Source of the DNA: Sulfurospirillum multivorans DSM 12446
Lineage (GTDB): Bacteria > Campylobacterota > Campylobacteria > Campylobacterales > Sulfurospirillaceae
Length of the DNA stretch: 64,000 bases
NCBI RefSeq assembly: GCF_000568815.1
Contig: NZ_CP007201.1
Coordinates: 868,001 to 932,000, forward strand
Reading direction: 5' to 3'
The position numbers and the translations under genes were made by a program. The notes below the pieces were generated by a model that had not been told where the DNA came from, made no database searches, and saw only the letters and a program-made list of their open reading frames with translations. Each line of letters starts with the position of its first letter. Within the stretch, counting starts at the first letter, position 1. Shown piece by piece: positions 1 through 64,000 of the stretch.

Positions 1-1
1 A

Positions 2-1510
2 AGCCAAGAGGTGCTTTATAAACTGAGCGGTAAAAATAGTCTGTACGAAATGGACGCGATGCAAGTGGCGCTTGGTATGCTCTCGCACCCCAGTGTGTGG
101 AAGAATCTGCCGATGATTCAGACCAAAACGCCTAAGCTTCGAGAGTTCATCGGCATTGCGAAAGATCAAAAATTGGCAAGCTTTGAGGACTTTTTTGACG
201 GGCATCGCTACAAACTAGACGCTGAGCTTCAAAAAGCGCTCGCGATGAAACCAAGTCAGCGCGGTACCTTTGAGAACGATCTGATCAAAGTCGATGAGCG
301 CCTGAGCATCGCGTTTATGCTCTACCAAGGCGTACTCTTTAAAATCTTCCCACTGCCCCATGATGCTAACCACACATGGCTTGCCTTCGAGCAGATGTTT
401 GCGCAATTAGAGGGCGTGGAAGCCGACAAAGTGCAAGAGAGCTCCACCGCATTTATCGAAGCACTGTTTGAGCGAAATTATGCCAAAGCACTTTTACATG
501 TAAAGACCTTTTCGCAGTTTCAAAGCAACTATGGTGCTGAAATTATGCCCTCATCCACGCACATTCAGATCGAAATTCTCTACAACAAACTGATGCTTTT
601 TGAGCGTTTAACGTTGGCGTACATATTTTTAGGTTTGGTACTTTTAGTCGTCGCGTTTGGACGCGTTTTTGCGCCTCAAACCTTTACATGTAAACTCGAC
701 CGACCGCTGTTTTTCCTCGTGGCGACATTGTTTGTCGTGCATACCTGTGGACTCGCTTTAAGGTGGTACATCAGCGGACATGCGCCACTCAGCGATACGT
801 ACGAATCCATCGTCTACATCGCGTGGTCGTGTCTGCTTTTTTGCATGCTCTTTTTGCGCCGTTCGCTCTTTGCGCTCTCGGGCTCGGTGATGATGGCAGG
901 CATCTTTATGTTTGTCGCACATCTCGGGCACATTGACCCAGAGATCACCAACCTTGTGCCCGTTTTAAAATCCTTTTGGCTTAGTGTTCATGTCTCCATC
1001 ATCACGGCGAGTTATGGCTTTTTAGCGCTTGGCTGTGCGTTGGGACTGTTCACGCTCATCCTCTTTACATGTAAACGCTCAATCAAGATCGTTGCGACCA
1101 TCAAACACCTGAGCGCCATCAATGAAATCACCTTGATTTTAGGCTTGAGTCTTTTGGTCATCGGTAACTTTTTAGGCGGTATTTGGGCGAATGAATCGTG
1201 GGGGCGTTACTGGGGGTGGGATCCAAAAGAGACGTGGGCGTATATCTCCATTTTGGTCTACGCGATCATTTTACATGTAAGACTGGTGCCACGGTTTTAC
1301 TCACACTATCTCTTTGCGGTGTTCTCGCTTTTAGGCTTTGCGTCCATCTTGATGACCTACTTTGGTGTGAACTTTTACTTAGCGGGCATGCACTCTTACG
1401 CCACGGGCGATCCTGTGCCAATTCCCCTTTGGGTGTATGTGTGCAGTGGTGTGGTCGCATGTTTGATTATAATGTCGTATAAAAATAAAAATCTTAAGGA
1501 AGAAAAATGA
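2..1510 (+). CDS. nrfI: Fused CcsBA-type cytochrome c synthase, C-terminal part (NrfI-like), truncated by window edge
   Basis: The reading frame is open through base 2, so only the C-terminal half is visible; the family in Campylobacterota is a fused CcsB-CcsA of about 900 residues. The visible part has a periplasmic segment followed by the CcsA module with many membrane helices. It carries the haem-handling WWD motif (WGRYWGWDPKETW) and flanking conserved histidines (VVHTCGLALRW, SVHVS, GMHSYATG). The protein ligates haem to periplasmic c-type cytochromes. The next gene overlaps by 4 bases and is NrfJ-like, which matches the nrfHAIJ order of Wolinella, so this is probably the synthase dedicated to the NrfA/NrfH nitrite reductase encoded to the left. 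Four copies of the TTACATGTAA palindrome lie inside it. A general CcsA1/CcsA2 paralogue is the alternative. Confidence 0.9.
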   Translation, partial: SQEVLYKLSGKNSLYEMDAMQVALGMLSHPSVWKNLPMIQTKTPKLREFIGIAKDQKLASFEDFFDGHRYKLDAELQKALAMKPSQRGTFENDLIKVDERLSIAFMLYQGVLFKIFPLPHDANHTWLAFEQMFAQLEGVEADKVQESSTAFIEALFERNYAKALLHVKTFSQFQSNYGAEIMPSSTHIQIEILYNKLMLFERLTLAYIFLGLVLLVVAFGRVFAPQTFTCKLDRPLFFLVATLFVVHTCGLALRWYISGHAPLSDTYESIVYIAWSCLLFCMLFLRRSLFALSGSVMMAGIFMFVAHLGHIDPEITNLVPVLKSFWLSVHVSIITASYGFLALGCALGLFTLILFTCKRSIKIVATIKHLSAINEITLILGLSLLVIGNFLGGIWANESWGRYWGWDPKETWAYISILVYAIILHVRLVPRFYSHYLFAVFSLLGFASILMTYFGVNFYLAGMHSYATGDPVPIPLWVYVCSGVVACLIIMSYKNKNLKEEK

Positions 1511-2157
1511 AAAAATTCTCTATGGCTCTTGTGACGCTCGCCTGTAGTTTAGCCCTTCACGCAGGAGATGTCTTTGAAGGAACGGTGGTCGATACGCTCA
1601 ATGGTGGCGGTTACACCTATCTGCAGATTGATGATACCAAGAAAAAATACTGGGTTGCGGTTGAGGGAACGAAGGTTGAAAAAGGGACGGAAGTGCGTTT
1701 CACTGAAGAGTTACGTGCTAAAAATTTTGAGAGCAAATCGCTTAACCGCACGTTTGACGAGATCGTTTTTGCTTCCAACCTTCAGTACCGCACACAAGTT
1801 CCTGAAAAGGGCAATTTAGCGCTTATTAATGAGCAAGTTAAAGAGTCTCCTTACAAACAAAACGGTACCATGAGTGTTAAAGAAGCGTGGGAAAAACGTG
1901 CCAGTTTGAAAGACAAAACGATCGCGATTCGAGGCCGTGTTGTGAAAGCATCACCCAATATTATCGGAGTTAACTGGATTCATATTCAAGATGGTACGGG
2001 CGAGGGCAGCGACGTGGGACGTGTTGTGTTTACCTCCAAAGAGCTTCCCAAAGTTGGAGATATTGTTACTGCTTCGGGTGTTGTGAGTGTGGATAAAGAT
2101 TTTGGTTCGGGCTATTTTTACAAGATCATTGTGCAAAATGCTACCTTTAGCAAATAA
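1507..2157 (+). CDS. nrfJ: NrfJ-like periplasmic OB-fold protein
   Basis: 216 residues with an N-terminal signal peptide (MKKFSMALVTLACSLALHAG). The mature part holds two small beta domains: the first (about 20-90) is the GDVFEGTVVDTLNGGGYTYL type found next to nrf genes, and the second (about 115-215) reads like an OB-fold (IAIRGRVVKAS, WIHIQDGTG, GDIVTASGVVSVD). The start codon overlaps the end of nrfI (ATGA), so the two are translationally coupled. Gene order nrfI-nrfJ is that of the Wolinella nrfHAIJ operon. The biochemical role of NrfJ is not known; export to the periplasm and co-expression with nitrite reductase are the supported statements. Confidence 0.8.
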   Translation: MKKFSMALVTLACSLALHAGDVFEGTVVDTLNGGGYTYLQIDDTKKKYWVAVEGTKVEKGTEVRFTEELRAKNFESKSLNRTFDEIVFASNLQYRTQVPEKGNLALINEQVKESPYKQNGTMSVKEAWEKRASLKDKTIAIRGRVVKASPNIIGVNWIHIQDGTGEGSDVGRVVFTSKELPKVGDIVTASGVVSVDKDFGSGYFYKIIVQNATFSK

Positions 2158-2173
2158 ACCGTAAAGAGTAACG

Positions 2174-2836
2174 ATGACAAACGATCCTTTGGCACTTATT
2201 GCTTCCTTGCCACTGTTTGATTCTCTGCAAGGTGACGATATTCAAAAAATCGCCTCCTTTTGCAGTGTGCGTCACCATAAAGCCGGTGACGTGCTCTTTT
2301 ATGAAAAAGACACCAAAGATGCGATCTATTACATCATCAAAGGCTCGGTCAAATTTTACAAGGTAGACCGTTTTGACAATGAAATCTTTCTCTACAAACT
2401 CTACTCCAACTCCCTTATTTTCAATGTTTCCAAGCTCATTGACAGCTTTTTTATCAGCTGTTACGCGAACGCCGAGTTTTTGGAAGACAGCACAGTGCTC
2501 TCCATCCAAAGTGAGCCATTTCGTGCGATGATCTATGCGAATCACCGCTTGATGACGAAGATTTTGGAAGAGTCGTTTAAGATGATTCAGCAGATGCAGT
2601 GTATTATTAGCCGTGATGTTGTGTTTGATGGAACGGCGAAAGTGGCGCACATGCTTGTCAATGAGCTGGAGACGTTTAACCGCCTTAAAAAACATGAAAT
2701 TGCCTATATGTTGCACATTCAACCTGAGACACTTTCACGTATTTTAAACAAACTCACCCGTAATGGAACGATTGAGATCGAAAAAAACAGCGTTGTGGTC
2801 TTGAATATTCAAGAGCTCAAAGAGATTTATGAGTAG
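2174..2836 (+). CDS. Crp/Fnr-family transcriptional regulator
   Basis: 220 residues: an N-terminal cyclic-nucleotide-binding-type beta barrel (about 8-120, starting SLPLFDSLQGDDIQKIA) and a C-terminal Crp-type helix-turn-helix (about 150-210, with KKHEIAYMLHIQPETLSRILNKL cut here to the recognition helix PETLSRILNKL). No cysteine cluster like that of FNR is seen at the N-terminus, so direct oxygen sensing by a 4Fe-4S cluster is not supported. It follows nrfJ by 17 bases and precedes the PilJ sensor by 6 bases, suggesting one transcript and a role in controlling nitrite/nitrate respiration, as NssR-type regulators do in Campylobacter. The ligand is unknown. Confidence 0.88.
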   Translation: MTNDPLALIASLPLFDSLQGDDIQKIASFCSVRHHKAGDVLFYEKDTKDAIYYIIKGSVKFYKVDRFDNEIFLYKLYSNSLIFNVSKLIDSFFISCYANAEFLEDSTVLSIQSEPFRAMIYANHRLMTKILEESFKMIQQMQCIISRDVVFDGTAKVAHMLVNELETFNRLKKHEIAYMLHIQPETLSRILNKLTRNGTIEIEKNSVVVLNIQELKEIYE

Positions 2837-2842
2837 GACATT

Positions 2843-4222
2843 ATGATAAAACCAACCACCATTAGCACCAAAATGAAACTCGCAGGTGGACTGCTTTCGT
2901 TTGTGATTATTTTCATCATCTCACTCACGGTCATGATGAATCAGATGAGCAAAAAAGACTCCTACATCATCAACATCGCAGGTAAACAGCGCATGCTCTC
3001 CCAAAAGATCAGCAAAGAGACCTTTTTCATCGTGCATCGCCATACCAATGATTTTTGCGAGCTGAACACCGCGGTGGGTCTGTTTGAAAGCAGTCTGAAA
3101 GATCTTCTGTATGGCAATGATGCAAAAGGCATTTACGCGCCCCAAAATGAGCGCATCCAAACCAAACTCGAAGAGGTGATGACACTGTGGCTTCCCTTTC
3201 GCGTTGAGGTTGAAGCGCTCAAAAGCGGCATCGAAGAGGTGCGCCCCGATATGGAAGTCTTAACGCCTCGCATCGAAAAACTCCTCGTGCTCTCTGACAC
3301 GGTGGTGCAACGTATGGTGGGTGCGAATCTAAGCAACATTCACATCGATCTCTCGGGTCGCCAACGCATGCTCTCACAGCGCATGGGGCTGTACGTTAAC
3401 CGTTATTTACGCAGTGCCAATGCCCAAGATCTGCTCGTTTATGCCGATGCCAAAGCGCTTTACAACAAAACAATCAAGAGCTTTTTGGATGATGCTGCGG
3501 TGAAAAACGCTCCCGAAGTGTATGCCATCGTCAAAGAGAACAACGCGTACTGGGAAGAGTACATGCTCTACTTAGACCATGTTATCGCACTTGAGAGTGA
3601 GATCAACAAGCATCTGGCATTTGTGTATGAAAAAAACGTGCAACTGCTCAATGCGATGGATGAAGCGGTCTGGCTCTACACCGACCACAGCGAAGCCAAA
3701 AACGATATGTTCCTCAAATTTCAGTACATCGCGCTGATTATCGGGCTTATCATCATCGTTTATGCGTTTGTGATGACCAAAGAGATTATAGAACATTTAG
3801 AAGGGTTTGTGCAAAAAGCCAAAGAGCTTGCACGTGGCGATATCAGTAGTTTTTCGGGGCAAAATGTGACGCTCTCTTCCCACAGCGAAGATGAACTCAA
3901 AGAGGCGTCAACGCACATTTCACTTTTTGTGCAAAAAGTCAATCTCGCGATGAAAGACTCTGAAGATGCGCTCAAAAAAGCGGAAAATGCTGTCTCTCAG
4001 CTCCAACAACTCGCCGAAGAAGTCGAAGATGTGATCGAAGATATGGGCATTGATGAGAATGCAAAGAAGACGTTTGATAAAAATGTGAATGCGACAGAGG
4101 ACATTGCCATTCAGTCGGCAGAAAATCTCATCCATGTTAACCGCATGTTGCAAAAACTGAAAAAAAGCCTCAATGCAATGGTCGAGAGTAGCAACCAAAC
4201 GGACGAAAAAAAAGAGGTGTAA
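2843..4222 (+). CDS. Membrane sensor with two PilJ (NarX-like) domains and HAMP, no output domain
   Basis: 459 residues. A first transmembrane helix lies near 13-32 and a second near 296-312. Between them are two copies of the PilJ/type IV pili chemotaxis-transducer N-terminal motif (AGKQRMLSQKI near 47 and SGRQRMLSQRM near 170), the fold related to nitrate/nitrite sensing in NarX. After the second helix come a HAMP-like segment and a long coiled coil ending at 459. Neither a methyl-accepting signalling hairpin nor a histidine-kinase domain is present. It is 6 bases behind the Crp/Fnr regulator and close to the nrf genes, so an oxyanion-sensing role is a reasonable inference. How it would pass on a signal cannot be read from the sequence. 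Confidence 0.8.
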   Translation: MIKPTTISTKMKLAGGLLSFVIIFIISLTVMMNQMSKKDSYIINIAGKQRMLSQKISKETFFIVHRHTNDFCELNTAVGLFESSLKDLLYGNDAKGIYAPQNERIQTKLEEVMTLWLPFRVEVEALKSGIEEVRPDMEVLTPRIEKLLVLSDTVVQRMVGANLSNIHIDLSGRQRMLSQRMGLYVNRYLRSANAQDLLVYADAKALYNKTIKSFLDDAAVKNAPEVYAIVKENNAYWEEYMLYLDHVIALESEINKHLAFVYEKNVQLLNAMDEAVWLYTDHSEAKNDMFLKFQYIALIIGLIIIVYAFVMTKEIIEHLEGFVQKAKELARGDISSFSGQNVTLSSHSEDELKEASTHISLFVQKVNLAMKDSEDALKKAENAVSQLQQLAEEVEDVIEDMGIDENAKKTFDKNVNATEDIAIQSAENLIHVNRMLQKLKKSLNAMVESSNQTDEKKEV

Positions 4223-4278
4223 CAATTCATTTAAACTCTTGATGTATCATAATTGAAAAGATTGTATAAGAGGCTTGA

Positions 4279-4845
4279 ATGAAAAAAGTTTACATTATTC
4301 ATGGCTATTCCGCTTCGTCCAATGACCATTGGTTTCCGTGGTTTGTTGAGAAAGTTCATGCCATGTACGGCATCGAGGTTGAGGTGTTACGCATGCCAAT
4401 ACCTGAGACGCCGCAGGTTGAGGCGTGGCTTGAAAAACTTCGCGACAAGATCGGCACGCCGAATAATGAGACGTTTATCATCGCGCACAGTTTAGGCTGT
4501 ATCACCCTTTTGCACTACCTTGACGCACTTCCTGAGAGTTTTGCTCTTGGCGGTATGATCTTAGTCTCACCCTTTGATAAACCCCTCGAAATTTTCCCCA
4601 ACCTTGACGCGTTTGTCGACACCAAACTTGACTACGCCAAGCTCTCACGCAACATCCTCCAAAAGCACGTCATCTTCTCCGACAACGACATGTACGTTCC
4701 CTCTTACGTGAGTAAAACGTTGGGGGCTAAACTTGACAGTGCGCTTTTAGAAATCCCACGCGGTGGGCATTTTTTAGGCATCGAAGGGTTTGAAATGTTC
4801 CCTGAACTGTATGAAGTTTTTAGGCAGATGATCACGAAGTATTAA
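4279..4845 (+). CDS. RBBP9/YdeN-type alpha/beta hydrolase
   Basis: 188 residues, the usual length of the RBBP9/YdeN serine hydrolase family. It begins with the family start KKVYIIHGYSASSNDHWFPW, has the nucleophile elbow AHSLG (Ser71), a likely acid residue in FSDNDMYVP (near 136) and the catalytic His in RGGHFLG (near 163). No signal peptide, so cytoplasmic. The substrate is unknown. It is preceded by a short gap with its own GAGG-type ribosome site and is followed by the IS982 element. Confidence 0.85.
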   Translation: MKKVYIIHGYSASSNDHWFPWFVEKVHAMYGIEVEVLRMPIPETPQVEAWLEKLRDKIGTPNNETFIIAHSLGCITLLHYLDALPESFALGGMILVSPFDKPLEIFPNLDAFVDTKLDYAKLSRNILQKHVIFSDNDMYVPSYVSKTLGAKLDSALLEIPRGGHFLGIEGFEMFPELYEVFRQMITKY

Positions 4846-4918
4846 ATATTTTTGATAATATTTACCATAATTAAGAATTTTCATTTACCAAACGTGGTTA
4901 TACTTTCAACTTGTTTTA

Positions 4919-5850
4919 ACCCAAACTGCTAGTTAAACAGAAGAGCTTTTTTGTCATCACTAAGCTTCAAAAAGCAGTTGATAGCATACGCAGTGATGAA
5001 AAGTCTAAGCTTTGTTAAAAAGCCACCAATGGTTGTAGCCTTAATCACTTTACCAAACTTAGCAGTGATCATAGAAAAGGCAGTTTCAACACCTTTTCTA
5101 ATTCTACGCTTGGTAAAATACTCTTCTTTGTTTTCTTGTTGCATGTTGTTACGCCCAATGGGTGAAAGTACAATCTCAAACTGTTTTAAAAAAGCTTCTA
5201 ACTTTGATGAAACATACCCTTTATCTCCAATCGTGATTGATTTTTGGGGTAGATAGTGCATAAATTGATACCCCGCCGTAACATCGTGTATGGAGCCTTC
5301 TGAGATATGTACCATTACAGGCTCTTTATCGGCTGTGACTACCATATGGACTTTAAGCCCATAAAAGAATCTTCCTTTGGATGCATTATACCCCTTCAAA
5401 GATGGATCACTCCACAATCTGACTCTGCTTTGCCTTGTGATTTGGCACAATTCAACAGGAAAAGAATCAACAGAGTAAATCTTTGCACCGTTTAATCGCT
5501 GAAACAATGAGCCTAAAAACAAAAAAAGTGTGGACAACACGTCATTTATTTTTACTAAGCGGCGCAAAAATCTCGTGTAGTCAATCTCTTTCACCAAGTG
5601 CATCATCTTAACATACTGATGTGCTTTGAAATAGTTGCCATTAAAATCATTCACTGCCATATACCCGATAAGCAGCACTTCTGCATTACTAATCTTAGCT
5701 CTAACATCATCTTTTATCCCTGATACCTTCAAATACTCATCAATTAAACAATAAACGGTTATAATATCTCGCTCCATAATCTCGCCTCCCACGGCTTTTT
5801 ATGGAGTTTAAAGCAACTTTCAAACCATCTTCTCAACTAGCAGTTTGGGT
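4919..5850 (-). mobile_element. IS982-family insertion sequence, complete
   Basis: Both ends carry the perfect 16-bp terminal inverted repeat ACCCAAACTGCTAGTT (4919-4934) and its complement (5835-5850). The 7-bp direct repeat TGTTTTA flanks it at 4912-4918 and 5851-5857, the expected target duplication. The ACCC ends, the 932-bp size and the single transposase gene fit IS982. The transposase stop codon lies inside the left inverted repeat. The perfect ends and intact gene suggest recent insertion. It ends 26 bases before the DoxX start codon, so it has separated that gene from its former upstream region. It contains no TTACATGTAA palindrome. Confidence 0.95.
4929..5777 (-). CDS. IS982-family transposase (DDE)
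   Basis: About 282 residues, full length for the family. Catalytic positions are visible: the first Asp in YSVDSFPVE, the second in TIGDKGYVS, and the Glu in RKGVETAFSMI. I take ATG at 5777 as the start because a GGGAGG ribosome site precedes it; an upstream in-frame GTG at 5792 would give a few more residues. The only gene of the element and apparently intact, so transposition competence is plausible. Confidence 0.93.
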   Translation of the reverse strand: MERDIITVYCLIDEYLKVSGIKDDVRAKISNAEVLLIGYMAVNDFNGNYFKAHQYVKMMHLVKEIDYTRFLRRLVKINDVLSTLFLFLGSLFQRLNGAKIYSVDSFPVELCQITRQSRVRLWSDPSLKGYNASKGRFFYGLKVHMVVTADKEPVMVHISEGSIHDVTAGYQFMHYLPQKSITIGDKGYVSSKLEAFLKQFEIVLSPIGRNNMQQENKEEYFTKRRIRKGVETAFSMITAKFGKVIKATTIGGFLTKLRLFITAYAINCFLKLSDDKKALLFN

Positions 5851-5876
5851 TGTTTTAATACAACAAAAGGAAAAAA

Positions 5877-6332
5877 ATGTTTTTAGAAACACAATTTGCT
5901 AAATATGCAAATGAGGATATTGGAAAACTGGTCTTACGTATCTCCATCGCTGGACTTATGCTCTTTCATGGTTTTCAAAAATATACAGGTGGTATTGCTG
6001 AAATTAAGGAGCTTGTTGTAAGTTCTGGATTGCCTGAAATTGTCGCCTATGGTTCCTATTTAGGAGAGCTTATTATCCCATTTTTACTTATATTGGGGCT
6101 TTTCACGCGTACCAGTGCTTTGATCTTTGGAACAACGATGGTCTTTGCTCTTTTCCTTGTTCATAGTGACATGTTTTTGGCTATCGACCCTGAATCAGGT
6201 GGATTGATGACGGAGCTACCCCTTCTTTATCTCTTTTCATCTTTGGCACTTTTCTTTTTAGGCGCTGGAAAGTATAGCCTAGATACCAAAATGTCTCAAT
6301 GTGGATGCCTTTGTAAAAAAGCATCTAACTAA
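5877..6332 (+). CDS. DoxX-family membrane protein
   Basis: 151 residues with four hydrophobic segments and the DoxX start pattern (LVLRISIAGLMLFHGFQKY). The C-terminus has a cysteine-rich tail, CGCLCKK, which is unusual. A good ribosome site (AAGGAAA) precedes the ATG and lies just outside the IS982 element, so translation signals survived the insertion while the native promoter was probably displaced. DoxX-type proteins are loosely linked with redox and sulphur metabolism; no specific reaction can be assigned. A hairpin terminator follows. Confidence 0.82.
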   Translation: MFLETQFAKYANEDIGKLVLRISIAGLMLFHGFQKYTGGIAEIKELVVSSGLPEIVAYGSYLGELIIPFLLILGLFTRTSALIFGTTMVFALFLVHSDMFLAIDPESGGLMTELPLLYLFSSLALFFLGAGKYSLDTKMSQCGCLCKKASN

Positions 6333-6338
6333 TCGTGG

Positions 6339-6371
6339 AAAGAAGAATCTTCCATTCAGGGATTCTTCTTT
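6339..6371. terminator. Bidirectional hairpin terminator between DoxX and lrgB
   Basis: AAAGAAGAATC (6339-6349) pairs perfectly with GATTCTTCTTT (6361-6371) across an 11-base loop, followed by TAATTCTTTT. It lies between two converging genes. A TTTACATGTAAC palindrome begins 7 bases later (core 6379-6388). Confidence 0.75.
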
Positions 6372-6390
6372 AATTCTTTTACATGTAACA

Positions 6391-7101
6391 TTATAAGAAC
6401 CCAATCACAATCGGCAATAAAACGGCGATAAACACCCCAATCAACCCCATCGCTAAGGCTGAAAATGCTGCGGCATTTTCGCTGATCTCGAAGGCTCGGG
6501 CTGTGCCTACGGCGTGTGAGATGAGTCCGAGGGCGAAGCCTTTGGCGGCGTCATGTTTGATCTTTAAGAGTTTAAAAATAAACGTACCAAAGAGCGCTCC
6601 CAAAAGCCCTGTGATGACGACAAATCCCATTGCCAAAGAGGGAATCGCTCCGATGTCCTGCGCGGTGATGAGCGTGATGGGCGCCGTGACCGATTTGGTG
6701 GTCATCGAGAGCATCGTGATCTTAGAAGCGCCAAAAAGCCACAAAATACTAATGGCGCTAAGGATGGTAAAGATGCCTCCAGCGACAAGCGTGATGAGAA
6801 TGGGCAGAAAATAGGACTGAATCAATTTGAGATTTTTATACAACGGAAGTGCTAATGCAACCGTGGCAGGTCCTAGAAAAAAGTGCAAAATGCTGACCGA
6901 CTCAAAATACTGCTTGTAGGGAATTTGCGCCAAAATAAGAATGGGAAGCATAATGACATACGCGATGACAATGGGTTGCAAAAGCGCGTGTTTGCCTGTT
7001 TTTTCGTAAATAATAATCCCGATTTTATAAGCACTCATCGTGATGATAATCCAGCTTAGAGGCGTATTCATCACATAAGCGATCAGTGCGTCAACGTTCA
7101 T
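6391..7101 (-). CDS. lrgB: LrgB/CidB-family membrane protein
   Basis: 236 residues, strongly hydrophobic, with the family core FLGPATVALALPLYK and the conserved SVTAPITLITA and HAVGTARAFE motifs. LrgB works with LrgA as a holin/antiholin-like or small-carbon-acid (pyruvate, glycolate) transport pair in the inner membrane. The start overlaps the stop of lrgA by 4 bases, so they form a two-gene operon. A converging terminator lies downstream. Which of the two known roles applies here cannot be decided. Confidence 0.92.
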   Translation of the reverse strand: MNVDALIAYVMNTPLSWIIITMSAYKIGIIIYEKTGKHALLQPIVIAYVIMLPILILAQIPYKQYFESVSILHFFLGPATVALALPLYKNLKLIQSYFLPILITLVAGGIFTILSAISILWLFGASKITMLSMTTKSVTAPITLITAQDIGAIPSLAMGFVVITGLLGALFGTFIFKLLKIKHDAAKGFALGLISHAVGTARAFEISENAAAFSALAMGLIGVFIAVLLPIVIGFL

Positions 7102-7445
7102 TTTCTCTCCTTACGCGAGATCAAGACATCCATGAGTTTCACACTAAACGCGAGAGCTAAAAAGGTTCCCACGATCAAGGACGCAAGAATGGCAAAAAGC
7201 TCGTTTGAGATCGTCTCAAATTGGGTGATGATGCCTGCGGCGGCAGGAATAATAAAAAGGGGCAAATAGCGCAGTAGCCAAAACACCGAGCTATCAAGGG
7301 CTGGATAACTCCCTTTTCGGAGCATCAAAAAGAGCAAAAGCAAGACCATACCGATGATGGCTCCTGGGATTTTGAGCATAAACAGTTTACTGATGCACTC
7401 TCCGACAAATTGGAAGAGTAAAAGGGTCAAGATACCGTGTAACAT
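7098..7445 (-). CDS. lrgA: LrgA/CidA-family membrane protein
   Basis: 115 residues with four predicted helices and the family segment IPGAIIGMVLLLLFL followed by the short charged loop. It is preceded by AGGAAAG, a good ribosome site. It is the upstream partner of lrgB with overlapping stop and start codons. Members are holin-like or form the small subunit of a carboxylate export/import pair. Confidence 0.9.
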   Translation of the reverse strand: MLHGILTLLLFQFVGECISKLFMLKIPGAIIGMVLLLLFLMLRKGSYPALDSSVFWLLRYLPLFIIPAAAGIITQFETISNELFAILASLIVGTFLALAFSVKLMDVLISRKERK

Positions 7446-7481
7446 GGCTTTCCTAAAGTTTTAAGATGGATTATACAGAAT

Positions 7482-8807
7482 TTAGTTTCGGTGCGCTTTA
7501 TAGTGTTTAATTAACTGTTGGGGCGAAACACCAAGCCAGTATAAAAAGCTTAACGTGCGGTTGCGAAGTGTGACATACAAAATGCCCTCTTTATGCCATC
7601 GGCGCGGTGACGTCAAAACCGTAGACTTTAAAAGCGTGATTTTTTGACCTCGTTTTTTAAGCCGTTTCATGATCTCCACATCTTCCATCAATGCAATCTG
7701 CGCATACCCTCCAAGCGCTCTAAAAAAAGAGGTTTGGAAAAAATGAGCTTGATCGCCGTAGGGAATTTTCGTCATTTTGGTGCGAAGATTTGCCATCGTT
7801 TCGATGAAAAAAAGCCCCAGATGCGAGTCGTTAATGCCAAGGTTAAAGGCACCCGCTTTGTTTACATGTAAAGCGTTTTCGATCTTTGTATCCCAGTGAT
7901 AGGGCAAAAGCGTGTCGGCGTGTAAAAAAAGAAGCATTTCCCCTCGTGCCTTTCGCGCCCCCTCATTCATTTGAGTACTTCTGCCTTTAGACGAAAAGGC
8001 AACGCGAACAGCGCTTATTCGTAAACGCTCCACGGTGGTTTTTTCATGCGTGTCAACCACGATGATTTCGTAGTTTTGGGCGTGTGCCATCGCTTTGAGA
8101 TGGGAAAGTGTGTGCAGCAGTGTCTCATCTTCATGATAGGCAGGAATAATGACGCTGATGCGCGGAAGGTCGTTTAAAATGTTCTGCGCGAACGTCCCAA
8201 GAGGTGAGAGTTTTTCTTTACATGTAAACGCGCGCAAATCCTCTAACGTGTCGATGTCACGCAGCATTTCCCCTTTGGTGACACGAAGAGGTGAGAGTTT
8301 TAAAAGCGTGTTGGCATAGACATCGCTTTGGCTGTAACGGATGCCCTCAAACGCCTCTTTGCAAAAGGTGTGTGCGTGAAAACCGATGAGGTAATAACCG
8401 CCATCTTCTGTCGGTGAGAGCATCGCATCGTTGTTGCAAAGGTGGGCAAACGCCTCTTCTAAAATGCGCCCATCCACATTAGGAATGTCCGAACCCACCA
8501 AAATCGCACGTTTATAGCCTTTGGCAAACACTGCTTCAAAAGCATTTTGCATACGCTCACCCAAATCGTTTCCACTTTGGTAAAAAAGTGATGTTCCCTC
8601 TAAATAATCAGGCAATGACATGCGCTCTTCATCATCGTAGGCTACGATCACATCGGTATTTTGTGGCACTGCGAGGCTCAACAGGTGTGCACACATCAAG
8701 CGGTAAAGCGTGGTTGCATTGTCGTTTCCAATTCCCTCTGCCAGACGTGTTTTAACACGCCCAATAACAGGCGCTTTCATAAAAAAGATCAGTGCGTTTT
8801 GACGCAT
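7482..8807 (-). CDS. Two-domain transferase: CofC-like nucleotidyl/glycosyl domain fused to GT2 glycosyltransferase (rSAM-associated transferases 1 and 2)
   Basis: 441 residues. Residues about 1-200 match the TIGR04282/DUF2064 type (MKAPVIGRVKTRLA at the start, GSDIPNVDG and SPTEDGGYYLIG in the core). Residues about 215-440 are a GT-A family 2 transferase (ISVIIPAYHEDETL, GEMLLFLHADTLLP, MEDVEIMKRL). These two families are usually separate neighbouring genes annotated as rSAM/selenodomain-associated transferases 1 and 2, and occur in arsenosugar-type clusters. Here they are one polypeptide. The start overlaps the end of the kinase-like gene by 19 bases. Two palindrome copies lie inside (7861 and 8217). 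The sugar donor and acceptor are not known. Confidence 0.85.
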   Translation of the reverse strand: MRQNALIFFMKAPVIGRVKTRLAEGIGNDNATTLYRLMCAHLLSLAVPQNTDVIVAYDDEERMSLPDYLEGTSLFYQSGNDLGERMQNAFEAVFAKGYKRAILVGSDIPNVDGRILEEAFAHLCNNDAMLSPTEDGGYYLIGFHAHTFCKEAFEGIRYSQSDVYANTLLKLSPLRVTKGEMLRDIDTLEDLRAFTCKEKLSPLGTFAQNILNDLPRISVIIPAYHEDETLLHTLSHLKAMAHAQNYEIIVVDTHEKTTVERLRISAVRVAFSSKGRSTQMNEGARKARGEMLLFLHADTLLPYHWDTKIENALHVNKAGAFNLGINDSHLGLFFIETMANLRTKMTKIPYGDQAHFFQTSFFRALGGYAQIALMEDVEIMKRLKKRGQKITLLKSTVLTSPRRWHKEGILYVTLRNRTLSFLYWLGVSPQQLIKHYKAHRN

Positions 8808-9880
8808 AAATGCCGCTCCACAACCTCGATAAACGCTTCAAAACGCTTTACATGTAAAAAGGATTCAACCAATTCAATGCTCAGTTTTTCGCACAGCACA
8901 TAGGCTTTAGTTTTGTCTTCCAATGGCGCAATCGCTTCCAGCGGTTTGGCTTTGGCAGGTACGACCAAACGGCGTGAGAGTTCGGCGCCACAAAACCCAA
9001 TGCTCTGTTGCATGATGTGCAAAGGCACGTTGCCAAGGCTCTTTTCAAACGCTTTCCACAGTGCACGAACGATGGGCTGAAACTGAACGGGTTTGGGTAT
9101 AAAGCAGTTGTAAATCTCACCAAAAATGATGTGCGCCAACAGTGTGCCGATGTCAAAACCAAGCGGTCCCCAAAAGGAGAATTCGGCGTCAATGATGGAA
9201 AGGTTTTCATGTTTGATCATGATAGAACCCGTGTGTAGATCGCCGTGAATTAGACACTCTTTTTCGTTTTGAAACAGGTTTAAAAGCATGTCAATATTGT
9301 GTAGAAAAGTCACACTTTTGGGCATGGGACTAAAGTAGTCAGGCAGCGTTAATGCAGGGTGATTTTTGATGTATGGAAAAATGAAAATGTACTCTTCGCT
9401 TATGCGTTTCAAGGTAGCATTTTCATAGTAATTCGCTTCGTGTTTAGGCGGCGCTTTGGTGTAAAGCGTTGCTAAAAAGGTGCCCAGTTTCGCGTACAAC
9501 GAGGGGGCAATAAACTGATCGAACTGCGCTGTTTGCAAGAGTCTGTAGCCCACAAGATCTTCCATGACAAAGCAAAAAGAGGCTTCATCGAGGTAGTAAA
9601 GCGTTGGAATTAAGGAGGGAGCGATGCTTTTAAAATAGCTCAGCGTGTGCATCTCGACGCAAATACGGTTCTGTGGAAGTGGAAAATCCTTGCCCAAAAG
9701 CCGAAGATAGGGCGCGGCGTATTTGAGAATGAGCGAAGTGCCGCTTTGGTCGCTAATGCGAAAGATAAAATTTAAATTACCATCGCCTATCTCTTCCACG
9801 CGCAAAGGTGGGTATTGAAAAAAAGTATTTAAAGCCGTTGTCCTGTCAATATACGCTCTTATCTCATTTTCAGTTGTCAT
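8789..9880 (-). CDS. S-methyl-5-thioribose kinase-like phosphotransferase
   Basis: About 363 residues from the ATG at 9880, preceded by AAGGATC; an upstream TTG-type extension is possible but would run through a palindrome copy. The fold is APH/choline-kinase-like and the details match MtnK: EIGDGNLNFIFRI near the N-terminus, the catalytic loop HGDLHTGSIMIK, and the metal-binding IDAEFSFWGPLGFDIG. No other methionine-salvage gene is nearby. Its neighbours are a two-domain transferase and, divergently, a radical SAM/ArsM-like fusion. A role in phosphorylating a 5-substituted ribose made by that cluster is therefore a reasonable inference. Plain methylthioribose kinase is the alternative. Confidence 0.8.
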   Translation of the reverse strand: MTTENEIRAYIDRTTALNTFFQYPPLRVEEIGDGNLNFIFRISDQSGTSLILKYAAPYLRLLGKDFPLPQNRICVEMHTLSYFKSIAPSLIPTLYYLDEASFCFVMEDLVGYRLLQTAQFDQFIAPSLYAKLGTFLATLYTKAPPKHEANYYENATLKRISEEYIFIFPYIKNHPALTLPDYFSPMPKSVTFLHNIDMLLNLFQNEKECLIHGDLHTGSIMIKHENLSIIDAEFSFWGPLGFDIGTLLAHIIFGEIYNCFIPKPVQFQPIVRALWKAFEKSLGNVPLHIMQQSIGFCGAELSRRLVVPAKAKPLEAIAPLEDKTKAYVLCEKLSIELVESFLHVKRFEAFIEVVERHLCVKTH

Positions 9881-10092
9881 CTCTAAGATCCTTACATGTA
9901 AAAGCGCTATTGTAGCAAAAACAGTCAACAAACATTGACCGTATTAACCTTTTTCTAAGTCACAAAAGCTTATCATAACACCTAAATCATGTAACGGCTT
10001 AAGGTTTAAGCGTACATCAAAAATGACATGACACTGCTCTTTTTGATACATTCCCTACCCCTTACATGTAAACATTTCCCTTAGGAGAATCG

Positions 10093-10539
10093 ATGAAACT
10101 CTCTTCATTGTTAGCGTTACCCATTGCGGCATTATTGCTTGTTGGATGTGGTGGAAAAGTCGAAGAAAATGCCAAATACAACTATATTACGGCGGATGAA
10201 ACGGCAAAGTTGATGCGTGAGGACGCTTCTAAAATCGTCTTGGTAGACATTCAAGAGAAAAAAGATTTTGAGGAAGAGCACTTAAAGGGTGCGCTTGAAA
10301 CGTATGCGTATCCTGTTAAAACAGAGGATGAAAAAGCGCGACTTGCGGCATTGCTTCCTGACATTAAGCCTGATCAAAAAGTGATTATCGTCTGCCCAAG
10401 AGGCGGTGGAGGAGCAGATCGCGCGTATGATTTTTACCTTGAAAAAGGGCTGAAAAAAGAGCAACTTTTAACGCTCAAAGACGGTCAATACGGTTGGCCT
10501 CGCGATAAAATCAAAGATGTTTTAGCCGTCAGCAAATAA
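10093..10539 (+). CDS. Rhodanese-domain lipoprotein
   Basis: 148 residues. The N-terminus is a lipoprotein signal with lipobox LLVGCGG (Cys19), so the protein is anchored in the periplasm. The rest is one rhodanese domain with the DIQEKKDFEEEHLKGA segment and an active-site loop VCPRGGGGAD containing the catalytic Cys. It starts the plus-strand cluster and is followed directly by the first TVP38 gene. A ribosome site TTAGGAG precedes it. It may carry sulphane sulphur or handle a thiol-reactive metalloid; neither is proven. Confidence 0.88.
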   Translation: MKLSSLLALPIAALLLVGCGGKVEENAKYNYITADETAKLMREDASKIVLVDIQEKKDFEEEHLKGALETYAYPVKTEDEKARLAALLPDIKPDQKVIIVCPRGGGGADRAYDFYLEKGLKKEQLLTLKDGQYGWPRDKIKDVLAVSK

Positions 10540-11210
10540 TGCTCAAACCTTCCAAAATCGCGACACTGCTCTTCGTCGGTGTCGTGCTAACGCTTTTTTT
10601 CATCTGCCCTCAGACGCGCAATTACTTTTTTGAGGTCATTGCACTGTTCCAAAGTTTAGATATCGAAAGCATCAAAGCGTACATTCTTTCTTTCGGCATG
10701 TTAGCACCGCTCATCTCGTTTTTGCTGATGGTGTTTCAAGCCATCCTTGCGCCTTTGCCCGCATTTCTCATCACCTTTGCCAATGCGGCGTTGTTTGGTT
10801 GGGTTTGGGGTGCTGCACTTTCATGGTTCAGTGCCATGGTCGGAGCGCTGTTGTGTTTTTACATCGCCAAGTTTTTAGGGCGCGATGTGGTCGAAAAACT
10901 GACGAGTAAAATGGCGTTGGAGAGTGTGGATGCTTTTTTTGAGCGGCATGGGGTTTATGCGATTGTGATCGCACGACTGCTTCCGTTTATCTCCTTTGAC
11001 GTGGTCAGTTACGCCGCAGGGTTGACCTCCATGAGACTGAGCGCCTTTTTGATCGCGACGGGTGTGGGACAACTGCCTGCAACGCTGGTCTACTCCTACG
11101 CAGGAGAGATGCTTAGCGGCGGCGCGAAGACGGTTGCTTATGGGCTTTTGATTCTCTTTTCCGTTTCTATTTTGGCCTATCTGATCAAGCGAGTGTATCG
11201 TGGAAAGTGA
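10539..11210 (+). CDS. TVP38/TMEM64-family membrane protein (first of two)
   Basis: 223 residues with a hydrophobic N-terminus, the family core FANAALFGWVWGAALSWFSAMVG and the conserved RLLPFISFDVVSYAAG segment, cut here as the SNARE-associated/DedA-like signature. An inner-membrane protein of uncertain function; DedA relatives have been linked to lipid scrambling and to metal or selenite handling. It abuts the rhodanese stop codon and overlaps the following Fe-S gene by 11 bases, so it belongs to the same operon. A second copy of the family is encoded two genes on. Confidence 0.87.
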   Translation: MLKPSKIATLLFVGVVLTLFFICPQTRNYFFEVIALFQSLDIESIKAYILSFGMLAPLISFLLMVFQAILAPLPAFLITFANAALFGWVWGAALSWFSAMVGALLCFYIAKFLGRDVVEKLTSKMALESVDAFFERHGVYAIVIARLLPFISFDVVSYAAGLTSMRLSAFLIATGVGQLPATLVYSYAGEMLSGGAKTVAYGLLILFSVSILAYLIKRVYRGK

Positions 11211-12312
11211 GATCAACGCGTATGAAAAGGCGTGCGTAGATTGCAGGAGCTGTATGAAGGGCTGTCCGATGCTCTACAGCTTCACCATCTCGCCCAAAAA
11301 ATTGCTCACAAAATTTACCACAGAACTTCCGACAAGCGATATGGCATTTGCCTGTGCCAACTGCGGACTCTGCGCGCACATGTGCCCACAAGACATCGAC
11401 TTTGGAAAGGTTTTCACCGCTTCTAAAACAACGTTTGCGGATGATAAAAACGTGTTGAAAAAGTACGGCTATGGTGCGGTCATCTTCCACCAAAAAAGTA
11501 GTTTTTCAAGACTTTTTTCTACTACAAAAAAGTTTACAACTGGAGAGTACACCCATATGGCATTTATGCCTGGATGTGCGCTTAGCTCGTACTCTCCCAG
11601 TCTTGTTCATAGCGTATTTTCGTATTTGCGTTCTAAATGTTCTGGCATTGGCATCATTCAGCAGTGCTGTGGCACGCCCACACGCATGATGGGCGATATG
11701 GCGCAGTTTAAAATGTACCATTCACAGCTTGAGCGTGATCTTGAAAAAATGGGCGCCACCACGGTTGTGACCGCCTGTGAGAACTGTTTTATGAGCATCA
11801 AAACGTACGCGCCACACATCAAGATCGTCTCACTCTATTCACTGTTAGAGCAGATCGGACTGCCAGAAAGTGCGAAAGAACGCCATAAAAACGCGCCCAA
11901 AATGGCACTGCACGATCCCTGTCCGACACGGTATGAAAAAGAAATTCACAAAGATGTGCGCACGCTTTTAGCACAACTGGGTCTGCCTTACGAAGAGTTC
12001 AAACAAAACCGTGAAAAAACGCTTTGTTGCGGCAGTGGAGGTATGTTGGAACTCACCCATTCGGGCTTAGCGCATGAGCAGATGCGCTCTCGTGCGAACC
12101 AAACGGCATGCGAGAGCATCGTCAGTTACTGCCAAAGTTGCGCGGAGTCGATGAGCAAAGGGGGTAAAAACGGGGTGCATCTGCTCGATCTCATCTTCAA
12201 TCCTGATTTTGCAATGAAGCAAGAAGCGCAAGGAGTGCTGAAAAAATGGTACAACCGTTTCAGTTCACGCCAGAAAATCCACGCCTTAAAGGATGACGCA
12301 TCAAAAAGATAG
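11200..12312 (+). CDS. GlpC/HdrD-type (Fe-S) oxidoreductase
   Basis: 370 residues. Two 4Fe-4S motifs are at the N-terminus (CVDCRSCMKGCPM near 13-24 and CANCGLCAHMCPQ near 50-62). Two CCG domains follow, with CCGTPTRMMGD near 156 and LCCGSGGML near 274, and paired CENCF and CQSCAES motifs. This is the cysteine-rich heterodisulfide-reductase/GlpC architecture that takes electrons from a membrane or soluble donor. It lies between two TVP38 genes, so it may serve as electron donor to the radical SAM fusion or reduce an arsenical or thiol intermediate; that is inference. Confidence 0.87.
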   Translation: MESEINAYEKACVDCRSCMKGCPMLYSFTISPKKLLTKFTTELPTSDMAFACANCGLCAHMCPQDIDFGKVFTASKTTFADDKNVLKKYGYGAVIFHQKSSFSRLFSTTKKFTTGEYTHMAFMPGCALSSYSPSLVHSVFSYLRSKCSGIGIIQQCCGTPTRMMGDMAQFKMYHSQLERDLEKMGATTVVTACENCFMSIKTYAPHIKIVSLYSLLEQIGLPESAKERHKNAPKMALHDPCPTRYEKEIHKDVRTLLAQLGLPYEEFKQNREKTLCCGSGGMLELTHSGLAHEQMRSRANQTACESIVSYCQSCAESMSKGGKNGVHLLDLIFNPDFAMKQEAQGVLKKWYNRFSSRQKIHALKDDASKR

Positions 12313-12335
12313 CCCTGTTTTTAGCCTTTGGCGTC

Positions 12336-12944
12336 TTGATGTTCCTCTTTTATAAAACGGGCGTGCTCTCTTACGCGCAAGTCGAATCGATCAAAACCTT
12401 TGTCCTTAGCTTTGGCATTTACGCTCCGATTATATTCATCGTCCTCTTTACACTTGCACCGCTTATCTTCTTTCCTGATGGCATTTTAGCGCTTGCAGGT
12501 GGGCTTATCTTTGGGTTTGCGTGGGGAAGTGTTTACATCATCGTGGGTGCGTTATGTGGGGGAACACTCTCTTTTTATCTTGCACGACTGTATGGCAAAA
12601 AAATGCACGAAAAATTGGCACATGAAAAACTGATAAACTTTCAAAAAAGCGTTAAAAAGCATGGATTTGTGATGATTTTACTGCTTCGTTTAGTCCCGCT
12701 TGTGCCATTTAACATCATCAGTTACAGCGCTGGATTTTCAACGATTCGCTACCGTGATTTTTTCTTCGCAACGTTTTTGGGCATGTTGCCTGGCGTTTTG
12801 GTGTACTCCAACATCGGAGCGCAATCGCTGAGTTTTGGAAGCCATGAGTTTTACATCTCCGTTGGCTTATTGGTGGTGCTTGTGGTGGTTTCAATGATTT
12901 TAAAACAACGTGTGAAAAAGAGGTTAGAAGCGTATGAAAAGTAG
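12336..12944 (+). CDS. TVP38/TMEM64-family membrane protein (second), start uncertain
   Basis: Homologous to the gene at 10539: PLIFFPDGILALAGGLIFGF, then RLVPLVPFNIISYSAGFS. The first ordinary start codons (TTG 12336, ATG 12339) fall inside the first membrane helix. The frame remains open back to 12297 and would read IKKIALFLAFGV, a natural N-terminus. The codon at 12300 is ATC, and an AAAGGA ribosome-like site sits 6 bases before it. Initiation at a rare codon, or a real start at 12336, are both possible. The stop overlaps the start of the 995-aa fusion. Confidence 0.82.
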   Translation: MMFLFYKTGVLSYAQVESIKTFVLSFGIYAPIIFIVLFTLAPLIFFPDGILALAGGLIFGFAWGSVYIIVGALCGGTLSFYLARLYGKKMHEKLAHEKLINFQKSVKKHGFVMILLLRLVPLVPFNIISYSAGFSTIRYRDFFFATFLGMLPGVLVYSNIGAQSLSFGSHEFYISVGLLVVLVVVSMILKQRVKKRLEAYEK

Positions 12945-15921
12945 TTGGCAGAGAATTGTTTTTGAAGAGCATCCGATTTACGTACACCGCCACAGTGCGG
13001 ACTGGTTTGTGCCCAATGCAAGTGCGGATGCGTTATTGCAAAGTGCGGAGAAAAGCCTTGCGTATGAGCAGTTAAAACACCGCATTTCAGAACCAAATCC
13101 GCTGCATTACAGACCAAAACCCTCGTCTAAAACAGCCCTTCATGAGTTTTGGATACACCTCACCAACCGTTGCAATCTTAGCTGTACGCACTGCCTTTTT
13201 AGCTCTTCGCCCACCGAAAAAGACACGCTAAGTTGCGAGACCATAGCTTTACATGTAAACGAAGCGTACGCCCTTGGCTGTCGGCTTTTTATCATCAGCG
13301 GTGGCGAGCCGTTGGTGCATCCTGAACTGTTGGCGTTGGTAGAGTTGATTTTAGCACTCAGCGACACCGAAGTAGTCATCTTGACCAATGGCATGTTGCT
13401 TGAAAAAATCTTTACATGTAAAGATTTCCCCACATCACGACTGCACTTTCAAATCAGCCTTGATGGTCTGCCTAAAGAGCATGACGCCATTCGAGGGCAT
13501 GGGAGTTTTGAGAAGTTGGAGCGAAACATCCTTTGGCTTCAAAAAGCGGGTTACTCGTTCTCTTTATCTGTTTGTTTGCATCCACTGAATATTCAGAGTT
13601 TAGAAGCCATTGTGGCGTTGACATGCGAACTCAAAGCAGGGCATCTGCATTTCTTATGGTATTTCTCGCGCGGACGTGGTGAAAATGAGGGATTGATAGC
13701 GCATGACACGCTTTTTAATGCACTGATTAATGCCTATCAAAAAGCGCAAAAATTAGGGCTTGTCATCGACAATTTTGAAGCGCTAAAAACGCAAATCTTC
13801 GCCCCAAAAGGAACGGTACACGACGGCTCTAGCTCAGGACGTAGTTCCATCGCTTTAGGCTACGATGGGCATTTTTATCCCAGTGCGGCGATGGTTGGAG
13901 AGGGTGAACTTTTGATGGAAGGAAAGAGCATCGCTGAAGCGCTTGAAAGTAGGGTGGCTAAGGACATTGCGTCGCAGTCCATCACAGCACTCTCTTCTCC
14001 ACTTCGTTTTTTACTCGGTGGCGGCGACTTAGACCACAGCTTTTCTCATGCCAAAACGTTTATGGGCGATGACCCGTATGAACCGCTTTTGGAAAAGCTT
14101 GCATTGTGGCTGATAACAGAGGAAGCGAAGCGGTTTGAGCCTTTACATGTAAAGCCTGCTTTGTGTTTGGAAATGGGCGACATCTTGCAGAGTTGTGGTG
14201 AGAATGAGGGTGTGGCGCATACCCATGCGAATTGTCTGCTTGCCACGGGTGAGAGCGAGTCGTTGCGTTTGGTTAAAGCCTTTTACCATGATGCGGCGTT
14301 AGAGGACAAGGAAAGCATACTTAACCCTGCGTGCTATGAAGAGCAGTACCTTTCGCACATTCCTGCACACTTGCGCTTTCGAGGATACGGCTGTGGCAGT
14401 CCTATCTTAGATGCGAAACTCAAAATGGGTGAATCAATGCTAGATTTGGGTTCTGGCAGAGGCATTGAGTGTTTTATCGCCTCAAAACTTGTAGGAAAAA
14501 GTGGGCGTATTGTCGGGGTCGATATGCTGGATTCCATGCTGAAAATCGCGCGAAGTGGGGCGCAAGAGGTGGCACAAAGTCTGGGCTACAACAACCTCGC
14601 CTTTGCCAAAGGCTACCTTGAAGCATTGCCAGAGGAAGAAGGGAGTTTTGATGTCATCACCTCCAACTGTGTGCTCAACCTTTCGAGTCACAAACGCAAA
14701 CTTTTTGCAGAAATCTTTCGCGTACTTAAAAAGGGTGGAAGGCTCGTGGTCTCCGATGTCATCTGCGATGAAGAGGCAAGTGCGCTCATCCGCAACGACG
14801 CGAAACTGAGCGGTGAGTGCATCGGTGGCGCACTGACACAAGCGCATCTTTTAGGACTGCTTCGTGAGAGTGGGTTTGAGAACATTGCGCTTATCAAACG
14901 CTTTTTTTACCGTGAAGTACAAGGGCATACCTTTTATTCGCTCACCTTTGAAGCATACAAACCAAGTGAGCAAAAGAGGATCGAAGTCATCTACAAAGGT
15001 GTGGGCGAGAGCCTTGCCTTGGAAAATGGTATCACTCTTTTTAAAGGCATCAAAACACGCATTGATGAGGCTTTGGCAAAGCGGTTGGAAAATGAACTAT
15101 TTTTGCTAGATGAGAAGGGAAATGTTACCAACCAAGAGGGGCAGAGTTGTTGTTGTGCGACACCGCCTGAGGCGAAATCAAGTCTTTTATTGACTCCAAA
15201 ACCAATGGCAAAAGTTTCGTTTAGCGTAACGCCTAAGCAGAATCATAACTGCATGGTCTGCTCCTCGGAGCTTGTGTATGAGGCGACATTGCAAGAAGCC
15301 ACGTGCTACTACTGCGGAAGTGTGAGTCATCAAAGCGTTACATGTAAAGAGGGGCATTATGTCTGCGATGCGTGTCATGCGAAAGAGGCGTTGGCGGTCA
15401 TTGAACACATCTGTGCAACATCCAAAGAGCGCGATATGCTTAAATTATTTCAACAAATCCGAGAGCATCCAAGTATCCCAAAACACGGGCCAGAACATCA
15501 TGCAATGGTGCCTGCTATCATCGTAACTGCGTATAAAAACAGCGGTGGAAAAGTGAGTGAGAGTGCGCTTAAAACCGCGATTTCAAGAGGTTCTAGCATT
15601 ATGGGTGGTGCGTGTGGATTTTTGGGTATCTGCGGTGCGGCAAGTGGTGTGGGCATCGGTTTTGCCATTCTTTTAGAGTCTTCACCCGTTGCCAAAAAAG
15701 CGCGCTCCTCTGCTCAAAAAGTAACGTACGCCGTGCTAGGTAAAATAGCCGAATACGAAGCGGCGCGCTGTTGCCACAGGGAAGTCTGGACAGCGCTCAA
15801 CATCGCTTCGTCGCTCTCCGAAACGTTTTTACATGTAAAGCTTTTGGCTGAGATGAAAACGAAATGCGATCAGAAGAAATTTAACCAGTATTGCTACGGA
15901 AAAGAGTGTCCGATCTTTTAA
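12934..15921 (+). CDS. Three-domain fusion: radical SAM enzyme, ArsM-like methyltransferase, DUF5714-like Cys-rich domain
   Basis: 995 residues. Residues about 70-330 are a radical SAM domain with the cluster motif CNLSCTHC (Cys80, 84, 87) and the GGEP motif. A Cys-containing linker (PALCLEMGDILQSCGENEG) follows. Residues about 470-690 are a class I methyltransferase of ArsM type: SAM motif LDLGSGRGIE and the three arsenite-binding cysteines in YGCGSP (Cys487), SNCVLN (Cys579) and GECIGG (Cys629), spaced like those of characterised ArsM. A CCC cluster near 725 leads to a C-terminal domain (about 755-995) with CMVC, CYYCG, CDAC and a terminal CYGKEC, resembling DUF5714. ArsM methylates As(III); ArsS-type radical SAM enzymes add 5-deoxyadenosyl. 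Here both steps may be in one chain. Five palindrome copies lie inside. Confidence 0.82.
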   Translation: MKSSWQRIVFEEHPIYVHRHSADWFVPNASADALLQSAEKSLAYEQLKHRISEPNPLHYRPKPSSKTALHEFWIHLTNRCNLSCTHCLFSSSPTEKDTLSCETIALHVNEAYALGCRLFIISGGEPLVHPELLALVELILALSDTEVVILTNGMLLEKIFTCKDFPTSRLHFQISLDGLPKEHDAIRGHGSFEKLERNILWLQKAGYSFSLSVCLHPLNIQSLEAIVALTCELKAGHLHFLWYFSRGRGENEGLIAHDTLFNALINAYQKAQKLGLVIDNFEALKTQIFAPKGTVHDGSSSGRSSIALGYDGHFYPSAAMVGEGELLMEGKSIAEALESRVAKDIASQSITALSSPLRFLLGGGDLDHSFSHAKTFMGDDPYEPLLEKLALWLITEEAKRFEPLHVKPALCLEMGDILQSCGENEGVAHTHANCLLATGESESLRLVKAFYHDAALEDKESILNPACYEEQYLSHIPAHLRFRGYGCGSPILDAKLKMGESMLDLGSGRGIECFIASKLVGKSGRIVGVDMLDSMLKIARSGAQEVAQSLGYNNLAFAKGYLEALPEEEGSFDVITSNCVLNLSSHKRKLFAEIFRVLKKGGRLVVSDVICDEEASALIRNDAKLSGECIGGALTQAHLLGLLRESGFENIALIKRFFYREVQGHTFYSLTFEAYKPSEQKRIEVIYKGVGESLALENGITLFKGIKTRIDEALAKRLENELFLLDEKGNVTNQEGQSCCCATPPEAKSSLLLTPKPMAKVSFSVTPKQNHNCMVCSSELVYEATLQEATCYYCGSVSHQSVTCKEGHYVCDACHAKEALAVIEHICATSKERDMLKLFQQIREHPSIPKHGPEHHAMVPAIIVTAYKNSGGKVSESALKTAISRGSSIMGGACGFLGICGAASGVGIGFAILLESSPVAKKARSSAQKVTYAVLGKIAEYEAARCCHREVWTALNIASSLSETFLHVKLLAEMKTKCDQKKFNQYCYGKECPIF

Positions 15922-15922
15922 A

Positions 15923-16783
15923 TCAATGGGTCTGGTACCGCTTCATAAAAAAATGATGCAACCACAATGAAAAGGCGATGACACCACTTCCCAAAGCAAG
16001 CAAGGTGTAATTGGTCGGGGTTCCCCAAATCAGAAGGTTCATCACCAATCCTGCGGGAACTAAAGCGTTGTTCATGATGCCAAGTACGCCTGCATCGACT
16101 TCGCACGCACCCTTGTTCCATAGAAAATACCCAAGCCCTGAGGCTATGACGCCCAGCCACAGTAAAACGCCCCATTGTGTGAAGGTTGGGGAGAGTTTTT
16201 CTGTGTTGCCAAACCATCCAAACGCAACCAAACTGACGATCAAGGCTCCAAAATGAAAGTACCCAAACACATCGCGTTGGGCGATGTCTTGATGCGACTC
16301 CATCACTTTCTTATACGCACTTTGCCCGATGGCAAAACAGATATTTGCCCCTTGTACCATCAAAAAACCGGTGATAAACTGCGATGTCACATCGTGGTAA
16401 CGGATGATATACGCTCCCAAAACCGCCACGCCCGTGCTCACAAGGTAGAGGGGTTTAAATTGAGCTTTTAACGCGTCATAAACCAAGGTCACATACATGG
16501 GGGTAAAAATGGTAAAAAGAATGACTTCAGGCACGGTGAGAAATAAAAAGGATTGGTAGAAAAAGAGGTACATGATGCCTATTTGCACACTGCCGATCAG
16601 CATGATTTTAAGCTTTAATTCTGTGGCAACACCTCGAAATTTTGTGAGAGGTAAAAAGATGAGTGAGGCAAGGGAGACACGTACCAAGACAGCAAAATAA
16701 CTATCGATTTTTCCTGCTAAAACTTCGCCAATAAAACTAAATGAAAACGCCCAAATAAGCGTCACTGTAATCAAATATCGCAT
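15923..16783 (-). CDS. EamA/DMT-family transporter
   Basis: 286 residues with ten predicted membrane helices in two EamA repeats (N-terminal LITVTLIWAFSFSFIGEVLAG; second half GYFLWNKGACEVDAG). Members export or import metabolites such as amino acids or vitamins; the substrate here is unknown. It converges on the radical SAM fusion with only one base between the stop codons, so there is no room for a dedicated terminator. It might export the product of that cluster, but the opposite orientation gives no direct support. Confidence 0.82.
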   Translation of the reverse strand: MRYLITVTLIWAFSFSFIGEVLAGKIDSYFAVLVRVSLASLIFLPLTKFRGVATELKLKIMLIGSVQIGIMYLFFYQSFLFLTVPEVILFTIFTPMYVTLVYDALKAQFKPLYLVSTGVAVLGAYIIRYHDVTSQFITGFLMVQGANICFAIGQSAYKKVMESHQDIAQRDVFGYFHFGALIVSLVAFGWFGNTEKLSPTFTQWGVLLWLGVIASGLGYFLWNKGACEVDAGVLGIMNNALVPAGLVMNLLIWGTPTNYTLLALGSGVIAFSLWLHHFFMKRYQTH

Positions 16784-16854
16784 GAGTATCCTTCAAAAAA
16801 TGAAGCCATTACTATACCATGAGGATGATTATGTTTAACGTAAAAAAGTGTGAG

Positions 16855-16881
16855 AAGAAAAAAGGCAGGGTTAACTGCCTT
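16855..16881 (-). terminator. Rho-independent terminator of the ferredoxin gene
   Basis: Read on the minus strand, AAGGCAG and CTGCCTT form a 7-bp stem around TTAACC, followed by a T-run (TTTTTCTTC). It sits 12 bases after the ferredoxin stop codon. Confidence 0.82.
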
Positions 16882-16892
16882 AAGCGTGTGAA

Positions 16893-17105
16893 TTAAGCAC
16901 CTAAAACAATACAGCCTTCTGTTGGACAGGCTTCGATACACGCAGGGGATGAATGATGCCCAACACACTCAACACATTTGTCTGCAAAAACATAATAGGT
17001 CTCAGCGCCCGTTGGGTTCTCGCTATCATCAACAATAGCCTCCACAGGACACTCATCGATACAGGCTCCACATGCAATACAAATATCCGTAATTTTCGCT
17101 GCCAT
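16893..17105 (-). CDS. 2[4Fe-4S] ferredoxin
   Basis: 70 residues. Two cluster motifs are present: CIACGACIDECPV and CVECVGHHSSPACIEACPT; the second has the long insertion seen in Chromatium-type ferredoxins (CxxC-x8-CxxxC). A small cytoplasmic electron carrier, monocistronic with its own terminator. A likely donor for radical SAM or reductive enzymes nearby, though this is not specific. Confidence 0.92.
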   Translation of the reverse strand: MAAKITDICIACGACIDECPVEAIVDDSENPTGAETYYVFADKCVECVGHHSSPACIEACPTEGCIVLGA

Positions 17106-17280
17106 AACTTTTCCTTAATTGAGATTTTTAATCAAAAAATTTTACTATAAGATCGTAGCATGAAAATAGCTTCACATGTAAAACGCGCTAAACGTTAAAA
17201 GTTTACGCTACTTCTTTTTTTCTCAGCAATTTTATAGCAAAAGGAGACTATAAAGTGAAAACGAAACGACAAGGATCTGC

Positions 17281-18417
17281 ATGCAAAACAGTCACAAACC
17301 TGATGCCATCGATATCCCCTCATGGACCGATAAATATTTTTCCAACACCAAAGCAATCGTCGAGCATTTTGGCGATACGGAAGTCACGTACGCTTTCTTT
17401 TTACGCCGTCCCGTTCTTTCAGCGACACGTTTAGCCACGCAGTGGATTCAAGCACAAGCGAAAAAGCAAGGCATGAGCGTTACCATCGAAGTGTTGCACG
17501 AAGAGGGCGAATGGGTCGGTGCGGGCGAGCCTCTGTTTTATCTTAGCGGCTCTTTTGCGCTTCTGGTGGAACTCGAAACGCTCATTTTACAAACGTTAGG
17601 CTCCGCCTGTGTTGCCGCTTACAACGCCTATGAGATGTGCCAAATACTTCCAAACGTCTCTTTTTTGGCGATGGACGCACGCCACTGCGCAGGAACTGGG
17701 ATGGCTGAGATGATGGCATATGGCGCATCGGTTGGCTCAAAAGTGGCGCAAAGTAAACTGGGAGCGGTAGGATTTATCGGTAATGCAACCGATGCAACGG
17801 CTCATTTTTTCGGACGTGAAAAAGGGCTGGGTACGGTTCCTCACGCCCTCATCGGCTATGCAGGCTCAACGTTAAAAGCTGCTCAAATGTTCCATGAATG
17901 CTTCCCTAAAGAGAATATCCCTATCTTGGCGGACTATTTTGGTCGTGAAATCACCGATACCTTGGAAGTTTGCAACGCTTTTTCTGATTTAGCAAATGAG
18001 GGAAAAATCGCCGTGCGCCTCGATACTCACGGTGGACGTTTTTTAGAGGGGCTTGATACGCAAAGAAGTTACCACGTCTTAGAACGCCACGCACCTGATG
18101 CTGTGCGTGACTACCGTACCGAAGCAGAACTGCACGACCTGATCGGCACAGGCGTTTCAGCCGCGGCGATATGGAGTATGAGGGAATCTCTGGACAACGC
18201 AGGATTTTCAAAAGTGCGCATCATCGCCTCTTCAGGCTTCACACCGCAAAAGTGCCGTTCGATGGCATGGGCAAAAGCCCCCATCGACATCATCGGTACA
18301 GGCTCATTTCTTCCAGATCGTTGGAGTGAAACCAACGCCACAGCTGACATCATCGCTTATGGTGGCGTGCCAAGGGTTAAAGTGGGGCGGGAGTTTTTGT
18401 TGAAAAAGGAGCGTTAG
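17281..18417 (+). CDS. Nicotinate phosphoribosyltransferase family enzyme
   Basis: 378 residues with the phosphoribosyltransferase barrel of the NAPRTase/QAPRTase superfamily: MDARHCAGTGMAEMMAYG, VGFIGNATDATA, the phosphate-binding VRLDTHGGRFLEGLD and IIASSGFTPQKC, IIGTGSFLP. It would make nicotinate mononucleotide from nicotinate in NAD salvage. The start is the ATG at 17281 after AAGGATC. The divergent neighbour is the ferredoxin. A stretch resembling a composite intergenic repeat (17171-17209) lies upstream. Confidence 0.85.
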   Translation: MQNSHKPDAIDIPSWTDKYFSNTKAIVEHFGDTEVTYAFFLRRPVLSATRLATQWIQAQAKKQGMSVTIEVLHEEGEWVGAGEPLFYLSGSFALLVELETLILQTLGSACVAAYNAYEMCQILPNVSFLAMDARHCAGTGMAEMMAYGASVGSKVAQSKLGAVGFIGNATDATAHFFGREKGLGTVPHALIGYAGSTLKAAQMFHECFPKENIPILADYFGREITDTLEVCNAFSDLANEGKIAVRLDTHGGRFLEGLDTQRSYHVLERHAPDAVRDYRTEAELHDLIGTGVSAAAIWSMRESLDNAGFSKVRIIASSGFTPQKCRSMAWAKAPIDIIGTGSFLPDRWSETNATADIIAYGGVPRVKVGREFLLKKER

Positions 18418-18418
18418 G

Positions 18419-18580
18419 ATGTATATTTTTATAAAAAAAAGTAAAAGTTTAGGGATGAGCCCTAAAAAATATGAGTTAAAAGTACCCACAGCGAGAATGA
18501 AGAAAGCATTGAAAGAGCTCGAAAAAAAGAAAGGAAAATCATTTGATTCCATCGAAGCATTAAAAGTTGATCTTGAGTTA
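18419..18580 (+). CDS. Small antitoxin-like protein (RelB type)
   Basis: 53 residues plus stop, starting MYIFIKKSKSLGMSP and ending FDSIEALKVDLEL. The basic, helical middle (ARMKKALKELEKKKGKS) and the acidic end look like the C-terminal half of RelB/DinJ-type antitoxins. The stop TGA overlaps an ATG (18579) that opens a RelE/YafQ-like N-terminus, the normal antitoxin-toxin arrangement. It may be a shortened antitoxin left after loss of the toxin. Confidence 0.5.
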
Positions 18581-18664
18581 TGAAATACTCTATTTTTCGT
18601 ACCTTTTCTTTCAAAAAAAGCTCTCTTTATCTGAGCAAGTAAAAAAAGAGTTAGGGCTAAAACT
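18579..18664 (+). pseudogene. Toxin N-terminal fragment (RelE/YafQ-like), broken
   Basis: ATG at 18579 opens MKYSIFRTFSFKKSS, the type of N-terminus seen in YafQ/RelE toxins, but a TAA follows after 20 residues. A neighbouring frame continues EQVKKELGLKL to a TAA at 18664, so the gene has suffered a frameshift and truncation. No catalytic C-terminal half follows on this strand. Confidence 0.45.
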
Positions 18665-18671
18665 TTAACTC

Positions 18672-18813
18672 TCAAAAACCTCTACTAAAACTTTTTATAA
18701 ACTTGCGTATGTTTCCCAAGCATGACAAGCGTTAAAAATTTTTCATTTAGTGTAAATATCAACAGCCAATCGCCTTTTACATGTAAAGATTTTATTTTCC
18801 TAAAACTACTTTT
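18672..18813 (-). pseudogene. Toxin C-terminal fragment (RelE superfamily), inverted remnant
   Basis: An open stretch of 46 codons without a start reads on the minus strand as ...SLHVKGDWLLIFTL, KFLTLVMLGKHTQVYKS, then stop. The GDWLLIF and LGKHTQVY pattern is the conserved C-terminal half of RelE/YafQ/ParE-type toxins. A TAA lies immediately upstream in frame. One palindrome copy (18777-18788) is read as LHVK inside it. It faces the N-terminal fragment at 18579, so the two could be halves of one gene separated by an inversion. Confidence 0.5.
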
Positions 18814-18837
18814 TTAGCGAATGACCTCTTTAAAAAG

Positions 18838-19779
18838 TTATATAACCCGTCTAAACTGCTGTTCGGTAACCACAGAGCCCCATTGGGTTCCAACTTCTTC
18901 TTTTACAAGCTCAAAACCAAAGGACTCATAAAGCTTTCGTGCCGCATGTAAACCTTTAAATGTCCAAAGTTGGATAGCGTTAAACTCTGATTTTTCACAA
19001 AATGTGACTGCCTCGTGAAGCAGTTGGCGCCCAATTCCTTGACCTTGACACTTTTCATCCATGATAAACCATCGCAAATGCGCGTTGTTGTCTTCTAAAT
19101 CTTCGCCATCAATTGCAATTGAACCCACAATGGTGTCATTTTGCAGTGCCATCCAAAGATTATTGCGAGGGTTGTTTAGACGACTGACAAATTCAGCCAT
19201 TCCCATAGCGACTTTACTTTCAAAAAATTGTCCAAAATGGGAAGCGTTTGCGTAAAAAGTAGCGTGCATTTCAGTGACTCTGCCCACAACACCAGGTCGA
19301 TACCCTGCGTCTAGTGTGATCGCATTGAGTGGGGCATTTAAACGACATCCTTGCAAAGCCTCTGCGTAGGTGCAAAGCCCTTGTACGACGGCTTGCTGTT
19401 GCGAAACATCTAAATGTTCCATGGCAGTTTTAACTTGTCTTTGCCCGTACACATGTATGGCTTCAACCGTTTTTTTACCTTGATTTGTTAACAATAGATT
19501 TTTAATACGACCATCTTTGGGATCAGCATTTTCTATCACTTCGCCCGCTTTAATGAGCTTGTTGATCATTCTGCTAACACTTGATTTTTCCAAGCTGAGT
19601 GTTTGTACAAGTTGCAACGCTGTCATAGCGCCTTGTTTTTCGATTTCTAACAATGCGTGAACGGCGGATGGGGAGTAGTTGGTTCCAGCCAAAGTTTTTT
19701 CCATGAACCCGAGTTCTCTTACCATCTGCCGTGAAGCCGTACGAATCTGGTTTATCGTAGAGGATGGATCTGTATTCAT
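18838..19779 (-). CDS. MarR-GNAT bifunctional regulator/acetyltransferase
   Basis: 313 residues. Residues about 10-145 are a MarR winged helix-turn-helix (ALLEIEKQGAMTALQLVQ, SVSRMINKLIKAGEVI, DPKDGRIKNLLLT). Residues about 160-310 are a GNAT acetyltransferase with the acetyl-CoA loop DEKCQGQGIGRQLL and the terminal LYESFGFELVKEE. The start is preceded by a perfect 12-bp inverted repeat overlapping a promoter, so autorepression is likely. The acetylation substrate is unknown. Confidence 0.88.
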   Translation of the reverse strand: MNTDPSSTINQIRTASRQMVRELGFMEKTLAGTNYSPSAVHALLEIEKQGAMTALQLVQTLSLEKSSVSRMINKLIKAGEVIENADPKDGRIKNLLLTNQGKKTVEAIHVYGQRQVKTAMEHLDVSQQQAVVQGLCTYAEALQGCRLNAPLNAITLDAGYRPGVVGRVTEMHATFYANASHFGQFFESKVAMGMAEFVSRLNNPRNNLWMALQNDTIVGSIAIDGEDLEDNNAHLRWFIMDEKCQGQGIGRQLLHEAVTFCEKSEFNAIQLWTFKGLHAARKLYESFGFELVKEEVGTQWGSVVTEQQFRRVI

Positions 19780-19799
19780 TTAAAAACCTTGTCTATGAA

Positions 19800-19826
19800 A
19801 TAATAGTTGTATAGTACAACTATTAT
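19800..19826. promoter_or_regulatory. Palindromic operator of the MarR-GNAT gene
   Basis: ATAATAGTTGTA and its exact complement TACAACTATTAT are separated by TAG. The 27-bp site covers the -10 region and ends 21 bases before the start codon, as expected for a MarR-type autorepressor site. Confidence 0.7.
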
Positions 19827-19839
19827 AAACAAGAGTCAA
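19811..19839 (-). promoter_or_regulatory. Sigma-70 type promoter of the MarR-GNAT gene
   Basis: On the minus strand TTGACT (19834-19839) and TACTAT (19811-19816) are separated by 17 bases. The -10 hexamer lies in the centre of the palindromic operator. Confidence 0.6.
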
Positions 19840-19875
19840 ATGTGTGAATAAAGGAGGCTATTTTTACATGCCCAT

Positions 19876-20358
19876 TTACAGCACTTTGTGCATCACATAC
19901 GTATTGACATAACCCAATTTTCCATGCTTATAGGCGTTGGGGATGGTACCGACAATGGCAAAGCCTAGTTTTTGCCATAATGTAACGGCAACGGTGTTGG
20001 TCGACACTACTGAATTAAATTGCATGGCGGTGTAGCCAAGGGAACGGCCTATTTCTTGGCTGTGTTCACAAAGAGCGCGCGCTACGCCTTTGCCTCTTGC
20101 GTTTAAGGAGACCATATAACCGCAGTTGCAGATGTGTGAACTCGGTCCCATACCGTTTGCTTTGAGGAAGTAACTACCAAGTATCGTTTCACCTTCTTTG
20201 GCGACAAAACAGACTTGCGGTGCTTCACACCATAAGGTATAAGCTTCTTGATAGGTCATCGTTGGTTCATACGCATAGGTTTCTTGGGCTTGAATGATCG
20301 CCTCAAATTCAGGCCAAAATTGACGAAAATCTTCTTTTGAGATAGGCATAATGTGCAT
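19876..20358 (-). CDS. GNAT-family N-acetyltransferase
   Basis: 160 residues of GNAT fold: beta strand SYFLKANGMG, the acetyl-CoA-binding VSLNARGKGVARALCEHS, and a C-terminal NTVAVTLWQKLGFAIVGTIP typical of the family that acetylates small amines or amino acids. ATG at 20358 is preceded by AAAGGAT. A palindrome copy (20367-20378) lies just upstream. The substrate is unknown. Confidence 0.85.
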   Translation of the reverse strand: MHIMPISKEDFRQFWPEFEAIIQAQETYAYEPTMTYQEAYTLWCEAPQVCFVAKEGETILGSYFLKANGMGPSSHICNCGYMVSLNARGKGVARALCEHSQEIGRSLGYTAMQFNSVVSTNTVAVTLWQKLGFAIVGTIPNAYKHGKLGYVNTYVMHKVL

Positions 20359-20404
20359 AAAAATCCTTTACATGTAAACAATAATAGGGCTAGTTTTTTG
20401 GCGT

Positions 20405-21046
20405 TTATATGTCCAAATAAATTTCAATTCTCTCTTTGCCTTTGCCAATATTCTTTCGTTTTAAGGAGAGTTGACCCACTTCGCCCGTGCGTTTTAAGTG
20501 CGTTCCTCCACAAGGAACCTCTGCAAAACCATCGATTTTCCAGTAGCGTCTTTGATTTTCCATGTCGCTGTAGTCACTTTTGATGGGTAGATTTTTCTCG
20601 ATTAACTCCGTTGCTTTGAGAAGAAGGAGGGGAAACAAGGTGCTAATGTTTTCATGCCAAAAAAAATCAATTCGAGCTTTATCTTGGGCGATGTGAGCGC
20701 CGATTTTTTCCACAGAACCTAGCTCTTGATAGAGGAGTTCAAGGATTAACTCCGCGGCGAAATGGTGTTGCATCAGGCTATAACGCCTTTGCCAGTCGAT
20801 CTTGACCGTTACTTCTTGACCCACGTGAAGATTATGTCCGCTTGGCATGGTGTAGCGAATGTTAGTGCCTTCTTTCATCGCTTCTAAGACTTCAACGCCA
20901 CCGATGGTTCCAAAATCGCTCTCTTGTCCTCCTGAAAATGCGTAAAAAATGGTTTGATCTAAGTAAATACAATCACCCTCAACCGATTTAATTTTTGCTT
21001 GAATTTCGCTCAAATAGGGGTCATTCCAAAAAAGTTTTTGTAGCAT
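20405..21046 (-). CDS. AlaX-type alanyl-tRNA editing protein
   Basis: About 213 residues. The SGGQESDFG segment is the AlaRS editing-domain start, QHHFAAE supplies part of the zinc site and PCGGTHLKRTGEVG the rest (Cys, His). It hydrolyses mischarged Ser- or Gly-tRNA(Ala) in the cytoplasm. I prefer the ATG at 21046 because GGAG lies 6-7 bases before it; an in-frame ATG at 21058 lacks a ribosome site. Confidence 0.9.
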   Translation of the reverse strand: MLQKLFWNDPYLSEIQAKIKSVEGDCIYLDQTIFYAFSGGQESDFGTIGGVEVLEAMKEGTNIRYTMPSGHNLHVGQEVTVKIDWQRRYSLMQHHFAAELILELLYQELGSVEKIGAHIAQDKARIDFFWHENISTLFPLLLLKATELIEKNLPIKSDYSDMENQRRYWKIDGFAEVPCGGTHLKRTGEVGQLSLKRKNIGKGKERIEIYLDI

Positions 21047-21186
21047 AACATTCTCCATGGTTTAGTGCGTCACTATTATATAGAAAATCGAAGGGAAAAA
21101 AGATAAAAGAAAGAGGCAACTTTCACCATCTAGTGACCCATCTAGCGCATAATAAAACCCGTTAATATGATTCCTAGGAGCAAAAT

Positions 21187-23124
21187 ATGAACAACCAAAA
21201 AAGTACAATCGACACATCAAAATTTGACAACGTGCTTGATAGCTCAAAGACCTTCGTAGACCATGAACCCGACTCTAGCAAAGAGATACAGCGAAACACT
21301 CCCCAAAAAACTATGCCTTTTTCGGATCAAATTGGAAATTATCAACGAAACAGAGGCATTCCTGCATACTCTTACGATGAGTCTAAAGTGTATATCGTTG
21401 GTAGTGGCATTGCAGGGTTGAGTGCTGCTTTTTATTTGATACGCGATGGGCGAATCCCTGCTCAAAACATTACGTTTTTAGAAAAACTCTCGGTTGAGGG
21501 CGGTTCGATGGATGGGGCGGGTGATGCTAGAGAGGGTTATATCATTCGCGGTGGGCGCGAAATGGATATGACGTATGAAAATCTTTGGGATCTGTTTCAA
21601 GATGTTCCCGCGGTTGAATTACCAGAGCCTTACAGCGTGCTCGATGAATACAGACTCCTCAACGACAATGACTCGAACTACTCCAAAGCGCGCTTCATCC
21701 ATAACAAAGGGCACATCACAGATTTTAGTAAATTTGGATTGTCTAAAAAAGATCAATTAGCCATTATTAAACTGTTATTGAAGAAAAAAGAGGACTTGGA
21801 TGATGTAACGATACAAGATTATTTTTCAGAATCTTTTTTAGCCAGTGATTTTTGGACACTATGGCGCACGATGTTTGCTTTTGAGAATTGGCATAGTGTG
21901 CTCGAGTGTAAACTCTACATGCACCGTTTTTTACATGTACTCGATGGTATGAAAGATCTGTCGGCGTTGGTCTTCCCCAAATACAACCAATACGACACTT
22001 TTATCGCCCCTTTGCGAAAATTATTACAGGAAAAAGGGGTGCAATTTCAGTTCGATACGTTGGTAGAAGATTTAGAAATTACGATGACACATAATGAAAA
22101 AATAGTCGAGAACATCGTGACGATCCACAATGAGACAAGTTCTAAAATCGCCGTTGGCAGGGATGATTATGTCATTGTGACGACGGGTTCTATGACGGAA
22201 GATACCTTTTATGGAGATAATCATAACGCTCCCATCATCAGCATCGACAACACAACGAGTGGGCAAAGTTCAGGCTGGAAATTGTGGAAAAATTTAGCGA
22301 AAAAATCAGAAGTTTTTGGCAAACCAGAGAAATTTTGCAGTACCATAGAGCACTCCTCTTGGGAGTCAGCGACGCTTACATGTAAACCCTCGGCCTTTGT
22401 GGAAAAATTAAAAAAGCTTTCAGTGAATGACCCCTATTCGGGCAAAACAGTGACGGGAGGCATCATCACCATTACTGATTCGAACTGGTTGATGAGCTTC
22501 ACGTGCAACAGACAACCTCATTTTATAGAACAACCGGATGACATTTTGGTCATTTGGCTTTATGCTTTGTTTATGGATAAAGAGGGAAATTATGTCAAAA
22601 AACCGATGCCAGAGTGTAGCGGCGATGAGATACTTACAGAGCTGTGTTATCACTTAGGGATTAAGGATGATTTGGAAAATGTGTTGAAAAACACCATTGT
22701 CCGTACCGCGTTTATGCCCTATATTACCTCCATGTTCATGCCAAGAGCCAAAGGTGATCGCCCAAGAATTGTCCCAAAAGGGTGCAAAAATCTAGGATTG
22801 ATCGGTCAATTTGTCGAGACAAACAATGACATCGTTTTTACGATGGAATCGTCCATACGAACGGCAAGAATTGCGGTTTATACACTTCTGAACCTCAACA
22901 AACAAGTCCCCGACATCAATCCACTTCAGTACGACATACGCCAACTGCTCAAAGCCGTCAAATCCCTCAATGACGATCAACCGTTTATAGGAGAAGGTAT
23001 TTTGCGTAAATTTTTGAAAGACACCTATTATGAGTATATACTTCCACCGATGAGCAAAGAGAGTGAACAGGAGTCCTCTTTTATGGAGCATATCGAGAAG
23101 ATTAAAGAGTGGATTTTGAGATGA
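21187..23124 (+). CDS. ohyA: Oleate hydratase
   Basis: 645 residues, the usual size of the family. An FAD-binding Rossmann motif [21 protein letters not shown] is near 76-96 (quoted in part), followed by the substrate/FAD loop [10 protein letters not shown] and [16 protein letters not shown], both diagnostic of oleate hydratases. The enzyme adds water to the cis-9 double bond of oleic acid to give 10-hydroxystearate, probably a detoxification of host- or environment-derived fatty acids. A clear AGGAG site precedes the start. One palindrome copy lies inside, read as LTCK. Confidence 0.93.
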
Positions 23125-23256
23125 ATCTATTTTCATGTCACGTATTAACTTTTTAACCAAAAATTGAAAGGCTTCGCTCTCTTGAATTAAATAATAATAA
23201 AAGGGAGCGGAGCTAAACTTTTAGACATATTTTGACAAGAGTACGTTATTCTCAGA

Positions 23257-24084
23257 TTAGAATTTATAACTGAGCGTAGCCATTGTAGCCGTGTTGAAAT
23301 CTTTTTTTGTTAATGGACTATCCGCGGCATTATCTAACAATTTATCTGCCGTGAGCATAACTTTTGCTTCCCAATTTTTAGTTATCGAATAGAATGTGCC
23401 GATTGAAACTCCAGCAGATTTAATTCCTGATTTTGCCTCATATTGGTTATATCCAGAACGCATTGCTTGTGCTGGAGTAATGCCAAAATAACTTTGCATA
23501 TGCTCTTCATCCGCCCATGTATTACCCGCAGCAACTTTTAACTTCAGCTTTTCTGTCAGTGAGAATGTCTTGCTTACCTCTAGTTTTGCCGTTGTGCCAT
23601 ATTCTTTATCTCCCTTTGAGATTTTGCCTGAAAGTTTCATAAGACCAAAATTATATTCTCCAAGAAGATTGACTATTAATCCCATATCAATATCGCCCAT
23701 GCCTCGTAGATTTTCTCTATCATCTTTTTCTTCTCTACCAAAAGAGGGGCCTATTGAAGCACCGATTTTATAGTTTTCTCCATAAATGGGATAGCCTCCG
23801 ATCCCATTCCAATTTGCAAAAATCAAACCTTCTTTATAGCTAGCGGAAATGTCAGGGATGAGTATTGCATGGTAATTGTTAGAACCTTCATATTTTGCTC
23901 TATACATCACGCCACCACCAAGTGCAAAAGCCCAGTTTTCCTCTGCAAATAGTGCAGAAGAAAACTGCTTTGTTTGTATGGGTTCAGGGCGACTTGGTAT
24001 CTCTTTGCCAAAGGCATTGAGCGTAAATATTGCAGTAAGTACAGCGAGACTCATAAATGAAATTGAACGTGAATTGTATGGCAT
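23257..24084 (-). CDS. MipA/OmpV-family outer membrane protein
   Basis: 275 residues with a signal peptide ending near FGKE and beta-barrel repeats (FALGGGVMYRAKYEGSNNY, GASIGPSFGRE, terminal ATLSYKF with C-terminal Phe). MipA/OmpV proteins are outer-membrane barrels sometimes induced by two-component systems. It is divergent from a NarL-type histidine kinase and regulator, with an inverted pair of sites between, so regulation by that system is likely. Confidence 0.87.
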   Translation of the reverse strand: MPYNSRSISFMSLAVLTAIFTLNAFGKEIPSRPEPIQTKQFSSALFAEENWAFALGGGVMYRAKYEGSNNYHAILIPDISASYKEGLIFANWNGIGGYPIYGENYKIGASIGPSFGREEKDDRENLRGMGDIDMGLIVNLLGEYNFGLMKLSGKISKGDKEYGTTAKLEVSKTFSLTEKLKLKVAAGNTWADEEHMQSYFGITPAQAMRSGYNQYEAKSGIKSAGVSIGTFYSITKNWEAKVMLTADKLLDNAADSPLTKKDFNTATMATLSYKF

Positions 24085-24146
24085 AGTATAGCTCCTTTTA
24101 AGTGTGATTTGCTTGTTTGGAAATATAGCTGATTATTATATTTTAC

Positions 24147-24205
24147 ACATCGGTCTAAAGTATGAGATAGAACAAATAATGACACATCAGACTTTAGACT
24201 GATGT
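24147..24205. promoter_or_regulatory. Inverted pair of 15-bp sites between mipA and the two-component genes
   Basis: ACATCGGTCTAAAGT (24147-24161, plus strand) and ACATCAGTCTAAAGT (24191-24205, minus strand) match at 14 of 15 positions, face each other and are 29 bases apart. They sit in the only gap between mipA and the kinase gene, a natural place for binding of the adjacent NarL-type regulator. Confidence 0.55.
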
Positions 24206-24236
24206 CTTTTTTATAAAATTATTTTATAATGAAGGT

Positions 24237-25688
24237 ATGAAAAATTTATTTAACTATTATCTGACTTTTATGAATCGTTTGTGGTGTCAGCTTGCGATAA
24301 GCTACGCGTTGCTTTCTTTTTTTGCCATGATTTTACTTGCTCTAATGCTAAACAGCATAAACAATTACACTAATTTTCATACAGCCATTACGCTTGAAAA
24401 TGTTGAAAGGATCATAGAGAGTGAAGAGCTTATTGTTACACAAGCCATTCTTGATACGAATAGCGTCGAATGGTTGAACAAAGCTCGCAATAATATCCGT
24501 GAAAAATTGATAAACTTGGAGCAGGGTAGTGGTTCTTCGATTTACCGTATTACGAGCTCTAGTTCTCCTGAAGTGTATATTGAGATTACCGATAAAAACG
24601 GGTTTCTTTTATTTTCGGATTTTGATAATTTCTCAAATAAAACATCACCCTATCTTAGCAAAATAAAAAGTCAGTCCGAAGTAAAAAACAGTGTTCAATG
24701 GCTAGCAAAAAATGGAGCTATCTTAGCGAATAAGGAACTCCTAAAGCATGACAAAGAAGAACGCATCGGACATTTACGCATTGTGTATATCGCGGAGTTT
24801 GATCCATGGATACAGTTTAAGAGTCTCATGCTTTTTTTGCTTCACATATGGGATAAGGTTTTATTGCTTTCGGTGCCGATAGGTATTATCTGTGGACTCA
24901 TTGCATCTCGTTATGTAACGAAGCAATTGCAAAAGATGAATGAGATTACTGAAAGCTGGCGGCAAGGTAACTTTCAAAAGAAGATTTCTCTGCCAAATGA
25001 TGATGTCCTAATGAGGCATAGTGAACATCTTAATAACATGGCACGGGATTTGGAGATGTATCTGAATTTGAAACAAAATCTTGCCATAAGTGATGAGCGA
25101 AACCGTCTGGCGCGTGAACTTCACGATACGGTAAAACAGAAGCTCTTTGCTTTGGGTTTACAGATGGCAACCATCAAGACCAAGTCTGCCGCAATGGAAG
25201 TTGCTGGTGAACATATCTTTGAGGCAGAAGCTATCACTCGCGAAGCGCAGCATGATCTCATGGAAATTATCACGCAACTGCACCCCACCGAAGGCAATAA
25301 TAGTTCATTTTTTGAACGTATTGTTATGATTGCCGAAGATTTCAAGCGCCGTTTTGGCATAAGCATAGAACTAAAGTATTCTGAACTTCTCCAGTGTAAT
25401 GCGTATACGGAGCATCATATTTTACGCATTGTTCAAGAATCGCTCATCAATGCTGTGCGCCATGGTAAGGCGTCTAAGATCGTGATCGCAAGTGAAAGAA
25501 ACGACGATACTATTACTCTTACGATCACCGATAACGGAGTAGGTTTTATGACTGCGCAAAAAACAAGAGGATTCGGGCTTGTTTCCATGCACGAACGCGT
25601 ACAAGAGCTTCCAGATGGAACATTTGACATTCAAAGTACCATAGGTGTGGGAACTCAAATCACCCTTTCATGGAGAAATGAATCATGA
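24237..25688 (+). CDS. NarL-type sensor histidine kinase (HisKA_3)
   Basis: 483 residues. Two membrane helices (about 17-40 and 203-223) enclose a periplasmic sensor of about 160 residues with no recognised family. After a HAMP segment comes the HisKA_3 phosphorylation box ERNRLARELHDTVKQKLF (His near 292) and an ATPase domain with VQESLINAVRHG, TDNGVGF and GFGLVSMHERV. The stop overlaps the regulator start by 4 bases. The ribosome site GAAGG is only one base from the chosen ATG, so the true start may differ. Signal unknown; cell-envelope stress is a guess from the mipA neighbour. Confidence 0.88.
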   Translation: MKNLFNYYLTFMNRLWCQLAISYALLSFFAMILLALMLNSINNYTNFHTAITLENVERIIESEELIVTQAILDTNSVEWLNKARNNIREKLINLEQGSGSSIYRITSSSSPEVYIEITDKNGFLLFSDFDNFSNKTSPYLSKIKSQSEVKNSVQWLAKNGAILANKELLKHDKEERIGHLRIVYIAEFDPWIQFKSLMLFLLHIWDKVLLLSVPIGIICGLIASRYVTKQLQKMNEITESWRQGNFQKKISLPNDDVLMRHSEHLNNMARDLEMYLNLKQNLAISDERNRLARELHDTVKQKLFALGLQMATIKTKSAAMEVAGEHIFEAEAITREAQHDLMEIITQLHPTEGNNSSFFERIVMIAEDFKRRFGISIELKYSELLQCNAYTEHHILRIVQESLINAVRHGKASKIVIASERNDDTITLTITDNGVGFMTAQKTRGFGLVSMHERVQELPDGTFDIQSTIGVGTQITLSWRNES

Positions 25689-26332
25689 CTGAAAAAATCA
25701 CACTTATTCTTGCTGACGACCATGCAATGGTGCGCAAAGGGCTAACGGCCTTTCTTTCCACCGCCGAGGATATTCAAGTGATGGCCGTTGTGGAATCGGG
25801 TATGGAAGCGGTGAGTGCTGCGATGCACTATGCTCCTGATGTTGTATTGCTTGACCTATTTATGCCAGATAAACCAGCCGTTGAAACAATACGGCAGATT
25901 AAAAAAGTGAGTCCTCGTAGCCAGATTATCATGGTAACTTCACACGAAGGTGATGAATATGTGGTGCCAACAACACAAGCAGGAGCTATTTCATATATAC
26001 TCAAAGATACAACTCCTGAAGACCTTATTATCGCCGTGCGAAAAACGGCACGAGGAGAAAGTATCATAAGTTCGCGTGTCGCTAAAGCGCTCGAAAAGGT
26101 TGTCACACTAAAAATGGAAGATGAACAGTTCCATGAGGATTTAACAAGTCGTGAAATGGAAGTGTTGCATTATATTGCAGAAGGATCGTCAAATATGGAT
26201 ATTGCAACGCATCTAAATATTTCAGAAAAAACTGTAAAATCGCATGTAAGCAATATCCTAAGTAAACTCTATTTAACGGATCGAACCAAAGTTGCGGTAT
26301 ATGCATGGCGTCAGGGGCTTGTAAAGAAATAA
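25685..26332 (+). CDS. NarL/FixJ-family response regulator
   Basis: 215 residues: receiver domain with LADDHAMVRKGL, phospho-Asp in VVLLDLFMPD (near 57) and the K of YILKDTTPED, then a LuxR-type helix-turn-helix (LTSREMEVLHYIAEG, NISEKTVKSHVSNIL). It is coupled to the kinase gene by an ATGA overlap. A likely target is the divergent mipA gene through the paired sites at 24147-24205. Confidence 0.92.
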   Translation: MTEKITLILADDHAMVRKGLTAFLSTAEDIQVMAVVESGMEAVSAAMHYAPDVVLLDLFMPDKPAVETIRQIKKVSPRSQIIMVTSHEGDEYVVPTTQAGAISYILKDTTPEDLIIAVRKTARGESIISSRVAKALEKVVTLKMEDEQFHEDLTSREMEVLHYIAEGSSNMDIATHLNISEKTVKSHVSNILSKLYLTDRTKVAVYAWRQGLVKK

Positions 26333-26473
26333 GACAGACGTTATCTTACTCCTTTTAAAGTCAAGTTTGTGAGCAAATAAATGAGACACGCTGCTTTTTA
26401 TCTTTAATCTAAACCCAAACCCATACCAAAGCCTTTATACACTAAACTGTCCCACACTATAAAGGCATCATCC

Positions 26474-27568
26474 ATGAATCACGATTTACTCACGCTCCAA
26501 CCCGAGCGACCGCCAATTATTACCTCAGAAATTGAACTGATACATTTCTATCATGACACGAATGTGAAGGCTGCTGTCCAGCAGATGATAGCAGGGACGT
26601 ATGTTTTGGTGGAAGAGTTTTATAGCAATGGTTTAGAAATTTTGGCGGAACTCAAACGAACGCTTTTAGGTTACTACACTGACACAAAGTTTCAAGGGCA
26701 GCGCAACTTTCGTAGCGCTTTTAGAAAGGCATCGCATCGTTTGTTAGTGGAAGTTAAAGGTCATAAACTGGTTGTGAAGAAGGCTCCCATGATTGGTTGG
26801 TTGGAGGTGTTATACCCCGAAGTTTCTGACTTTTATGTCTCTTTTCCTGAAGTGCAGGGAATGAATAGCGCGTGGCAGTGGTACAAAAAAGGCATTGAAG
26901 TGAAAACTTTAGGCATCACGCTTCACCCTTTTTACGGCACGTACTTCCCCACACGATTTGATCATTTAACCCTCTTTGATAAATGGTTGAAAAAATACGT
27001 CGGTTCAAAAGAAAAAGCGATAGAGATTGGTGTGGGAAGTGGCATTTTGTCGTTTCAACTCATCCAAAATGGTTTCAAAAACATCTTCGCAACCGATACC
27101 AATAAAAATGCGATTATCGGGGTTGCTCAAGAATGCAAACGATTGAGCTATGAAGAGAATATAACCCTGAATCATGGTGATTTATTTGAAAATTGCGATG
27201 TGAAAGCGGATGTGATTGTATTTAATCCTCCGTGGCTACTGGCAAAACACACCTTGGAAGAGGGGTTTGATAAAGCAATTTACTATGAAAAAGAGCTCTT
27301 TCCACGATTTTTTGAACAAGCACTAAAGCACCTTAACGGTGATGGAAAACTCGTGCTACTTTTCTCAAACCTAGCGCAAGTCATCGATGAAAAAAGCGCT
27401 CATCCCATCATCGAAGAGCTACGCAATAACAATCGTTTTAGAAAAGAGTTACATCTCAGACGTGATGTGAGCGCTTCATCGAAAAAAACAAAACGTACAG
27501 ACTCAAGAGAAAATGAAAAGGTCGAACTGTGGGTTTTAGCGCCAAAAGAGAAGACCGCATTATCGTAA
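26474..27568 (+). CDS. Class I SAM-dependent methyltransferase
   Basis: 364 residues. A poorly recognised N-terminal half (1-160) is followed by a Rossmann methyltransferase: AIEIGVGSGILSFQL (motif I), ATDTNKN, and FNPPWLL (the NPPW motif of enzymes that methylate glutamine or exocyclic adenine/guanine nitrogen). PrmC/RlmG-like proteins are the nearest type. The target cannot be told from the sequence. Converges on the oxidase operon through a hairpin made of two palindrome copies. Confidence 0.75.
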   Translation: MNHDLLTLQPERPPIITSEIELIHFYHDTNVKAAVQQMIAGTYVLVEEFYSNGLEILAELKRTLLGYYTDTKFQGQRNFRSAFRKASHRLLVEVKGHKLVVKKAPMIGWLEVLYPEVSDFYVSFPEVQGMNSAWQWYKKGIEVKTLGITLHPFYGTYFPTRFDHLTLFDKWLKKYVGSKEKAIEIGVGSGILSFQLIQNGFKNIFATDTNKNAIIGVAQECKRLSYEENITLNHGDLFENCDVKADVIVFNPPWLLAKHTLEEGFDKAIYYEKELFPRFFEQALKHLNGDGKLVLLFSNLAQVIDEKSAHPIIEELRNNNRFRKELHLRRDVSASSKKTKRTDSRENEKVELWVLAPKEKTALS

Positions 27569-27594
27569 AAGTTTGTGAATAGTTTCGTTTTTGG

Positions 27595-27637
27595 CTTTAC
27601 ATGTAAACGTAAAGCCCTTTTACGTTTACATGTAAAG
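27595..27637. terminator. Bidirectional hairpin built from two TTTACATGTAAA copies
   Basis: CTTTACATGTAAACGTAAA (27595-27613) is the exact complement of the right arm ending at 27637; the loop is only a few bases. Each arm contains one TTTACATGTAAA (27596-27607 and 27625-27636). The site is between the ends of two converging genes, so it should terminate transcription from both sides. Confidence 0.75.
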
Positions 27638-27644
27638 AGACTTT

Positions 27645-28493
27645 TTATACTCCATCAATACTCAGCAGTATAACGGTTGCCAACAAGAAAAAATTGATCT
27701 TATGAAAAAGGGCACCTGCTCGGCTTGGCGTGAGTGGTTCAGAGAGGATTTTTGTTCCAAAAAAGACCGCCGTTAGATCCAATCCTATTAACAATGCAAT
27801 GACCGTTGGATTATGCACACGAAAAATCAGCATAGCAAAAATACCGCAAAGAATCGTAAATGTCCACCAGACAAAAAGCACCCGACGAAATGCTTCATCA
27901 CCCAATACTTCACTAGCAGTAGGAAATCCTCCTTTTCGGTAGTCTTCATCATGCTTCGCCATCAACAGCCAAAAATGAGGTACCTGCCAGATGAAGAAAA
28001 GCAATCCAAGTGCTAGAAATTCTGGTTCTGCCAGACTGCGTCCTGCTGCCAACCAACCGATAGCAGGAGGGATGACGCCTAAAAGTCCTCCTGGAACGAC
28101 GGTAAACGCTGAATGCGGTTTAAGATAGGTATAAAGACCGTTATACCACAAAGGCACGAAAAGAAAAAGAATCAACCCTAAATTTCCCAGTTCGTTGTGG
28201 ATTAAAAACATTGCTATGAGTATCAGCGCCATCGAAAGCGCCAAAACCTGCAAAGGCGTGATGCGACCCGAAGGAATAGGGCGTCGTTTGGTGCGTGCCA
28301 TTTTGGCATCACTATCCCTCTCTTGGTATTGATTGAGTGCAGAGACGCCTAACGCAAGGAGCAAGACCGCAAGGAGAGACCATGCCATCTGCATGACATT
28401 TTCGCCTCTCACCAGTATAAACGTAAGGACTGCTGAGAGTGTTACGGCTGCTGAGAGGCGAAATTTGGTGACCTCCAAAAATAGGCGAATCAT
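27645..28493 (-). CDS. ctaB: Protohaem IX farnesyltransferase (haem O synthase)
   Basis: 282 residues, UbiA-family membrane prenyltransferase. The first catalytic Asp-rich motif is in NQYQERDSDAKMARTKRRP and the second in the KHDEDYRKGG region. It converts haem B to haem O for the haem-copper oxidase encoded upstream. Its start overlaps the end of coxB. No haem A synthase (ctaA) gene is seen in the window, so whether the oxidase carries haem O or A is open. Confidence 0.92.
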   Translation of the reverse strand: MIRLFLEVTKFRLSAAVTLSAVLTFILVRGENVMQMAWSLLAVLLLALGVSALNQYQERDSDAKMARTKRRPIPSGRITPLQVLALSMALILIAMFLIHNELGNLGLILFLFVPLWYNGLYTYLKPHSAFTVVPGGLLGVIPPAIGWLAAGRSLAEPEFLALGLLFFIWQVPHFWLLMAKHDEDYRKGGFPTASEVLGDEAFRRVLFVWWTFTILCGIFAMLIFRVHNPTVIALLIGLDLTAVFFGTKILSEPLTPSRAGALFHKINFFLLATVILLSIDGV

Positions 28494-29821
28494 TGTAGCT
28501 CTTTAATATAATTGACAAGCGCATCGATTTCTTCTTGCGTGAGCATCTTCCCAAACGGAGGCATGATGTTGGGAGGAAAGCCTTCCACCACATCGGCATT
28601 GGGGTCGTGAATTGATCTGTGCAAATACGCTTCATCCGCCTTCACTTCTCGCTCTTTTCCATCGGTGAGGACTTTTCGGACACTTCCGTAGATACCTTTA
28701 AAACTTGGACCTATCTTTTTCGTTCCATCAAGGCTATGGCATGCGACACAGCTTTTGGTTTTAAATAAGGTCGCACCATCTGGCTTACTTGGAGCAACCG
28801 CTTGTGGTTCTGTTTTGACAGGCTCCTCGGCGGCAGGCTTGGGCTTTTCATGCGCCGCAGTGGGTGTGGTATCGTTTTGCTGTTTGATAAACTCTATGAG
28901 AGATTCCATCTGGTCTTTGTCGATTTGGTCTGAAAGATTTGGCATAATTCCATTTTGAAACCCTTGCACCACATCTTTATCAGGTGTTCGAATGGATGAG
29001 CGAATGTAGTCGTCATCCGCAATCACTTCGCGGAGTTTTCCTTCTGTCAGTACTTTGATTTTAGCCCCGTACATGCCTTTAAACGAAGGACCTACACTCT
29101 CTGAGCCATCTAAACTATGGCATGAAACACATCCGAGTGTCTTATAGAGTTCCTCGCCTTTTCCTTTGGGCTCTTCTGTGTCGTGAGGACTGAGTTTTCC
29201 ACTAGAATACCATGCATCAAAAGCTGGTTTGTCCATAACTTCTAATTTTGTCAGCATCATCGAATGTCCGACACCGCAATATTCTGCACATTCGATGTCA
29301 TAATTCCCTGCTACGGTTGCGTTAAACCATAAATGCGTAACCTTGCCTGGTACGACATCTTCTTTAACACGAAACGCTGGAACGAAAAAACTGTGCAAAA
29401 CGTCGCCGCTTGGTGCTTCTAAGCGCAGTCGAATGTTTTCGCCTATAGGAACATAAAGTTCTGTCGTTCGCTTGCCATTAGGGTAAGTAAAGGTCCACGA
29501 CCACCGCTTCCCCAGTACATCGACCGTAAAAGCATTTTCAGGCATCGTTCGTAACTCTCTAAACGAGCTATACCCGTAATAGAAAATGATGAACAGCAAG
29601 ATTGTAGGAATAACCGTCCATGCGATCTCTAGAGGCAGATAATGGGTGATGTTTTTGATCTCATTTTGCTTAACTTTGCTGTGATGGTAACGGAAAATAA
29701 AAAAGACCATAAGTCCCACAACCAGCACGAACATGGCGACTGAAATGCCTGTTGAAATCCAAAACGCCTGATCGACATCATCGGCGAAGGTAGAAGCATG
29801 TTTATTAAATCCTTCCAGCAT
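28490..29821 (-). CDS. coxB: Cytochrome c oxidase subunit II with CuA and two c-type haem domains
   Basis: 443 residues. Two N-terminal helices, then the CuA domain with CAEYCGVGHSMM (near 180). Two cytochrome c domains follow with CVSCH (near 230) and CVACH (near 357), separated by a Pro/Ala/Glu-rich linker. The architecture is that of caa3-type oxidases; two haem c domains rather than one is the less common form. The two haem domains are similar to each other, implying internal duplication. It passes electrons from reduced cytochrome c to CoxA. Confidence 0.93.
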   Translation of the reverse strand: MLEGFNKHASTFADDVDQAFWISTGISVAMFVLVVGLMVFFIFRYHHSKVKQNEIKNITHYLPLEIAWTVIPTILLFIIFYYGYSSFRELRTMPENAFTVDVLGKRWSWTFTYPNGKRTTELYVPIGENIRLRLEAPSGDVLHSFFVPAFRVKEDVVPGKVTHLWFNATVAGNYDIECAEYCGVGHSMMLTKLEVMDKPAFDAWYSSGKLSPHDTEEPKGKGEELYKTLGCVSCHSLDGSESVGPSFKGMYGAKIKVLTEGKLREVIADDDYIRSSIRTPDKDVVQGFQNGIMPNLSDQIDKDQMESLIEFIKQQNDTTPTAAHEKPKPAAEEPVKTEPQAVAPSKPDGATLFKTKSCVACHSLDGTKKIGPSFKGIYGSVRKVLTDGKEREVKADEAYLHRSIHDPNADVVEGFPPNIMPPFGKMLTQEEIDALVNYIKELQ

Positions 29822-29831
29822 CAGGACTCCT

Positions 29832-30104
29832 TTACGAATAGGCCACGTCGATACCGACGATCACAAAAAAGATAAGCAGGATGATCAACGCCATCACGAT
29901 ATAGCCTTTTAAATAGGCGTTTTCACTACGCAAATGCATGTAAAATGCACTGACAAGTCCTACCTTTATAGCACTTATTCCTAACTGTACACCTGCTGTA
30001 TTACCAGGAGTCAGATGATACAACATGGGCTGTACGAACGTGAGCAGTGTCAGTAACAGCAGTCCGACCAATACTTTTGTATAAAGAGATAGAGTGTATG
30101 TCAT
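29832..30104 (-). CDS. coxD: Cytochrome c oxidase subunit IV-type small membrane protein
   Basis: 90 residues with three hydrophobic segments. The middle (LGISAIKVGLVSAFYMHLRSE) carries the family Lys-x-x-x-V-x-x-x-Y-x-M-H-L pattern of prokaryotic caa3 subunit IV. It lies between coxB and coxC and is the expected accessory subunit. Confidence 0.85.
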   Translation of the reverse strand: MTYTLSLYTKVLVGLLLLTLLTFVQPMLYHLTPGNTAGVQLGISAIKVGLVSAFYMHLRSENAYLKGYIVMALIILLIFFVIVGIDVAYS

Positions 30105-30105
30105 C

Positions 30106-30753
30106 TTAGGCTCCTATCATGTAAAGTAGCGGAAAAAGAACGATCCAGATCAGATGTACAAAATCCCAGTATAGAGTGGTATTTTTCATAACGATGGTAT
30201 GTTCAGGACGGATACCACCCGAGCGCATAAGCAGCAACACCCAACTCATAAGTGCTATTCCTATGATTACATGTAAACCGTGAAGTCCTGTCATGACAAA
30301 ATAAAGACCGAAAAAAAGTATCTCTCCTGTGTCTTTGGCGTCAAGCAGTTTGGAACCAGGATAGATACCATGGCTGATATCTACACCCCACTCCGAAGCT
30401 TTTATACCTAAAAATACAATAGCGATGAAAATCGTCAAACCGACTAACGTAGCAGAGAGTTTTACCTTCCCCTGACGCATCATCAGTGTAGCAACCCCCA
30501 TCGTATAGGTGCTGATTAAGAGTAATACCGTATTGGTTCCGCCCAGCCAGATGTTTAAATCTGCGGAGGAGGAAGCAAACATTGCCGTATGTCGATAGAA
30601 GTAGATGCCATACAGTAAAAAAAGTACACCGAACATCATTCCCTCAGTGAGCAAAAAAACCCAAAAGCCAAGTTTATCACCACTGTAATCATCCTTAAAA
30701 TCAGCTACGGGATAGGACTTGCCCTGCCTATCATAAGCCATCTCCTGTTCCAT
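30106..30753 (-). CDS. coxC: Cytochrome c oxidase subunit III
   Basis: 215 residues, five to seven helices, with the subunit III features LGFWVFLLTEGMMFGVLF, YWDFVHLIWIVLFP and FVMTGLHGLHVIIG (here VITCKP-like palindrome copy read just before). It overlaps coxA by one base and coxD follows immediately. A core non-catalytic subunit of the oxidase. Confidence 0.92.
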   Translation of the reverse strand: MEQEMAYDRQGKSYPVADFKDDYSGDKLGFWVFLLTEGMMFGVLFLLYGIYFYRHTAMFASSSADLNIWLGGTNTVLLLISTYTMGVATLMMRQGKVKLSATLVGLTIFIAIVFLGIKASEWGVDISHGIYPGSKLLDAKDTGEILFFGLYFVMTGLHGLHVIIGIALMSWVLLLMRSGGIRPEHTIVMKNTTLYWDFVHLIWIVLFPLLYMIGA

Positions 30754-32399
30754 TAGCGTATCCTTCTAAAATTTTCGTCCAGCTGAACCAACGGTTCGCC
30801 GTCCTCATATTCGTAAGGGTCAAAATCCACATAAGGAATCTTAGAAAAGTTCTCTAAAGGTGGCGGAGAAGGGATATGCCACTCCAATGTCGTACCTCTC
30901 CAAGGATTTGGACCCGCTTCTTTACCCTCTTTGAGCCCTTTGTAAAACGTATAAAGAACAAGTAAAAGACCCAATGCAACTAAAAGGGCTCCGATACCAG
31001 AGAGTTGATGATAGATTGTAAACGTCGGTAGATAGTCAAAATAGCGTCTAGGATTGCCAAGAAAGCCTGCGATAAACATCGGGAACCACAGCATGTTAAA
31101 GCCAACGAACACCAAACCAAAAGCGACACGGCCTTTCACTTCATCATACATTGCTCCCGTGATTTTTGGATACCAGTAATGCATTCCACCGATGAACATA
31201 AACACCACGCCACCCAAAATGGTATAGTGAAAATGCGCCACAACGAAGTAGGTGTCATGAAGATGGATGTCTGGACCCAAAGCCCCAAGCGTGAGTCCTG
31301 TAAGCCCGCCAACGGTAAAGTTTATAATACTTCCAAGAATCCACAGCATGGGTGTTGCTAGAACAATAGAGCCTTTATAAAGCGTGGCTAACCAGTCAAA
31401 TATTTTCACTCCCGTGGGTATGGCGACAAGAAAAGTCAAAAATGAGAAGATGAGACGTGCTATGTCGCTGATACCTGAGGTAAACATATGGTGTCCCCAA
31501 ACCAAATAACCAATCCCTGCAATGGAAGCAGAAGAAATGGCAATAGAGCGGTATCCAAAAATGGTACGCCTTGTGAACACGGGCAAAACTTCTGAGATGA
31601 TGCCAAATCCAGGAAGAATCATAAGATAGACCGCGGGATGAGAATAGATCCAAAAAAGATGTTCAAAGAGGATAGGATCACCACCTTTTGAAGGATCAAA
31701 AACGCCAATGCCCAGTGTTCGCTCCAAGATAACCAATATGAGTGTAATGCCTATGACAGGAGTCGCAAGTACTTGTATCCAAGCGGTAGCATACAAACCC
31801 CAGACAAAAAGTGGCATCTTAAAAAAATCCATACCGGGTGCTCGTAGACGGTGGATCGTCACGACAAAATTGAGCCCCGTCAAAATGGAAGAAAGACCCA
31901 AAATAAATGCTGCAATCAGCGTGGAGAGCACATGAGAATCCGTGCGGATACTATAGGGTGCATAAAACGTCCAACCCGTGTCTGCAAATCCCGCTCCTGT
32001 GACCAAAGAGGAGAGGGCTATCACCACTCCTAGGATATACAGCCACCACGACAACAGATTTAAACGAGGGAAGGAAAGATCTCTCGCTCCAAGCATCAAT
32101 GGCAATATAAAGTTTCCCAGTGCAGCGGCAATTCCTGGGACAATGAACAAAAAGATCATCGTGACTCCGTGGAAGGTAAAAAGCTGATTGTATGTTTGGG
32201 CTTGTATCAACTGTTGTCCAGGGAAAAACAGTTCTGCACGCATGGTCAGTGCGGCACCGACCGCACAAAAAAACAGTGTGAACAGCACACCTATATATAA
32301 AATAGCTATGCGTTTATGATCTATCGAAAATATCCACTGCAGTATCTTGCTTTTATGCGTCCCAAAGATAGTATGTGTTTCATGATAAAAACTAGGCAT
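30753..32399 (-). CDS. coxA: Cytochrome c oxidase subunit I (A2-type haem-copper oxidase)
   Basis: 548 residues with twelve helices. Haem and CuB ligands are visible: FTFHGVTMIF, WIYSHPAVYLMILPGFG, WGHHMFTSG and VAHFHYTILGG. The helix VI motif has Tyr-Ser before His-Pro instead of the Glu found in A1 enzymes, placing it in the A2 (caa3, Thermus-like) group. It reduces oxygen to water and pumps protons. The start overlaps the sco gene by 8 bases. Campylobacterota usually rely on cbb3 and bd oxidases, so this enzyme is an uncommon addition. Confidence 0.93.
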   Translation of the reverse strand: MPSFYHETHTIFGTHKSKILQWIFSIDHKRIAILYIGVLFTLFFCAVGAALTMRAELFFPGQQLIQAQTYNQLFTFHGVTMIFLFIVPGIAAALGNFILPLMLGARDLSFPRLNLLSWWLYILGVVIALSSLVTGAGFADTGWTFYAPYSIRTDSHVLSTLIAAFILGLSSILTGLNFVVTIHRLRAPGMDFFKMPLFVWGLYATAWIQVLATPVIGITLILVILERTLGIGVFDPSKGGDPILFEHLFWIYSHPAVYLMILPGFGIISEVLPVFTRRTIFGYRSIAISSASIAGIGYLVWGHHMFTSGISDIARLIFSFLTFLVAIPTGVKIFDWLATLYKGSIVLATPMLWILGSIINFTVGGLTGLTLGALGPDIHLHDTYFVVAHFHYTILGGVVFMFIGGMHYWYPKITGAMYDEVKGRVAFGLVFVGFNMLWFPMFIAGFLGNPRRYFDYLPTFTIYHQLSGIGALLVALGLLLVLYTFYKGLKEGKEAGPNPWRGTTLEWHIPSPPPLENFSKIPYVDFDPYEYEDGEPLVQLDENFRRIR

Positions 32400-33216
32400 C
32401 GTTTTCCTCCGATGAGTCTTTTTTTCTTCCTGTTAAAACTAAGTAAAGAAAAAAACCGCCTAATAGAAGCGATAGAACCACAGCGACTATTTTTTCTGTC
32501 GCTAAGACATAGGTCTTGGCGACAGAATCGAAAGAAAAGCAAAACAGCAGTGTCTTTGCGATAGTCGGTCTTACCGTTCCCTGCGACGCTTCCATCATTG
32601 CCATCTGAATATCAAAAGGAAGTTGTTTTATGCCGTTGAGATAACGAGTGATCTTACCTTCTGGTGAGAGAGCAATCAGTACAGCAGGGTGTATGTACTC
32701 CACCATCATCCCATGATGCCCCATCTGTTTTTCATAATGAAATCCTACACTTTGTGTCACCTGCGAAATATCTGCCTCTGTTCCAGTCAGGAATGTCTAT
32801 GCCTTTGTATCGAAATGTGTCAAGGGCGCCATCAGCTCAGACTTTTTATGCGCTGCATCTTTAGGTGTTTCGACAGGATCAAAACTTAATGTAATGACCT
32901 TATAGTCTTTATTTTCTGTCAGTTTGACTTTCTCTAGATTTTTTGCAAGGTCTTGGAGTTGAAGGGTACACAAAGCGGGGCATACGTAGTAGTTCAACGT
33001 AAGGATGATCGGCTTACCGTCCATGAGTTGCCTGAACGTCACCTGTTTGCCAGTTTCATCTAAAAACGGGATATCTAAAGGCACATAACTGCCTAGATGT
33101 TCTTCTTCCCCAAGTTTTTCATTTGCACATAAAGCAGAACAGAACAGCATGACAGCAAAAAATTGACTTAAAAAAGATGAAAACACACTATTTTTTTTTA
33201 ATGCATAAGTCGACAT
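32392..33216 (-). pseudogene. sco1: SCO1/SenC copper chaperone gene interrupted by an in-frame TAG
   Basis: Two open segments lie in the same frame and read as one SCO protein of about 274 residues. The first (to 32800) has a signal peptide and the copper motif YYVCPALCTLQ; the second has the conserved His region (EYIHPAVLIALSPEGKI) and a C-terminal membrane helix. They are joined by a single TAG at 32797-32799 in DTKA-stop-TFLTGTE, where SCO proteins normally have Trp (TGG). No insertion or frameshift is needed. A nonsense mutation, a sequencing error or amber suppression are the options. SCO helps build the CuA centre of CoxB. Confidence 0.85.
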
Positions 33217-33605
33217 ATTTAAACTCTCCTCTAGTTAAAAAACATCACATTACATCAATCCCCTATAACTATTATTTATATATTCTAGATTGCATCCTAA
33301 CCGAACAATTTAAAAATCAATCTTTCATATTTTAGTTACGTCAACTCTATGTGTTTCTTTTAAATTAACGGGGTTCCTGTCTCTTTTCCCTCTGTCACAA
33401 ACCCACATAATCCCTTTTACATGTAAAGAAGAGCATAAACGTTAAAACTTTAGCTCTCTCCTTTTAATTTTAAAATATTCTTAAAATTTTATGCTATTTT
33501 CATGCTACACAGTTAATGTAAGATTTCGACAGACTTCTTACATAACTTAGTTCATTCCATTATGTTAGGTCATGTAAGAAGTCTAATATGTTTTAAGGAG
33601 GCAAT
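33217..33605. other. Divergent intergenic region, oxidase operon / porin
   Basis: 389 bases without a gene. It has the ribosome site of sco (GAGGAGAG near 33225), a palindrome copy (33417-33428) followed by the composite repeat TAAACGTTAAAACTTTA (to 33455), and a 13-bp inverted repeat in the porin leader. AT-rich stretches near 33290 and 33480-33500 are likely promoters, but I cannot fix hexamers with confidence. Confidence 0.6.
33531..33584 (+). promoter_or_regulatory. Leader hairpin of the porin gene
   Basis: AGACTTCTTACAT (33531-33543) and ATGTAAGAAGTCT (33572-33584) are exact complements around a 28-base loop. It ends 11 bases before the strong AAGGAGG ribosome site. It could stabilise the mRNA, bind a regulator as DNA, or be a structured leader. 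Confidence 0.6.
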
Positions 33606-34952
33606 ATGAAATTAGTTAAACTTAGCTTGGTGGCTTTCGTCGTTGCTGGACTTGCGTCTAGCTCTTTTGCTGCGAGTGATACACTTGCAGACGCATTTAA
33701 GAATGGTAAAGTAAATGGTGAATTAAGAGCTTGGTATTTTGATAGAGACACGGGTGATCAAAATACGAACACTCTCGCTAAAGGTGACGCAGATATTTTT
33801 TCGACAGGTGTTATGCTGAGTTATGTAACGGATTCATTGTATGGATTAAGTCTTGGTACGACATTCCAGTCAAGCTATTCTCCCTTTGCCGACAATGACG
33901 CAAAAAATCTTTACGGTACCGATATGTACGGTTCAGGTGCTGTGCTTTCAGAAGCTTATGTAACGTATACGCTTGGTAAAACAACGGCAAAAGTGGGTCG
34001 TCAATTTATTGCAAGCCCGCTCGTTAACAGCTCTGGTTCACGCATGATTAAAGAAGCGTTTCAAGCAGCCGTTTTGATCAATACAGACCTTCCAGATACA
34101 ACCTTGGTTGCAGGGTATTCTGACAGATTTCAAGGCAGAACATCCGATTATGACAGAAGTGTAGATGGTTCTGATTCTGAGATGCCTAGCTTTAAAAAAG
34201 AAGCGGTATTTTACGGAACGGGTACGACTGCAGGATCAAACGTGTTTGGATTTGATGGCGCATACACAGCGGCTGCTATCAATAAATCAATCACAAACTT
34301 GACATTAACAGGTCAATACCTCTTTGTCAATGATGTTGAATTCACAGAAGGCGGTGATGCCAATGTCTTCTATGCGGAGGGTAACTATGTTGTGCCTTTA
34401 AGCACGATGAAACTCCTTTTTGATGTAACGTACCGTGGTTCGAGAACATCCAATGAGACATTTGATAGTTTCCATGTTGAAGGCGATATGTACCAAGGAC
34501 GTATCGGTTTTAGTGAATTGGCAGGCTTTAAGGCATCTTTTGCGTATAGCACAGTCTCCGATGACCAATCCGTTCTCTTAGGTGCAGGAAATGGACCATC
34601 AACCTATACAGCACCACTGATCAAAGGTGCGGAAGTAACGTCTGGTGCTAATACAAATGCCTACAAAGTTGAAGTTGGTTACGATTTTTCAAAAGTCGGT
34701 GTTGCAGGTCTTAAAGTCTTAGGTCAGTATGCAAAAATCAATCAAGACGCACACACTGCTGGCGCTTTAGCAACGGTATTGAATGGTGTAGCTGTGGATA
34801 CAGAATCTACTTACTGGGAAGCACAAATTGCTTACGATCTTCCAACCATCAAAGGTTTGACACTCTCTTTAGAGTATGAAGATGGTCAAAAAGAGACAAC
34901 CACAACGGTAGACTCAAGCGAGATGCGATTTAGAGCTAATTACAAATTCTAA
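33606..34952 (+). CDS. Outer membrane porin (OprD-like, Campylobacterota type)
   Basis: 448 residues with signal peptide MKLVKLSLVAFVVAGLASSSFA. The rest is beta-barrel: alternating strands such as GELRAWYFDRDTG, LSEAYVTYTLGKTTAKVGRQF, with C-terminal FRANYKF ending in Phe for BAM insertion. It resembles OprD-family porins common in Sulfurospirillum-like bacteria and probably lets small anions or peptides through. A strong AAGGAGG site and an efficient terminator suggest high expression. Confidence 0.85.
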   Translation: MKLVKLSLVAFVVAGLASSSFAASDTLADAFKNGKVNGELRAWYFDRDTGDQNTNTLAKGDADIFSTGVMLSYVTDSLYGLSLGTTFQSSYSPFADNDAKNLYGTDMYGSGAVLSEAYVTYTLGKTTAKVGRQFIASPLVNSSGSRMIKEAFQAAVLINTDLPDTTLVAGYSDRFQGRTSDYDRSVDGSDSEMPSFKKEAVFYGTGTTAGSNVFGFDGAYTAAAINKSITNLTLTGQYLFVNDVEFTEGGDANVFYAEGNYVVPLSTMKLLFDVTYRGSRTSNETFDSFHVEGDMYQGRIGFSELAGFKASFAYSTVSDDQSVLLGAGNGPSTYTAPLIKGAEVTSGANTNAYKVEVGYDFSKVGVAGLKVLGQYAKINQDAHTAGALATVLNGVAVDTESTYWEAQIAYDLPTIKGLTLSLEYEDGQKETTTTVDSSEMRFRANYKF

Positions 34953-34977
34953 CGTCTACACGCGTTAATCTTTTCTA

Positions 34978-35003
34978 AACCAGTGGCAGTGATGCCACTG
35001 GTT
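34978..35003 (+). terminator. Rho-independent terminator of the porin gene
   Basis: AACCAGTGGCA and TGCCACTGGTT form an 11-bp perfect stem with a GTGA tetraloop, followed by CTTCTTTTAGTTTTT. It lies 26 bases after the porin stop codon. Confidence 0.92.
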
Positions 35004-35079
35004 CTTCTTTTAGTTTTTAGCGTTACATGTAAAGAACATTAAACGTTTTGACCCCTATATCTAGGGATATTGTAACACA

Positions 35080-36012
35080 CTAGCCGTTTCTTAGTTTATC
35101 TCTGAGTTCAGATAATTTTTGAGCAATGACATTGGCATCTTTCTCAAGTTTGGAAAGATGTCCCATCGTCTCTAAGATAACAAGGTGATTTTGTGCAATC
35201 GCCTCTTTTAAAAGCTCCAAGATAGGGACAAAATTTTCATTATAAGAAGTCTTATCCATCATTTTGTCTTTAAAATCATAATCTATCCCTTTGAGGATAT
35301 AATACATAGCGATAAGATTGCCCTTGATTCTGTAAAATTTATCATCATCTGTCGAAAAGGTCGTTGTGGTCATAAGATTGGTTTGAAGTTGCTGTTTGAG
35401 TTGATCTACAGCGGTTGCTAAATTGTCAGAATTGACTATAAAAACAGCTCTTTTATTGATCATCTCTTTCGTTTGGTCTTCTTTTAGTTGTTTTAAGTAT
35501 AGGTCAATGTTTGAAACGGATTGTTTCACCCGTGTGGTATAGCTTGTAAAGAGAGGAATCCTAAAATCCGAATAAATATCAGAACGTGCTTGAACGAGGT
35601 ATTTGTTCGCTCCACCCGTTCCTCTGTTGCGTGCAAGATTGTTTTCAAGGATATTGATGCCGATACGAAACATCTCTATCTCACCCACTTGTTGGTAGTA
35701 TTTATTATCGATCCACGTTCTCACCCCTAGAAAATTAGTCACAAGCCCTTGATCCAGTAGGTTTTGAAGCCCATCTCTAAGAGACATGGTTGTTGACTCC
35801 CCTTCTAATGTTTTGAACTCTTTGACTACCGGTACGGTATCTGTTGTAATACTGTAAAACGGTGCTACAAAAAGGCTAATCGGGAAGAACCAAAGGACTA
35901 AAGCAACCGCCGCTACGACAAAAAGAGCAAAAAATCTTTTTAAAAAAATGAACCACTCTCTCATATTAAACACATATGAGAAAAATCTACTTTGTAAGCT
36001 TTTTGTTTCCAT
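35080..36012 (-). CDS. DUF2333-like inner-membrane-anchored protein
   Basis: 310 residues. One membrane helix near 22-45 (FFALFVVAAVALVLWFFP) leaves a long periplasmic part with SLRDGLQNLLDQGLV and NLARNRGTGGANKYL, resembling the DUF2333 family of unknown function. Helical, coiled-coil-like C-terminus. The ATGGAG ribosome site fits the start at 36012. Alone on its strand; no functional neighbour. Confidence 0.7.
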   Translation of the reverse strand: METKSLQSRFFSYVFNMREWFIFLKRFFALFVVAAVALVLWFFPISLFVAPFYSITTDTVPVVKEFKTLEGESTTMSLRDGLQNLLDQGLVTNFLGVRTWIDNKYYQQVGEIEMFRIGINILENNLARNRGTGGANKYLVQARSDIYSDFRIPLFTSYTTRVKQSVSNIDLYLKQLKEDQTKEMINKRAVFIVNSDNLATAVDQLKQQLQTNLMTTTTFSTDDDKFYRIKGNLIAMYYILKGIDYDFKDKMMDKTSYNENFVPILELLKEAIAQNHLVILETMGHLSKLEKDANVIAQKLSELRDKLRNG

Positions 36013-36132
36013 AAATTACTCCATTAAATATCTTTGATATAAACACTATTCTATCAGAAATCTACCCAATAGCACCTACTGAAATATAAACTAAAGGGTG
36101 AATGGTAACAGGCTCATTTTTTCTATTTCCAC

Positions 36133-36207
36133 CCACGCAACCCCTTCAAAAACTTCACCCATCCCCTTTACATGTAAACTCAAAAATCCCCCACAAACTT
36201 AAATTTA
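36133..36207 (+). repeat. 75-bp direct repeat, left copy, at border of the restriction island
   Basis: Begins CCACGCAACCC and ends CTTAAATTTA with TTTACATGTAAAC in the middle. It aligns without gaps to 44618-44692 at 60 of 75 positions. A TTGACT follows 12-13 bases later in both copies. Confidence 0.8.
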
Positions 36208-36219
36208 GTGTCTTTCTCA

Positions 36220-36249
36220 TTGACTGGCTTAATGCGAAAAGTATATAAT
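36220..36249 (+). promoter_or_regulatory. Sigma-70 promoter before the brnTA remnant
   Basis: TTGACT (36220-36225) and TATAAT (36244-36249) with an 18-base spacer. It lies 16 bases before the first open codon of the toxin remnant, so it may be the original brnTA promoter, placed close by deletion of the toxin start. Confidence 0.7.
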
Positions 36250-36264
36250 CACAATATACATTAA

Positions 36265-36402
36265 TGCCACTGTTACGCGCTTGGATGTAGCGACAACGGC
36301 GAGAATTTGTTTGTGATATTTACGCTGAGAGAGCGAAAAATTAGGGTTATATCGGCACGCTTAATGAATAAAAAAGAGAGGGTCATCTATGAAAACGCTT
36401 AA
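36265..36402 (+). pseudogene. brnT: BrnT toxin, C-terminal remnant
   Basis: An open frame without a start reads ...LGCSDNGENLFVIFTL, RERKIRVISARLMNKKERVIYE, then stop at 36402. This is the C-terminal half of BrnT RNase toxins (the ISAR...KKER.YE signature). The N-terminal half is missing; a TAA precedes base 36265. It overlaps the brnA start by 14 bases as in intact brnTA loci. Confidence 0.75.
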
Positions 36403-36658
36403 AACCATACCAAACTTTACATCGCAAGAAGAAGAGAACACTTTTTGGGAAACACACGACTCAAGTGAGTTTATGGACTGGAGTGAAGCGAAAAAAGTGC
36501 GCTTTCCTAGGCTTCAAAAAAGTGCCAAAACCATCTCTATCCGCATGCCTGTTGATATGATAGAAGAGGTCAAAGTACAAGCCAATAAGCTTGATATTCC
36601 GTAGCAGTCGTATATTAAAATGATCATTGCGCAAGGGTTGAAAGGGCGAACGGCTTAG
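36389..36658 (+). pseudogene. brnA: BrnA/CopG-type antitoxin with an in-frame TAG
   Basis: 89 codons. The first 71 give an N-terminal binding region (FWETHDSSEFMDWSEAKK) and a ribbon-helix-helix start (TISIRMPVDMIEEVKVQANKLDIP). A TAG at 36602-36604 interrupts, and the same frame continues QSYIKMIIAQGLKGRTA to a TAG at 36658, exactly the end of such antitoxins (normally DIPYQSYIKM, so the stop replaces a Tyr codon). The antitoxin is probably non-functional or truncated, consistent with loss of its toxin. Confidence 0.75.
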
Positions 36659-36702
36659 GGTTAGAAAGTTTAAAAGTTTAGCCCTAGATTACGACATATT
36701 CT

Positions 36703-39672
36703 CTATGCATTAAAATGTCTATACAATTCTTTTGACATGTTTTCCATAAGATAAGATTTAAAAGAACTATCGGTAAATATCTTCTGAAATAACACCTCAT
36801 TGGTACTTTTTTTATCAAGCATCATTTTTAAAAAATACCCTTTTTTGAATTGTTCTTCAAACTCATCGTATGAATTAACTTGTGCAATATCTTTCAAGTC
36901 TTCATTTTTCTTATGTGCTTCCAATGGTTGGTCATAAAAAGCAAGTCTATCTTCATCACTCAAATCAAGTCCAAATAGGTCATTTATTCTTTGAATCAAA
37001 CTGTTTAAGTCCACCTCTTCTTTCTCTTTGCTACGGCTTCCACCTTCGCTAAAACCTTTGAGTTCTTTTTCTTCACCTTTGTGCAAAGAGATGTCTTCGC
37101 CATTTATTTCATCGCCATTCATGCGTTTGAGCTTATAAAAATCAAGGCTCAATAACCCCTCAAGCTCAACTTTATTAATGGTATCTTTGGGGAACTTCCT
37201 GATAAGTCCGCCAAGATAGATATACATTTCATACAGAGATGTTTTTTTGATAGGATATATTTGAATGAGAAAGTTATAAGCTCTAAAAAACTTAATCACA
37301 TAGGTTTTAAACTCATCTTTTTTGGTATCGTCATCTAATTTATTAAATCTATCGATGCCAAAATTTATGAAATTATCCATTTTTGCGTTGTCGGTTGGGC
37401 TTCTGTCCTCTTTGAGATACAGTTTACAATACCCTTTGACTTCCTCTTCATAACAGATATGAAACTCATCAATTTTATGATAAAACTCAAACACAATGTT
37501 TGGGTCGGTCATCTCTTCGATATTTGAAGTCGTGTAGTACCTAGCAAAAGAGTCTTTGATGGTTTCTACACTATTGACAAAGTCAAGGACAAATGTATTG
37601 TCTTTCCCCTTGGCGACACGGTTTACTCGTGAGAGTGTTTGTACTGCTGTCACACCGTTGAGCATTTTATCGACATACATCGCACACAGTTTGGGTTGGT
37701 CAAAACCTGTTTGATATTTATCGGCTACGATTAAAAATTTGATGTTCTCCATGCTGTCAAATACTTTAACCAGCTCACTCTCTTTGATAGCATTGACACT
37801 CTCTTCGGTATATTTTACTTCATCAACTTTCAATTCACCCGAAAAAGCAATAAGCGATTTGACATAAGGATAATGCGTCGCCAAATACGCATCCATTGCC
37901 AACTTATACTTCAACGCATGAAGCCTAGAGCTTGTGACGATCATCGCTTTTGCTTGGTTTTTTAACCATAAAGAACGATTAGCCATAAAATCTTCTACGA
38001 TGACTTCTACTTTTTGTTTGATATTGTATTCATTGAGATTTATAAAAGCTCCTATTGCTTTATTTGCGCCTCTTTTTTCAAAGATAGGATTGTCTTTTAT
38101 CTTTTTACCGACTTTAAAATAGGTATCGCTTACCATGTAATTTTTAAGTGGGTCAAGGATAAATTTCTCTTCGATAGCTTGTTGCATAGAGTATAAATGA
38201 AATTCATGAGGTTTTCCATCCTCTTTAACTCTTCCAAAGATTTGCATTGTTTTATCTTTAGGTGTTGCTGTGAAAGCGAAAAAGCTTAAATGCCTTGTAT
38301 CGGTGATGGCTTCGAGTATTTTGTTGACATCATCTTCACTGGTGCTTTCAAACTTTGCATCAAATGCTTTGGCTTCATCCAAATTCTTACCACTCAGTGC
38401 TAGCTTTAAGTAGTTGATGTTCTCTCCACTGGTACTAGAATGCGCCTCATCAATGATAATGGCATACTTGTTCTTCTCCAAATTCTCTATCTTTTTGTAC
38501 GCATAAGAAAATTTTTGAATGGTGGTTATGATGATTTTCGATTTATTTTGTAACGCTAACGCTAAGTCATTGGAGTTTTTGTTTTTGTCTATCTTAACAA
38601 CAAGCCCCTTTGTTTTATCAAGCTGATAAATAGCGTCTTGGAGTTGTTTATCTAACACTTTTCTATCGGTGATGACGATGATACTATCAAAGATAAGGTT
38701 GTCTTGCTCGTCATGCAGTTTTGAAAGTCTATGCGCAAGCCACGAGATAGAGTTTGTCTTACCGCTTCCTGCGCTATGTTGTATGAGGTACTTGTGTCCT
38801 GCTTTTTCCTCTTTGACTTTGCACTCAACTTTTTTGACAACATCGAGTTGATGATACCTTGGGAAAATGGCTATTTTCTTTTTTGGATCTTTTTCATCCA
38901 CTTGAATAAAATAAAAATTACGAAAAATATCTAAAAGAGAATCTTGCAAGAGTATCTCTTCCCATAAGTAATGCGTTTTAAATTTATCTTCTATGGTTGG
39001 GTTTCCCGCTCCTTGTCCAATACCTTTGTTAAAAGGCAAAAAGTAAGTATCTTTCCCTTTAAGCTCGGTTGTCATGCTCACTTCATCGTTATCCACTGCA
39101 AAATAGATGAGCGTTCTCGTGTTAAATTCACTGAGTTTGCTTCGATAGCTTCTATCGAGCCTAAACTGCTTTTTGGCATCTTCGGTATCTTGTCCTGTGT
39201 ATTTATTTTTGAGTTCTATCACAACGATAGGGAAGCCATTGAGAAACAGTACTAGGTCTATTGAAGTTTTTGCTCCATCTTCAAAATAAAGCTGTCTTGT
39301 TATCGAAAAAATGTTGGCATTATAAAGTTTAACAGTCTCGTCGTTTTTAGTGTTATTGGGTTTAAAATAGACAAGTCGCAGGTTTGAAGATAAGCTATAG
39401 TCTTCAACACCCTCACGCAAAATAGTGATTAAACCTTTTTGCTTGATGTTGGTGTCTATCATGTCGATGAGCTTTTCTTCCCAATTTGTTGGGCGAAACT
39501 TTTTAAACTCTTCTAAAAGCTTTTTTTGGGTTGCTTCTAGGAATTTAAAAAGTTCAACCTTGTTGATGCACGATTTTCTATCAAAGTCACTGCTTGCACT
39601 TTGTGTAAATTCACTTTTTATGAGGGAGTTTTGTATCGCTTCTTCAACATCTTTTTCTTTGATATGCGCCAT
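36703..39672 (-). CDS. hsdR: Type I restriction enzyme, R subunit
   Basis: 989 residues. N-terminal PD-(D/E)XK nuclease: SIDLVLFLNGFPIVVIELKNKY (Asp, Glu-x-Lys) near 137-158. The Walker A is HSAGSGKTNSISW, the Walker B IIIDEAHSS, and helicase motifs VADKYQTGFDQPKL and QTLSRVNR follow. Cuts unmodified DNA far from the recognition site after ATP-driven translocation, in complex with HsdM and HsdS. A ribosome site AAAGG precedes the start. Apparently intact. Confidence 0.95.
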   Translation of the reverse strand: MAHIKEKDVEEAIQNSLIKSEFTQSASSDFDRKSCINKVELFKFLEATQKKLLEEFKKFRPTNWEEKLIDMIDTNIKQKGLITILREGVEDYSLSSNLRLVYFKPNNTKNDETVKLYNANIFSITRQLYFEDGAKTSIDLVLFLNGFPIVVIELKNKYTGQDTEDAKKQFRLDRSYRSKLSEFNTRTLIYFAVDNDEVSMTTELKGKDTYFLPFNKGIGQGAGNPTIEDKFKTHYLWEEILLQDSLLDIFRNFYFIQVDEKDPKKKIAIFPRYHQLDVVKKVECKVKEEKAGHKYLIQHSAGSGKTNSISWLAHRLSKLHDEQDNLIFDSIIVITDRKVLDKQLQDAIYQLDKTKGLVVKIDKNKNSNDLALALQNKSKIIITTIQKFSYAYKKIENLEKNKYAIIIDEAHSSTSGENINYLKLALSGKNLDEAKAFDAKFESTSEDDVNKILEAITDTRHLSFFAFTATPKDKTMQIFGRVKEDGKPHEFHLYSMQQAIEEKFILDPLKNYMVSDTYFKVGKKIKDNPIFEKRGANKAIGAFINLNEYNIKQKVEVIVEDFMANRSLWLKNQAKAMIVTSSRLHALKYKLAMDAYLATHYPYVKSLIAFSGELKVDEVKYTEESVNAIKESELVKVFDSMENIKFLIVADKYQTGFDQPKLCAMYVDKMLNGVTAVQTLSRVNRVAKGKDNTFVLDFVNSVETIKDSFARYYTTSNIEEMTDPNIVFEFYHKIDEFHICYEEEVKGYCKLYLKEDRSPTDNAKMDNFINFGIDRFNKLDDDTKKDEFKTYVIKFFRAYNFLIQIYPIKKTSLYEMYIYLGGLIRKFPKDTINKVELEGLLSLDFYKLKRMNGDEINGEDISLHKGEEKELKGFSEGGSRSKEKEEVDLNSLIQRINDLFGLDLSDEDRLAFYDQPLEAHKKNEDLKDIAQVNSYDEFEEQFKKGYFLKMMLDKKSTNEVLFQKIFTDSSFKSYLMENMSKELYRHFNA

Positions 39673-39675
39673 AAA

Positions 39676-40701
39676 TCAACCTTTGATTTGATACTTTTGT
39701 TTTGCGTTTTCTATCACTTTATGCAGTCTTTGTTCAAACTCTTCTTTGGGTGGCAGGATGGTTAAATATTTGGCTACATGTATATCGGAGTGTTCTATCT
39801 CTAGTAGCTCTATTTGTTCTTCATTTTTATCGGCACAAAGAATGATGCCCAAAGGTAAATTTTCATCCTCTTGTCTTTCGTACTTTTGCAACCATTTGAG
39901 ATAAAGTTCCATTTGTCCTTTATACTCTGCTTTGAACTTACCAAGTTTCAAGTCTATGGCGATAAGTCTTTTTAATTTACGATTGTAAAAAAGCAGATCT
40001 ATATAAAAATCATCTTCACCTATTTGGATTCTTTTTTGTCGTGCAATAAAGCTAAAACCGTTTCCAAGTTCTAAGATAAAGTGCTCAATCTCACGCAAAA
40101 TAGCATCTTCCAAATCTTTTTCCAAGTATCGGTCATTGAGTTCTAAAAAGTCCAAAACATACGGGTCTTTTAAAAGCATAGTAGAGCTTACTGCGCCCTC
40201 TTTGAGTTTTTCTATCTCATAAGAGATAAGTTCATCTGGTTTTTTTGAAAGTGCTGTTCGCTCATAAAGCATTGAATCAATTCGATTTCTTAAAGTTCGC
40301 ACACTCCAGTTATCTAAGCTACTCATTTGAGCGTAAAATTCTATTTGTAGAGCATCTTCCATTGGCAATAATTCTTTAAAATGAGACCAACTTAAATGTT
40401 GCGACAGCGTAGCAACATTTTCAAAAGTAAAGCATTGAGCGAACTTCATCATTCGTGTAAGCGATGAATAGCTATAACCTTGCCCAAACTCTTTAATCAA
40501 TTGTTGCGACACTGTAGCAACAATTTGATTTCCATACTCTGCGCGGTTGTTTTTTACGATATCTTCATTGATTTTAGTGCCTATGTGCCAATACATTAAA
40601 GTCAAAGATGAGTTTACGCTAATGGCTATTTGCTCTTTTGTAGATGCTATTAAAGATTTTAATTCATTGACCAAGTTTTTGTTTTCTATTAGTTCACTCA
40701 T
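39676..40701 (-). CDS. DUF1016/YhcG-type PD-(D/E)XK nuclease-domain protein
   Basis: 341 residues. The N-terminal DUF1016 helical part starts ASTKEQIAISVNSSLTLMYWHIG and includes ATLSQHLSWSHFKELLP; the C-terminal PD-(D/E)XK domain has DDFYIDLLFYN and RLIAIDLKLGKFK. Such proteins are often inserted in type I restriction loci; the function is not settled. It lies between hsdS and hsdR in the same orientation with AGGAG before its start, so it is part of the operon. Confidence 0.85.
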   Translation of the reverse strand: MSELIENKNLVNELKSLIASTKEQIAISVNSSLTLMYWHIGTKINEDIVKNNRAEYGNQIVATVSQQLIKEFGQGYSYSSLTRMMKFAQCFTFENVATLSQHLSWSHFKELLPMEDALQIEFYAQMSSLDNWSVRTLRNRIDSMLYERTALSKKPDELISYEIEKLKEGAVSSTMLLKDPYVLDFLELNDRYLEKDLEDAILREIEHFILELGNGFSFIARQKRIQIGEDDFYIDLLFYNRKLKRLIAIDLKLGKFKAEYKGQMELYLKWLQKYERQEDENLPLGIILCADKNEEQIELLEIEHSDIHVAKYLTILPPKEEFEQRLHKVIENAKQKYQIKG

Positions 40702-40710
40702 CTTTAACTC

Positions 40711-42681
40711 CTATACCTTTATGAGTTGTTTTTCACACATCCACTCTATGGCTTTAAGCCAATTTTCTTGTGGAATTTTTTTCTTGTTATCATGCCAATG
40801 ATTTAGTATCTCATCCAGTAAATTCTCCGTAGAAACTCTATTTTCTTTTGATAAATCAATATAGGCACTATAAACTGTTGCGACTATCTCTGCTTGGAGT
40901 GTTCTCATTCCTTTCATGAGGTTGAAAATATACTCAATGTTTTCTTGCTTCCAATACCGTCCATCAAGGTATTTTAGGTATTCTGTATGGTTTTCTAAGG
41001 CTATGTATTCTACTTTTTCAAAATTACCATTTTTGATTTTTTGAGCTTCAAACCATTTTGATTTTTGGAGTTGCGACTCAATAGAATGAATCATCTTAGA
41101 GTCATGTGGTCCCATAGCGTGACGACGATAGTCACTTCCAAAGTCTAAATTGTTTACAGCTTCAGCCATATAAAGGAGTTTTTGTAATTTGACTCTTCCA
41201 AAATAAATATCATTTTTTGAGTTATCGATAAAATAAGCTGCTAAAACCCTTCTTTGAAAGTACTCATTTGCCTTACTCTCTTTTTCAATAACTTCTATTT
41301 TCCCCGTAACCGCTTCGCTGATAAGAGCTTCTTTTGCCTCTTTTAGTTTTGTGATACTCTGCTTTGTTTTTGCGATGGTATTGTCAAAATGGATAAGTTT
41401 TTCATCGAGGTATTTTGAGATTTGTTTTTGCTCGGTTAGATCAAAATGTGGAACAAAAATATTTTTGAAAGCATCTAAGCTTAAACCATATCTTGTGACA
41501 CCTTTTGCCATTGTTTCAAAATAATTTCTTACTCCAACCAATTCAAAAAATCTAAATAAATATTTACTATAAACTTCTTTTTTACTATTTCGTAAAATTG
41601 CAAGATGATAGCCACACAAAACATTTTCAAAGTTTTCATTTACATAAGCCGGAATTGCAATATCATCAGGAGATTCTGAATCTTTTGTAATTAAAATATC
41701 CCCAAATTGTAATGAGAATTTTTTTATTTCAGATTCATTTGCTGTAGCTTCCATGAAATCTATTTTATTTGTTACGAGATCATTTTTATAAACATCAACA
41801 TAATTACAGAGTAAAACTTTTTCTTGTCCTTCATAACTCTTTTTATCTACATTACTTGAGATTATTTCTGAAATATATTTCAACTTCTTAATTTTCCACT
41901 CGTTAGGTATGACGCCTAACCATTCTACACCGCTTGGTTTTAGCTCACTTGGTGCTCTTTTGATGGTATGTCGTTTTGAGTTGTTTTCCACAACTTTGAG
42001 TTTTCCTGTGACAACTTCGCTGATTAAAGCCTGTTTTGCTAGTTCTAACTTAGCGATAAGTTGCTCTTTTTTTGAGATAGCATCATCAAAGATTTTACTT
42101 TTTTCATCTAAAAAATGTACTATTTTTTGTTGCTCATCAATATTTGGATAGGAGATGTAATTTGAAAGATAATTGTCAGTATCTAAGTTCTGAATTCCTG
42201 TAGTTTGTTTAATACTTTCTAAAACTACCCTTTGGCTATATAAAGAATTAAAAATTAAAACTAAAAATTTTGAATTCATTACTTGATTATTTATACTAAT
42301 TTTATTCATAAAATTTGAACAAACTGCTTTTTGCTCTAAATCATATAACACTACTCTTCCAACAGGAGTTTTCTCTCCTCCTCCAGATTTTTCTATAACT
42401 AAATCATTTTTTTTAAGAATTCTACTTTTTAATTCACCATTTGAAATATTTCTTACTGTAAAATTATTTTCATTAAATATTAATTTATCATAATCTATAT
42501 CTGCTACTCTCAAACATATAACATCATTTTCATTATTTTCTTCGTTATTTCCCCAAACTCCACCAATTAAATTTATTACAAATCTTTTTATTTTAGTTAA
42601 TCCCCAATCCTTAAGAATATCCCCCACCCACGCAACACCACTTGGTTTTAACTCATTTTGTTCTCGGATTCTGTATTTCAT
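40711..42681 (-). CDS. hsdS: Type I restriction specificity subunit with C-terminal SocA/Panacea-like domain
   Basis: 656 residues, much longer than the usual 400-450. Two target-recognition domains start with parallel ELKPSG-VxW-G segments (near 10 and 235) and end with conserved helices (SEVVTGKLKVVE near 218, SEAVTGKIEVIE near 455). From about 470 to 656 there is an additional domain with VKLQKLLYMAEAVNNL and RRHAMGPHDSKMI, the pattern of the DUF4065/SocA (Panacea) antitoxin domain. The start overlaps hsdM. The extension is the odd feature; it could be a fused antitoxin-like module or a guard domain. Confidence 0.85.
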   Translation of the reverse strand: MKYRIREQNELKPSGVAWVGDILKDWGLTKIKRFVINLIGGVWGNNEENNENDVICLRVADIDYDKLIFNENNFTVRNISNGELKSRILKKNDLVIEKSGGGEKTPVGRVVLYDLEQKAVCSNFMNKISINNQVMNSKFLVLIFNSLYSQRVVLESIKQTTGIQNLDTDNYLSNYISYPNIDEQQKIVHFLDEKSKIFDDAISKKEQLIAKLELAKQALISEVVTGKLKVVENNSKRHTIKRAPSELKPSGVEWLGVIPNEWKIKKLKYISEIISSNVDKKSYEGQEKVLLCNYVDVYKNDLVTNKIDFMEATANESEIKKFSLQFGDILITKDSESPDDIAIPAYVNENFENVLCGYHLAILRNSKKEVYSKYLFRFFELVGVRNYFETMAKGVTRYGLSLDAFKNIFVPHFDLTEQKQISKYLDEKLIHFDNTIAKTKQSITKLKEAKEALISEAVTGKIEVIEKESKANEYFQRRVLAAYFIDNSKNDIYFGRVKLQKLLYMAEAVNNLDFGSDYRRHAMGPHDSKMIHSIESQLQKSKWFEAQKIKNGNFEKVEYIALENHTEYLKYLDGRYWKQENIEYIFNLMKGMRTLQAEIVATVYSAYIDLSKENRVSTENLLDEILNHWHDNKKKIPQENWLKAIEWMCEKQLIKV

Positions 42682-44519
42682 TAGGCTAACAGCTCTTTTA
42701 AATCTTCATTGATGGCACTTTCAAGCTCTCGAATGTCAACCATAATGTCCTCGAAACGCTCAAGCGTTTTATACTCATAAAAGTGGCGTGTAAAGGGAAG
42801 TTCATAGCCTATGTTTTCAAAGGTGCTCTCATCCATCCACGATGAAACCAAGTGTGGTTTTACCTCTTCAGCAAAATAGTCTAATATATCTTTTTTAAGC
42901 GGTATCGACTCGGTGTCCTTGGCTATGAGTAGGTTGAGCTCAGTTGTTTTGAGCTTTACATGTAAGAATTTTACAAATGCAACTTTGGAGGCAAACGCTT
43001 TTTTTTCATCTTCGATGAGTTGGAGTTTTTTAAGGATTTCGTCTTTACATGTAAGCTCTTGAAACTTCTCATCGTCTTTGAGTTCTTCGTATGTTTTAGG
43101 GCGTTCTATGGTGATTTTGGTGTAGCCAAAGTCGGTGTTGTCGAAGATTTTTGAGTGAGAGGTATTTTTAAAAGCTTGATAAATTGTTGCTATCTCTTCT
43201 ATCTGTTCTTTGTCTATAAACTTTCGTTTGCTTCCAAGTGATTTTCTCATGGGTTTTGAAAAGTCACTGGCGTTTACAAGTTGGATTTTTCCTTTTCTTT
43301 GCTTCACTTTTTTATTGGTCAGTACCCAAATGTAGGTTGAAATGCCTGTATTGTAAAAAAGGTCGGTTGGAAGAGAGATGATACCCTCTAACATATCGGA
43401 CTCGATGATCCACTTTCGTATGCTACTCTCTCCACCACCTGCATCACCCGTGAAAAGCGGTGACCCGTTGAAGATGATAGCAATGCGACTTCCTTGCGCA
43501 TCATCAACCATTTTGCTAATCATATTTTGCAAAAAGAGCAATGAACCATCACTCACTCTTGGCACGCCTGCGCCAAATCTTCCATTAAAACCATAGGTTG
43601 AGTGTTCTGTTGTTACATAACTTTGCTCTTTTTTCCACTGTACACCAAACGGCGGATTTGAGATGAGGTAACGGTAGTGTTTTCCTTTGTGTCCGTCATC
43701 GGTTAAAGTGTTTCCAAAGACGATGTTGTTGGTATCTTGCCCTTTGATGAGCATATCTGCTTTACAAATGGCGTACGATTCATCGTTGATTTCTTGCCCG
43801 TAAAGTTCTACTTTGGCATCTTTGTTTTGCTCTAAAATGTACTTATAGCCCACAGAGAGCATACCTCCCGTACCACAGCAAAAATCTGCTATGGAGATGA
43901 CTTTACCTTTTGTCTTTATCTCTTCAATTTTGCCCATAAAAAGCATTTTCATACAAAGCTCTATGACTTCTCTTGGGGTATAGTGGTCTCCCGCTTCGGC
44001 ATTTTCTTTGAACTTTCGTATCAACTCTTCAAAAATATAGCCCATCGTTTGGTTATCGACTCTTTTAGGGTGTAAATCTACACTATTAAACTCTTTGATG
44101 ACATGAAAAAGTTGATTGTTTTTTGCGAGTTTATCGATGTCTTTGTTAAAATCAAAGTGCGCTATGATGTCTTTAATGTTAGAAGAGAAGCCTTGCAAAT
44201 AGGCTATAAAGTTCTCTTTTAAATGGTCTTGGTCATCGCAAAGATTTTTAAAGCCAAAAGGCGAAATGTTGTAAAAATCAAGACCGTTAAGTGCTGTTTT
44301 GATAAGCTCTTCTTGAGACGCTTCGGGAATGTCTTTATAAAGCTGATACGCTTTTAAAATAGCTTCTTTTTTTTCACTGATGATTTCATCAAAGCGTTTG
44401 ATAACGCACATCGGGAGAATGACATCACCGTATTTTTCAGGTTTGTAAACCCCTCTGAGACTCTCTGCAATTTGCCATATTAAGTTTATCTTGTCATTAA
44501 AGTTTATCATCGAACCCAT
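42681..44519 (-). CDS. hsdM: Type I DNA methyltransferase subunit
   Basis: 612 residues. N-terminal HsdM helical domain (EKYGDVILPMCVIKRFDE), then the N6-adenine methyltransferase with DFCCGTGGML (SAM site) and ISNPPFGVQW (NPPF catalytic motif). A C-terminal coiled coil (about 490-610) binds HsdS. The start may be the ATG at 44519 or at 44510. Two palindrome copies (42956, 43045) occur within it as LHVK and LTCK, whereas hsdS and hsdR have none. Confidence 0.95.
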   Translation of the reverse strand: MGSMINFNDKINLIWQIAESLRGVYKPEKYGDVILPMCVIKRFDEIISEKKEAILKAYQLYKDIPEASQEELIKTALNGLDFYNISPFGFKNLCDDQDHLKENFIAYLQGFSSNIKDIIAHFDFNKDIDKLAKNNQLFHVIKEFNSVDLHPKRVDNQTMGYIFEELIRKFKENAEAGDHYTPREVIELCMKMLFMGKIEEIKTKGKVISIADFCCGTGGMLSVGYKYILEQNKDAKVELYGQEINDESYAICKADMLIKGQDTNNIVFGNTLTDDGHKGKHYRYLISNPPFGVQWKKEQSYVTTEHSTYGFNGRFGAGVPRVSDGSLLFLQNMISKMVDDAQGSRIAIIFNGSPLFTGDAGGGESSIRKWIIESDMLEGIISLPTDLFYNTGISTYIWVLTNKKVKQRKGKIQLVNASDFSKPMRKSLGSKRKFIDKEQIEEIATIYQAFKNTSHSKIFDNTDFGYTKITIERPKTYEELKDDEKFQELTCKDEILKKLQLIEDEKKAFASKVAFVKFLHVKLKTTELNLLIAKDTESIPLKKDILDYFAEEVKPHLVSSWMDESTFENIGYELPFTRHFYEYKTLERFEDIMVDIRELESAINEDLKELLA

Positions 44520-44617
44520 TCTTTTTTATTTGTTGTATTGTACACTTTTAGATTGATAAGCTTATAAAAGCGAACCTAAATATACATAAAATTATCTTTT
44601 AATTACTGGTTTTAAAT

Positions 44618-44692
44618 CCACGCAACCCTTCCAAAATTTCCACCAATCCCTTTTACATGTAAACCCCCAAAATCCCTAAAATCTTAAATTTA
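44618..44692 (+). repeat. 75-bp direct repeat, right copy, at border of the restriction island
   Basis: Ungapped match to 36133-36207 at 60 of 75 bases, including CCACGCAACCC, TTTACATGTAAAC and CTTAAATTTA. It separates hsdM from the nap promoter region. Confidence 0.8.
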
Positions 44693-44705
44693 TCACATTA
44701 AAGTA

Positions 44706-44719
44706 TTGACTTAAGTCAT
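44706..44719 (+). promoter_or_regulatory. Crp/Fnr-type site upstream of napA
   Basis: TTGAC-TTAA-GTCAT matches the TTGAN-N4-NTCAA plan of Crp/Fnr-family boxes, and TGACTTAAGTCA inside it is a perfect palindrome. It is 61 bases before the napA start. The Crp/Fnr regulator at 2174-2836 is a candidate to bind it. Confidence 0.5.
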
Positions 44720-44779
44720 GGCTTTGTCTTTTTGCTAAGTGATAGAATGACCTCGTAACTCAAATCAGGAGGTTTCAAC

Positions 44780-47569
44780 ATGTCGCTTTCAAGAAGAGAC
44801 TTTTTAAAAACATCTGCCGCTGTGAGCGCTGCTGCTGCGGTGGGCATTAGCGTGCCTTCCGAGCTTAAGGCCGCAGGGGAACACGCCGAAAAAGATTGGC
44901 GTTGGGACAAATCCGTTTGCCGTTTCTGTGGTACCGGTTGTGGTATTATGGTTGCGACCAAAGAGGGTAAAATCGTCGCAGTCAAAGGTGATCCAGCAGC
45001 TCCCGTCAATCGCGGACTGAACTGCATCAAGGGCTATTTTAATGCCAAAATTATGTATGGCGCGGATCGTCTTAAAGAGCCACTTTTACGCATGAACGAC
45101 AAAGGTGAATTTGACAAACACGGTCAATTCAAACCTGTTTCATGGAAGAGGGCGTTTGATGAGATGGAAAAACATATCAAAGCTGCTTTTAAAGTCGGAG
45201 GACCTGAGGCTATTGGTATTTTTGGTTCAGGTCAGTACACGATTCAAGAAGGTTATGCCGCTGCGAAGCTTATGAAAGCGGGATTTCGTGCCAATGGAAT
45301 TGATCCTAATGCGCGTCACTGTATGGCGTCTGCGGTTGCGGGTTTTATGCAAACCTTTGGCATCGATGAGCCAGCAGGCTGTTACGATGACATCGAACTC
45401 ACCGACACCATCATCACATGGGGTGCCAATATGGCAGAGATGCACCCGATTTTGTGGTCACGCGTGAGTGATCGAAAATTAACAGAGCCCGATAAAGTCA
45501 AAGTGGTCAATATCTCGACCTATACGCACCGATGTTCTGATCTTGCCGATCTTGAGATTATCTTCTCTCCAAGTACCGACCTTGCAATGTGGAATTATAT
45601 TGCGCGCGAAATTGTGTACAACCACCCCGAATCTATTGATTGGGATTTTGTTAAAAAACATACTATTTTTGCAACAGGTTTTGCCAATATTGGGTATGGA
45701 ATGCGCACAGAAGCCGAAGCGAAGAAGCTAGGGTATTCTGCCAAAGAGCTTGAAATCATCAAAAAAGAAGATGCCAAAGTGATTAGTGAAAAAGAGGCTC
45801 CCGGTCTTGCTCACTTAGGTGTCAAAGCGGGCGATACCATGAAAATGGATAAAGCAGGCGCTGCTGGTGCACACTGGGAAATAACTTTTGAAGATTTCAA
45901 AAAAGCGTTGGAGCCTTACACCTTAGACTACGTTGCGAAAATTTCAAAAGGCAATCCCGATGAGAGCCTTGAGGATTTCAAAGCGAAACTTCAAACACTT
46001 GCCAATTTGTATATTGATAAAAATCGTAAAGTGGTGAGCTTCTGGACGATGGGCTTTAACCAACATCAACGAGGAACGTGGGTCAATGAGCAGTCGTATA
46101 TGGTGCATTTTTTACTGGGTAAACAAGCCAAACCAGGTTCGGGTGCATTTTCATTGACAGGTCAGCCAAGTGCATGTGGAACAGCACGTGAAGTGGGAAC
46201 ATTTACCCATAGATTGCCTGCAGATATGGACGTTTCTATTCCTGCCCACAGAGCCGTGAGCGAAAAAATTTGGAAACTTCCTGCTGGTACACTCAACCCA
46301 ATGGGCTATCAACATATTATGAACATTCACCGACAAATTGAGAGTGGAAAAATAAAATTTGCATGGGTCAACGTCTGCAATCCTTATCAAGACACTGCCA
46401 ATGCGGAACACTGGATCAAAGCGGCACGTAACTTGGACAATTTTATCGTCTGTTCCGATGCGTATCCGGGCATTTCGGCTAAAGTGTCTGATCTTATCTT
46501 GCCTTCTGCAATGATTTATGAAAAATGGGGCTCATACGGCAATGCCGAGCGTCGTACACAACACTGGAGACAGCAAGTGCTCCCTATCGGTGATGCGATG
46601 AGTGACACATGGCAGTGGGTTGAGCTTTCAAAACGCTTTACGATCAAAGATGTTTGGGGCGAGCAACCGATCAAAGATGGCAAGCTTCCAAACGTCATCG
46701 AAGCCGCCAAAGCGATGGGTTATAAAGAGACGGACACGCTTTATGACGTACTTTTTGCAAATGAATTTTTTAAATCGTTCAAAGCAAAAGACCCGATTGG
46801 CGAAGGGTTTGACAACTCCGAAGTTTTTGGAGATAAGCGTGCGGTTATCGGAAGTGATGGCAAAGAGTGGAAGGGCTATGGCTTCTTCTTGCAAAAAGCA
46901 ATTTGGGAAGAGTACCGCCAGTTTGGCGCAGGTCATGGGCATGACTTGGCTGATTTTGATACCTACCACAAAGTCAGAGGTCTGAAGTGGCCCGTGGTCG
47001 ATGGCAAAGAGACGCAATGGCGATTTAATGCCAAATACGACCCGTACGCTGCCAAAGAGAACAATGGTGAGTTTGCGTTTTACGGTAGCGCAGCAAAAGC
47101 ACTCAAACGTGGCAATCTTGTAAAACCAACGACTGAAGAGACCTTTTCTTTGAAAAATAAAGCAAAAATCTTCTTTAGACCGTATATGGACCCTTGCGAA
47201 ATGCCAGATACCCAGTACGATACATGGTTATGTACGGGGCGTGTGTTGGAGCATTGGCACAGCGGCACGATGACGATGCGGGTTCCTGAACTCTATCGCG
47301 CCGTTCCTGAGGCACTTTGCTATATGCACCCTGAGGATGCAAAAACAAAAGGCTTTAAACAAGGTGAATTGATTTGGATCGAGAGTCGTAGAGGTTCGTG
47401 TAAAGCACGTGTCGAAACGCGCGGTCGTAACAGAACCCCACGAGGGCTTGTTTTTGTGCCTTGGTTTGATGAGAAAGTGTTCATCAACAAAGTGTGCCTT
47501 GATGCAACATGTCCGATCTCGAAACAGACAGACTATAAAAAATGTGCGGTTAAGCTTTATAAAGCCTAA
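44780..47569 (+). CDS. napA: Periplasmic nitrate reductase, catalytic subunit
   Basis: 929 residues. Tat signal [13 protein letters not shown]; 4Fe-4S motif [12 protein letters not shown] ... GLNCIKGYF; the Mo-ligand Cys in [10 protein letters not shown]-terminal molybdopterin-binding regions [20 protein letters not shown]. It reduces nitrate to nitrite in the periplasm with electrons from NapB. GGAGG precedes the start. It heads napAGHBFLD, the Campylobacterota order. Confidence 0.97.
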
Positions 47570-47577
47570 TCCTAAAA

Positions 47578-48393
47578 ATGAAAACAACCGATAAAATCGT
47601 AATCACACCGCGTCGTAAGTTCCTTGCCTTGATGGCTCAAGGTGGTGGACTCATGGCCCTGGGTGGCATGGTGTGGACAGGGTATTTGGAAGAGGCGAAG
47701 GGCGCTCCTTTGATTTTAAGACCGCCTGGGGCTGTTGCTGAGGCAGACTTTATGCGCTTGTGTATCAAGTGTGGTCAGTGCATTAGTGCGTGTCCGTACG
47801 ATACGCTCAGCCTTGCCAAACCAGGAGACACAAAACCACTGGGAACACCTTTTTTCATTCCTAGAGAGGTTCCGTGTTACATGTGTACCGACATACCCTG
47901 TGTGCCTGTATGCCCAAGCGGAGCGTTGGATGTGAAACGTGTTTCTAAGATCACGGAGGGTGTTCAAGAACTGGACATCACCCAAGCGCGGATGGGACTT
48001 GCCGTCGTTGACGTAGAGTCGTGCATTGCGTTTTGGGGTATTCAGTGTGATGCGTGTTACCGAGCCTGTCCGATCATGGATAGTGCGATTAAGTTAGAGT
48101 ATAAACGCAATGAGCGAACAGGTAAACATGCTTATTTGACACCGATCGTAAACAGCCTTACCTGTACGGGATGTGGTTTGTGTGAGAGGGCATGTGTCAC
48201 CGAAAAAGCGGCAATTCACGTGTTGCCTTTGGACGTTGCTAAAGGGGCTATTGGTGGACATTACATCAAAGGCTGGGAACAGGGTGATGAGAAGCGCTTA
48301 GAAAAAACAAGTAGCGATGTCACAACCCATACCAAACGTAGCCAGATGTCTGCACAGGACTACTTGAATGCGAATGAGGAGATGTTCAAATGA
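47578..48393 (+). CDS. napG: Quinol dehydrogenase Fe-S subunit NapG
   Basis: 271 residues. A Tat-type start (PRRKFLALMAQGGGLMALGG) and four 4Fe-4S motifs: CIKCGQCISACPY, CYMCTDIPCVPVCPS, CDACYRACPI and CTGCGLCERACV. With NapH it oxidises menaquinol and passes electrons towards NapB/NapA, replacing NapC. Overlaps napH by 4 bases. Confidence 0.95.
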   Translation: MKTTDKIVITPRRKFLALMAQGGGLMALGGMVWTGYLEEAKGAPLILRPPGAVAEADFMRLCIKCGQCISACPYDTLSLAKPGDTKPLGTPFFIPREVPCYMCTDIPCVPVCPSGALDVKRVSKITEGVQELDITQARMGLAVVDVESCIAFWGIQCDACYRACPIMDSAIKLEYKRNERTGKHAYLTPIVNSLTCTGCGLCERACVTEKAAIHVLPLDVAKGAIGGHYIKGWEQGDEKRLEKTSSDVTTHTKRSQMSAQDYLNANEEMFK

Positions 48394-49223
48394 GAGAATG
48401 GATACGAAGCCACCGTTTTATGATGGCACGACGTTTGACTCAGCTGTGCATTCTTGGCTTGTTTGTGGCGGCGAATAGCTATGGCTTTATGCTCTTAAGT
48501 GGCAATTTAAGTGCCTCTTTAGTGATGCATAAACTTCCCTTAGCCGATCCGTTTGCGCTGTTGCAGATGTTCTCAGCTGGGGCACTGTTAGGGGTTGATG
48601 TTCTTCTTGGAGGAGCGTTGATACTGCTTTTTTACATCGTTGTGGGTGGACGTGCGTTTTGTTCATGGGTGTGCCCGATCAATATGGTCACAGACGCTGC
48701 AAATTGGACGCGTAGAGTCTTTTTTCTTGAAAAAATGATTGAAAAAAAGCTCTGGATGAGTCGCAATGTTCGGTACTGGGTTTTAGCCCTTACGCTGATA
48801 CTGTCGTTCATCACAGGCGTTGCGGCGTTTGAGATGGTCAGTCCTATTGGGATTTTAAGTCGAGGTATCATCTTTGGCATGGGGTTCAGCGTTGCTCCCA
48901 TACTGTGCATTTATCTGTTTGATCTTTTTGCGGTGAAAAATGGCTGGTGTGGACATATCTGTCCTTTGGGTGGTTTTTACTCTCTTGTTGGGAAGCTTAG
49001 CTTGATTCGTGTCAAACACGATCACACGAAATGCAGTTTGTGCATGAAGTGTAAAGAGATTTGTCCCGAAAAACAGGTTCTTGGCATTATCTCCAAACAA
49101 AGCGGAGCTATTGTTTCGGGGGAGTGTACCAACTGTGGCAGATGCGTTGAGGTGTGTGAGAGTGATGCACTCTCTTTTGGCGTGAGGAATTACATTAACA
49201 CAAATGTAGGAGAAAAAGAATGA
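48390..49223 (+). CDS. napH: Membrane quinol dehydrogenase subunit NapH
   Basis: 277 residues with four membrane helices, the CSWVCPINM and CGHICPLGG motifs on the cytoplasmic side, and two C-terminal 4Fe-4S motifs (CSLCMKCKEICPE, CTNCGRCVEVCES). It binds menaquinol and donates to NapG. Overlaps napB by 4 bases. Confidence 0.95.
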   Translation: MREWIRSHRFMMARRLTQLCILGLFVAANSYGFMLLSGNLSASLVMHKLPLADPFALLQMFSAGALLGVDVLLGGALILLFYIVVGGRAFCSWVCPINMVTDAANWTRRVFFLEKMIEKKLWMSRNVRYWVLALTLILSFITGVAAFEMVSPIGILSRGIIFGMGFSVAPILCIYLFDLFAVKNGWCGHICPLGGFYSLVGKLSLIRVKHDHTKCSLCMKCKEICPEKQVLGIISKQSGAIVSGECTNCGRCVEVCESDALSFGVRNYINTNVGEKE

Positions 49224-49744
49224 TTAGTACAAAAACGTTGATAATAGTTTCTTTGTTGGGTGTCATGATCGCCAGTGGATGCGCGGTATCTGAGGCATAC
49301 AACGAAGAGGAATTGGGGCTTAGAAAGGCGGATCTCTACAGCGAAAAGAGCGTTGTAGGTGAGCCAACAGCGTACTCAACCGTCGCTGCAGGTGAATCAA
49401 AAATGATTCAAAGATCGTTTGAAAATGCGCCTCCGATGATTCCGCATGATGTCGAGGGCATGATGGAGATCACCCAAGAGAGCAATGCATGTACAGGGTG
49501 CCACATGCCTGAAGTTGCTGAGGCGATCAAAGCAACACCGATTCCTAAGTCGCATTTCTTTGATATGCGAACGCAAAAAGTGCTCACGGAGATGAGTCAA
49601 GCTCGTTACAACTGTTCAGCATGTCATGCGCCACAATCGGCAAACGAGCCTTTGGTTAAAAATGAGTTTAAACCAGACTATCGTAAAGCCAATGGCATGG
49701 AGCGTTCTAACCTCATTGATAACCTTAATGAAGGCGTGAGATAA
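49220..49744 (+). CDS. napB: Di-haem cytochrome c NapB
   Basis: 174 residues. Two haem sites, CTGCH (near 92) and CSACH (near 133), with the usual distal histidines. The N-terminus LLGVMIASGCAVSE reads like a lipobox with Cys22, suggesting a lipid-anchored form rather than the soluble one. It delivers electrons to NapA. Confidence 0.93.
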   Translation: MISTKTLIIVSLLGVMIASGCAVSEAYNEEELGLRKADLYSEKSVVGEPTAYSTVAAGESKMIQRSFENAPPMIPHDVEGMMEITQESNACTGCHMPEVAEAIKATPIPKSHFFDMRTQKVLTEMSQARYNCSACHAPQSANEPLVKNEFKPDYRKANGMERSNLIDNLNEGVR

Positions 49745-49746
49745 CC

Positions 49747-50259
49747 ATGACAAATGGCAGCAGAAGAGGGGTTTTTACCTCTCTTTTTGGTATAAAAAAG
49801 GCGCAAAAAACTCAAAATGAGTTCTGTGTGCGCCCGCCGTATCACCAAGAGGGGTATGAATTTTCTGAGATTTGCGTTACATGTAACGATACACCGTGCA
49901 TGAATGCGTGTGAAGAAAATATCATCTTCCTCGATGCTGCCCATACGCCTTGCTTAGACTTTACCAAACGGGGTTGTACGTTTTGTGAAGCGTGTGCAAG
50001 TGCGTGCCCCAGTGGGGTTTTAAGCCTTACATGTAACGATAAAAAAGAGTTACATGTAAAAGCGGAGATTGATATAATGACCTGTATGGCATGGCATCAA
50101 AGTTTGTGCAACAGCTGTCTCGATGCGTGTGAAAGTCAAGCCATTTTGTTTTTAGGTCTTTTTCGTCCACACATAGAGATGGATGTGTGCAATGGCTGTG
50201 GCATGTGCATTGGCATTTGCCCGAGCAATGCTATTGGTATTAAACAGGAGCGAGCATGA
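49747..50259 (+). CDS. napF: Ferredoxin-type protein NapF
   Basis: 170 residues with four clustered cysteine motifs: CVTCNDTPCMNACEE, CTFCEACASACPS, the CNSCLDACES group and CNGCGMCIGICPS. A cytoplasmic Fe-S protein thought to help mature NapA. Three palindrome copies fall within 183 bases (49877, 50027, 50050), each translated as VTCN, LTCN or LHVK. Confidence 0.92.
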   Translation: MTNGSRRGVFTSLFGIKKAQKTQNEFCVRPPYHQEGYEFSEICVTCNDTPCMNACEENIIFLDAAHTPCLDFTKRGCTFCEACASACPSGVLSLTCNDKKELHVKAEIDIMTCMAWHQSLCNSCLDACESQAILFLGLFRPHIEMDVCNGCGMCIGICPSNAIGIKQERA

Positions 50260-51203
50260 AGTATCTTCTACTCTTAAGTGTTATCTCAAGCGTGCTTTTA
50301 AGCGCAGAGCTAAGTCCTCGAAGCATCATTGAAGCTGGTGGAAACGTGCAACAAATCGTGCTTGTGGAGGGTAAAATCATCGCAGGAACGAGTGCAGGAA
50401 CGCTTGAGATCTTTAAGATGGATGACGCTTCTAAACTTTCTCACACTGTTTTTCCAAAGATCAAAGACTTTACAGGCGATGAGGTCGCGCCCAAAGTCTT
50501 CTCCGTTGATATGCTAGACAAAACGCTTTTAGCCGTTGTTCAAGCCAGCAGTGGTTCACGTGAGCTTTACCTTGTTGAAGAGGGCAAGCCAAAAGTGCTC
50601 ATCGATGCGCACGCCAATCTTTTTATCTCTAAAGCTAAATTTGTCGATAAAAACCGCATCTTAGTTGCACTTCTCAGCAATGAGTTTCTTTTGTGGGATG
50701 TTAAAGAGAAAAAAGAGATTTACCGCGTTCAGCCTTCCTCTTCGCACTTTAGTGATTTTGCGTTGAATGAAACAAAAACTATGGTGGCAAGTTCATCTGA
50801 GTCGGGCGAAATCACCCTCTTTGATGCGCTCAGTGGCAAAGTCATCAAAGTGCTCAAAGGTGGCAACGTGGACAATGTCTACAAAGTTGACTTTAAAAAA
50901 GATGCCATTTTGTGCGCAGGACAAGACAGACGTGGCATTATTTACGATCTTAAAAGTGGTAGCTATGATCGCTTTGATGGCTCTTTTCTTATCTATGCAG
51001 GTGCTCTTAGTCCGAGCCTTCATTTAGGTGCCTTTGCCTTTAATGAACAAAATGATATTGTCCTTTTTGATCTTGCAACTAAGAGCAAAATCCACACACT
51101 CAAAGGGCAGAAAAGTACGCTTAATACCATCGTTTTTGCCAGCGACAAAGAACTTGTCAGTAGCAGCGACGATCAATTTATTATGATTTGGAGACTCCCA
51201 TGA
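50256..51203 (+). CDS. napL: WD40-like beta-propeller protein NapL
   Basis: 315 residues with signal peptide (MKYLLLLSVISSVLLSAEL) and propeller blades such as GKIIAGTSAGTLEIFK and KELVSSSDDQFIMIWRLP. A periplasmic protein specific to Campylobacterota nap operons; it affects nitrate reductase activity or maturation in Wolinella, mechanism unknown. Its stop overlaps the napD start. Confidence 0.92.
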   Translation: MKYLLLLSVISSVLLSAELSPRSIIEAGGNVQQIVLVEGKIIAGTSAGTLEIFKMDDASKLSHTVFPKIKDFTGDEVAPKVFSVDMLDKTLLAVVQASSGSRELYLVEEGKPKVLIDAHANLFISKAKFVDKNRILVALLSNEFLLWDVKEKKEIYRVQPSSSHFSDFALNETKTMVASSSESGEITLFDALSGKVIKVLKGGNVDNVYKVDFKKDAILCAGQDRRGIIYDLKSGSYDRFDGSFLIYAGALSPSLHLGAFAFNEQNDIVLFDLATKSKIHTLKGQKSTLNTIVFASDKELVSSSDDQFIMIWRLP

Positions 51204-51553
51204 ATATTTCAAGTATTGTGATACAAACAAAGCCTTTACATGTAAAAGAAATTATCGCCATTTGTGAGGCGAGTGATTTTTGTGACTACCATTTTTCCGA
51301 TGAGCAAACAGGCAAGATCGTCGTGACGATTGAGGGTGAAAACCTCGATGAAGAGATGTCAAAAATGAAAAAGATCGAGCAGATTCCTCACGTCATCTGT
51401 GCCGATATGATGATGGCATACAGTGAGGATGAACTGGACAAAGAGCGCGAAATGTTAGAGCATTCTCCCAGCGTGCCAGACATCCTCAATGATGAAAGTA
51501 TTGCACTCAAAGACATCGTCTACAAGGGTGATTTGAAGAAGAAGATCAACTAA
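51200..51553 (+). CDS. napD: NapA signal-peptide-binding chaperone NapD
   Basis: 117 residues from the ATG at 51200, which overlaps the napL stop as ATGA; an upstream frame extension to 51188 is unlikely. NapD fold: MNISSIVIQTKPLHVKEI, then VTIEGENLDEEMSKMKKIEQI. It binds the Tat signal of NapA in the cytoplasm. One palindrome copy (51235) is read as LHVK, at a position where NapD proteins normally have a similar Pro-x-x-Val/Leu segment. Confidence 0.9.
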   Translation: MNISSIVIQTKPLHVKEIIAICEASDFCDYHFSDEQTGKIVVTIEGENLDEEMSKMKKIEQIPHVICADMMMAYSEDELDKEREMLEHSPSVPDILNDESIALKDIVYKGDLKKKIN

Positions 51554-51626
51554 ACATCTCGTGCATTAGAGGAGTCTTAAGCGCATACGCGGTACAATAC
51601 CTTTAAAAAATATAAAGGCAATATCC

Positions 51627-52727
51627 ATGGGTTTAGGTGTCGGTATCGTAGGACTCCCCAATGTCGGAAAATCAACCACGTTTAACGCGCTTACCAAAGC
51701 GCAAAATGCAGAATCTGCAAACTATCCTTTTTGTACAATAGAGCCCAATAAAGCTGTGGTTCCTGTTCCAGATCCAAGACTCGAAGAGCTTGCAAAGATC
51801 GTCAATCCTGAGCGCATTCAGCACTCAACGGTCGATTTTGTTGACATCGCTGGTTTGGTTAAGGGTGCTAGTGCAGGCGAAGGTCTTGGCAATCAGTTTT
51901 TGTCCAACATTCGTGAAGTCGAAGTCATTTTACATATGGTGCGCTGTTTTGAAGATGAAAACATCACGCATGTTGAAAACAGCATCAATCCGCTTCGTGA
52001 CATCGAGATCATCGAGAGTGAGCTTATTTTTGCGGACGTTCAACAACTCGACAAAAAATTAGACCGTCTCAAACGTCAAGCCAAACTCGAAAAAGGCGCA
52101 CAAGCGATGGCAGAAATTGCCACGGAACTTCGCGCCCATCTTGATGACATCAAGCCTGTCAGCACCTTTGCTAGGCGTGATGATGAAAACTTTCAAGCAC
52201 TCGATAAAGAGCTACGTTTTCTCTCCAACAAAACCATCATCTACGGTGCCAATGTCGATGAAGCAGGACTTTTAGAAGAGAATAGTTTTGTTAAAGCCGT
52301 TAAAGAACATGCAAAAGCTGTCGGTGCGGACGTTGTTGTTCTTTGTGCTAAAGTTGAAGAAGAGATGATTGGTCTTGAAGAGGATGAAGCCGAAGAGTTC
52401 TTAAAAGAGCTTGGCATCGAAGAATCAGGTCTTAAACAGATCATCCGTCTTGCCTTTGACAAACTTGGCCTTGCGTCATACTTCACAGCAGGTGTCAAAG
52501 AAGTTCGCGCGTGGACGATTGAAAAAGGGTGGAAAGCCCCTAAGGCTGCGGCAGTGATTCACAACGATTTTGAAAAAGGATTTATCCGTGCCGAAGTCAT
52601 TGGCTACAACGATTTTATCGCATTCAAAGGCGAAGCTGGCTCAAAAGAAGCAGGTAAAATGCGCCTAGAAGGCAAAGAGTACATCGTTCAAGATGGCGAT
52701 GTGATGCACTTTAGATTTAACGTTTAA
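51627..52727 (+). CDS. ychF: Redox-regulated ATPase/GTPase YchF
   Basis: 366 residues. G1 motif [37 protein letters not shown], a helical insert, and the C-terminal TGS domain ending [14 protein letters not shown]. YchF (Ola1) is an Obg-family ATPase that associates with ribosomes. Housekeeping gene, ends 7 bases before a perfect palindromic terminator. Confidence 0.97.
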
Positions 52728-52734
52728 CCTTCAG

Positions 52735-52768
52735 CCACGTTTACATGTAAGCTTACATGTAAACGTGG
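52735..52768. terminator. Perfect 34-bp palindrome made of two TTACATGTAA copies
   Basis: From CCACGTTTACATGTAA to its exact complement ending at 52768, centred on AAGCTT, with no loop mismatch. The palindrome copies are at 52741-52750 and 52753-52762. It lies between two converging genes (ychF and the 52786 gene), so it is a likely bidirectional terminator. Confidence 0.75.
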
Positions 52769-52785
52769 TTTACTTCACTACCTTT

Positions 52786-53283
52786 TCAATTTTTCTTCAT
52801 TTGCAAAAGAAGCAGCCTTGTGTTTCGTGAGCTAAAATAAAGCGTCAAGGCAAACAAAAGCACAGCGATGGAAAACATAGTAACGGTGGCTAAGTCCCAC
52901 TCACCATTGCCATTTTGGGCTTGCGACAGCTTCCCACCCGTGGTTGCTTTGGCTTTCACATCCGCAGGAAATCCCTCCAAAGGCGCGATGCCTTCTTTAA
53001 CTACGCTGTGTCCAGGACCGCCATCGAGTACGACTTGGTACGGCTCTTTGGGAATCGCGATGATCAGCTCACTCGATTCGGGCAAGCGTTGTTGAAACAA
53101 CACATTCCCACTGAGGAGTGACTCCAACTTAATGAGCGCTCCAGAAGCGAGCTCTCCTGTACTAAACTCGCCACGAACGGTGATAGTGTCATCATCGTTG
53201 TTCATAACGTTCATCAAAAGCGTGTGCGCCTCTAAAAACGATGCCACACACAGTGCCATAATGATTATGCCTAATTTTTTCAT
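52786..53283 (-). CDS. Periplasmic carboxypeptidase-regulatory-like protein with C-terminal membrane anchor
   Basis: 165 residues. Signal peptide ending at EAH; a small beta domain (TITVRGEFSTGELASGALIKLE, PYQVVLDGGPGHSV); then one membrane helix near 135-152 and a basic tail. It follows the PepSY gene by one base, so it belongs to the iron-uptake operon. No family with known function is recognised; it may help the PepSY protein with metal transfer. Confidence 0.6.
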   Translation of the reverse strand: MKKLGIIIMALCVASFLEAHTLLMNVMNNDDDTITVRGEFSTGELASGALIKLESLLSGNVLFQQRLPESSELIIAIPKEPYQVVLDGGPGHSVVKEGIAPLEGFPADVKAKATTGGKLSQAQNGNGEWDLATVTMFSIAVLLFALTLYFSSRNTRLLLLQMKKN

Positions 53284-53284
53284 A

Positions 53285-54862
53285 TCAATCCTTCAGTTGA
53301 AATTTTTGTGTCCAAAATGCTTGAATTTTCTCTTGCTCTTGTGGGAGTTTAAAACCGATCCAAAGCAGCAAAGCGCCTACAACAAATAGCCCAATATCCA
53401 CACTTAAGATGCTCATCATTTCCTCTTGCCACAAGAGAAGTGGTGAAAAACCACTGGTGTAAAAGTGAATGAGGGGGCTAATGAAAAACAAAATACCGCC
53501 CAGTTTTAAAAACTCTTTTGCCGTTTGGTAGGAGTTAAGACGGTAAAACGACCACGTCAATGTTGCGATCCAAAAGAGCGCAAAAGCACTTTTGTGCCAG
53601 AAAAAGCGTTCAGGTAGATCAAACGGCAAGCTCCATTGCAGTGCAAATAAAAGTCCCGTCGCAGGAATAACCCCGACCATAACGCTTAAGGAGAGTTTGC
53701 CCATCCAGTGGTAGATCGGAACGTTAGACGAAAATTGACGCGCCTGTTTTTCCATGTAAAGCAGCACACCAAAGCCTAATGCGAAGGCAGAAACGAGCAT
53801 GAGTGAGGCGATAAATAGCCTTGTAAACGTGTCAACCCCAAAGAGAAAATGCAAAAAGAAGATCGCATCGTAAAAAAGCCCCGACCAGTGCTTGTCCATC
53901 ACTTTGTGCTGGGCAATAAGACTGCCATCAACGCCACTCAGCGTTACGCTTGGCTCATTGGAGATACCGTTTAAAAACGGCATATAGGGATTGTATCCTT
54001 CGACTTTGGCTTGCGCACTTGAGTCTTTCCAGTTGCTGAGCGTAATTTTATGGATTTGAACCTCAGGCATAATCGCTTTGGCTTTGAGCAAAATCTCATT
54101 CATGGAGAGCATAGGAGCTGTGTCATTTTTCTTCTCAATGCGCGCAAGATTGGGGTAGAGCACAGGGCCTACCAGTTTCCACGTCTCGAAGGTTTCGCCT
54201 TTGGATGCCAGATATGCCATCGGTCCTGACGCGTTGTATCCGATGTTCATCAGTGCTCCCGTGAGCGTGATGATGATAAACGGTGGAAAAACCCACATGA
54301 AAATTTTGCGGTGCCATTTGGCAAACTTGCTTTGGGCATTTTTGCCACTGTTTTTATAGTTGATTTTCCAAATAAGCATCAGTCCACCGATGATAAGAAA
54401 CATCGCAGCAACGGCGGTAAATCCAAACACAAGGTAGCCAAAGAGTTTAAAGGGTCTGCCATAGTGCATATAGTTTAAAAAGCGTGCGAGTTGAGACTGT
54501 TCATCTTCGTTTTCCACCTCTTGTGCGGTGTTAGAATTGAACACTTTTGTTTTCATAAACATCGTTGAAATGCGAAGAGCCGGGTCGTGCATGGCACCGG
54601 GTAGGGTGATGGTAATGCCATTAACTTGCGGGTAATCAGGATCAGCAAGCACAGGATCGATCATCGCGGAGTAGTCCACTTTTTCAACATTAGGCATTGC
54701 ATAATGGCGCGAAGGCTTCTCCCACACCTGAACAAAAGGAAGCAAAATGGCAAAAATACCAAAAAAAACAGCCACATAAAGCAGCAGCGAAATGTTAATG
54801 CCCACCGCAACGTGAATGCGTTGGAGACGTTGTTTAAAAATCTTTTTAGCTCCTTCCATCAT
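53285..54862 (-). CDS. PepSY-associated membrane protein (PiuB-like)
   Basis: 525 residues with at least five helices and the PepSY-TM features: KWHRKIFMWVFPPFIIITLTGALMNIG, and a long periplasmic loop with GVDGSLIAQHKVMDKHWSG. Such proteins reduce ferric siderophores in the periplasm or support TonB-dependent uptake. It lies downstream of the TonB receptor and a small membrane protein, overlapping the latter by 4 bases. Confidence 0.85.
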   Translation of the reverse strand: MMEGAKKIFKQRLQRIHVAVGINISLLLYVAVFFGIFAILLPFVQVWEKPSRHYAMPNVEKVDYSAMIDPVLADPDYPQVNGITITLPGAMHDPALRISTMFMKTKVFNSNTAQEVENEDEQSQLARFLNYMHYGRPFKLFGYLVFGFTAVAAMFLIIGGLMLIWKINYKNSGKNAQSKFAKWHRKIFMWVFPPFIIITLTGALMNIGYNASGPMAYLASKGETFETWKLVGPVLYPNLARIEKKNDTAPMLSMNEILLKAKAIMPEVQIHKITLSNWKDSSAQAKVEGYNPYMPFLNGISNEPSVTLSGVDGSLIAQHKVMDKHWSGLFYDAIFFLHFLFGVDTFTRLFIASLMLVSAFALGFGVLLYMEKQARQFSSNVPIYHWMGKLSLSVMVGVIPATGLLFALQWSLPFDLPERFFWHKSAFALFWIATLTWSFYRLNSYQTAKEFLKLGGILFFISPLIHFYTSGFSPLLLWQEEMMSILSVDIGLFVVGALLLWIGFKLPQEQEKIQAFWTQKFQLKD

Positions 54863-55188
54863 ACACTCCCTTTAAAAAATAGAACAGCGATGATGATGGC
54901 AAAGCCAAGGGTGGGCACAGTGCTTCGAAGCAGCACGCTCAGTTTTGTAGGAGCTAGGACGATCCACAGCGCCGCTACTGCCCAGACAAACGTGTTAAAC
55001 AACAAAGGAATGATGATGGACTCACCTGGCGTTACAGGCAGAAGAAAAATGAGCAAAGTCATACCCAAATACGCAACGCATAAGCCTCCAATGATGGCAC
55101 AAATGCCTCTGAAAAGTCCGATGGTTTTACCACTCTTTTCAGGTTGTGAGAGCTCTTTAATAAGGCTCATTCCTTTGGTTTTTAGCAT
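54859..55188 (-). CDS. Small membrane protein of the iron-uptake operon (DUF3649-like)
   Basis: About 109 residues with three hydrophobic segments (IGLFRGICAIIGGLCVAYLG, LLFNTFVWAVAALWIVLAP, then a C-terminal helix). Members of DUF3649-type families sit next to PiuB-like genes. I prefer ATG 55188, preceded by AAAGGA; ATG 55194 is alternative. Function unknown. Confidence 0.65.
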   Translation of the reverse strand: MLKTKGMSLIKELSQPEKSGKTIGLFRGICAIIGGLCVAYLGMTLLIFLLPVTPGESIIIPLLFNTFVWAVAALWIVLAPTKLSVLLRSTVPTLGFAIIIAVLFFKGSV

Positions 55189-55243
55189 TTTCATCCTTTA
55201 CATGTAAAGATCTTGCGCCACACAGACGCAAGATCTTTGGTTT

Positions 55244-57580
55244 TTAAAATGTGTATTTAAAGCTAAGCGTGGCATTGCGTGGTGAGCCATACACCATGCC
55301 ATCCGAGCCGATACCTTCGTAATACTCTTTATCAAAAATATTATTCACATTGAGTTGGAGTTTCATATGTTTATCCACATCGTATGAAACCATCGCGTTG
55401 GTTAGAATATATGCATCTTGGGTGATTTCGGTTGCACCACTTCCCGTGTAGATTTTGCTTCGATAGTTCAGTCCCAGACCAAAACCGAATTTTTGAATGG
55501 TGTATTTGGTAAAGAGATTTGCCATCGTGCGAGAGGCTTTCGTTGAAATTTTGTTGCCATCCGCATCCTTAGCTTCAAAATTGGCGATTCCAAAGCCCAT
55601 ATTCCAGTTATCGGTTATTTCGCCGTTAATATCGATTTCAAACCCTTTACTCACGACGCCATCAACGGCTTCGTACGCATAGTCCGTCGTACCTGAAACG
55701 AACTGGCTGGTCGCTTCACCGACATTGTCTTGTTCAACTCTAAAGACAGACAATGATGCGTTTAAGCGTTTATCGAAGTATTCGCCTTTGATGCCCGTTT
55801 CGTAATTTTTTCCAACGATGGGATCAAGATACTCTCCGCTCACATCTTTATGATCTTGTGGTTTAAAAATATCGGTGTAACTGACGTAAACAGAGTGATT
55901 TTCGTTGAGATCGTAAATAAGCCCTGCGTACGGCGTCAGTTCGTTGGTAAACTCTTTATTTCCTGTGCCAGTATCGTTTTTATATTTCCAATCCGAAACC
56001 CTGAGTCCCGTAATGAGTTTCAAATCATCCGTTAAAGAGAATTTGCCAGCGACATAGGTTCCCATTTGGGTGGTTTTATGGGGAGTCGTCGCATAATCCA
56101 TTGATAAATTAGGATTGGCTACATTGATAGCATACAAATTCATAACAGGACTCGCAAGAGAGGATACAGGATAATCCATACCCCAGTTATTGTATTTAAG
56201 ATCGGAAGTGTTACGCATCACGCCAAAGATGATTTCATGATTGAGATTCGCTAATTCAAACGGTGCAGAGATATAAACATCGATATTTTGCTCGTTGTAA
56301 AGCGAATCATTGACATAACGGTAAACATAGCCTTCGCCCGTACCGCTAGCTTGATCAACCGTTCCTCCAAAATAGAGCAGTGATGAATCGCCGTAGAGTT
56401 TACGGTACGAATAAGCAAGATTGAAAGAGATGTCGTTGTAAAGGTACTGCTTAAAATCAAGATAAAAAGCTTTTGTTTCGCTGTTCCAAGCCGTATAGTC
56501 TTCACTGACCGTAGCAGATCTGGAAAAATGGGTTCGCGTACCATCACTGTAAAACGCAGGCAACCCACCCCAACGAATTCCACTACGATCCAGTTTTTGA
56601 TACTCAGCAGCAATGGAGAGGTACGTGGTCTCCGTTAAGTCCATATCCACAACGCCATAAACAATGTCGTTTGTTTTTTCATAGCCGTTCATAAACGATT
56701 TTTTATCTTCGTGTTTCGCGACAAGACGTCCTCTGATATTTCCCTCTTCATTAAGCGGTGATGAAACATCCATGGAAGAACTGTAAGCATCCCATGAACC
56801 AGCAGAAACTTCTACTTCGCCTTTGACCTCTTTAGAATTGGCATGTTTGCGAATAAAATTCAATCCCACAGCAGGGTTACCCGCTCCCGTCATTAATCCA
56901 TTAGCCCCTTTTACGATTTCAACACGATCGTAAATGGATAGGTCAATATCATTGGCACCTGCATCTGAGATAGCGTAAGTCGGCATCCCATCTATCAGAT
57001 AATAATCGACATCAAAGCCTCGTGCCGTTGGGTATATTCTTTCATCCATACGATTTAAAGAGACGCCTGTAACGTAACTCAGCATCTCTTGATAAGAGGA
57101 AAGACCCATATCTTCGAGTTTTTGATCGGTCAGCACGGTCACCGATTGGGGTGTTTCGCGTGTGGATAAGTTGAGCTTGGTTGCCGTACGCATGCTTTTG
57201 GTCGTGTAAGAACCCGTTCCTTCGCTAATCGCAGATTCATCTGCTGCATGAATAGTGATGGCATCGAGTGCGACATTGGCATCGTCTTTTTGTTTAACGA
57301 TGATGGTATTATCTTTAATAACCGCCTCAAGTCCCGTGCCGTCTAAAAGCAGTTTTAAAGCTTTCTCCAATCCCTCGACATTTTTAATCGGAGTCGCTTT
57401 TTTGCCCGTAAGGATGTTCGTATCCATGATGTAGGGCAGTTTGGATTGCTCTGAGAGGGTTTCGATCGCCTCTTTGAGCGACGTTGTCGTGATGGTGTAC
57501 GTGCCATCTCCTGCATACAAGCTTCCCGCCAGAAGCAATGCAACTGAGTGTGCTACCAAAGAGTGTTTGAGTAAGCGCAT
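55244..57580 (-). CDS. TonB-dependent siderophore receptor with N-terminal signalling domain
   Basis: About 778 residues from ATG 57580 (AGGAAG ribosome site); the upstream 32 codons are unlikely to be translated. After a signal peptide, an STN domain (SLKEAIETLSEQSKLPYIMD ... KDNTIIVKQ) is followed by a plug with TRETPQSVTVLTDQKLED and VEIVKGANGLMTGAGNP and a beta-barrel ending ATLSFKYTF. The STN domain signals to FecR. The ligand is a ferric siderophore, exact type unknown. Confidence 0.93.
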   Translation of the reverse strand: MRLLKHSLVAHSVALLLAGSLYAGDGTYTITTTSLKEAIETLSEQSKLPYIMDTNILTGKKATPIKNVEGLEKALKLLLDGTGLEAVIKDNTIIVKQKDDANVALDAITIHAADESAISEGTGSYTTKSMRTATKLNLSTRETPQSVTVLTDQKLEDMGLSSYQEMLSYVTGVSLNRMDERIYPTARGFDVDYYLIDGMPTYAISDAGANDIDLSIYDRVEIVKGANGLMTGAGNPAVGLNFIRKHANSKEVKGEVEVSAGSWDAYSSSMDVSSPLNEEGNIRGRLVAKHEDKKSFMNGYEKTNDIVYGVVDMDLTETTYLSIAAEYQKLDRSGIRWGGLPAFYSDGTRTHFSRSATVSEDYTAWNSETKAFYLDFKQYLYNDISFNLAYSYRKLYGDSSLLYFGGTVDQASGTGEGYVYRYVNDSLYNEQNIDVYISAPFELANLNHEIIFGVMRNTSDLKYNNWGMDYPVSSLASPVMNLYAINVANPNLSMDYATTPHKTTQMGTYVAGKFSLTDDLKLITGLRVSDWKYKNDTGTGNKEFTNELTPYAGLIYDLNENHSVYVSYTDIFKPQDHKDVSGEYLDPIVGKNYETGIKGEYFDKRLNASLSVFRVEQDNVGEATSQFVSGTTDYAYEAVDGVVSKGFEIDINGEITDNWNMGFGIANFEAKDADGNKISTKASRTMANLFTKYTIQKFGFGLGLNYRSKIYTGSGATEITQDAYILTNAMVSYDVDKHMKLQLNVNNIFDKEYYEGIGSDGMVYGSPRNATLSFKYTF

Positions 57581-57676
57581 AGTTTCTTCCTTTTTCTCTT
57601 TACATGATTTTGAGAACGAATCTCTAAAAAAGAAGACGCAAAAGGATGAATTCTCTGACATAAAATTTTGACCCAT

Positions 57677-58636
57677 TTATTTGATGACGATTTTAGTGGC
57701 GCTTTTTTCGATCATCACAGGATGAATAAGCGGCAATGCGTCTAAAAAAGCGTCGAGTCGGTGCACATCAAAATTCCCACTGATGGGAAGAGCTGCAACG
57801 CGTGTATCGAGATAAACCGTGATATCAAGATGCTTGGCAAATTCGTTAAAGACCTCTTTGAGGCTTGCTTGGTAAAAGGTGTATTTTCCCTGTTGCCACT
57901 CTCCAACTTTTTGGGCGTTGATTTTTTGAAGGTCAATATGTTGTGTCACTAGATTGAAACTAAGGCTTTCTCCTTTAGTTACTAAAGCAATAGGTTTATC
58001 GTTATGATTGAGTGCGGAAACCTCCACTTTTCCCTCTTTGACATTGATTTGAAGAAGGTTTTCAAAGTTTTGAACCTCAAATTTAGTGCCTAGCACTTTG
58101 ATGTTCACCCTGTCCGTTTGAATGATAAAAGGTGCCGTCTGGTTGGGAAAAACATCGAAAATGGCTTTGCCACGCGACAATTTCACCAAACGTTTGCTTT
58201 TAAAGTAGGTCACGTCGATGCTGGTATTGGCATCTAGGGCAATTTTTGATGTGTCAGGCAAGAGAATGTCGTTGTGAACTTTATTTGTGGCAACATACTG
58301 CTCTGAAAACGTGATGCGATCGTAAAAGAGGGTAAAATAAACCACGCACAGCGTACAGGCGGCAACGGCAAGCGGTGCTATGTAGCGCAAAAAGAGGGGT
58401 TTTGTATTTCGTACTTCGCGTGTGTGCCTCACTTCACGTTTCAGATCATCCAAAAACGCTTGCGGCAGTGCATGAACCTCTTGCAGCAACTTTTTTTCAT
58501 CCTGAAAAGCTTCATGATGGCGCGCATCACAGGCAATCCATGCGAGAAAGGTTGAGTCAGTTTGAAGGTTTTCGCCTTCGCTCTGCTTGGAGAGCCATAA
58601 GCGTGCTTGATGCTGTATATTTTCTTGGATCGACAT
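57677..58636 (-). CDS. FecR-family anti-sigma/transmembrane signal transducer
   Basis: About 319 residues. Cytoplasmic N-terminal domain with FLAWIACDARHHEAF, one membrane helix near 85-106 (IAPLAVAACTLCVVYFTLFY) and the periplasmic FecR domain (VHNDILLPDTSKIALDANTS, KVLGTKFEVQ). It relays siderophore binding from the receptor to the sigma factor. Start and stop overlap with the sigma gene (TGATG). Confidence 0.9.
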   Translation of the reverse strand: MSIQENIQHQARLWLSKQSEGENLQTDSTFLAWIACDARHHEAFQDEKKLLQEVHALPQAFLDDLKREVRHTREVRNTKPLFLRYIAPLAVAACTLCVVYFTLFYDRITFSEQYVATNKVHNDILLPDTSKIALDANTSIDVTYFKSKRLVKLSRGKAIFDVFPNQTAPFIIQTDRVNIKVLGTKFEVQNFENLLQINVKEGKVEVSALNHNDKPIALVTKGESLSFNLVTQHIDLQKINAQKVGEWQQGKYTFYQASLKEVFNEFAKHLDITVYLDTRVAALPISGNFDVHRLDAFLDALPLIHPVMIEKSATKIVIK

Positions 58637-59112
58637 CAAAAACCACCCTCTTTACGTTTGATCTTCTCTTTGAGCTCTATGCTGGCACGTGAGAGATGCT
58701 TTTCAACCGCTTCGATGGAAATGCCCATCATCTGCGAAACTTCATCTCGGCTGTAGCCTTCAAGCACATGCAAAACAAAGGCTTCTTTGCGCTTTTGAGG
58801 CAGTGTTTGAAGCGCTCGCATCAGTGTTTTTTGACGATCTTGTTCAAGCAACACCTCTTCAGGCTCAACGGTTTTAGCGATGTATGCGTTCTCTTCATAG
58901 AGTACTTCTTGGAGATTAAAGTTTTTACGGGCTTTATCGATCATAAGATTTTTTGCGATTTTATACAGCAGTGCCCGTTTGTTGAGGATCTCTTGGCTAT
59001 TTTGCAGAGCAATGGCTTTCATATACGATTCTTGAACAATATCTTGTGCATAATCTTTATTGGGGATTCTGCTCTTAATAAAAAACAATAATTCTTTATA
59101 ATACTGAATCAT
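58636..59112 (-). CDS. FecI-like ECF sigma factor
   Basis: 158 residues: region 2 with NKDYAQDIVQESYMKAI and LLYKIAKNLMIDKARK, region 4 with LPQKRKEAFVLHVLEGYSRDEVS and SIEAVEKHLSRASIELKEKI. It directs RNA polymerase to the receptor operon in response to FecR. Ends directly at fecR-type gene. Confidence 0.92.
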   Translation of the reverse strand: MIQYYKELLFFIKSRIPNKDYAQDIVQESYMKAIALQNSQEILNKRALLYKIAKNLMIDKARKNFNLQEVLYEENAYIAKTVEPEEVLLEQDRQKTLMRALQTLPQKRKEAFVLHVLEGYSRDEVSQMMGISIEAVEKHLSRASIELKEKIKRKEGGF

Positions 59113-59268
59113 TACCCTACCATTTTCTCTTTTATAATTTTGATAACTATAGTCAAAAAGTAGTAAAGCGGTGCTTAAAAGGTGAAATTAGGCAGAAAAT
59201 TGACGAAAAAAGTGAGATGATTTGAAAAAAAAGGAAGGAATATCTTTTTACATGTAAAGATTAAGAAG

Positions 59269-59304
59269 TGTAACCAAAGAGCATAAACAGACTCTTTGGT
59301 TACA
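59269..59304 (-). terminator. Terminator of the FTR-rhodanese gene
   Basis: TGTAACCAAAGAG (59269-59281) pairs perfectly with CTCTTTGGTTACA (59292-59304) around a 10-base loop, 12 bases after the stop codon. A palindrome copy (59247-59258) follows. Confidence 0.75.
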
Positions 59305-59315
59305 GGGGAGTTTTT

Positions 59316-60074
59316 TTATTCTCCGCTCAGTGTTTCCCCATCGTACGCCATAATCCCATATTCCAGATTGAGGACGGTTTTAAAACCCATGTGTTTTAAA
59401 ATGCGTTGACAATACGCACTTCTGCTTCCGCTGTAGCAGTATAAAATGACAGGTGTGTTCTCTTTGCCGTTTAACTGCTCCATAGCATTGTGAAAGCTGG
59501 TGGTGGGGATCAGGAAGTCAGTGCCTTTGATACGGTTGCCGATCCACTCCATCCATTCGCGTGTGTCGACAAGGTTGAACTTCACACAGCCTTGTTCTCT
59601 AGCTTCTAGGAGCGCTTCGAGTTCACTGCCATCGAGTTGTTCTTTTTTCATCAAGACTTCGCACTCTTCTTTGCTGAGACCGCGAGTATGCGTATGTGCT
59701 ACTTCTTCGGTGTTTTCTTCTTGGGCAAGTTCGCGCGCGTGCTCAGGCGTGCAGAAGATCGTGCAGTGGCATTTGCCTTTTTGGGGAATTTCTACCGTGA
59801 GTGCAGGCGTACAGGGGCATAAACGGTTATCGGCTTTGGCTTGCTCTTCGGGTGTGTTTCCGATGACCATAAAACAGGGACAGTAGCGTTTGCCATAAAT
59901 CAGTTTATTGCGTGTTAAGCCTTGCTGGATGGACTCTTTGACTTCGGTGAGTGGGGTGTAGGCGAATCCAAATTGCTCGCATACCTTGTCGGTAAATACC
60001 TCTGTTTTTTCAAATTCTGCTAGAAACTCGGGTGAGTTCATATCTATTTTAGTTATCAAATGTATTTCCTTCAT
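59316..60074 (-). CDS. Ferredoxin-thioredoxin reductase catalytic domain fused to rhodanese
   Basis: 252 residues. Residues about 10-115 are the FTR catalytic fold with its three CxC pairs: RYCPCFMV, LCPCTPAL and KCHCTIFCTPE, which bind the 4Fe-4S cluster and active disulphide. Residues about 165-245 are a rhodanese domain with active loop LYCYSGSRSAY. The fusion would couple ferredoxin-driven disulphide reduction to sulphane-sulphur handling. Divergent from the torD operon. Confidence 0.88.
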   Translation of the reverse strand: MKEIHLITKIDMNSPEFLAEFEKTEVFTDKVCEQFGFAYTPLTEVKESIQQGLTRNKLIYGKRYCPCFMVIGNTPEEQAKADNRLCPCTPALTVEIPQKGKCHCTIFCTPEHARELAQEENTEEVAHTHTRGLSKEECEVLMKKEQLDGSELEALLEAREQGCVKFNLVDTREWMEWIGNRIKGTDFLIPTTSFHNAMEQLNGKENTPVILYCYSGSRSAYCQRILKHMGFKTVLNLEYGIMAYDGETLSGE

Positions 60075-60126
60075 TTATTTTTATATGCACTATTATAGAG
60101 AATTTGCATTGGAAGAAAATTAAAAG

Positions 60127-60187
60127 AACGCTTTACATGTAAAGCATCAAGAAAAGAAGGCGTTTACTCTTTATATGTAAAAGCGTT
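60127..60187. repeat. Imperfect inverted repeat containing one perfect and one degenerate palindrome
   Basis: AACGCTTTACATGTAAAG (60127-60144) pairs with CTTTATATGTAAAAGCGTT (60169-60187) with one bulge and one mismatch; TTTTTGCG and a T-run follow. It lies in a divergent gap (59316 and 60266 genes), so it may be an attenuator or a relic terminator rather than an end-of-gene signal. Confidence 0.6.
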
Positions 60188-60265
60188 TTTGCGATTTTTT
60201 TGCTCTTTTTTTGCTTTACCATTTCTCTCGTTGGTTAAAAAAATAAATTAAAAAAAGAGTTTAAG

Positions 60266-60823
60266 ATGCAAACGCTTCAACCGCACGATACGTTAAGACT
60301 GGACGAGGTCAAACATCTTCGCGATATCTTCAATGCTCAAAATTCCAAAGAGCTTAAAGTTGCGTTTGATGCACTGAATGCTTCCATCGAAATTTCACAA
60401 GAGGATTTGGAAATTCAGTTCAATCGCTATTTTGTAGGTCCCATGGAAACCGTTGCCGATCCTTTTGCCTCCGTCTACCTCGATAATCCCGATGTTTTTA
60501 TGTCCAAAACTACTTTATATGTAAGAGATTTGTACGAAACGATGGGCTTTACCTATTCGCTTAAAAACGTTATTCCTGAAGATCATTTGGGTGTCGAATT
60601 AGATGCCTATTACCAACTACTTTTTCTTGAAATTGCTAAAGAGATCACCTATTTAAGTGACCTTCGTCACTATTTTTTACATGAACACTTAGCCCTTTGG
60701 ATACCGCGTTTTCTTGAACGTGGCTTAGCGCAAAGTGAACGAGACTCTAAAGCGATGACTTTTATTTTACTGCAGCTCAAATCGTTATTGATAAGAGAAA
60801 CCACGACAACAAGGAGTTCTTGA
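60266..60823 (+). CDS. TorD/DmsD-family molybdoenzyme chaperone
   Basis: 185 residues, all helical, with the family segment FNRYFVGPMETVADPFASVYL and PEDHLGVELDAYYQLL. TorD-type chaperones bind the Tat signal of the following molybdoenzyme and help cofactor insertion. It ends one base before the catalytic subunit start. Confidence 0.88.
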   Translation: MQTLQPHDTLRLDEVKHLRDIFNAQNSKELKVAFDALNASIEISQEDLEIQFNRYFVGPMETVADPFASVYLDNPDVFMSKTTLYVRDLYETMGFTYSLKNVIPEDHLGVELDAYYQLLFLEIAKEITYLSDLRHYFLHEHLALWIPRFLERGLAQSERDSKAMTFILLQLKSLLIRETTTTRSS

Positions 60824-63100
60824 ATGAGTTATTCCAAAGAAAAAGTTGAGAGCATTCTCAACAACGGCATCAGCCGAAGAAGTTTTCTAAAAGGCTTAGC
60901 AGCCAGTGGTGTATTGACATCGCTTCCAGGCGGTATTCTTCAAGCCAATGAAGATCTCAATACTAAAATTCCCTATGTAGGGCAAAAAAATTACCAAACG
61001 TTTCGCAATGCGTGTCCACGAAACTGTTACGACACCTGTAGTATCAAAACTTACGTCAAAGATGGCGTGATGCAGTTTATCGAAGGCGCAACGGAGTCTA
61101 CCTATACCAGAGGTGGCTGTTGTGTTAAAGGCAATTCGTACGTCAAGAGAGTTTACTCAGCGCGTCGTCTTAAATTCCCAATGATGCAAGTGGGCGGCAA
61201 AGGTTCAGGCAACTGGAAACGCATCTCTTGGGATTATGCGATGGAAACGATTGCTAAAAAACTCTTAGAGATGAAAAAAGAAGATGGAACCTTGCTTGGT
61301 GCTGCACTCACCAAATACTCTGGCAACTTTGGCATCACCCATTACGGTGTAGAGGGGATGTTTAGCTCTATTGGCTATACCACCAGACTTGCGGGAACAC
61401 CATGTTGGCCAGCGGGTATTGACGCGCAAAACCTCGATATGGGCGATATGTGGTGTAACGATCCTGAAGAGATGAAAGACAGTAAATTTATCATTCTTTG
61501 GGGTGTGAATCCTGCGAGCAACTCGGTTCACTCGATGAAATACATCTATGAAGCGAAGAAAAAGGGTGCTAAAGTTGTCGTCATCGACCCAATTTTCACC
61601 GAAGCCGCTTCCAAAGCGAGTCAATACATTCAGATTAAAACAGGCACCGATGGTCTCTTAGCGCTTGGAATGGCAAAGATTATCATTGAAGCCAATTTAC
61701 ACGATCAAAAATGGCTTGATGCGAACTCAAAAGGGTACAAAGAGTACAAAGCGTATCTTGATAAAGAGATCAAATTAGACAATGTTTCTAAAATTACAGG
61801 CATTCCTCTTGCAATGATTAAAGAGTTGGCTTTATCGTTTGCAAAAGCAAAACCTGCAACTGTTTGGATGGGCTATGGTATGCAACGTCACACCAATGGC
61901 GGCTCAATGATTCGTGCGATTGACGCATTGGTAGCAGTTTCAGGAAACATTGGCAAATACGCAGGTGGTGCTCGTTATGGTCACCTGAGCACATGGGGCT
62001 TTAACTATGCCGCACTTTCTCAAACCAAACCAGAAGGCAGCGTTGGGTACACCGGTGTTAGCGCTATCAAAGGTGAATTTGCGAAAGAGAGTGGTGCAAA
62101 AGCGGCGTATACCGATCGTTCTTTAAACATCAACAAAACAGCGCGTGAACTTTTAAATGCAAAAGAGCCCAAAGTAAGATTGCTGTGGGTGGCCTGTAAA
62201 AATGTCTTCTCACAAGATTTTGATCGCAATCAACTTATCCGTATGTTTCAACAACTTGACCTTGTGGTCGTTGCCGATCAGTTCTTTAATGAAACCGCAA
62301 AATGGGCCGACATCGTCCTTCCTGTTGCCACACAGTTTGAAGAGTACGATGTGAACGTCTCTTACTGGCATTACTGGTTGAGCCTCAATGAGCAAGCAAT
62401 CAAACCTCTTTTTGAAGTCAAATCCGACGTTGAGATTGCAGCACTGCTTTCTAAACATATGAATAAACTAGAAAAAGGTTCATGTACCTTCCCTCAAAGT
62501 GTGGATACCAAAGTGATGACGATCAAAGAGTTTAACCCTGGCATCTACGAGCAATTTGGCATTAAATCATGGGAAGAGCTTAAAAATGGTCCCGTAAAAG
62601 CCAAAGCGGTCATTCCGTATGCCGATGGCAAGTTTAAAACTCCAAGTGGTAAGTTTGAGTTTTATTCTGACAAAGCCTTGGAGCTTTTTGGTAATGCTTT
62701 ACCTTCCTATGTTGAAGTGCGTAAACCGTACGATAAATTCCGCATGACATCACCTCATAGTAGATGGAGCTTGCACTCACAGTTCCAAAACTTAGAGTGG
62801 ATGGAAGACATGCACCCTGAGCCGTATGTGTACATCAACCCAGATGATGCGGAAGCCAAAATGGTCAAAGAGGGCGACACGGTAGCGGTCTTTAACAAAC
62901 AAGGACTCTTACGTGTGAAAGCCAAACTCACCGACAACGTTCAAGCCGGAACCGTTTTGATGTACGAGCAGTGGTATAACAACAACATTTACAACGTCAA
63001 TGAACTTGTCGATGACACCAGTTCAGACATGGGTGCGTTTAAAACGGGAGCTCCTGGAGTTGCCTTGCATGATACCTTTGTCAACTTTAGAAAACTATAA
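60824..63100 (+). CDS. DMSO-reductase-family molybdopterin oxidoreductase, catalytic subunit
   Basis: 758 residues. Tat signal SRRSFLKGLAASG, 4Fe-4S motif CPRNCYDTC ... GGCCVKG, and molybdopterin domains (FIILWGVNPASNS, DQFFNETAKWADIVLP, C-terminal HSRWSLHSQF and PEPYVYINPDDA). The likely Mo-ligand region is GTPCWPAGIDAQN. It is DmsA-like but too distant for substrate assignment (DMSO, TMAO, thiosulphate or polysulphide are possible). Exported to the periplasm by Tat. Confidence 0.87.
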   Translation: MSYSKEKVESILNNGISRRSFLKGLAASGVLTSLPGGILQANEDLNTKIPYVGQKNYQTFRNACPRNCYDTCSIKTYVKDGVMQFIEGATESTYTRGGCCVKGNSYVKRVYSARRLKFPMMQVGGKGSGNWKRISWDYAMETIAKKLLEMKKEDGTLLGAALTKYSGNFGITHYGVEGMFSSIGYTTRLAGTPCWPAGIDAQNLDMGDMWCNDPEEMKDSKFIILWGVNPASNSVHSMKYIYEAKKKGAKVVVIDPIFTEAASKASQYIQIKTGTDGLLALGMAKIIIEANLHDQKWLDANSKGYKEYKAYLDKEIKLDNVSKITGIPLAMIKELALSFAKAKPATVWMGYGMQRHTNGGSMIRAIDALVAVSGNIGKYAGGARYGHLSTWGFNYAALSQTKPEGSVGYTGVSAIKGEFAKESGAKAAYTDRSLNINKTARELLNAKEPKVRLLWVACKNVFSQDFDRNQLIRMFQQLDLVVVADQFFNETAKWADIVLPVATQFEEYDVNVSYWHYWLSLNEQAIKPLFEVKSDVEIAALLSKHMNKLEKGSCTFPQSVDTKVMTIKEFNPGIYEQFGIKSWEELKNGPVKAKAVIPYADGKFKTPSGKFEFYSDKALELFGNALPSYVEVRKPYDKFRMTSPHSRWSLHSQFQNLEWMEDMHPEPYVYINPDDAEAKMVKEGDTVAVFNKQGLLRVKAKLTDNVQAGTVLMYEQWYNNNIYNVNELVDDTSSDMGAFKTGAPGVALHDTFVNFRKL

Positions 63101-63112
63101 CAGGAGATTGTG

Positions 63113-63751
63113 ATGCAAAAAGCTTTTTTAGTCGATGGCAGTATCTGTCTAGGATGTAATACGTGTGCAATGGCCTGTAAAAATCAGTATCATCAAGATG
63201 ATGGAATTTTATGGCGCAAAGTAAGGGAAATTGGGGCAGAAGATTATTTGATAGACAACAACAATATCTTGCCAGCCTTAACGTCGTATCAAAAAGCACC
63301 AAAAGTGCAGATGCCGATGGAGCGTTTCTATTTTTCATTGGCGTGTAACCATTGTGAAAATCCAGCATGCGTGGCGATTTGTCCTGTGGGTGCGCATACG
63401 AAAGACCCTGAAACGGGCATTTGTAAACATGACCAAACGATCTGTATTGGCTGTGGAGGATGCGTTAAAGCGTGTCCGTTTGGTGCTTCAAAGTTCAATA
63501 CCAAAATGGGACAAGCCGAGAAGTGCAGTATGTGTTGGGAAAGGCAAGCCGATGGCAAAACAACGGCGTGTGTTCAGTCCTGTCCTGTAGGCGCGATCGC
63601 GATTATCGATCTTCACGATCCAAAATACAAAGAGTATGCGAATGCTGCGCCGATTGGCATTGATTATGCGATTAATGCGGAGACGAAACCGAGCACACGC
63701 TTCATTCATCCATCCATGCCCAAAGAGGTTTACAGACTTCCAAAAGGATAA
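63113..63751 (+). CDS. Four-cluster 4Fe-4S electron-transfer subunit (DmsB-like)
   Basis: 212 residues from ATG 63113 (GTG 63110 alternative) with GGAG before it. Four cysteine motifs: CLGCNTCAMACK, CNHCENPACVAICP, CIGCGGCVKACP and the CSMCWERQADGKTTACVQSCP group. It carries electrons between a membrane quinol-oxidising subunit and the Mo enzyme. It lacks its own export signal, as usual for co-exported subunits. Confidence 0.9.
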   Translation: MQKAFLVDGSICLGCNTCAMACKNQYHQDDGILWRKVREIGAEDYLIDNNNILPALTSYQKAPKVQMPMERFYFSLACNHCENPACVAICPVGAHTKDPETGICKHDQTICIGCGGCVKACPFGASKFNTKMGQAEKCSMCWERQADGKTTACVQSCPVGAIAIIDLHDPKYKEYANAAPIGIDYAINAETKPSTRFIHPSMPKEVYRLPKG

Positions 63752-63755
63752 TCTT

Positions 63756-64000
63756 ATGAAAACAACACTGCGATTGATTTTGAGTCTTTGTGGTGTTTTT
63801 CTTTCACTCGCTTGGGGGCAAATTGCCCCAAGCACTTGTAGTTTTGGCGATCCTCGTTTTGAAGAGCTTTCCCATCAAAACGTTGTGCTCATCGAGCCCA
63901 AAAACTACGTGGTGGGCGAAGAAAACTTCGTTATAATACAGCTCGAAAAGCCAGAACTTCCCTCAGGCTACATGGTGAGTGTTTTTGTCGATACGATCAC
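63756..64000 (+). CDS. Secreted protein of the molybdoenzyme operon, partial
   Basis: 81 codons before the window ends. Signal peptide MKTTLRLILSLCGVFLSLAWG, then IAPSTCSFGDPRFEELSHQ. It starts 5 bases after the Fe-S subunit, so it belongs to the operon. No family is recognised; a membrane anchor or electron acceptor would normally follow, so its role remains open. Confidence 0.7.
   Translation, partial: MKTTLRLILSLCGVFLSLAWGQIAPSTCSFGDPRFEELSHQNVVLIEPKNYVVGEENFVIIQLEKPELPSGYMVSVFVDTI

Follow-up and report, generated by a model that had tools for sequence, protein, structure and literature searches.

The specificity subunit (HsdS) of a type I restriction-modification (RM) system in Sulfurospirillum multivorans DSM 12446 ends in an additional folded domain that very likely belongs with the C-terminal domain (CTD) of DarG, the part of that antitoxin that binds the toxin DarT. 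Related domains close the HsdS proteins of dozens of genomes, and sequence comparisons suggest that they travel as a module between unrelated restriction systems. We tentatively regard the domain as a portable module with a regulatory or sensor role, which gates the type I complex in cis. The analysed stretch of DNA, here called the window, is 64,000 nt long and covers positions 868,001-932,000 of the forward strand of NZ_CP007201.1 (GCF_000568815.1).

The window contains a tight operon of near-abutting genes on the minus strand that consists of hsdM, hsdS, a gene for a DUF1016/YhcG nuclease and hsdR (Table 1). The hsdS ORF (42681..40711, minus strand) encodes 656 aa, of which residues 1-466 match Pfam Methylase_S (9.4e-14) and PADLOC Specificity_I (1e-87). 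With two target-recognition domains (TRDs), two coiled coils and an operon shared with hsdM and hsdR, the protein is a type I HsdS. These features are those of the EcoKI-like HsdS (PDB 2y7c), but the window protein has one more folded domain past the second coiled coil. In the full-length AF2 model each TRD is followed by a long helix (181-224 and 415-458); a hinge of low confidence (468-470) then leads into a folded domain at 473-650. The presence of a separately folded C-terminal domain of about 180 aa (hereafter the tail) is thus confirmed. An extra domain at this end of HsdS had been proposed in an earlier note, and the interval given there (40711-41275) agrees with the computed domain to within 3 residues. 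The two motifs singled out in that note, KLQKLLYMAEA and MGPHD, are present at residues 498-508 and 523-527.

Table 1. Features of the restriction island and its flanks (window coordinates)
Feature	Position	Strand	Evidence or remark
Left copy of imperfect direct repeat flanking the restriction island	36126..36207	+	82 nt, 78% identical to 44611-44692
hsdR, 989 aa, type I restriction motor and nuclease subunit	36703..39672	-	HSDR_N, SWI2_SNF2, T1R_D3-like; TIGR00348 2.5e-58
DUF1016/YhcG PDDEXK nuclease gene, 341 aa, between hsdS and hsdR	39676..40701	-	YhcG_C 3.6e-49, DUF1016_N 1.1e-42; PADLOC PDC-S02 9.7e-126
C-terminal tail, residues 467-656 (folded core 473-650), very likely DarG-CTD-like, Panacea superfamily	40714..41283	-	hhalign vs DarG CTD probability 97, score 74; AF2; Foldseek/VIA
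MGPHD motif (M523-D527), at the site of GPV in Panacea and GPYA in DarG	41101..41115	-	Invariant G57, P58, D60 in alignment A3
KLQKLLYMAEA helix motif (K498-A508), superfamily signature helix	41158..41190	-	Invariant V30, K31, Q33, K34 in alignment A3
Hinge between HsdS core and tail, residues 468-470	41272..41280	-	Sole stretch with pLDDT <50 in full-length model
hsdS residues 1-466, two TRDs, long helix after each (181-224, 415-458)	41284..42681	-	Methylase_S, Specificity_I, AF2 secondary structure, similarity to EcoKI HsdS 2y7c
hsdM, 612 aa, type I N6-adenine methyltransferase subunit	42681..44519	-	Pfam N6_Mtase 8.6e-56, HsdM_N 8.6e-23; PADLOC MTase_I 1.4e-242
Right copy of flanking direct repeat, just upstream of napA-like gene starting at 44780	44611..44692	+	Single copy at the matching place in G247

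Relatives of the tail were gathered from genomes, viral contigs and one plasmid, and 38 sequences were aligned (alignment A3). Ten positions are invariant in this alignment (G28, V30, K31, Q33, K34, G57, P58, D60, E131 and T135). No Pfam family is consistently found across the 38 members. The window tail alone matches Pfam SocA_Panacea (PF13274) with an E-value of 0.067 and 14.6 bits, below the gathering cut-off of 25.7 bits, and an E-value under 0.1 is reached by two of the 38. The GPV signature of SocA/Panacea is absent; the window tail has GPHD, and GP-x-D is invariant across the RM-tail family. PDB sequence searches with a single tail and with four tails gave no match, and a search with the 38-sequence profile gave chance matches only. 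Among these approaches, the link to DarG came solely from profile-profile and fold comparison. With hhalign, the tail profile matches the DarG CTD with a probability of 97.2 and a score of 74.0 over 180 columns, and Panacea with a probability of 78.8 and a score of 39.6 over 131 columns. Sixty column shuffles reached maximum scores of 19.1 and 19.8, and reversed or unrelated profiles reached 20.2 at most. The similarity to DUF4065 on which the earlier note had staked its reading is therefore weak but real. The NCBIfam model antitoxin_DarG (NF048014) matches 16 of the 38 members (best E-value 5e-10), the window member alone being unmatched by it, and DarG proteins were retrieved by the tail profile in genome searches. 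The phage collection contains no tail match and the plasmid collection contains one; in the viral structure library there is none at E 0.001 or better, and in PHROGs there is just a weak match to phrog_1281, a family of unknown function.

The fold gives the same assignment. An AF2 model of the tail built from 37 sequences has a pLDDT of 93.7 and a pTM of 0.89. A Foldseek search of the PDB gives it a single significant match (below E 0.001), namely 7yk3_B, which is DarG in a DarT-DarG complex (E-value about 1e-3, probability 1.0, TM 0.63). VIA-align superposes the model on 7yk3_D with a Z of 14.8 and an rmsd of 4.1 over 169 of 187 residues; the next-best entry is a winged-helix regulator with a Z of 8.6. 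The first half of the tail is a winged-helix fold in these comparisons. Taken together, the profile scores, the fold match, the NCBIfam matches and the retrieval of DarG proteins group the tail with the DarG CTD with high confidence, the full-length match being far better than that to Panacea. Within the same superfamily, Panacea stands further away. The SocA/Panacea-like label of the earlier note thus holds for the superfamily, but the nearest characterised relative is the DarT-binding CTD of DarG.

The tail and the DarG CTD (PDB 7yk3 chains B and D) are similar in fold over nearly the whole domain and in profile over 180 columns. They have in common a conserved Q/H-K helix, a GPY/GPx loop and an E..(A/S)T helix. 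However, the window tail has no macrodomain in front of it and no adjoining DarT, has GPHD in place of GPYA, and is only about 12% identical. A DarTG toxin-antitoxin system has an N-terminal macrodomain and an adjacent DarT, whereas the window has the HsdS core in front and DUF1016 downstream. With SocA/Panacea (PF13274, DUF4065) the tail shares the KLQKLLY helix, the GP loop and similarity at the superfamily level (hhalign 79%). It differs in falling below the Pfam cut-off, in having GPHD instead of GPV, in an added C-terminal helical half and in the lack of a paired toxin gene.

Most copies of the domain in the loci that were fetched form the C-terminal end of HsdS, in operons that also contain hsdM and hsdR. 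Such HsdS tails occur in Campylobacterota, Pseudomonadota, Bacteroidota, Planctomycetota, Spirochaetes and one archaeon. The domain is uncommon among sampled genomes: 4 of 347 have it in the phylum of the window, and the tail profile matches 9 of 398, 23 of 395 and 10 of 294 genomes in three other phyla, DarG matches included in these three counts. HsdS tails make up 46 of the 89 domains in a quick tree, and one is an HsdM tail. The domain sits at the C-terminus of HsdM in L125 and likewise in the PADLOC HsdM model PDLC03039. A divergent HsdS-tail subfamily was found in Bacteroidota and Planctomycetota (L132-L134, L136, L137, L148, L150), several members of which have the motif AAGPYNPKTKYGGPE.

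About 16 free-standing proteins with the tail domain (240-280 aa) were found in Bacteroidota. In the loci read, the gene directly upstream of these proteins is ECF-sigma-like (profile matches to SigW at 6e-4, RpoE and SigH), and several loci adjoin multiubiquitin, ThiF and JAB genes. The resulting two-gene unit (L007, L018-L030, L032) is a candidate regulator pair for ubiquitin-like defence. In the tree the DarG domains form one clade (SH-aLRT 97), separate from the RM tails, and the free-standing and HsdM versions are nested among the HsdS tails. Because the tree is unrooted, it assigns no direction between DarG and HsdS.

The nearest tail to that of the window is in Malaciobacter halophilus (L010) and is 58% identical. 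The remainder of the two systems is far less similar, with identities of 21% for HsdM, 19% for HsdR and 19% for the front of HsdS. In pairs of related systems the usual order is the opposite, with HsdM at 65% and the tail at 46%. This inversion makes exchange the best explanation. DNA similarity between the two hsdS genes starts at nt 1423, or residue 475, at the edge of the domain, and the two neighbourhoods have no gene in common besides the RM genes. In a matched-locus comparison the distances between tails track those of HsdM and HsdR at a Spearman correlation of 0.67-0.71, and those of HsdM and HsdR track each other at 0.96. The comparisons thus suggest a tail that moves as a module between unrelated restriction systems. 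The two tails differ at 0.55 of third, 0.28 of first and 0.24 of second codon positions, and this excess at third positions is as expected from selection on the protein. Conserved as the HsdS C-terminus in dozens of genomes and showing this codon-position pattern, the tail is not a chance extension.

This pattern bears on how the tail could act. In one alternative the tail is a built-in antitoxin that inhibits HsdR in cis, occluding the motor and nuclease until the complex meets unmethylated foreign DNA. The tail sits on HsdS/HsdM, the core that must restrain HsdR, and the DarG CTD, as far as cited accounts of it go, blocks a DNA-modifying partner. However, a dedicated interface should not outlast a swap, and a 58%-identical tail stands beside HsdR and HsdM proteins that are only about 20% identical. 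Neutralisation of HsdR as a dedicated fit, which the earlier note had raised, is weakened by the 19% identity of the two HsdR proteins, and we consider cis inhibition of HsdR rather unlikely.

A classical antitoxin role is another alternative. The tail would neutralise the product of an adjoining toxin gene, which in the window is that of the DUF1016 PDDEXK nuclease, and loss of HsdS would free the toxin and lead to abortive infection. Such a role is the known function of the superfamily, the window has the DUF1016 gene 9 bp past hsdS, and the tailed systems L008 and L036 are accompanied by DUF1016 as well. However, the interval from the hsdS tail to hsdR may hold DUF1016 (as in the window), DUF4357 proteins, DUF4268, a UvrD-like helicase, GmrSD, Schlafen-AlbA, DarT-DarG (L011) or nothing. 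No constant adjacent toxin gene was found among the loci read, and the locus with the nearest tail, L010, lacks the non-RM neighbours of the window. The gap between hsdS and hsdR is moreover a reported hotspot for unrelated defence genes, with DarTG2 located there in EPEC (PMC12255303). The varied content and the reported hotspot together make a dedicated neighbour toxin unlikely. DUF1016 as the cognate toxin of the tail was rejected on these neighbourhoods, and its gene looks like cargo. An antitoxin to the adjoining toxin is left unsupported by a downstream gene that differs between loci, and we judge it very unlikely. The sharing of the tail across unrelated systems speaks against both kinds of dedicated antitoxin.

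The EPEC RptR-RMS-DarTG-M48 island (PMC12255303) resembles the window in that further defence genes separate hsdS from hsdR in a type I RM system. It differs in that its DarG CTD is in a separate DarG protein, whereas the domain in the window is part of HsdS. A MAG of Candidatus Syntrophoarchaeum, an archaeon, encodes a tailed HsdS, DarT, DarG and HsdR in one operon (L011:2-5049) and so has two domains of the same superfamily. The genome of the window also encodes, at a distance of about 1.55 Mb, a DarT-like protein (327 aa) in overlap with a macrodomain protein of 289 aa (L155:4072-5911); the tail profile does not detect the C-terminus of the latter. This is possibly a DarTG variant, and one may ask whether the HsdS tail could act on that DarT.

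The RM operon of the window is accessory, since a genome of the same genus (G247) lacks the island at the matching place. Synteny with window positions 26405-35012 is followed there by a single repeat copy and a nap-like operon, with about 950 bp between. A CopG/BrnA-like antitoxin ORF is present in the window at 36389-36604 (plus strand); no recognisable BrnT toxin was found within 36012-36703, and the ORF is possibly an orphan. A second genome of the genus (G056, L154:6203-11104) has a decayed RM locus, in which hsdM is truncated and adjoins transposase-like genes, and hsdS has a frameshift within the tail. This was rejected as a natural tail deletion because the entire locus is decayed.

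In the type I core, attachment to HsdS/HsdM places the domain on the methyltransferase core, close to the site where HsdR joins. The tail would hang by its short hinge off the second coiled coil, where HsdS meets HsdM and HsdR is recruited. From this position it may control the assembled enzyme in cis, either by restraining restriction or by reporting an infection signal. It would do so by binding a protein of the host or of a phage, from outside the complex, or else a surface that handles DNA. Survival of the tail on transfer between unrelated enzymes speaks for an outside partner or a surface of a generic kind, rather than for an interface made to fit HsdR. The pairing of free-standing relatives with ECF-sigma-like proteins provides a second regulatory-looking context and is counted for a control role. 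For the tail itself, we infer the regulatory nature, the action by way of protein binding and which way the control runs. Many toxins are neutralised by Panacea domains, and a sensor role has been suggested for these domains (PMC8832971, PMC10440598).

The winged-helix first half is counted against a regulatory reading, as a plain DNA-contact role is possible for such a fold. The tail would then provide non-specific or loop contacts with DNA that aid target search or translocation. The matches to PadR/MarR-type winged helices (Z about 8) and the basic recognition helix and wing of the free-standing members are in keeping with this. However, those matches span half of the domain and the DarG match spans all of it, and HsdS tails carry little net charge in the recognition helix (+0.3) or the wing (+0.8). 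We consider a DNA-contact domain unlikely in HsdS; for the free-standing members their basic character leaves DNA contact possible. Mean net charge is +0.8 in HsdS tails and +9 in free-standing members. The DarG CTD blocks DarT by imitating ssDNA at the active site, according to the work cited in PMC11481870 (Deep et al. 2023). A whole-domain DNA mimic was rejected on charge, as HsdS tails are not acidic overall.

Type I enzymes are known to undergo restriction alleviation through ClpXP, which counts for a further alternative, in which the tail is a SocA-like protease adaptor. It would deliver the complex or a partner for degradation as a form of built-in restriction alleviation, and a conserved host partner would explain its portability. 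SocA is a ClpXP adaptor as cited in PMC8832971, but other Panacea antitoxins work without ClpXP or Lon (PMC8832971). An adaptor role is highly improbable in our estimation. Control of the type I complex in cis is retained as the preferred reading. A broader and quite unlikely reading is that several unrelated defence systems use one mobile 'safety-catch' module of the DarG-CTD type. It would control DarT in DarTG, type I enzymes where it is fused to either HsdS or HsdM, and, as a free-standing protein, the sigma factors encoded next to ubiquitin-like defence operons, and a common infection signal would release all of them.

The architecture was not described in a full-text literature search for HsdS with DarG, Panacea, DUF4065 or SocA, most subscription papers lying outside its scope. 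The PADLOC models of HsdS and HsdM include the tail domain, unnamed. How phage infection frees DarT from DarG is an open question in the literature (PMC11481870, PMC13368585), and so is what the core Panacea domain does in cases where other parts neutralise (PMC10440598). The occurrence of the same fold on classical and easily assayed type I enzymes makes both questions testable. The tail may control the timing of action in many unrelated restriction enzymes, and it would then be a control domain, so far undescribed, that type I enzymes can exchange.
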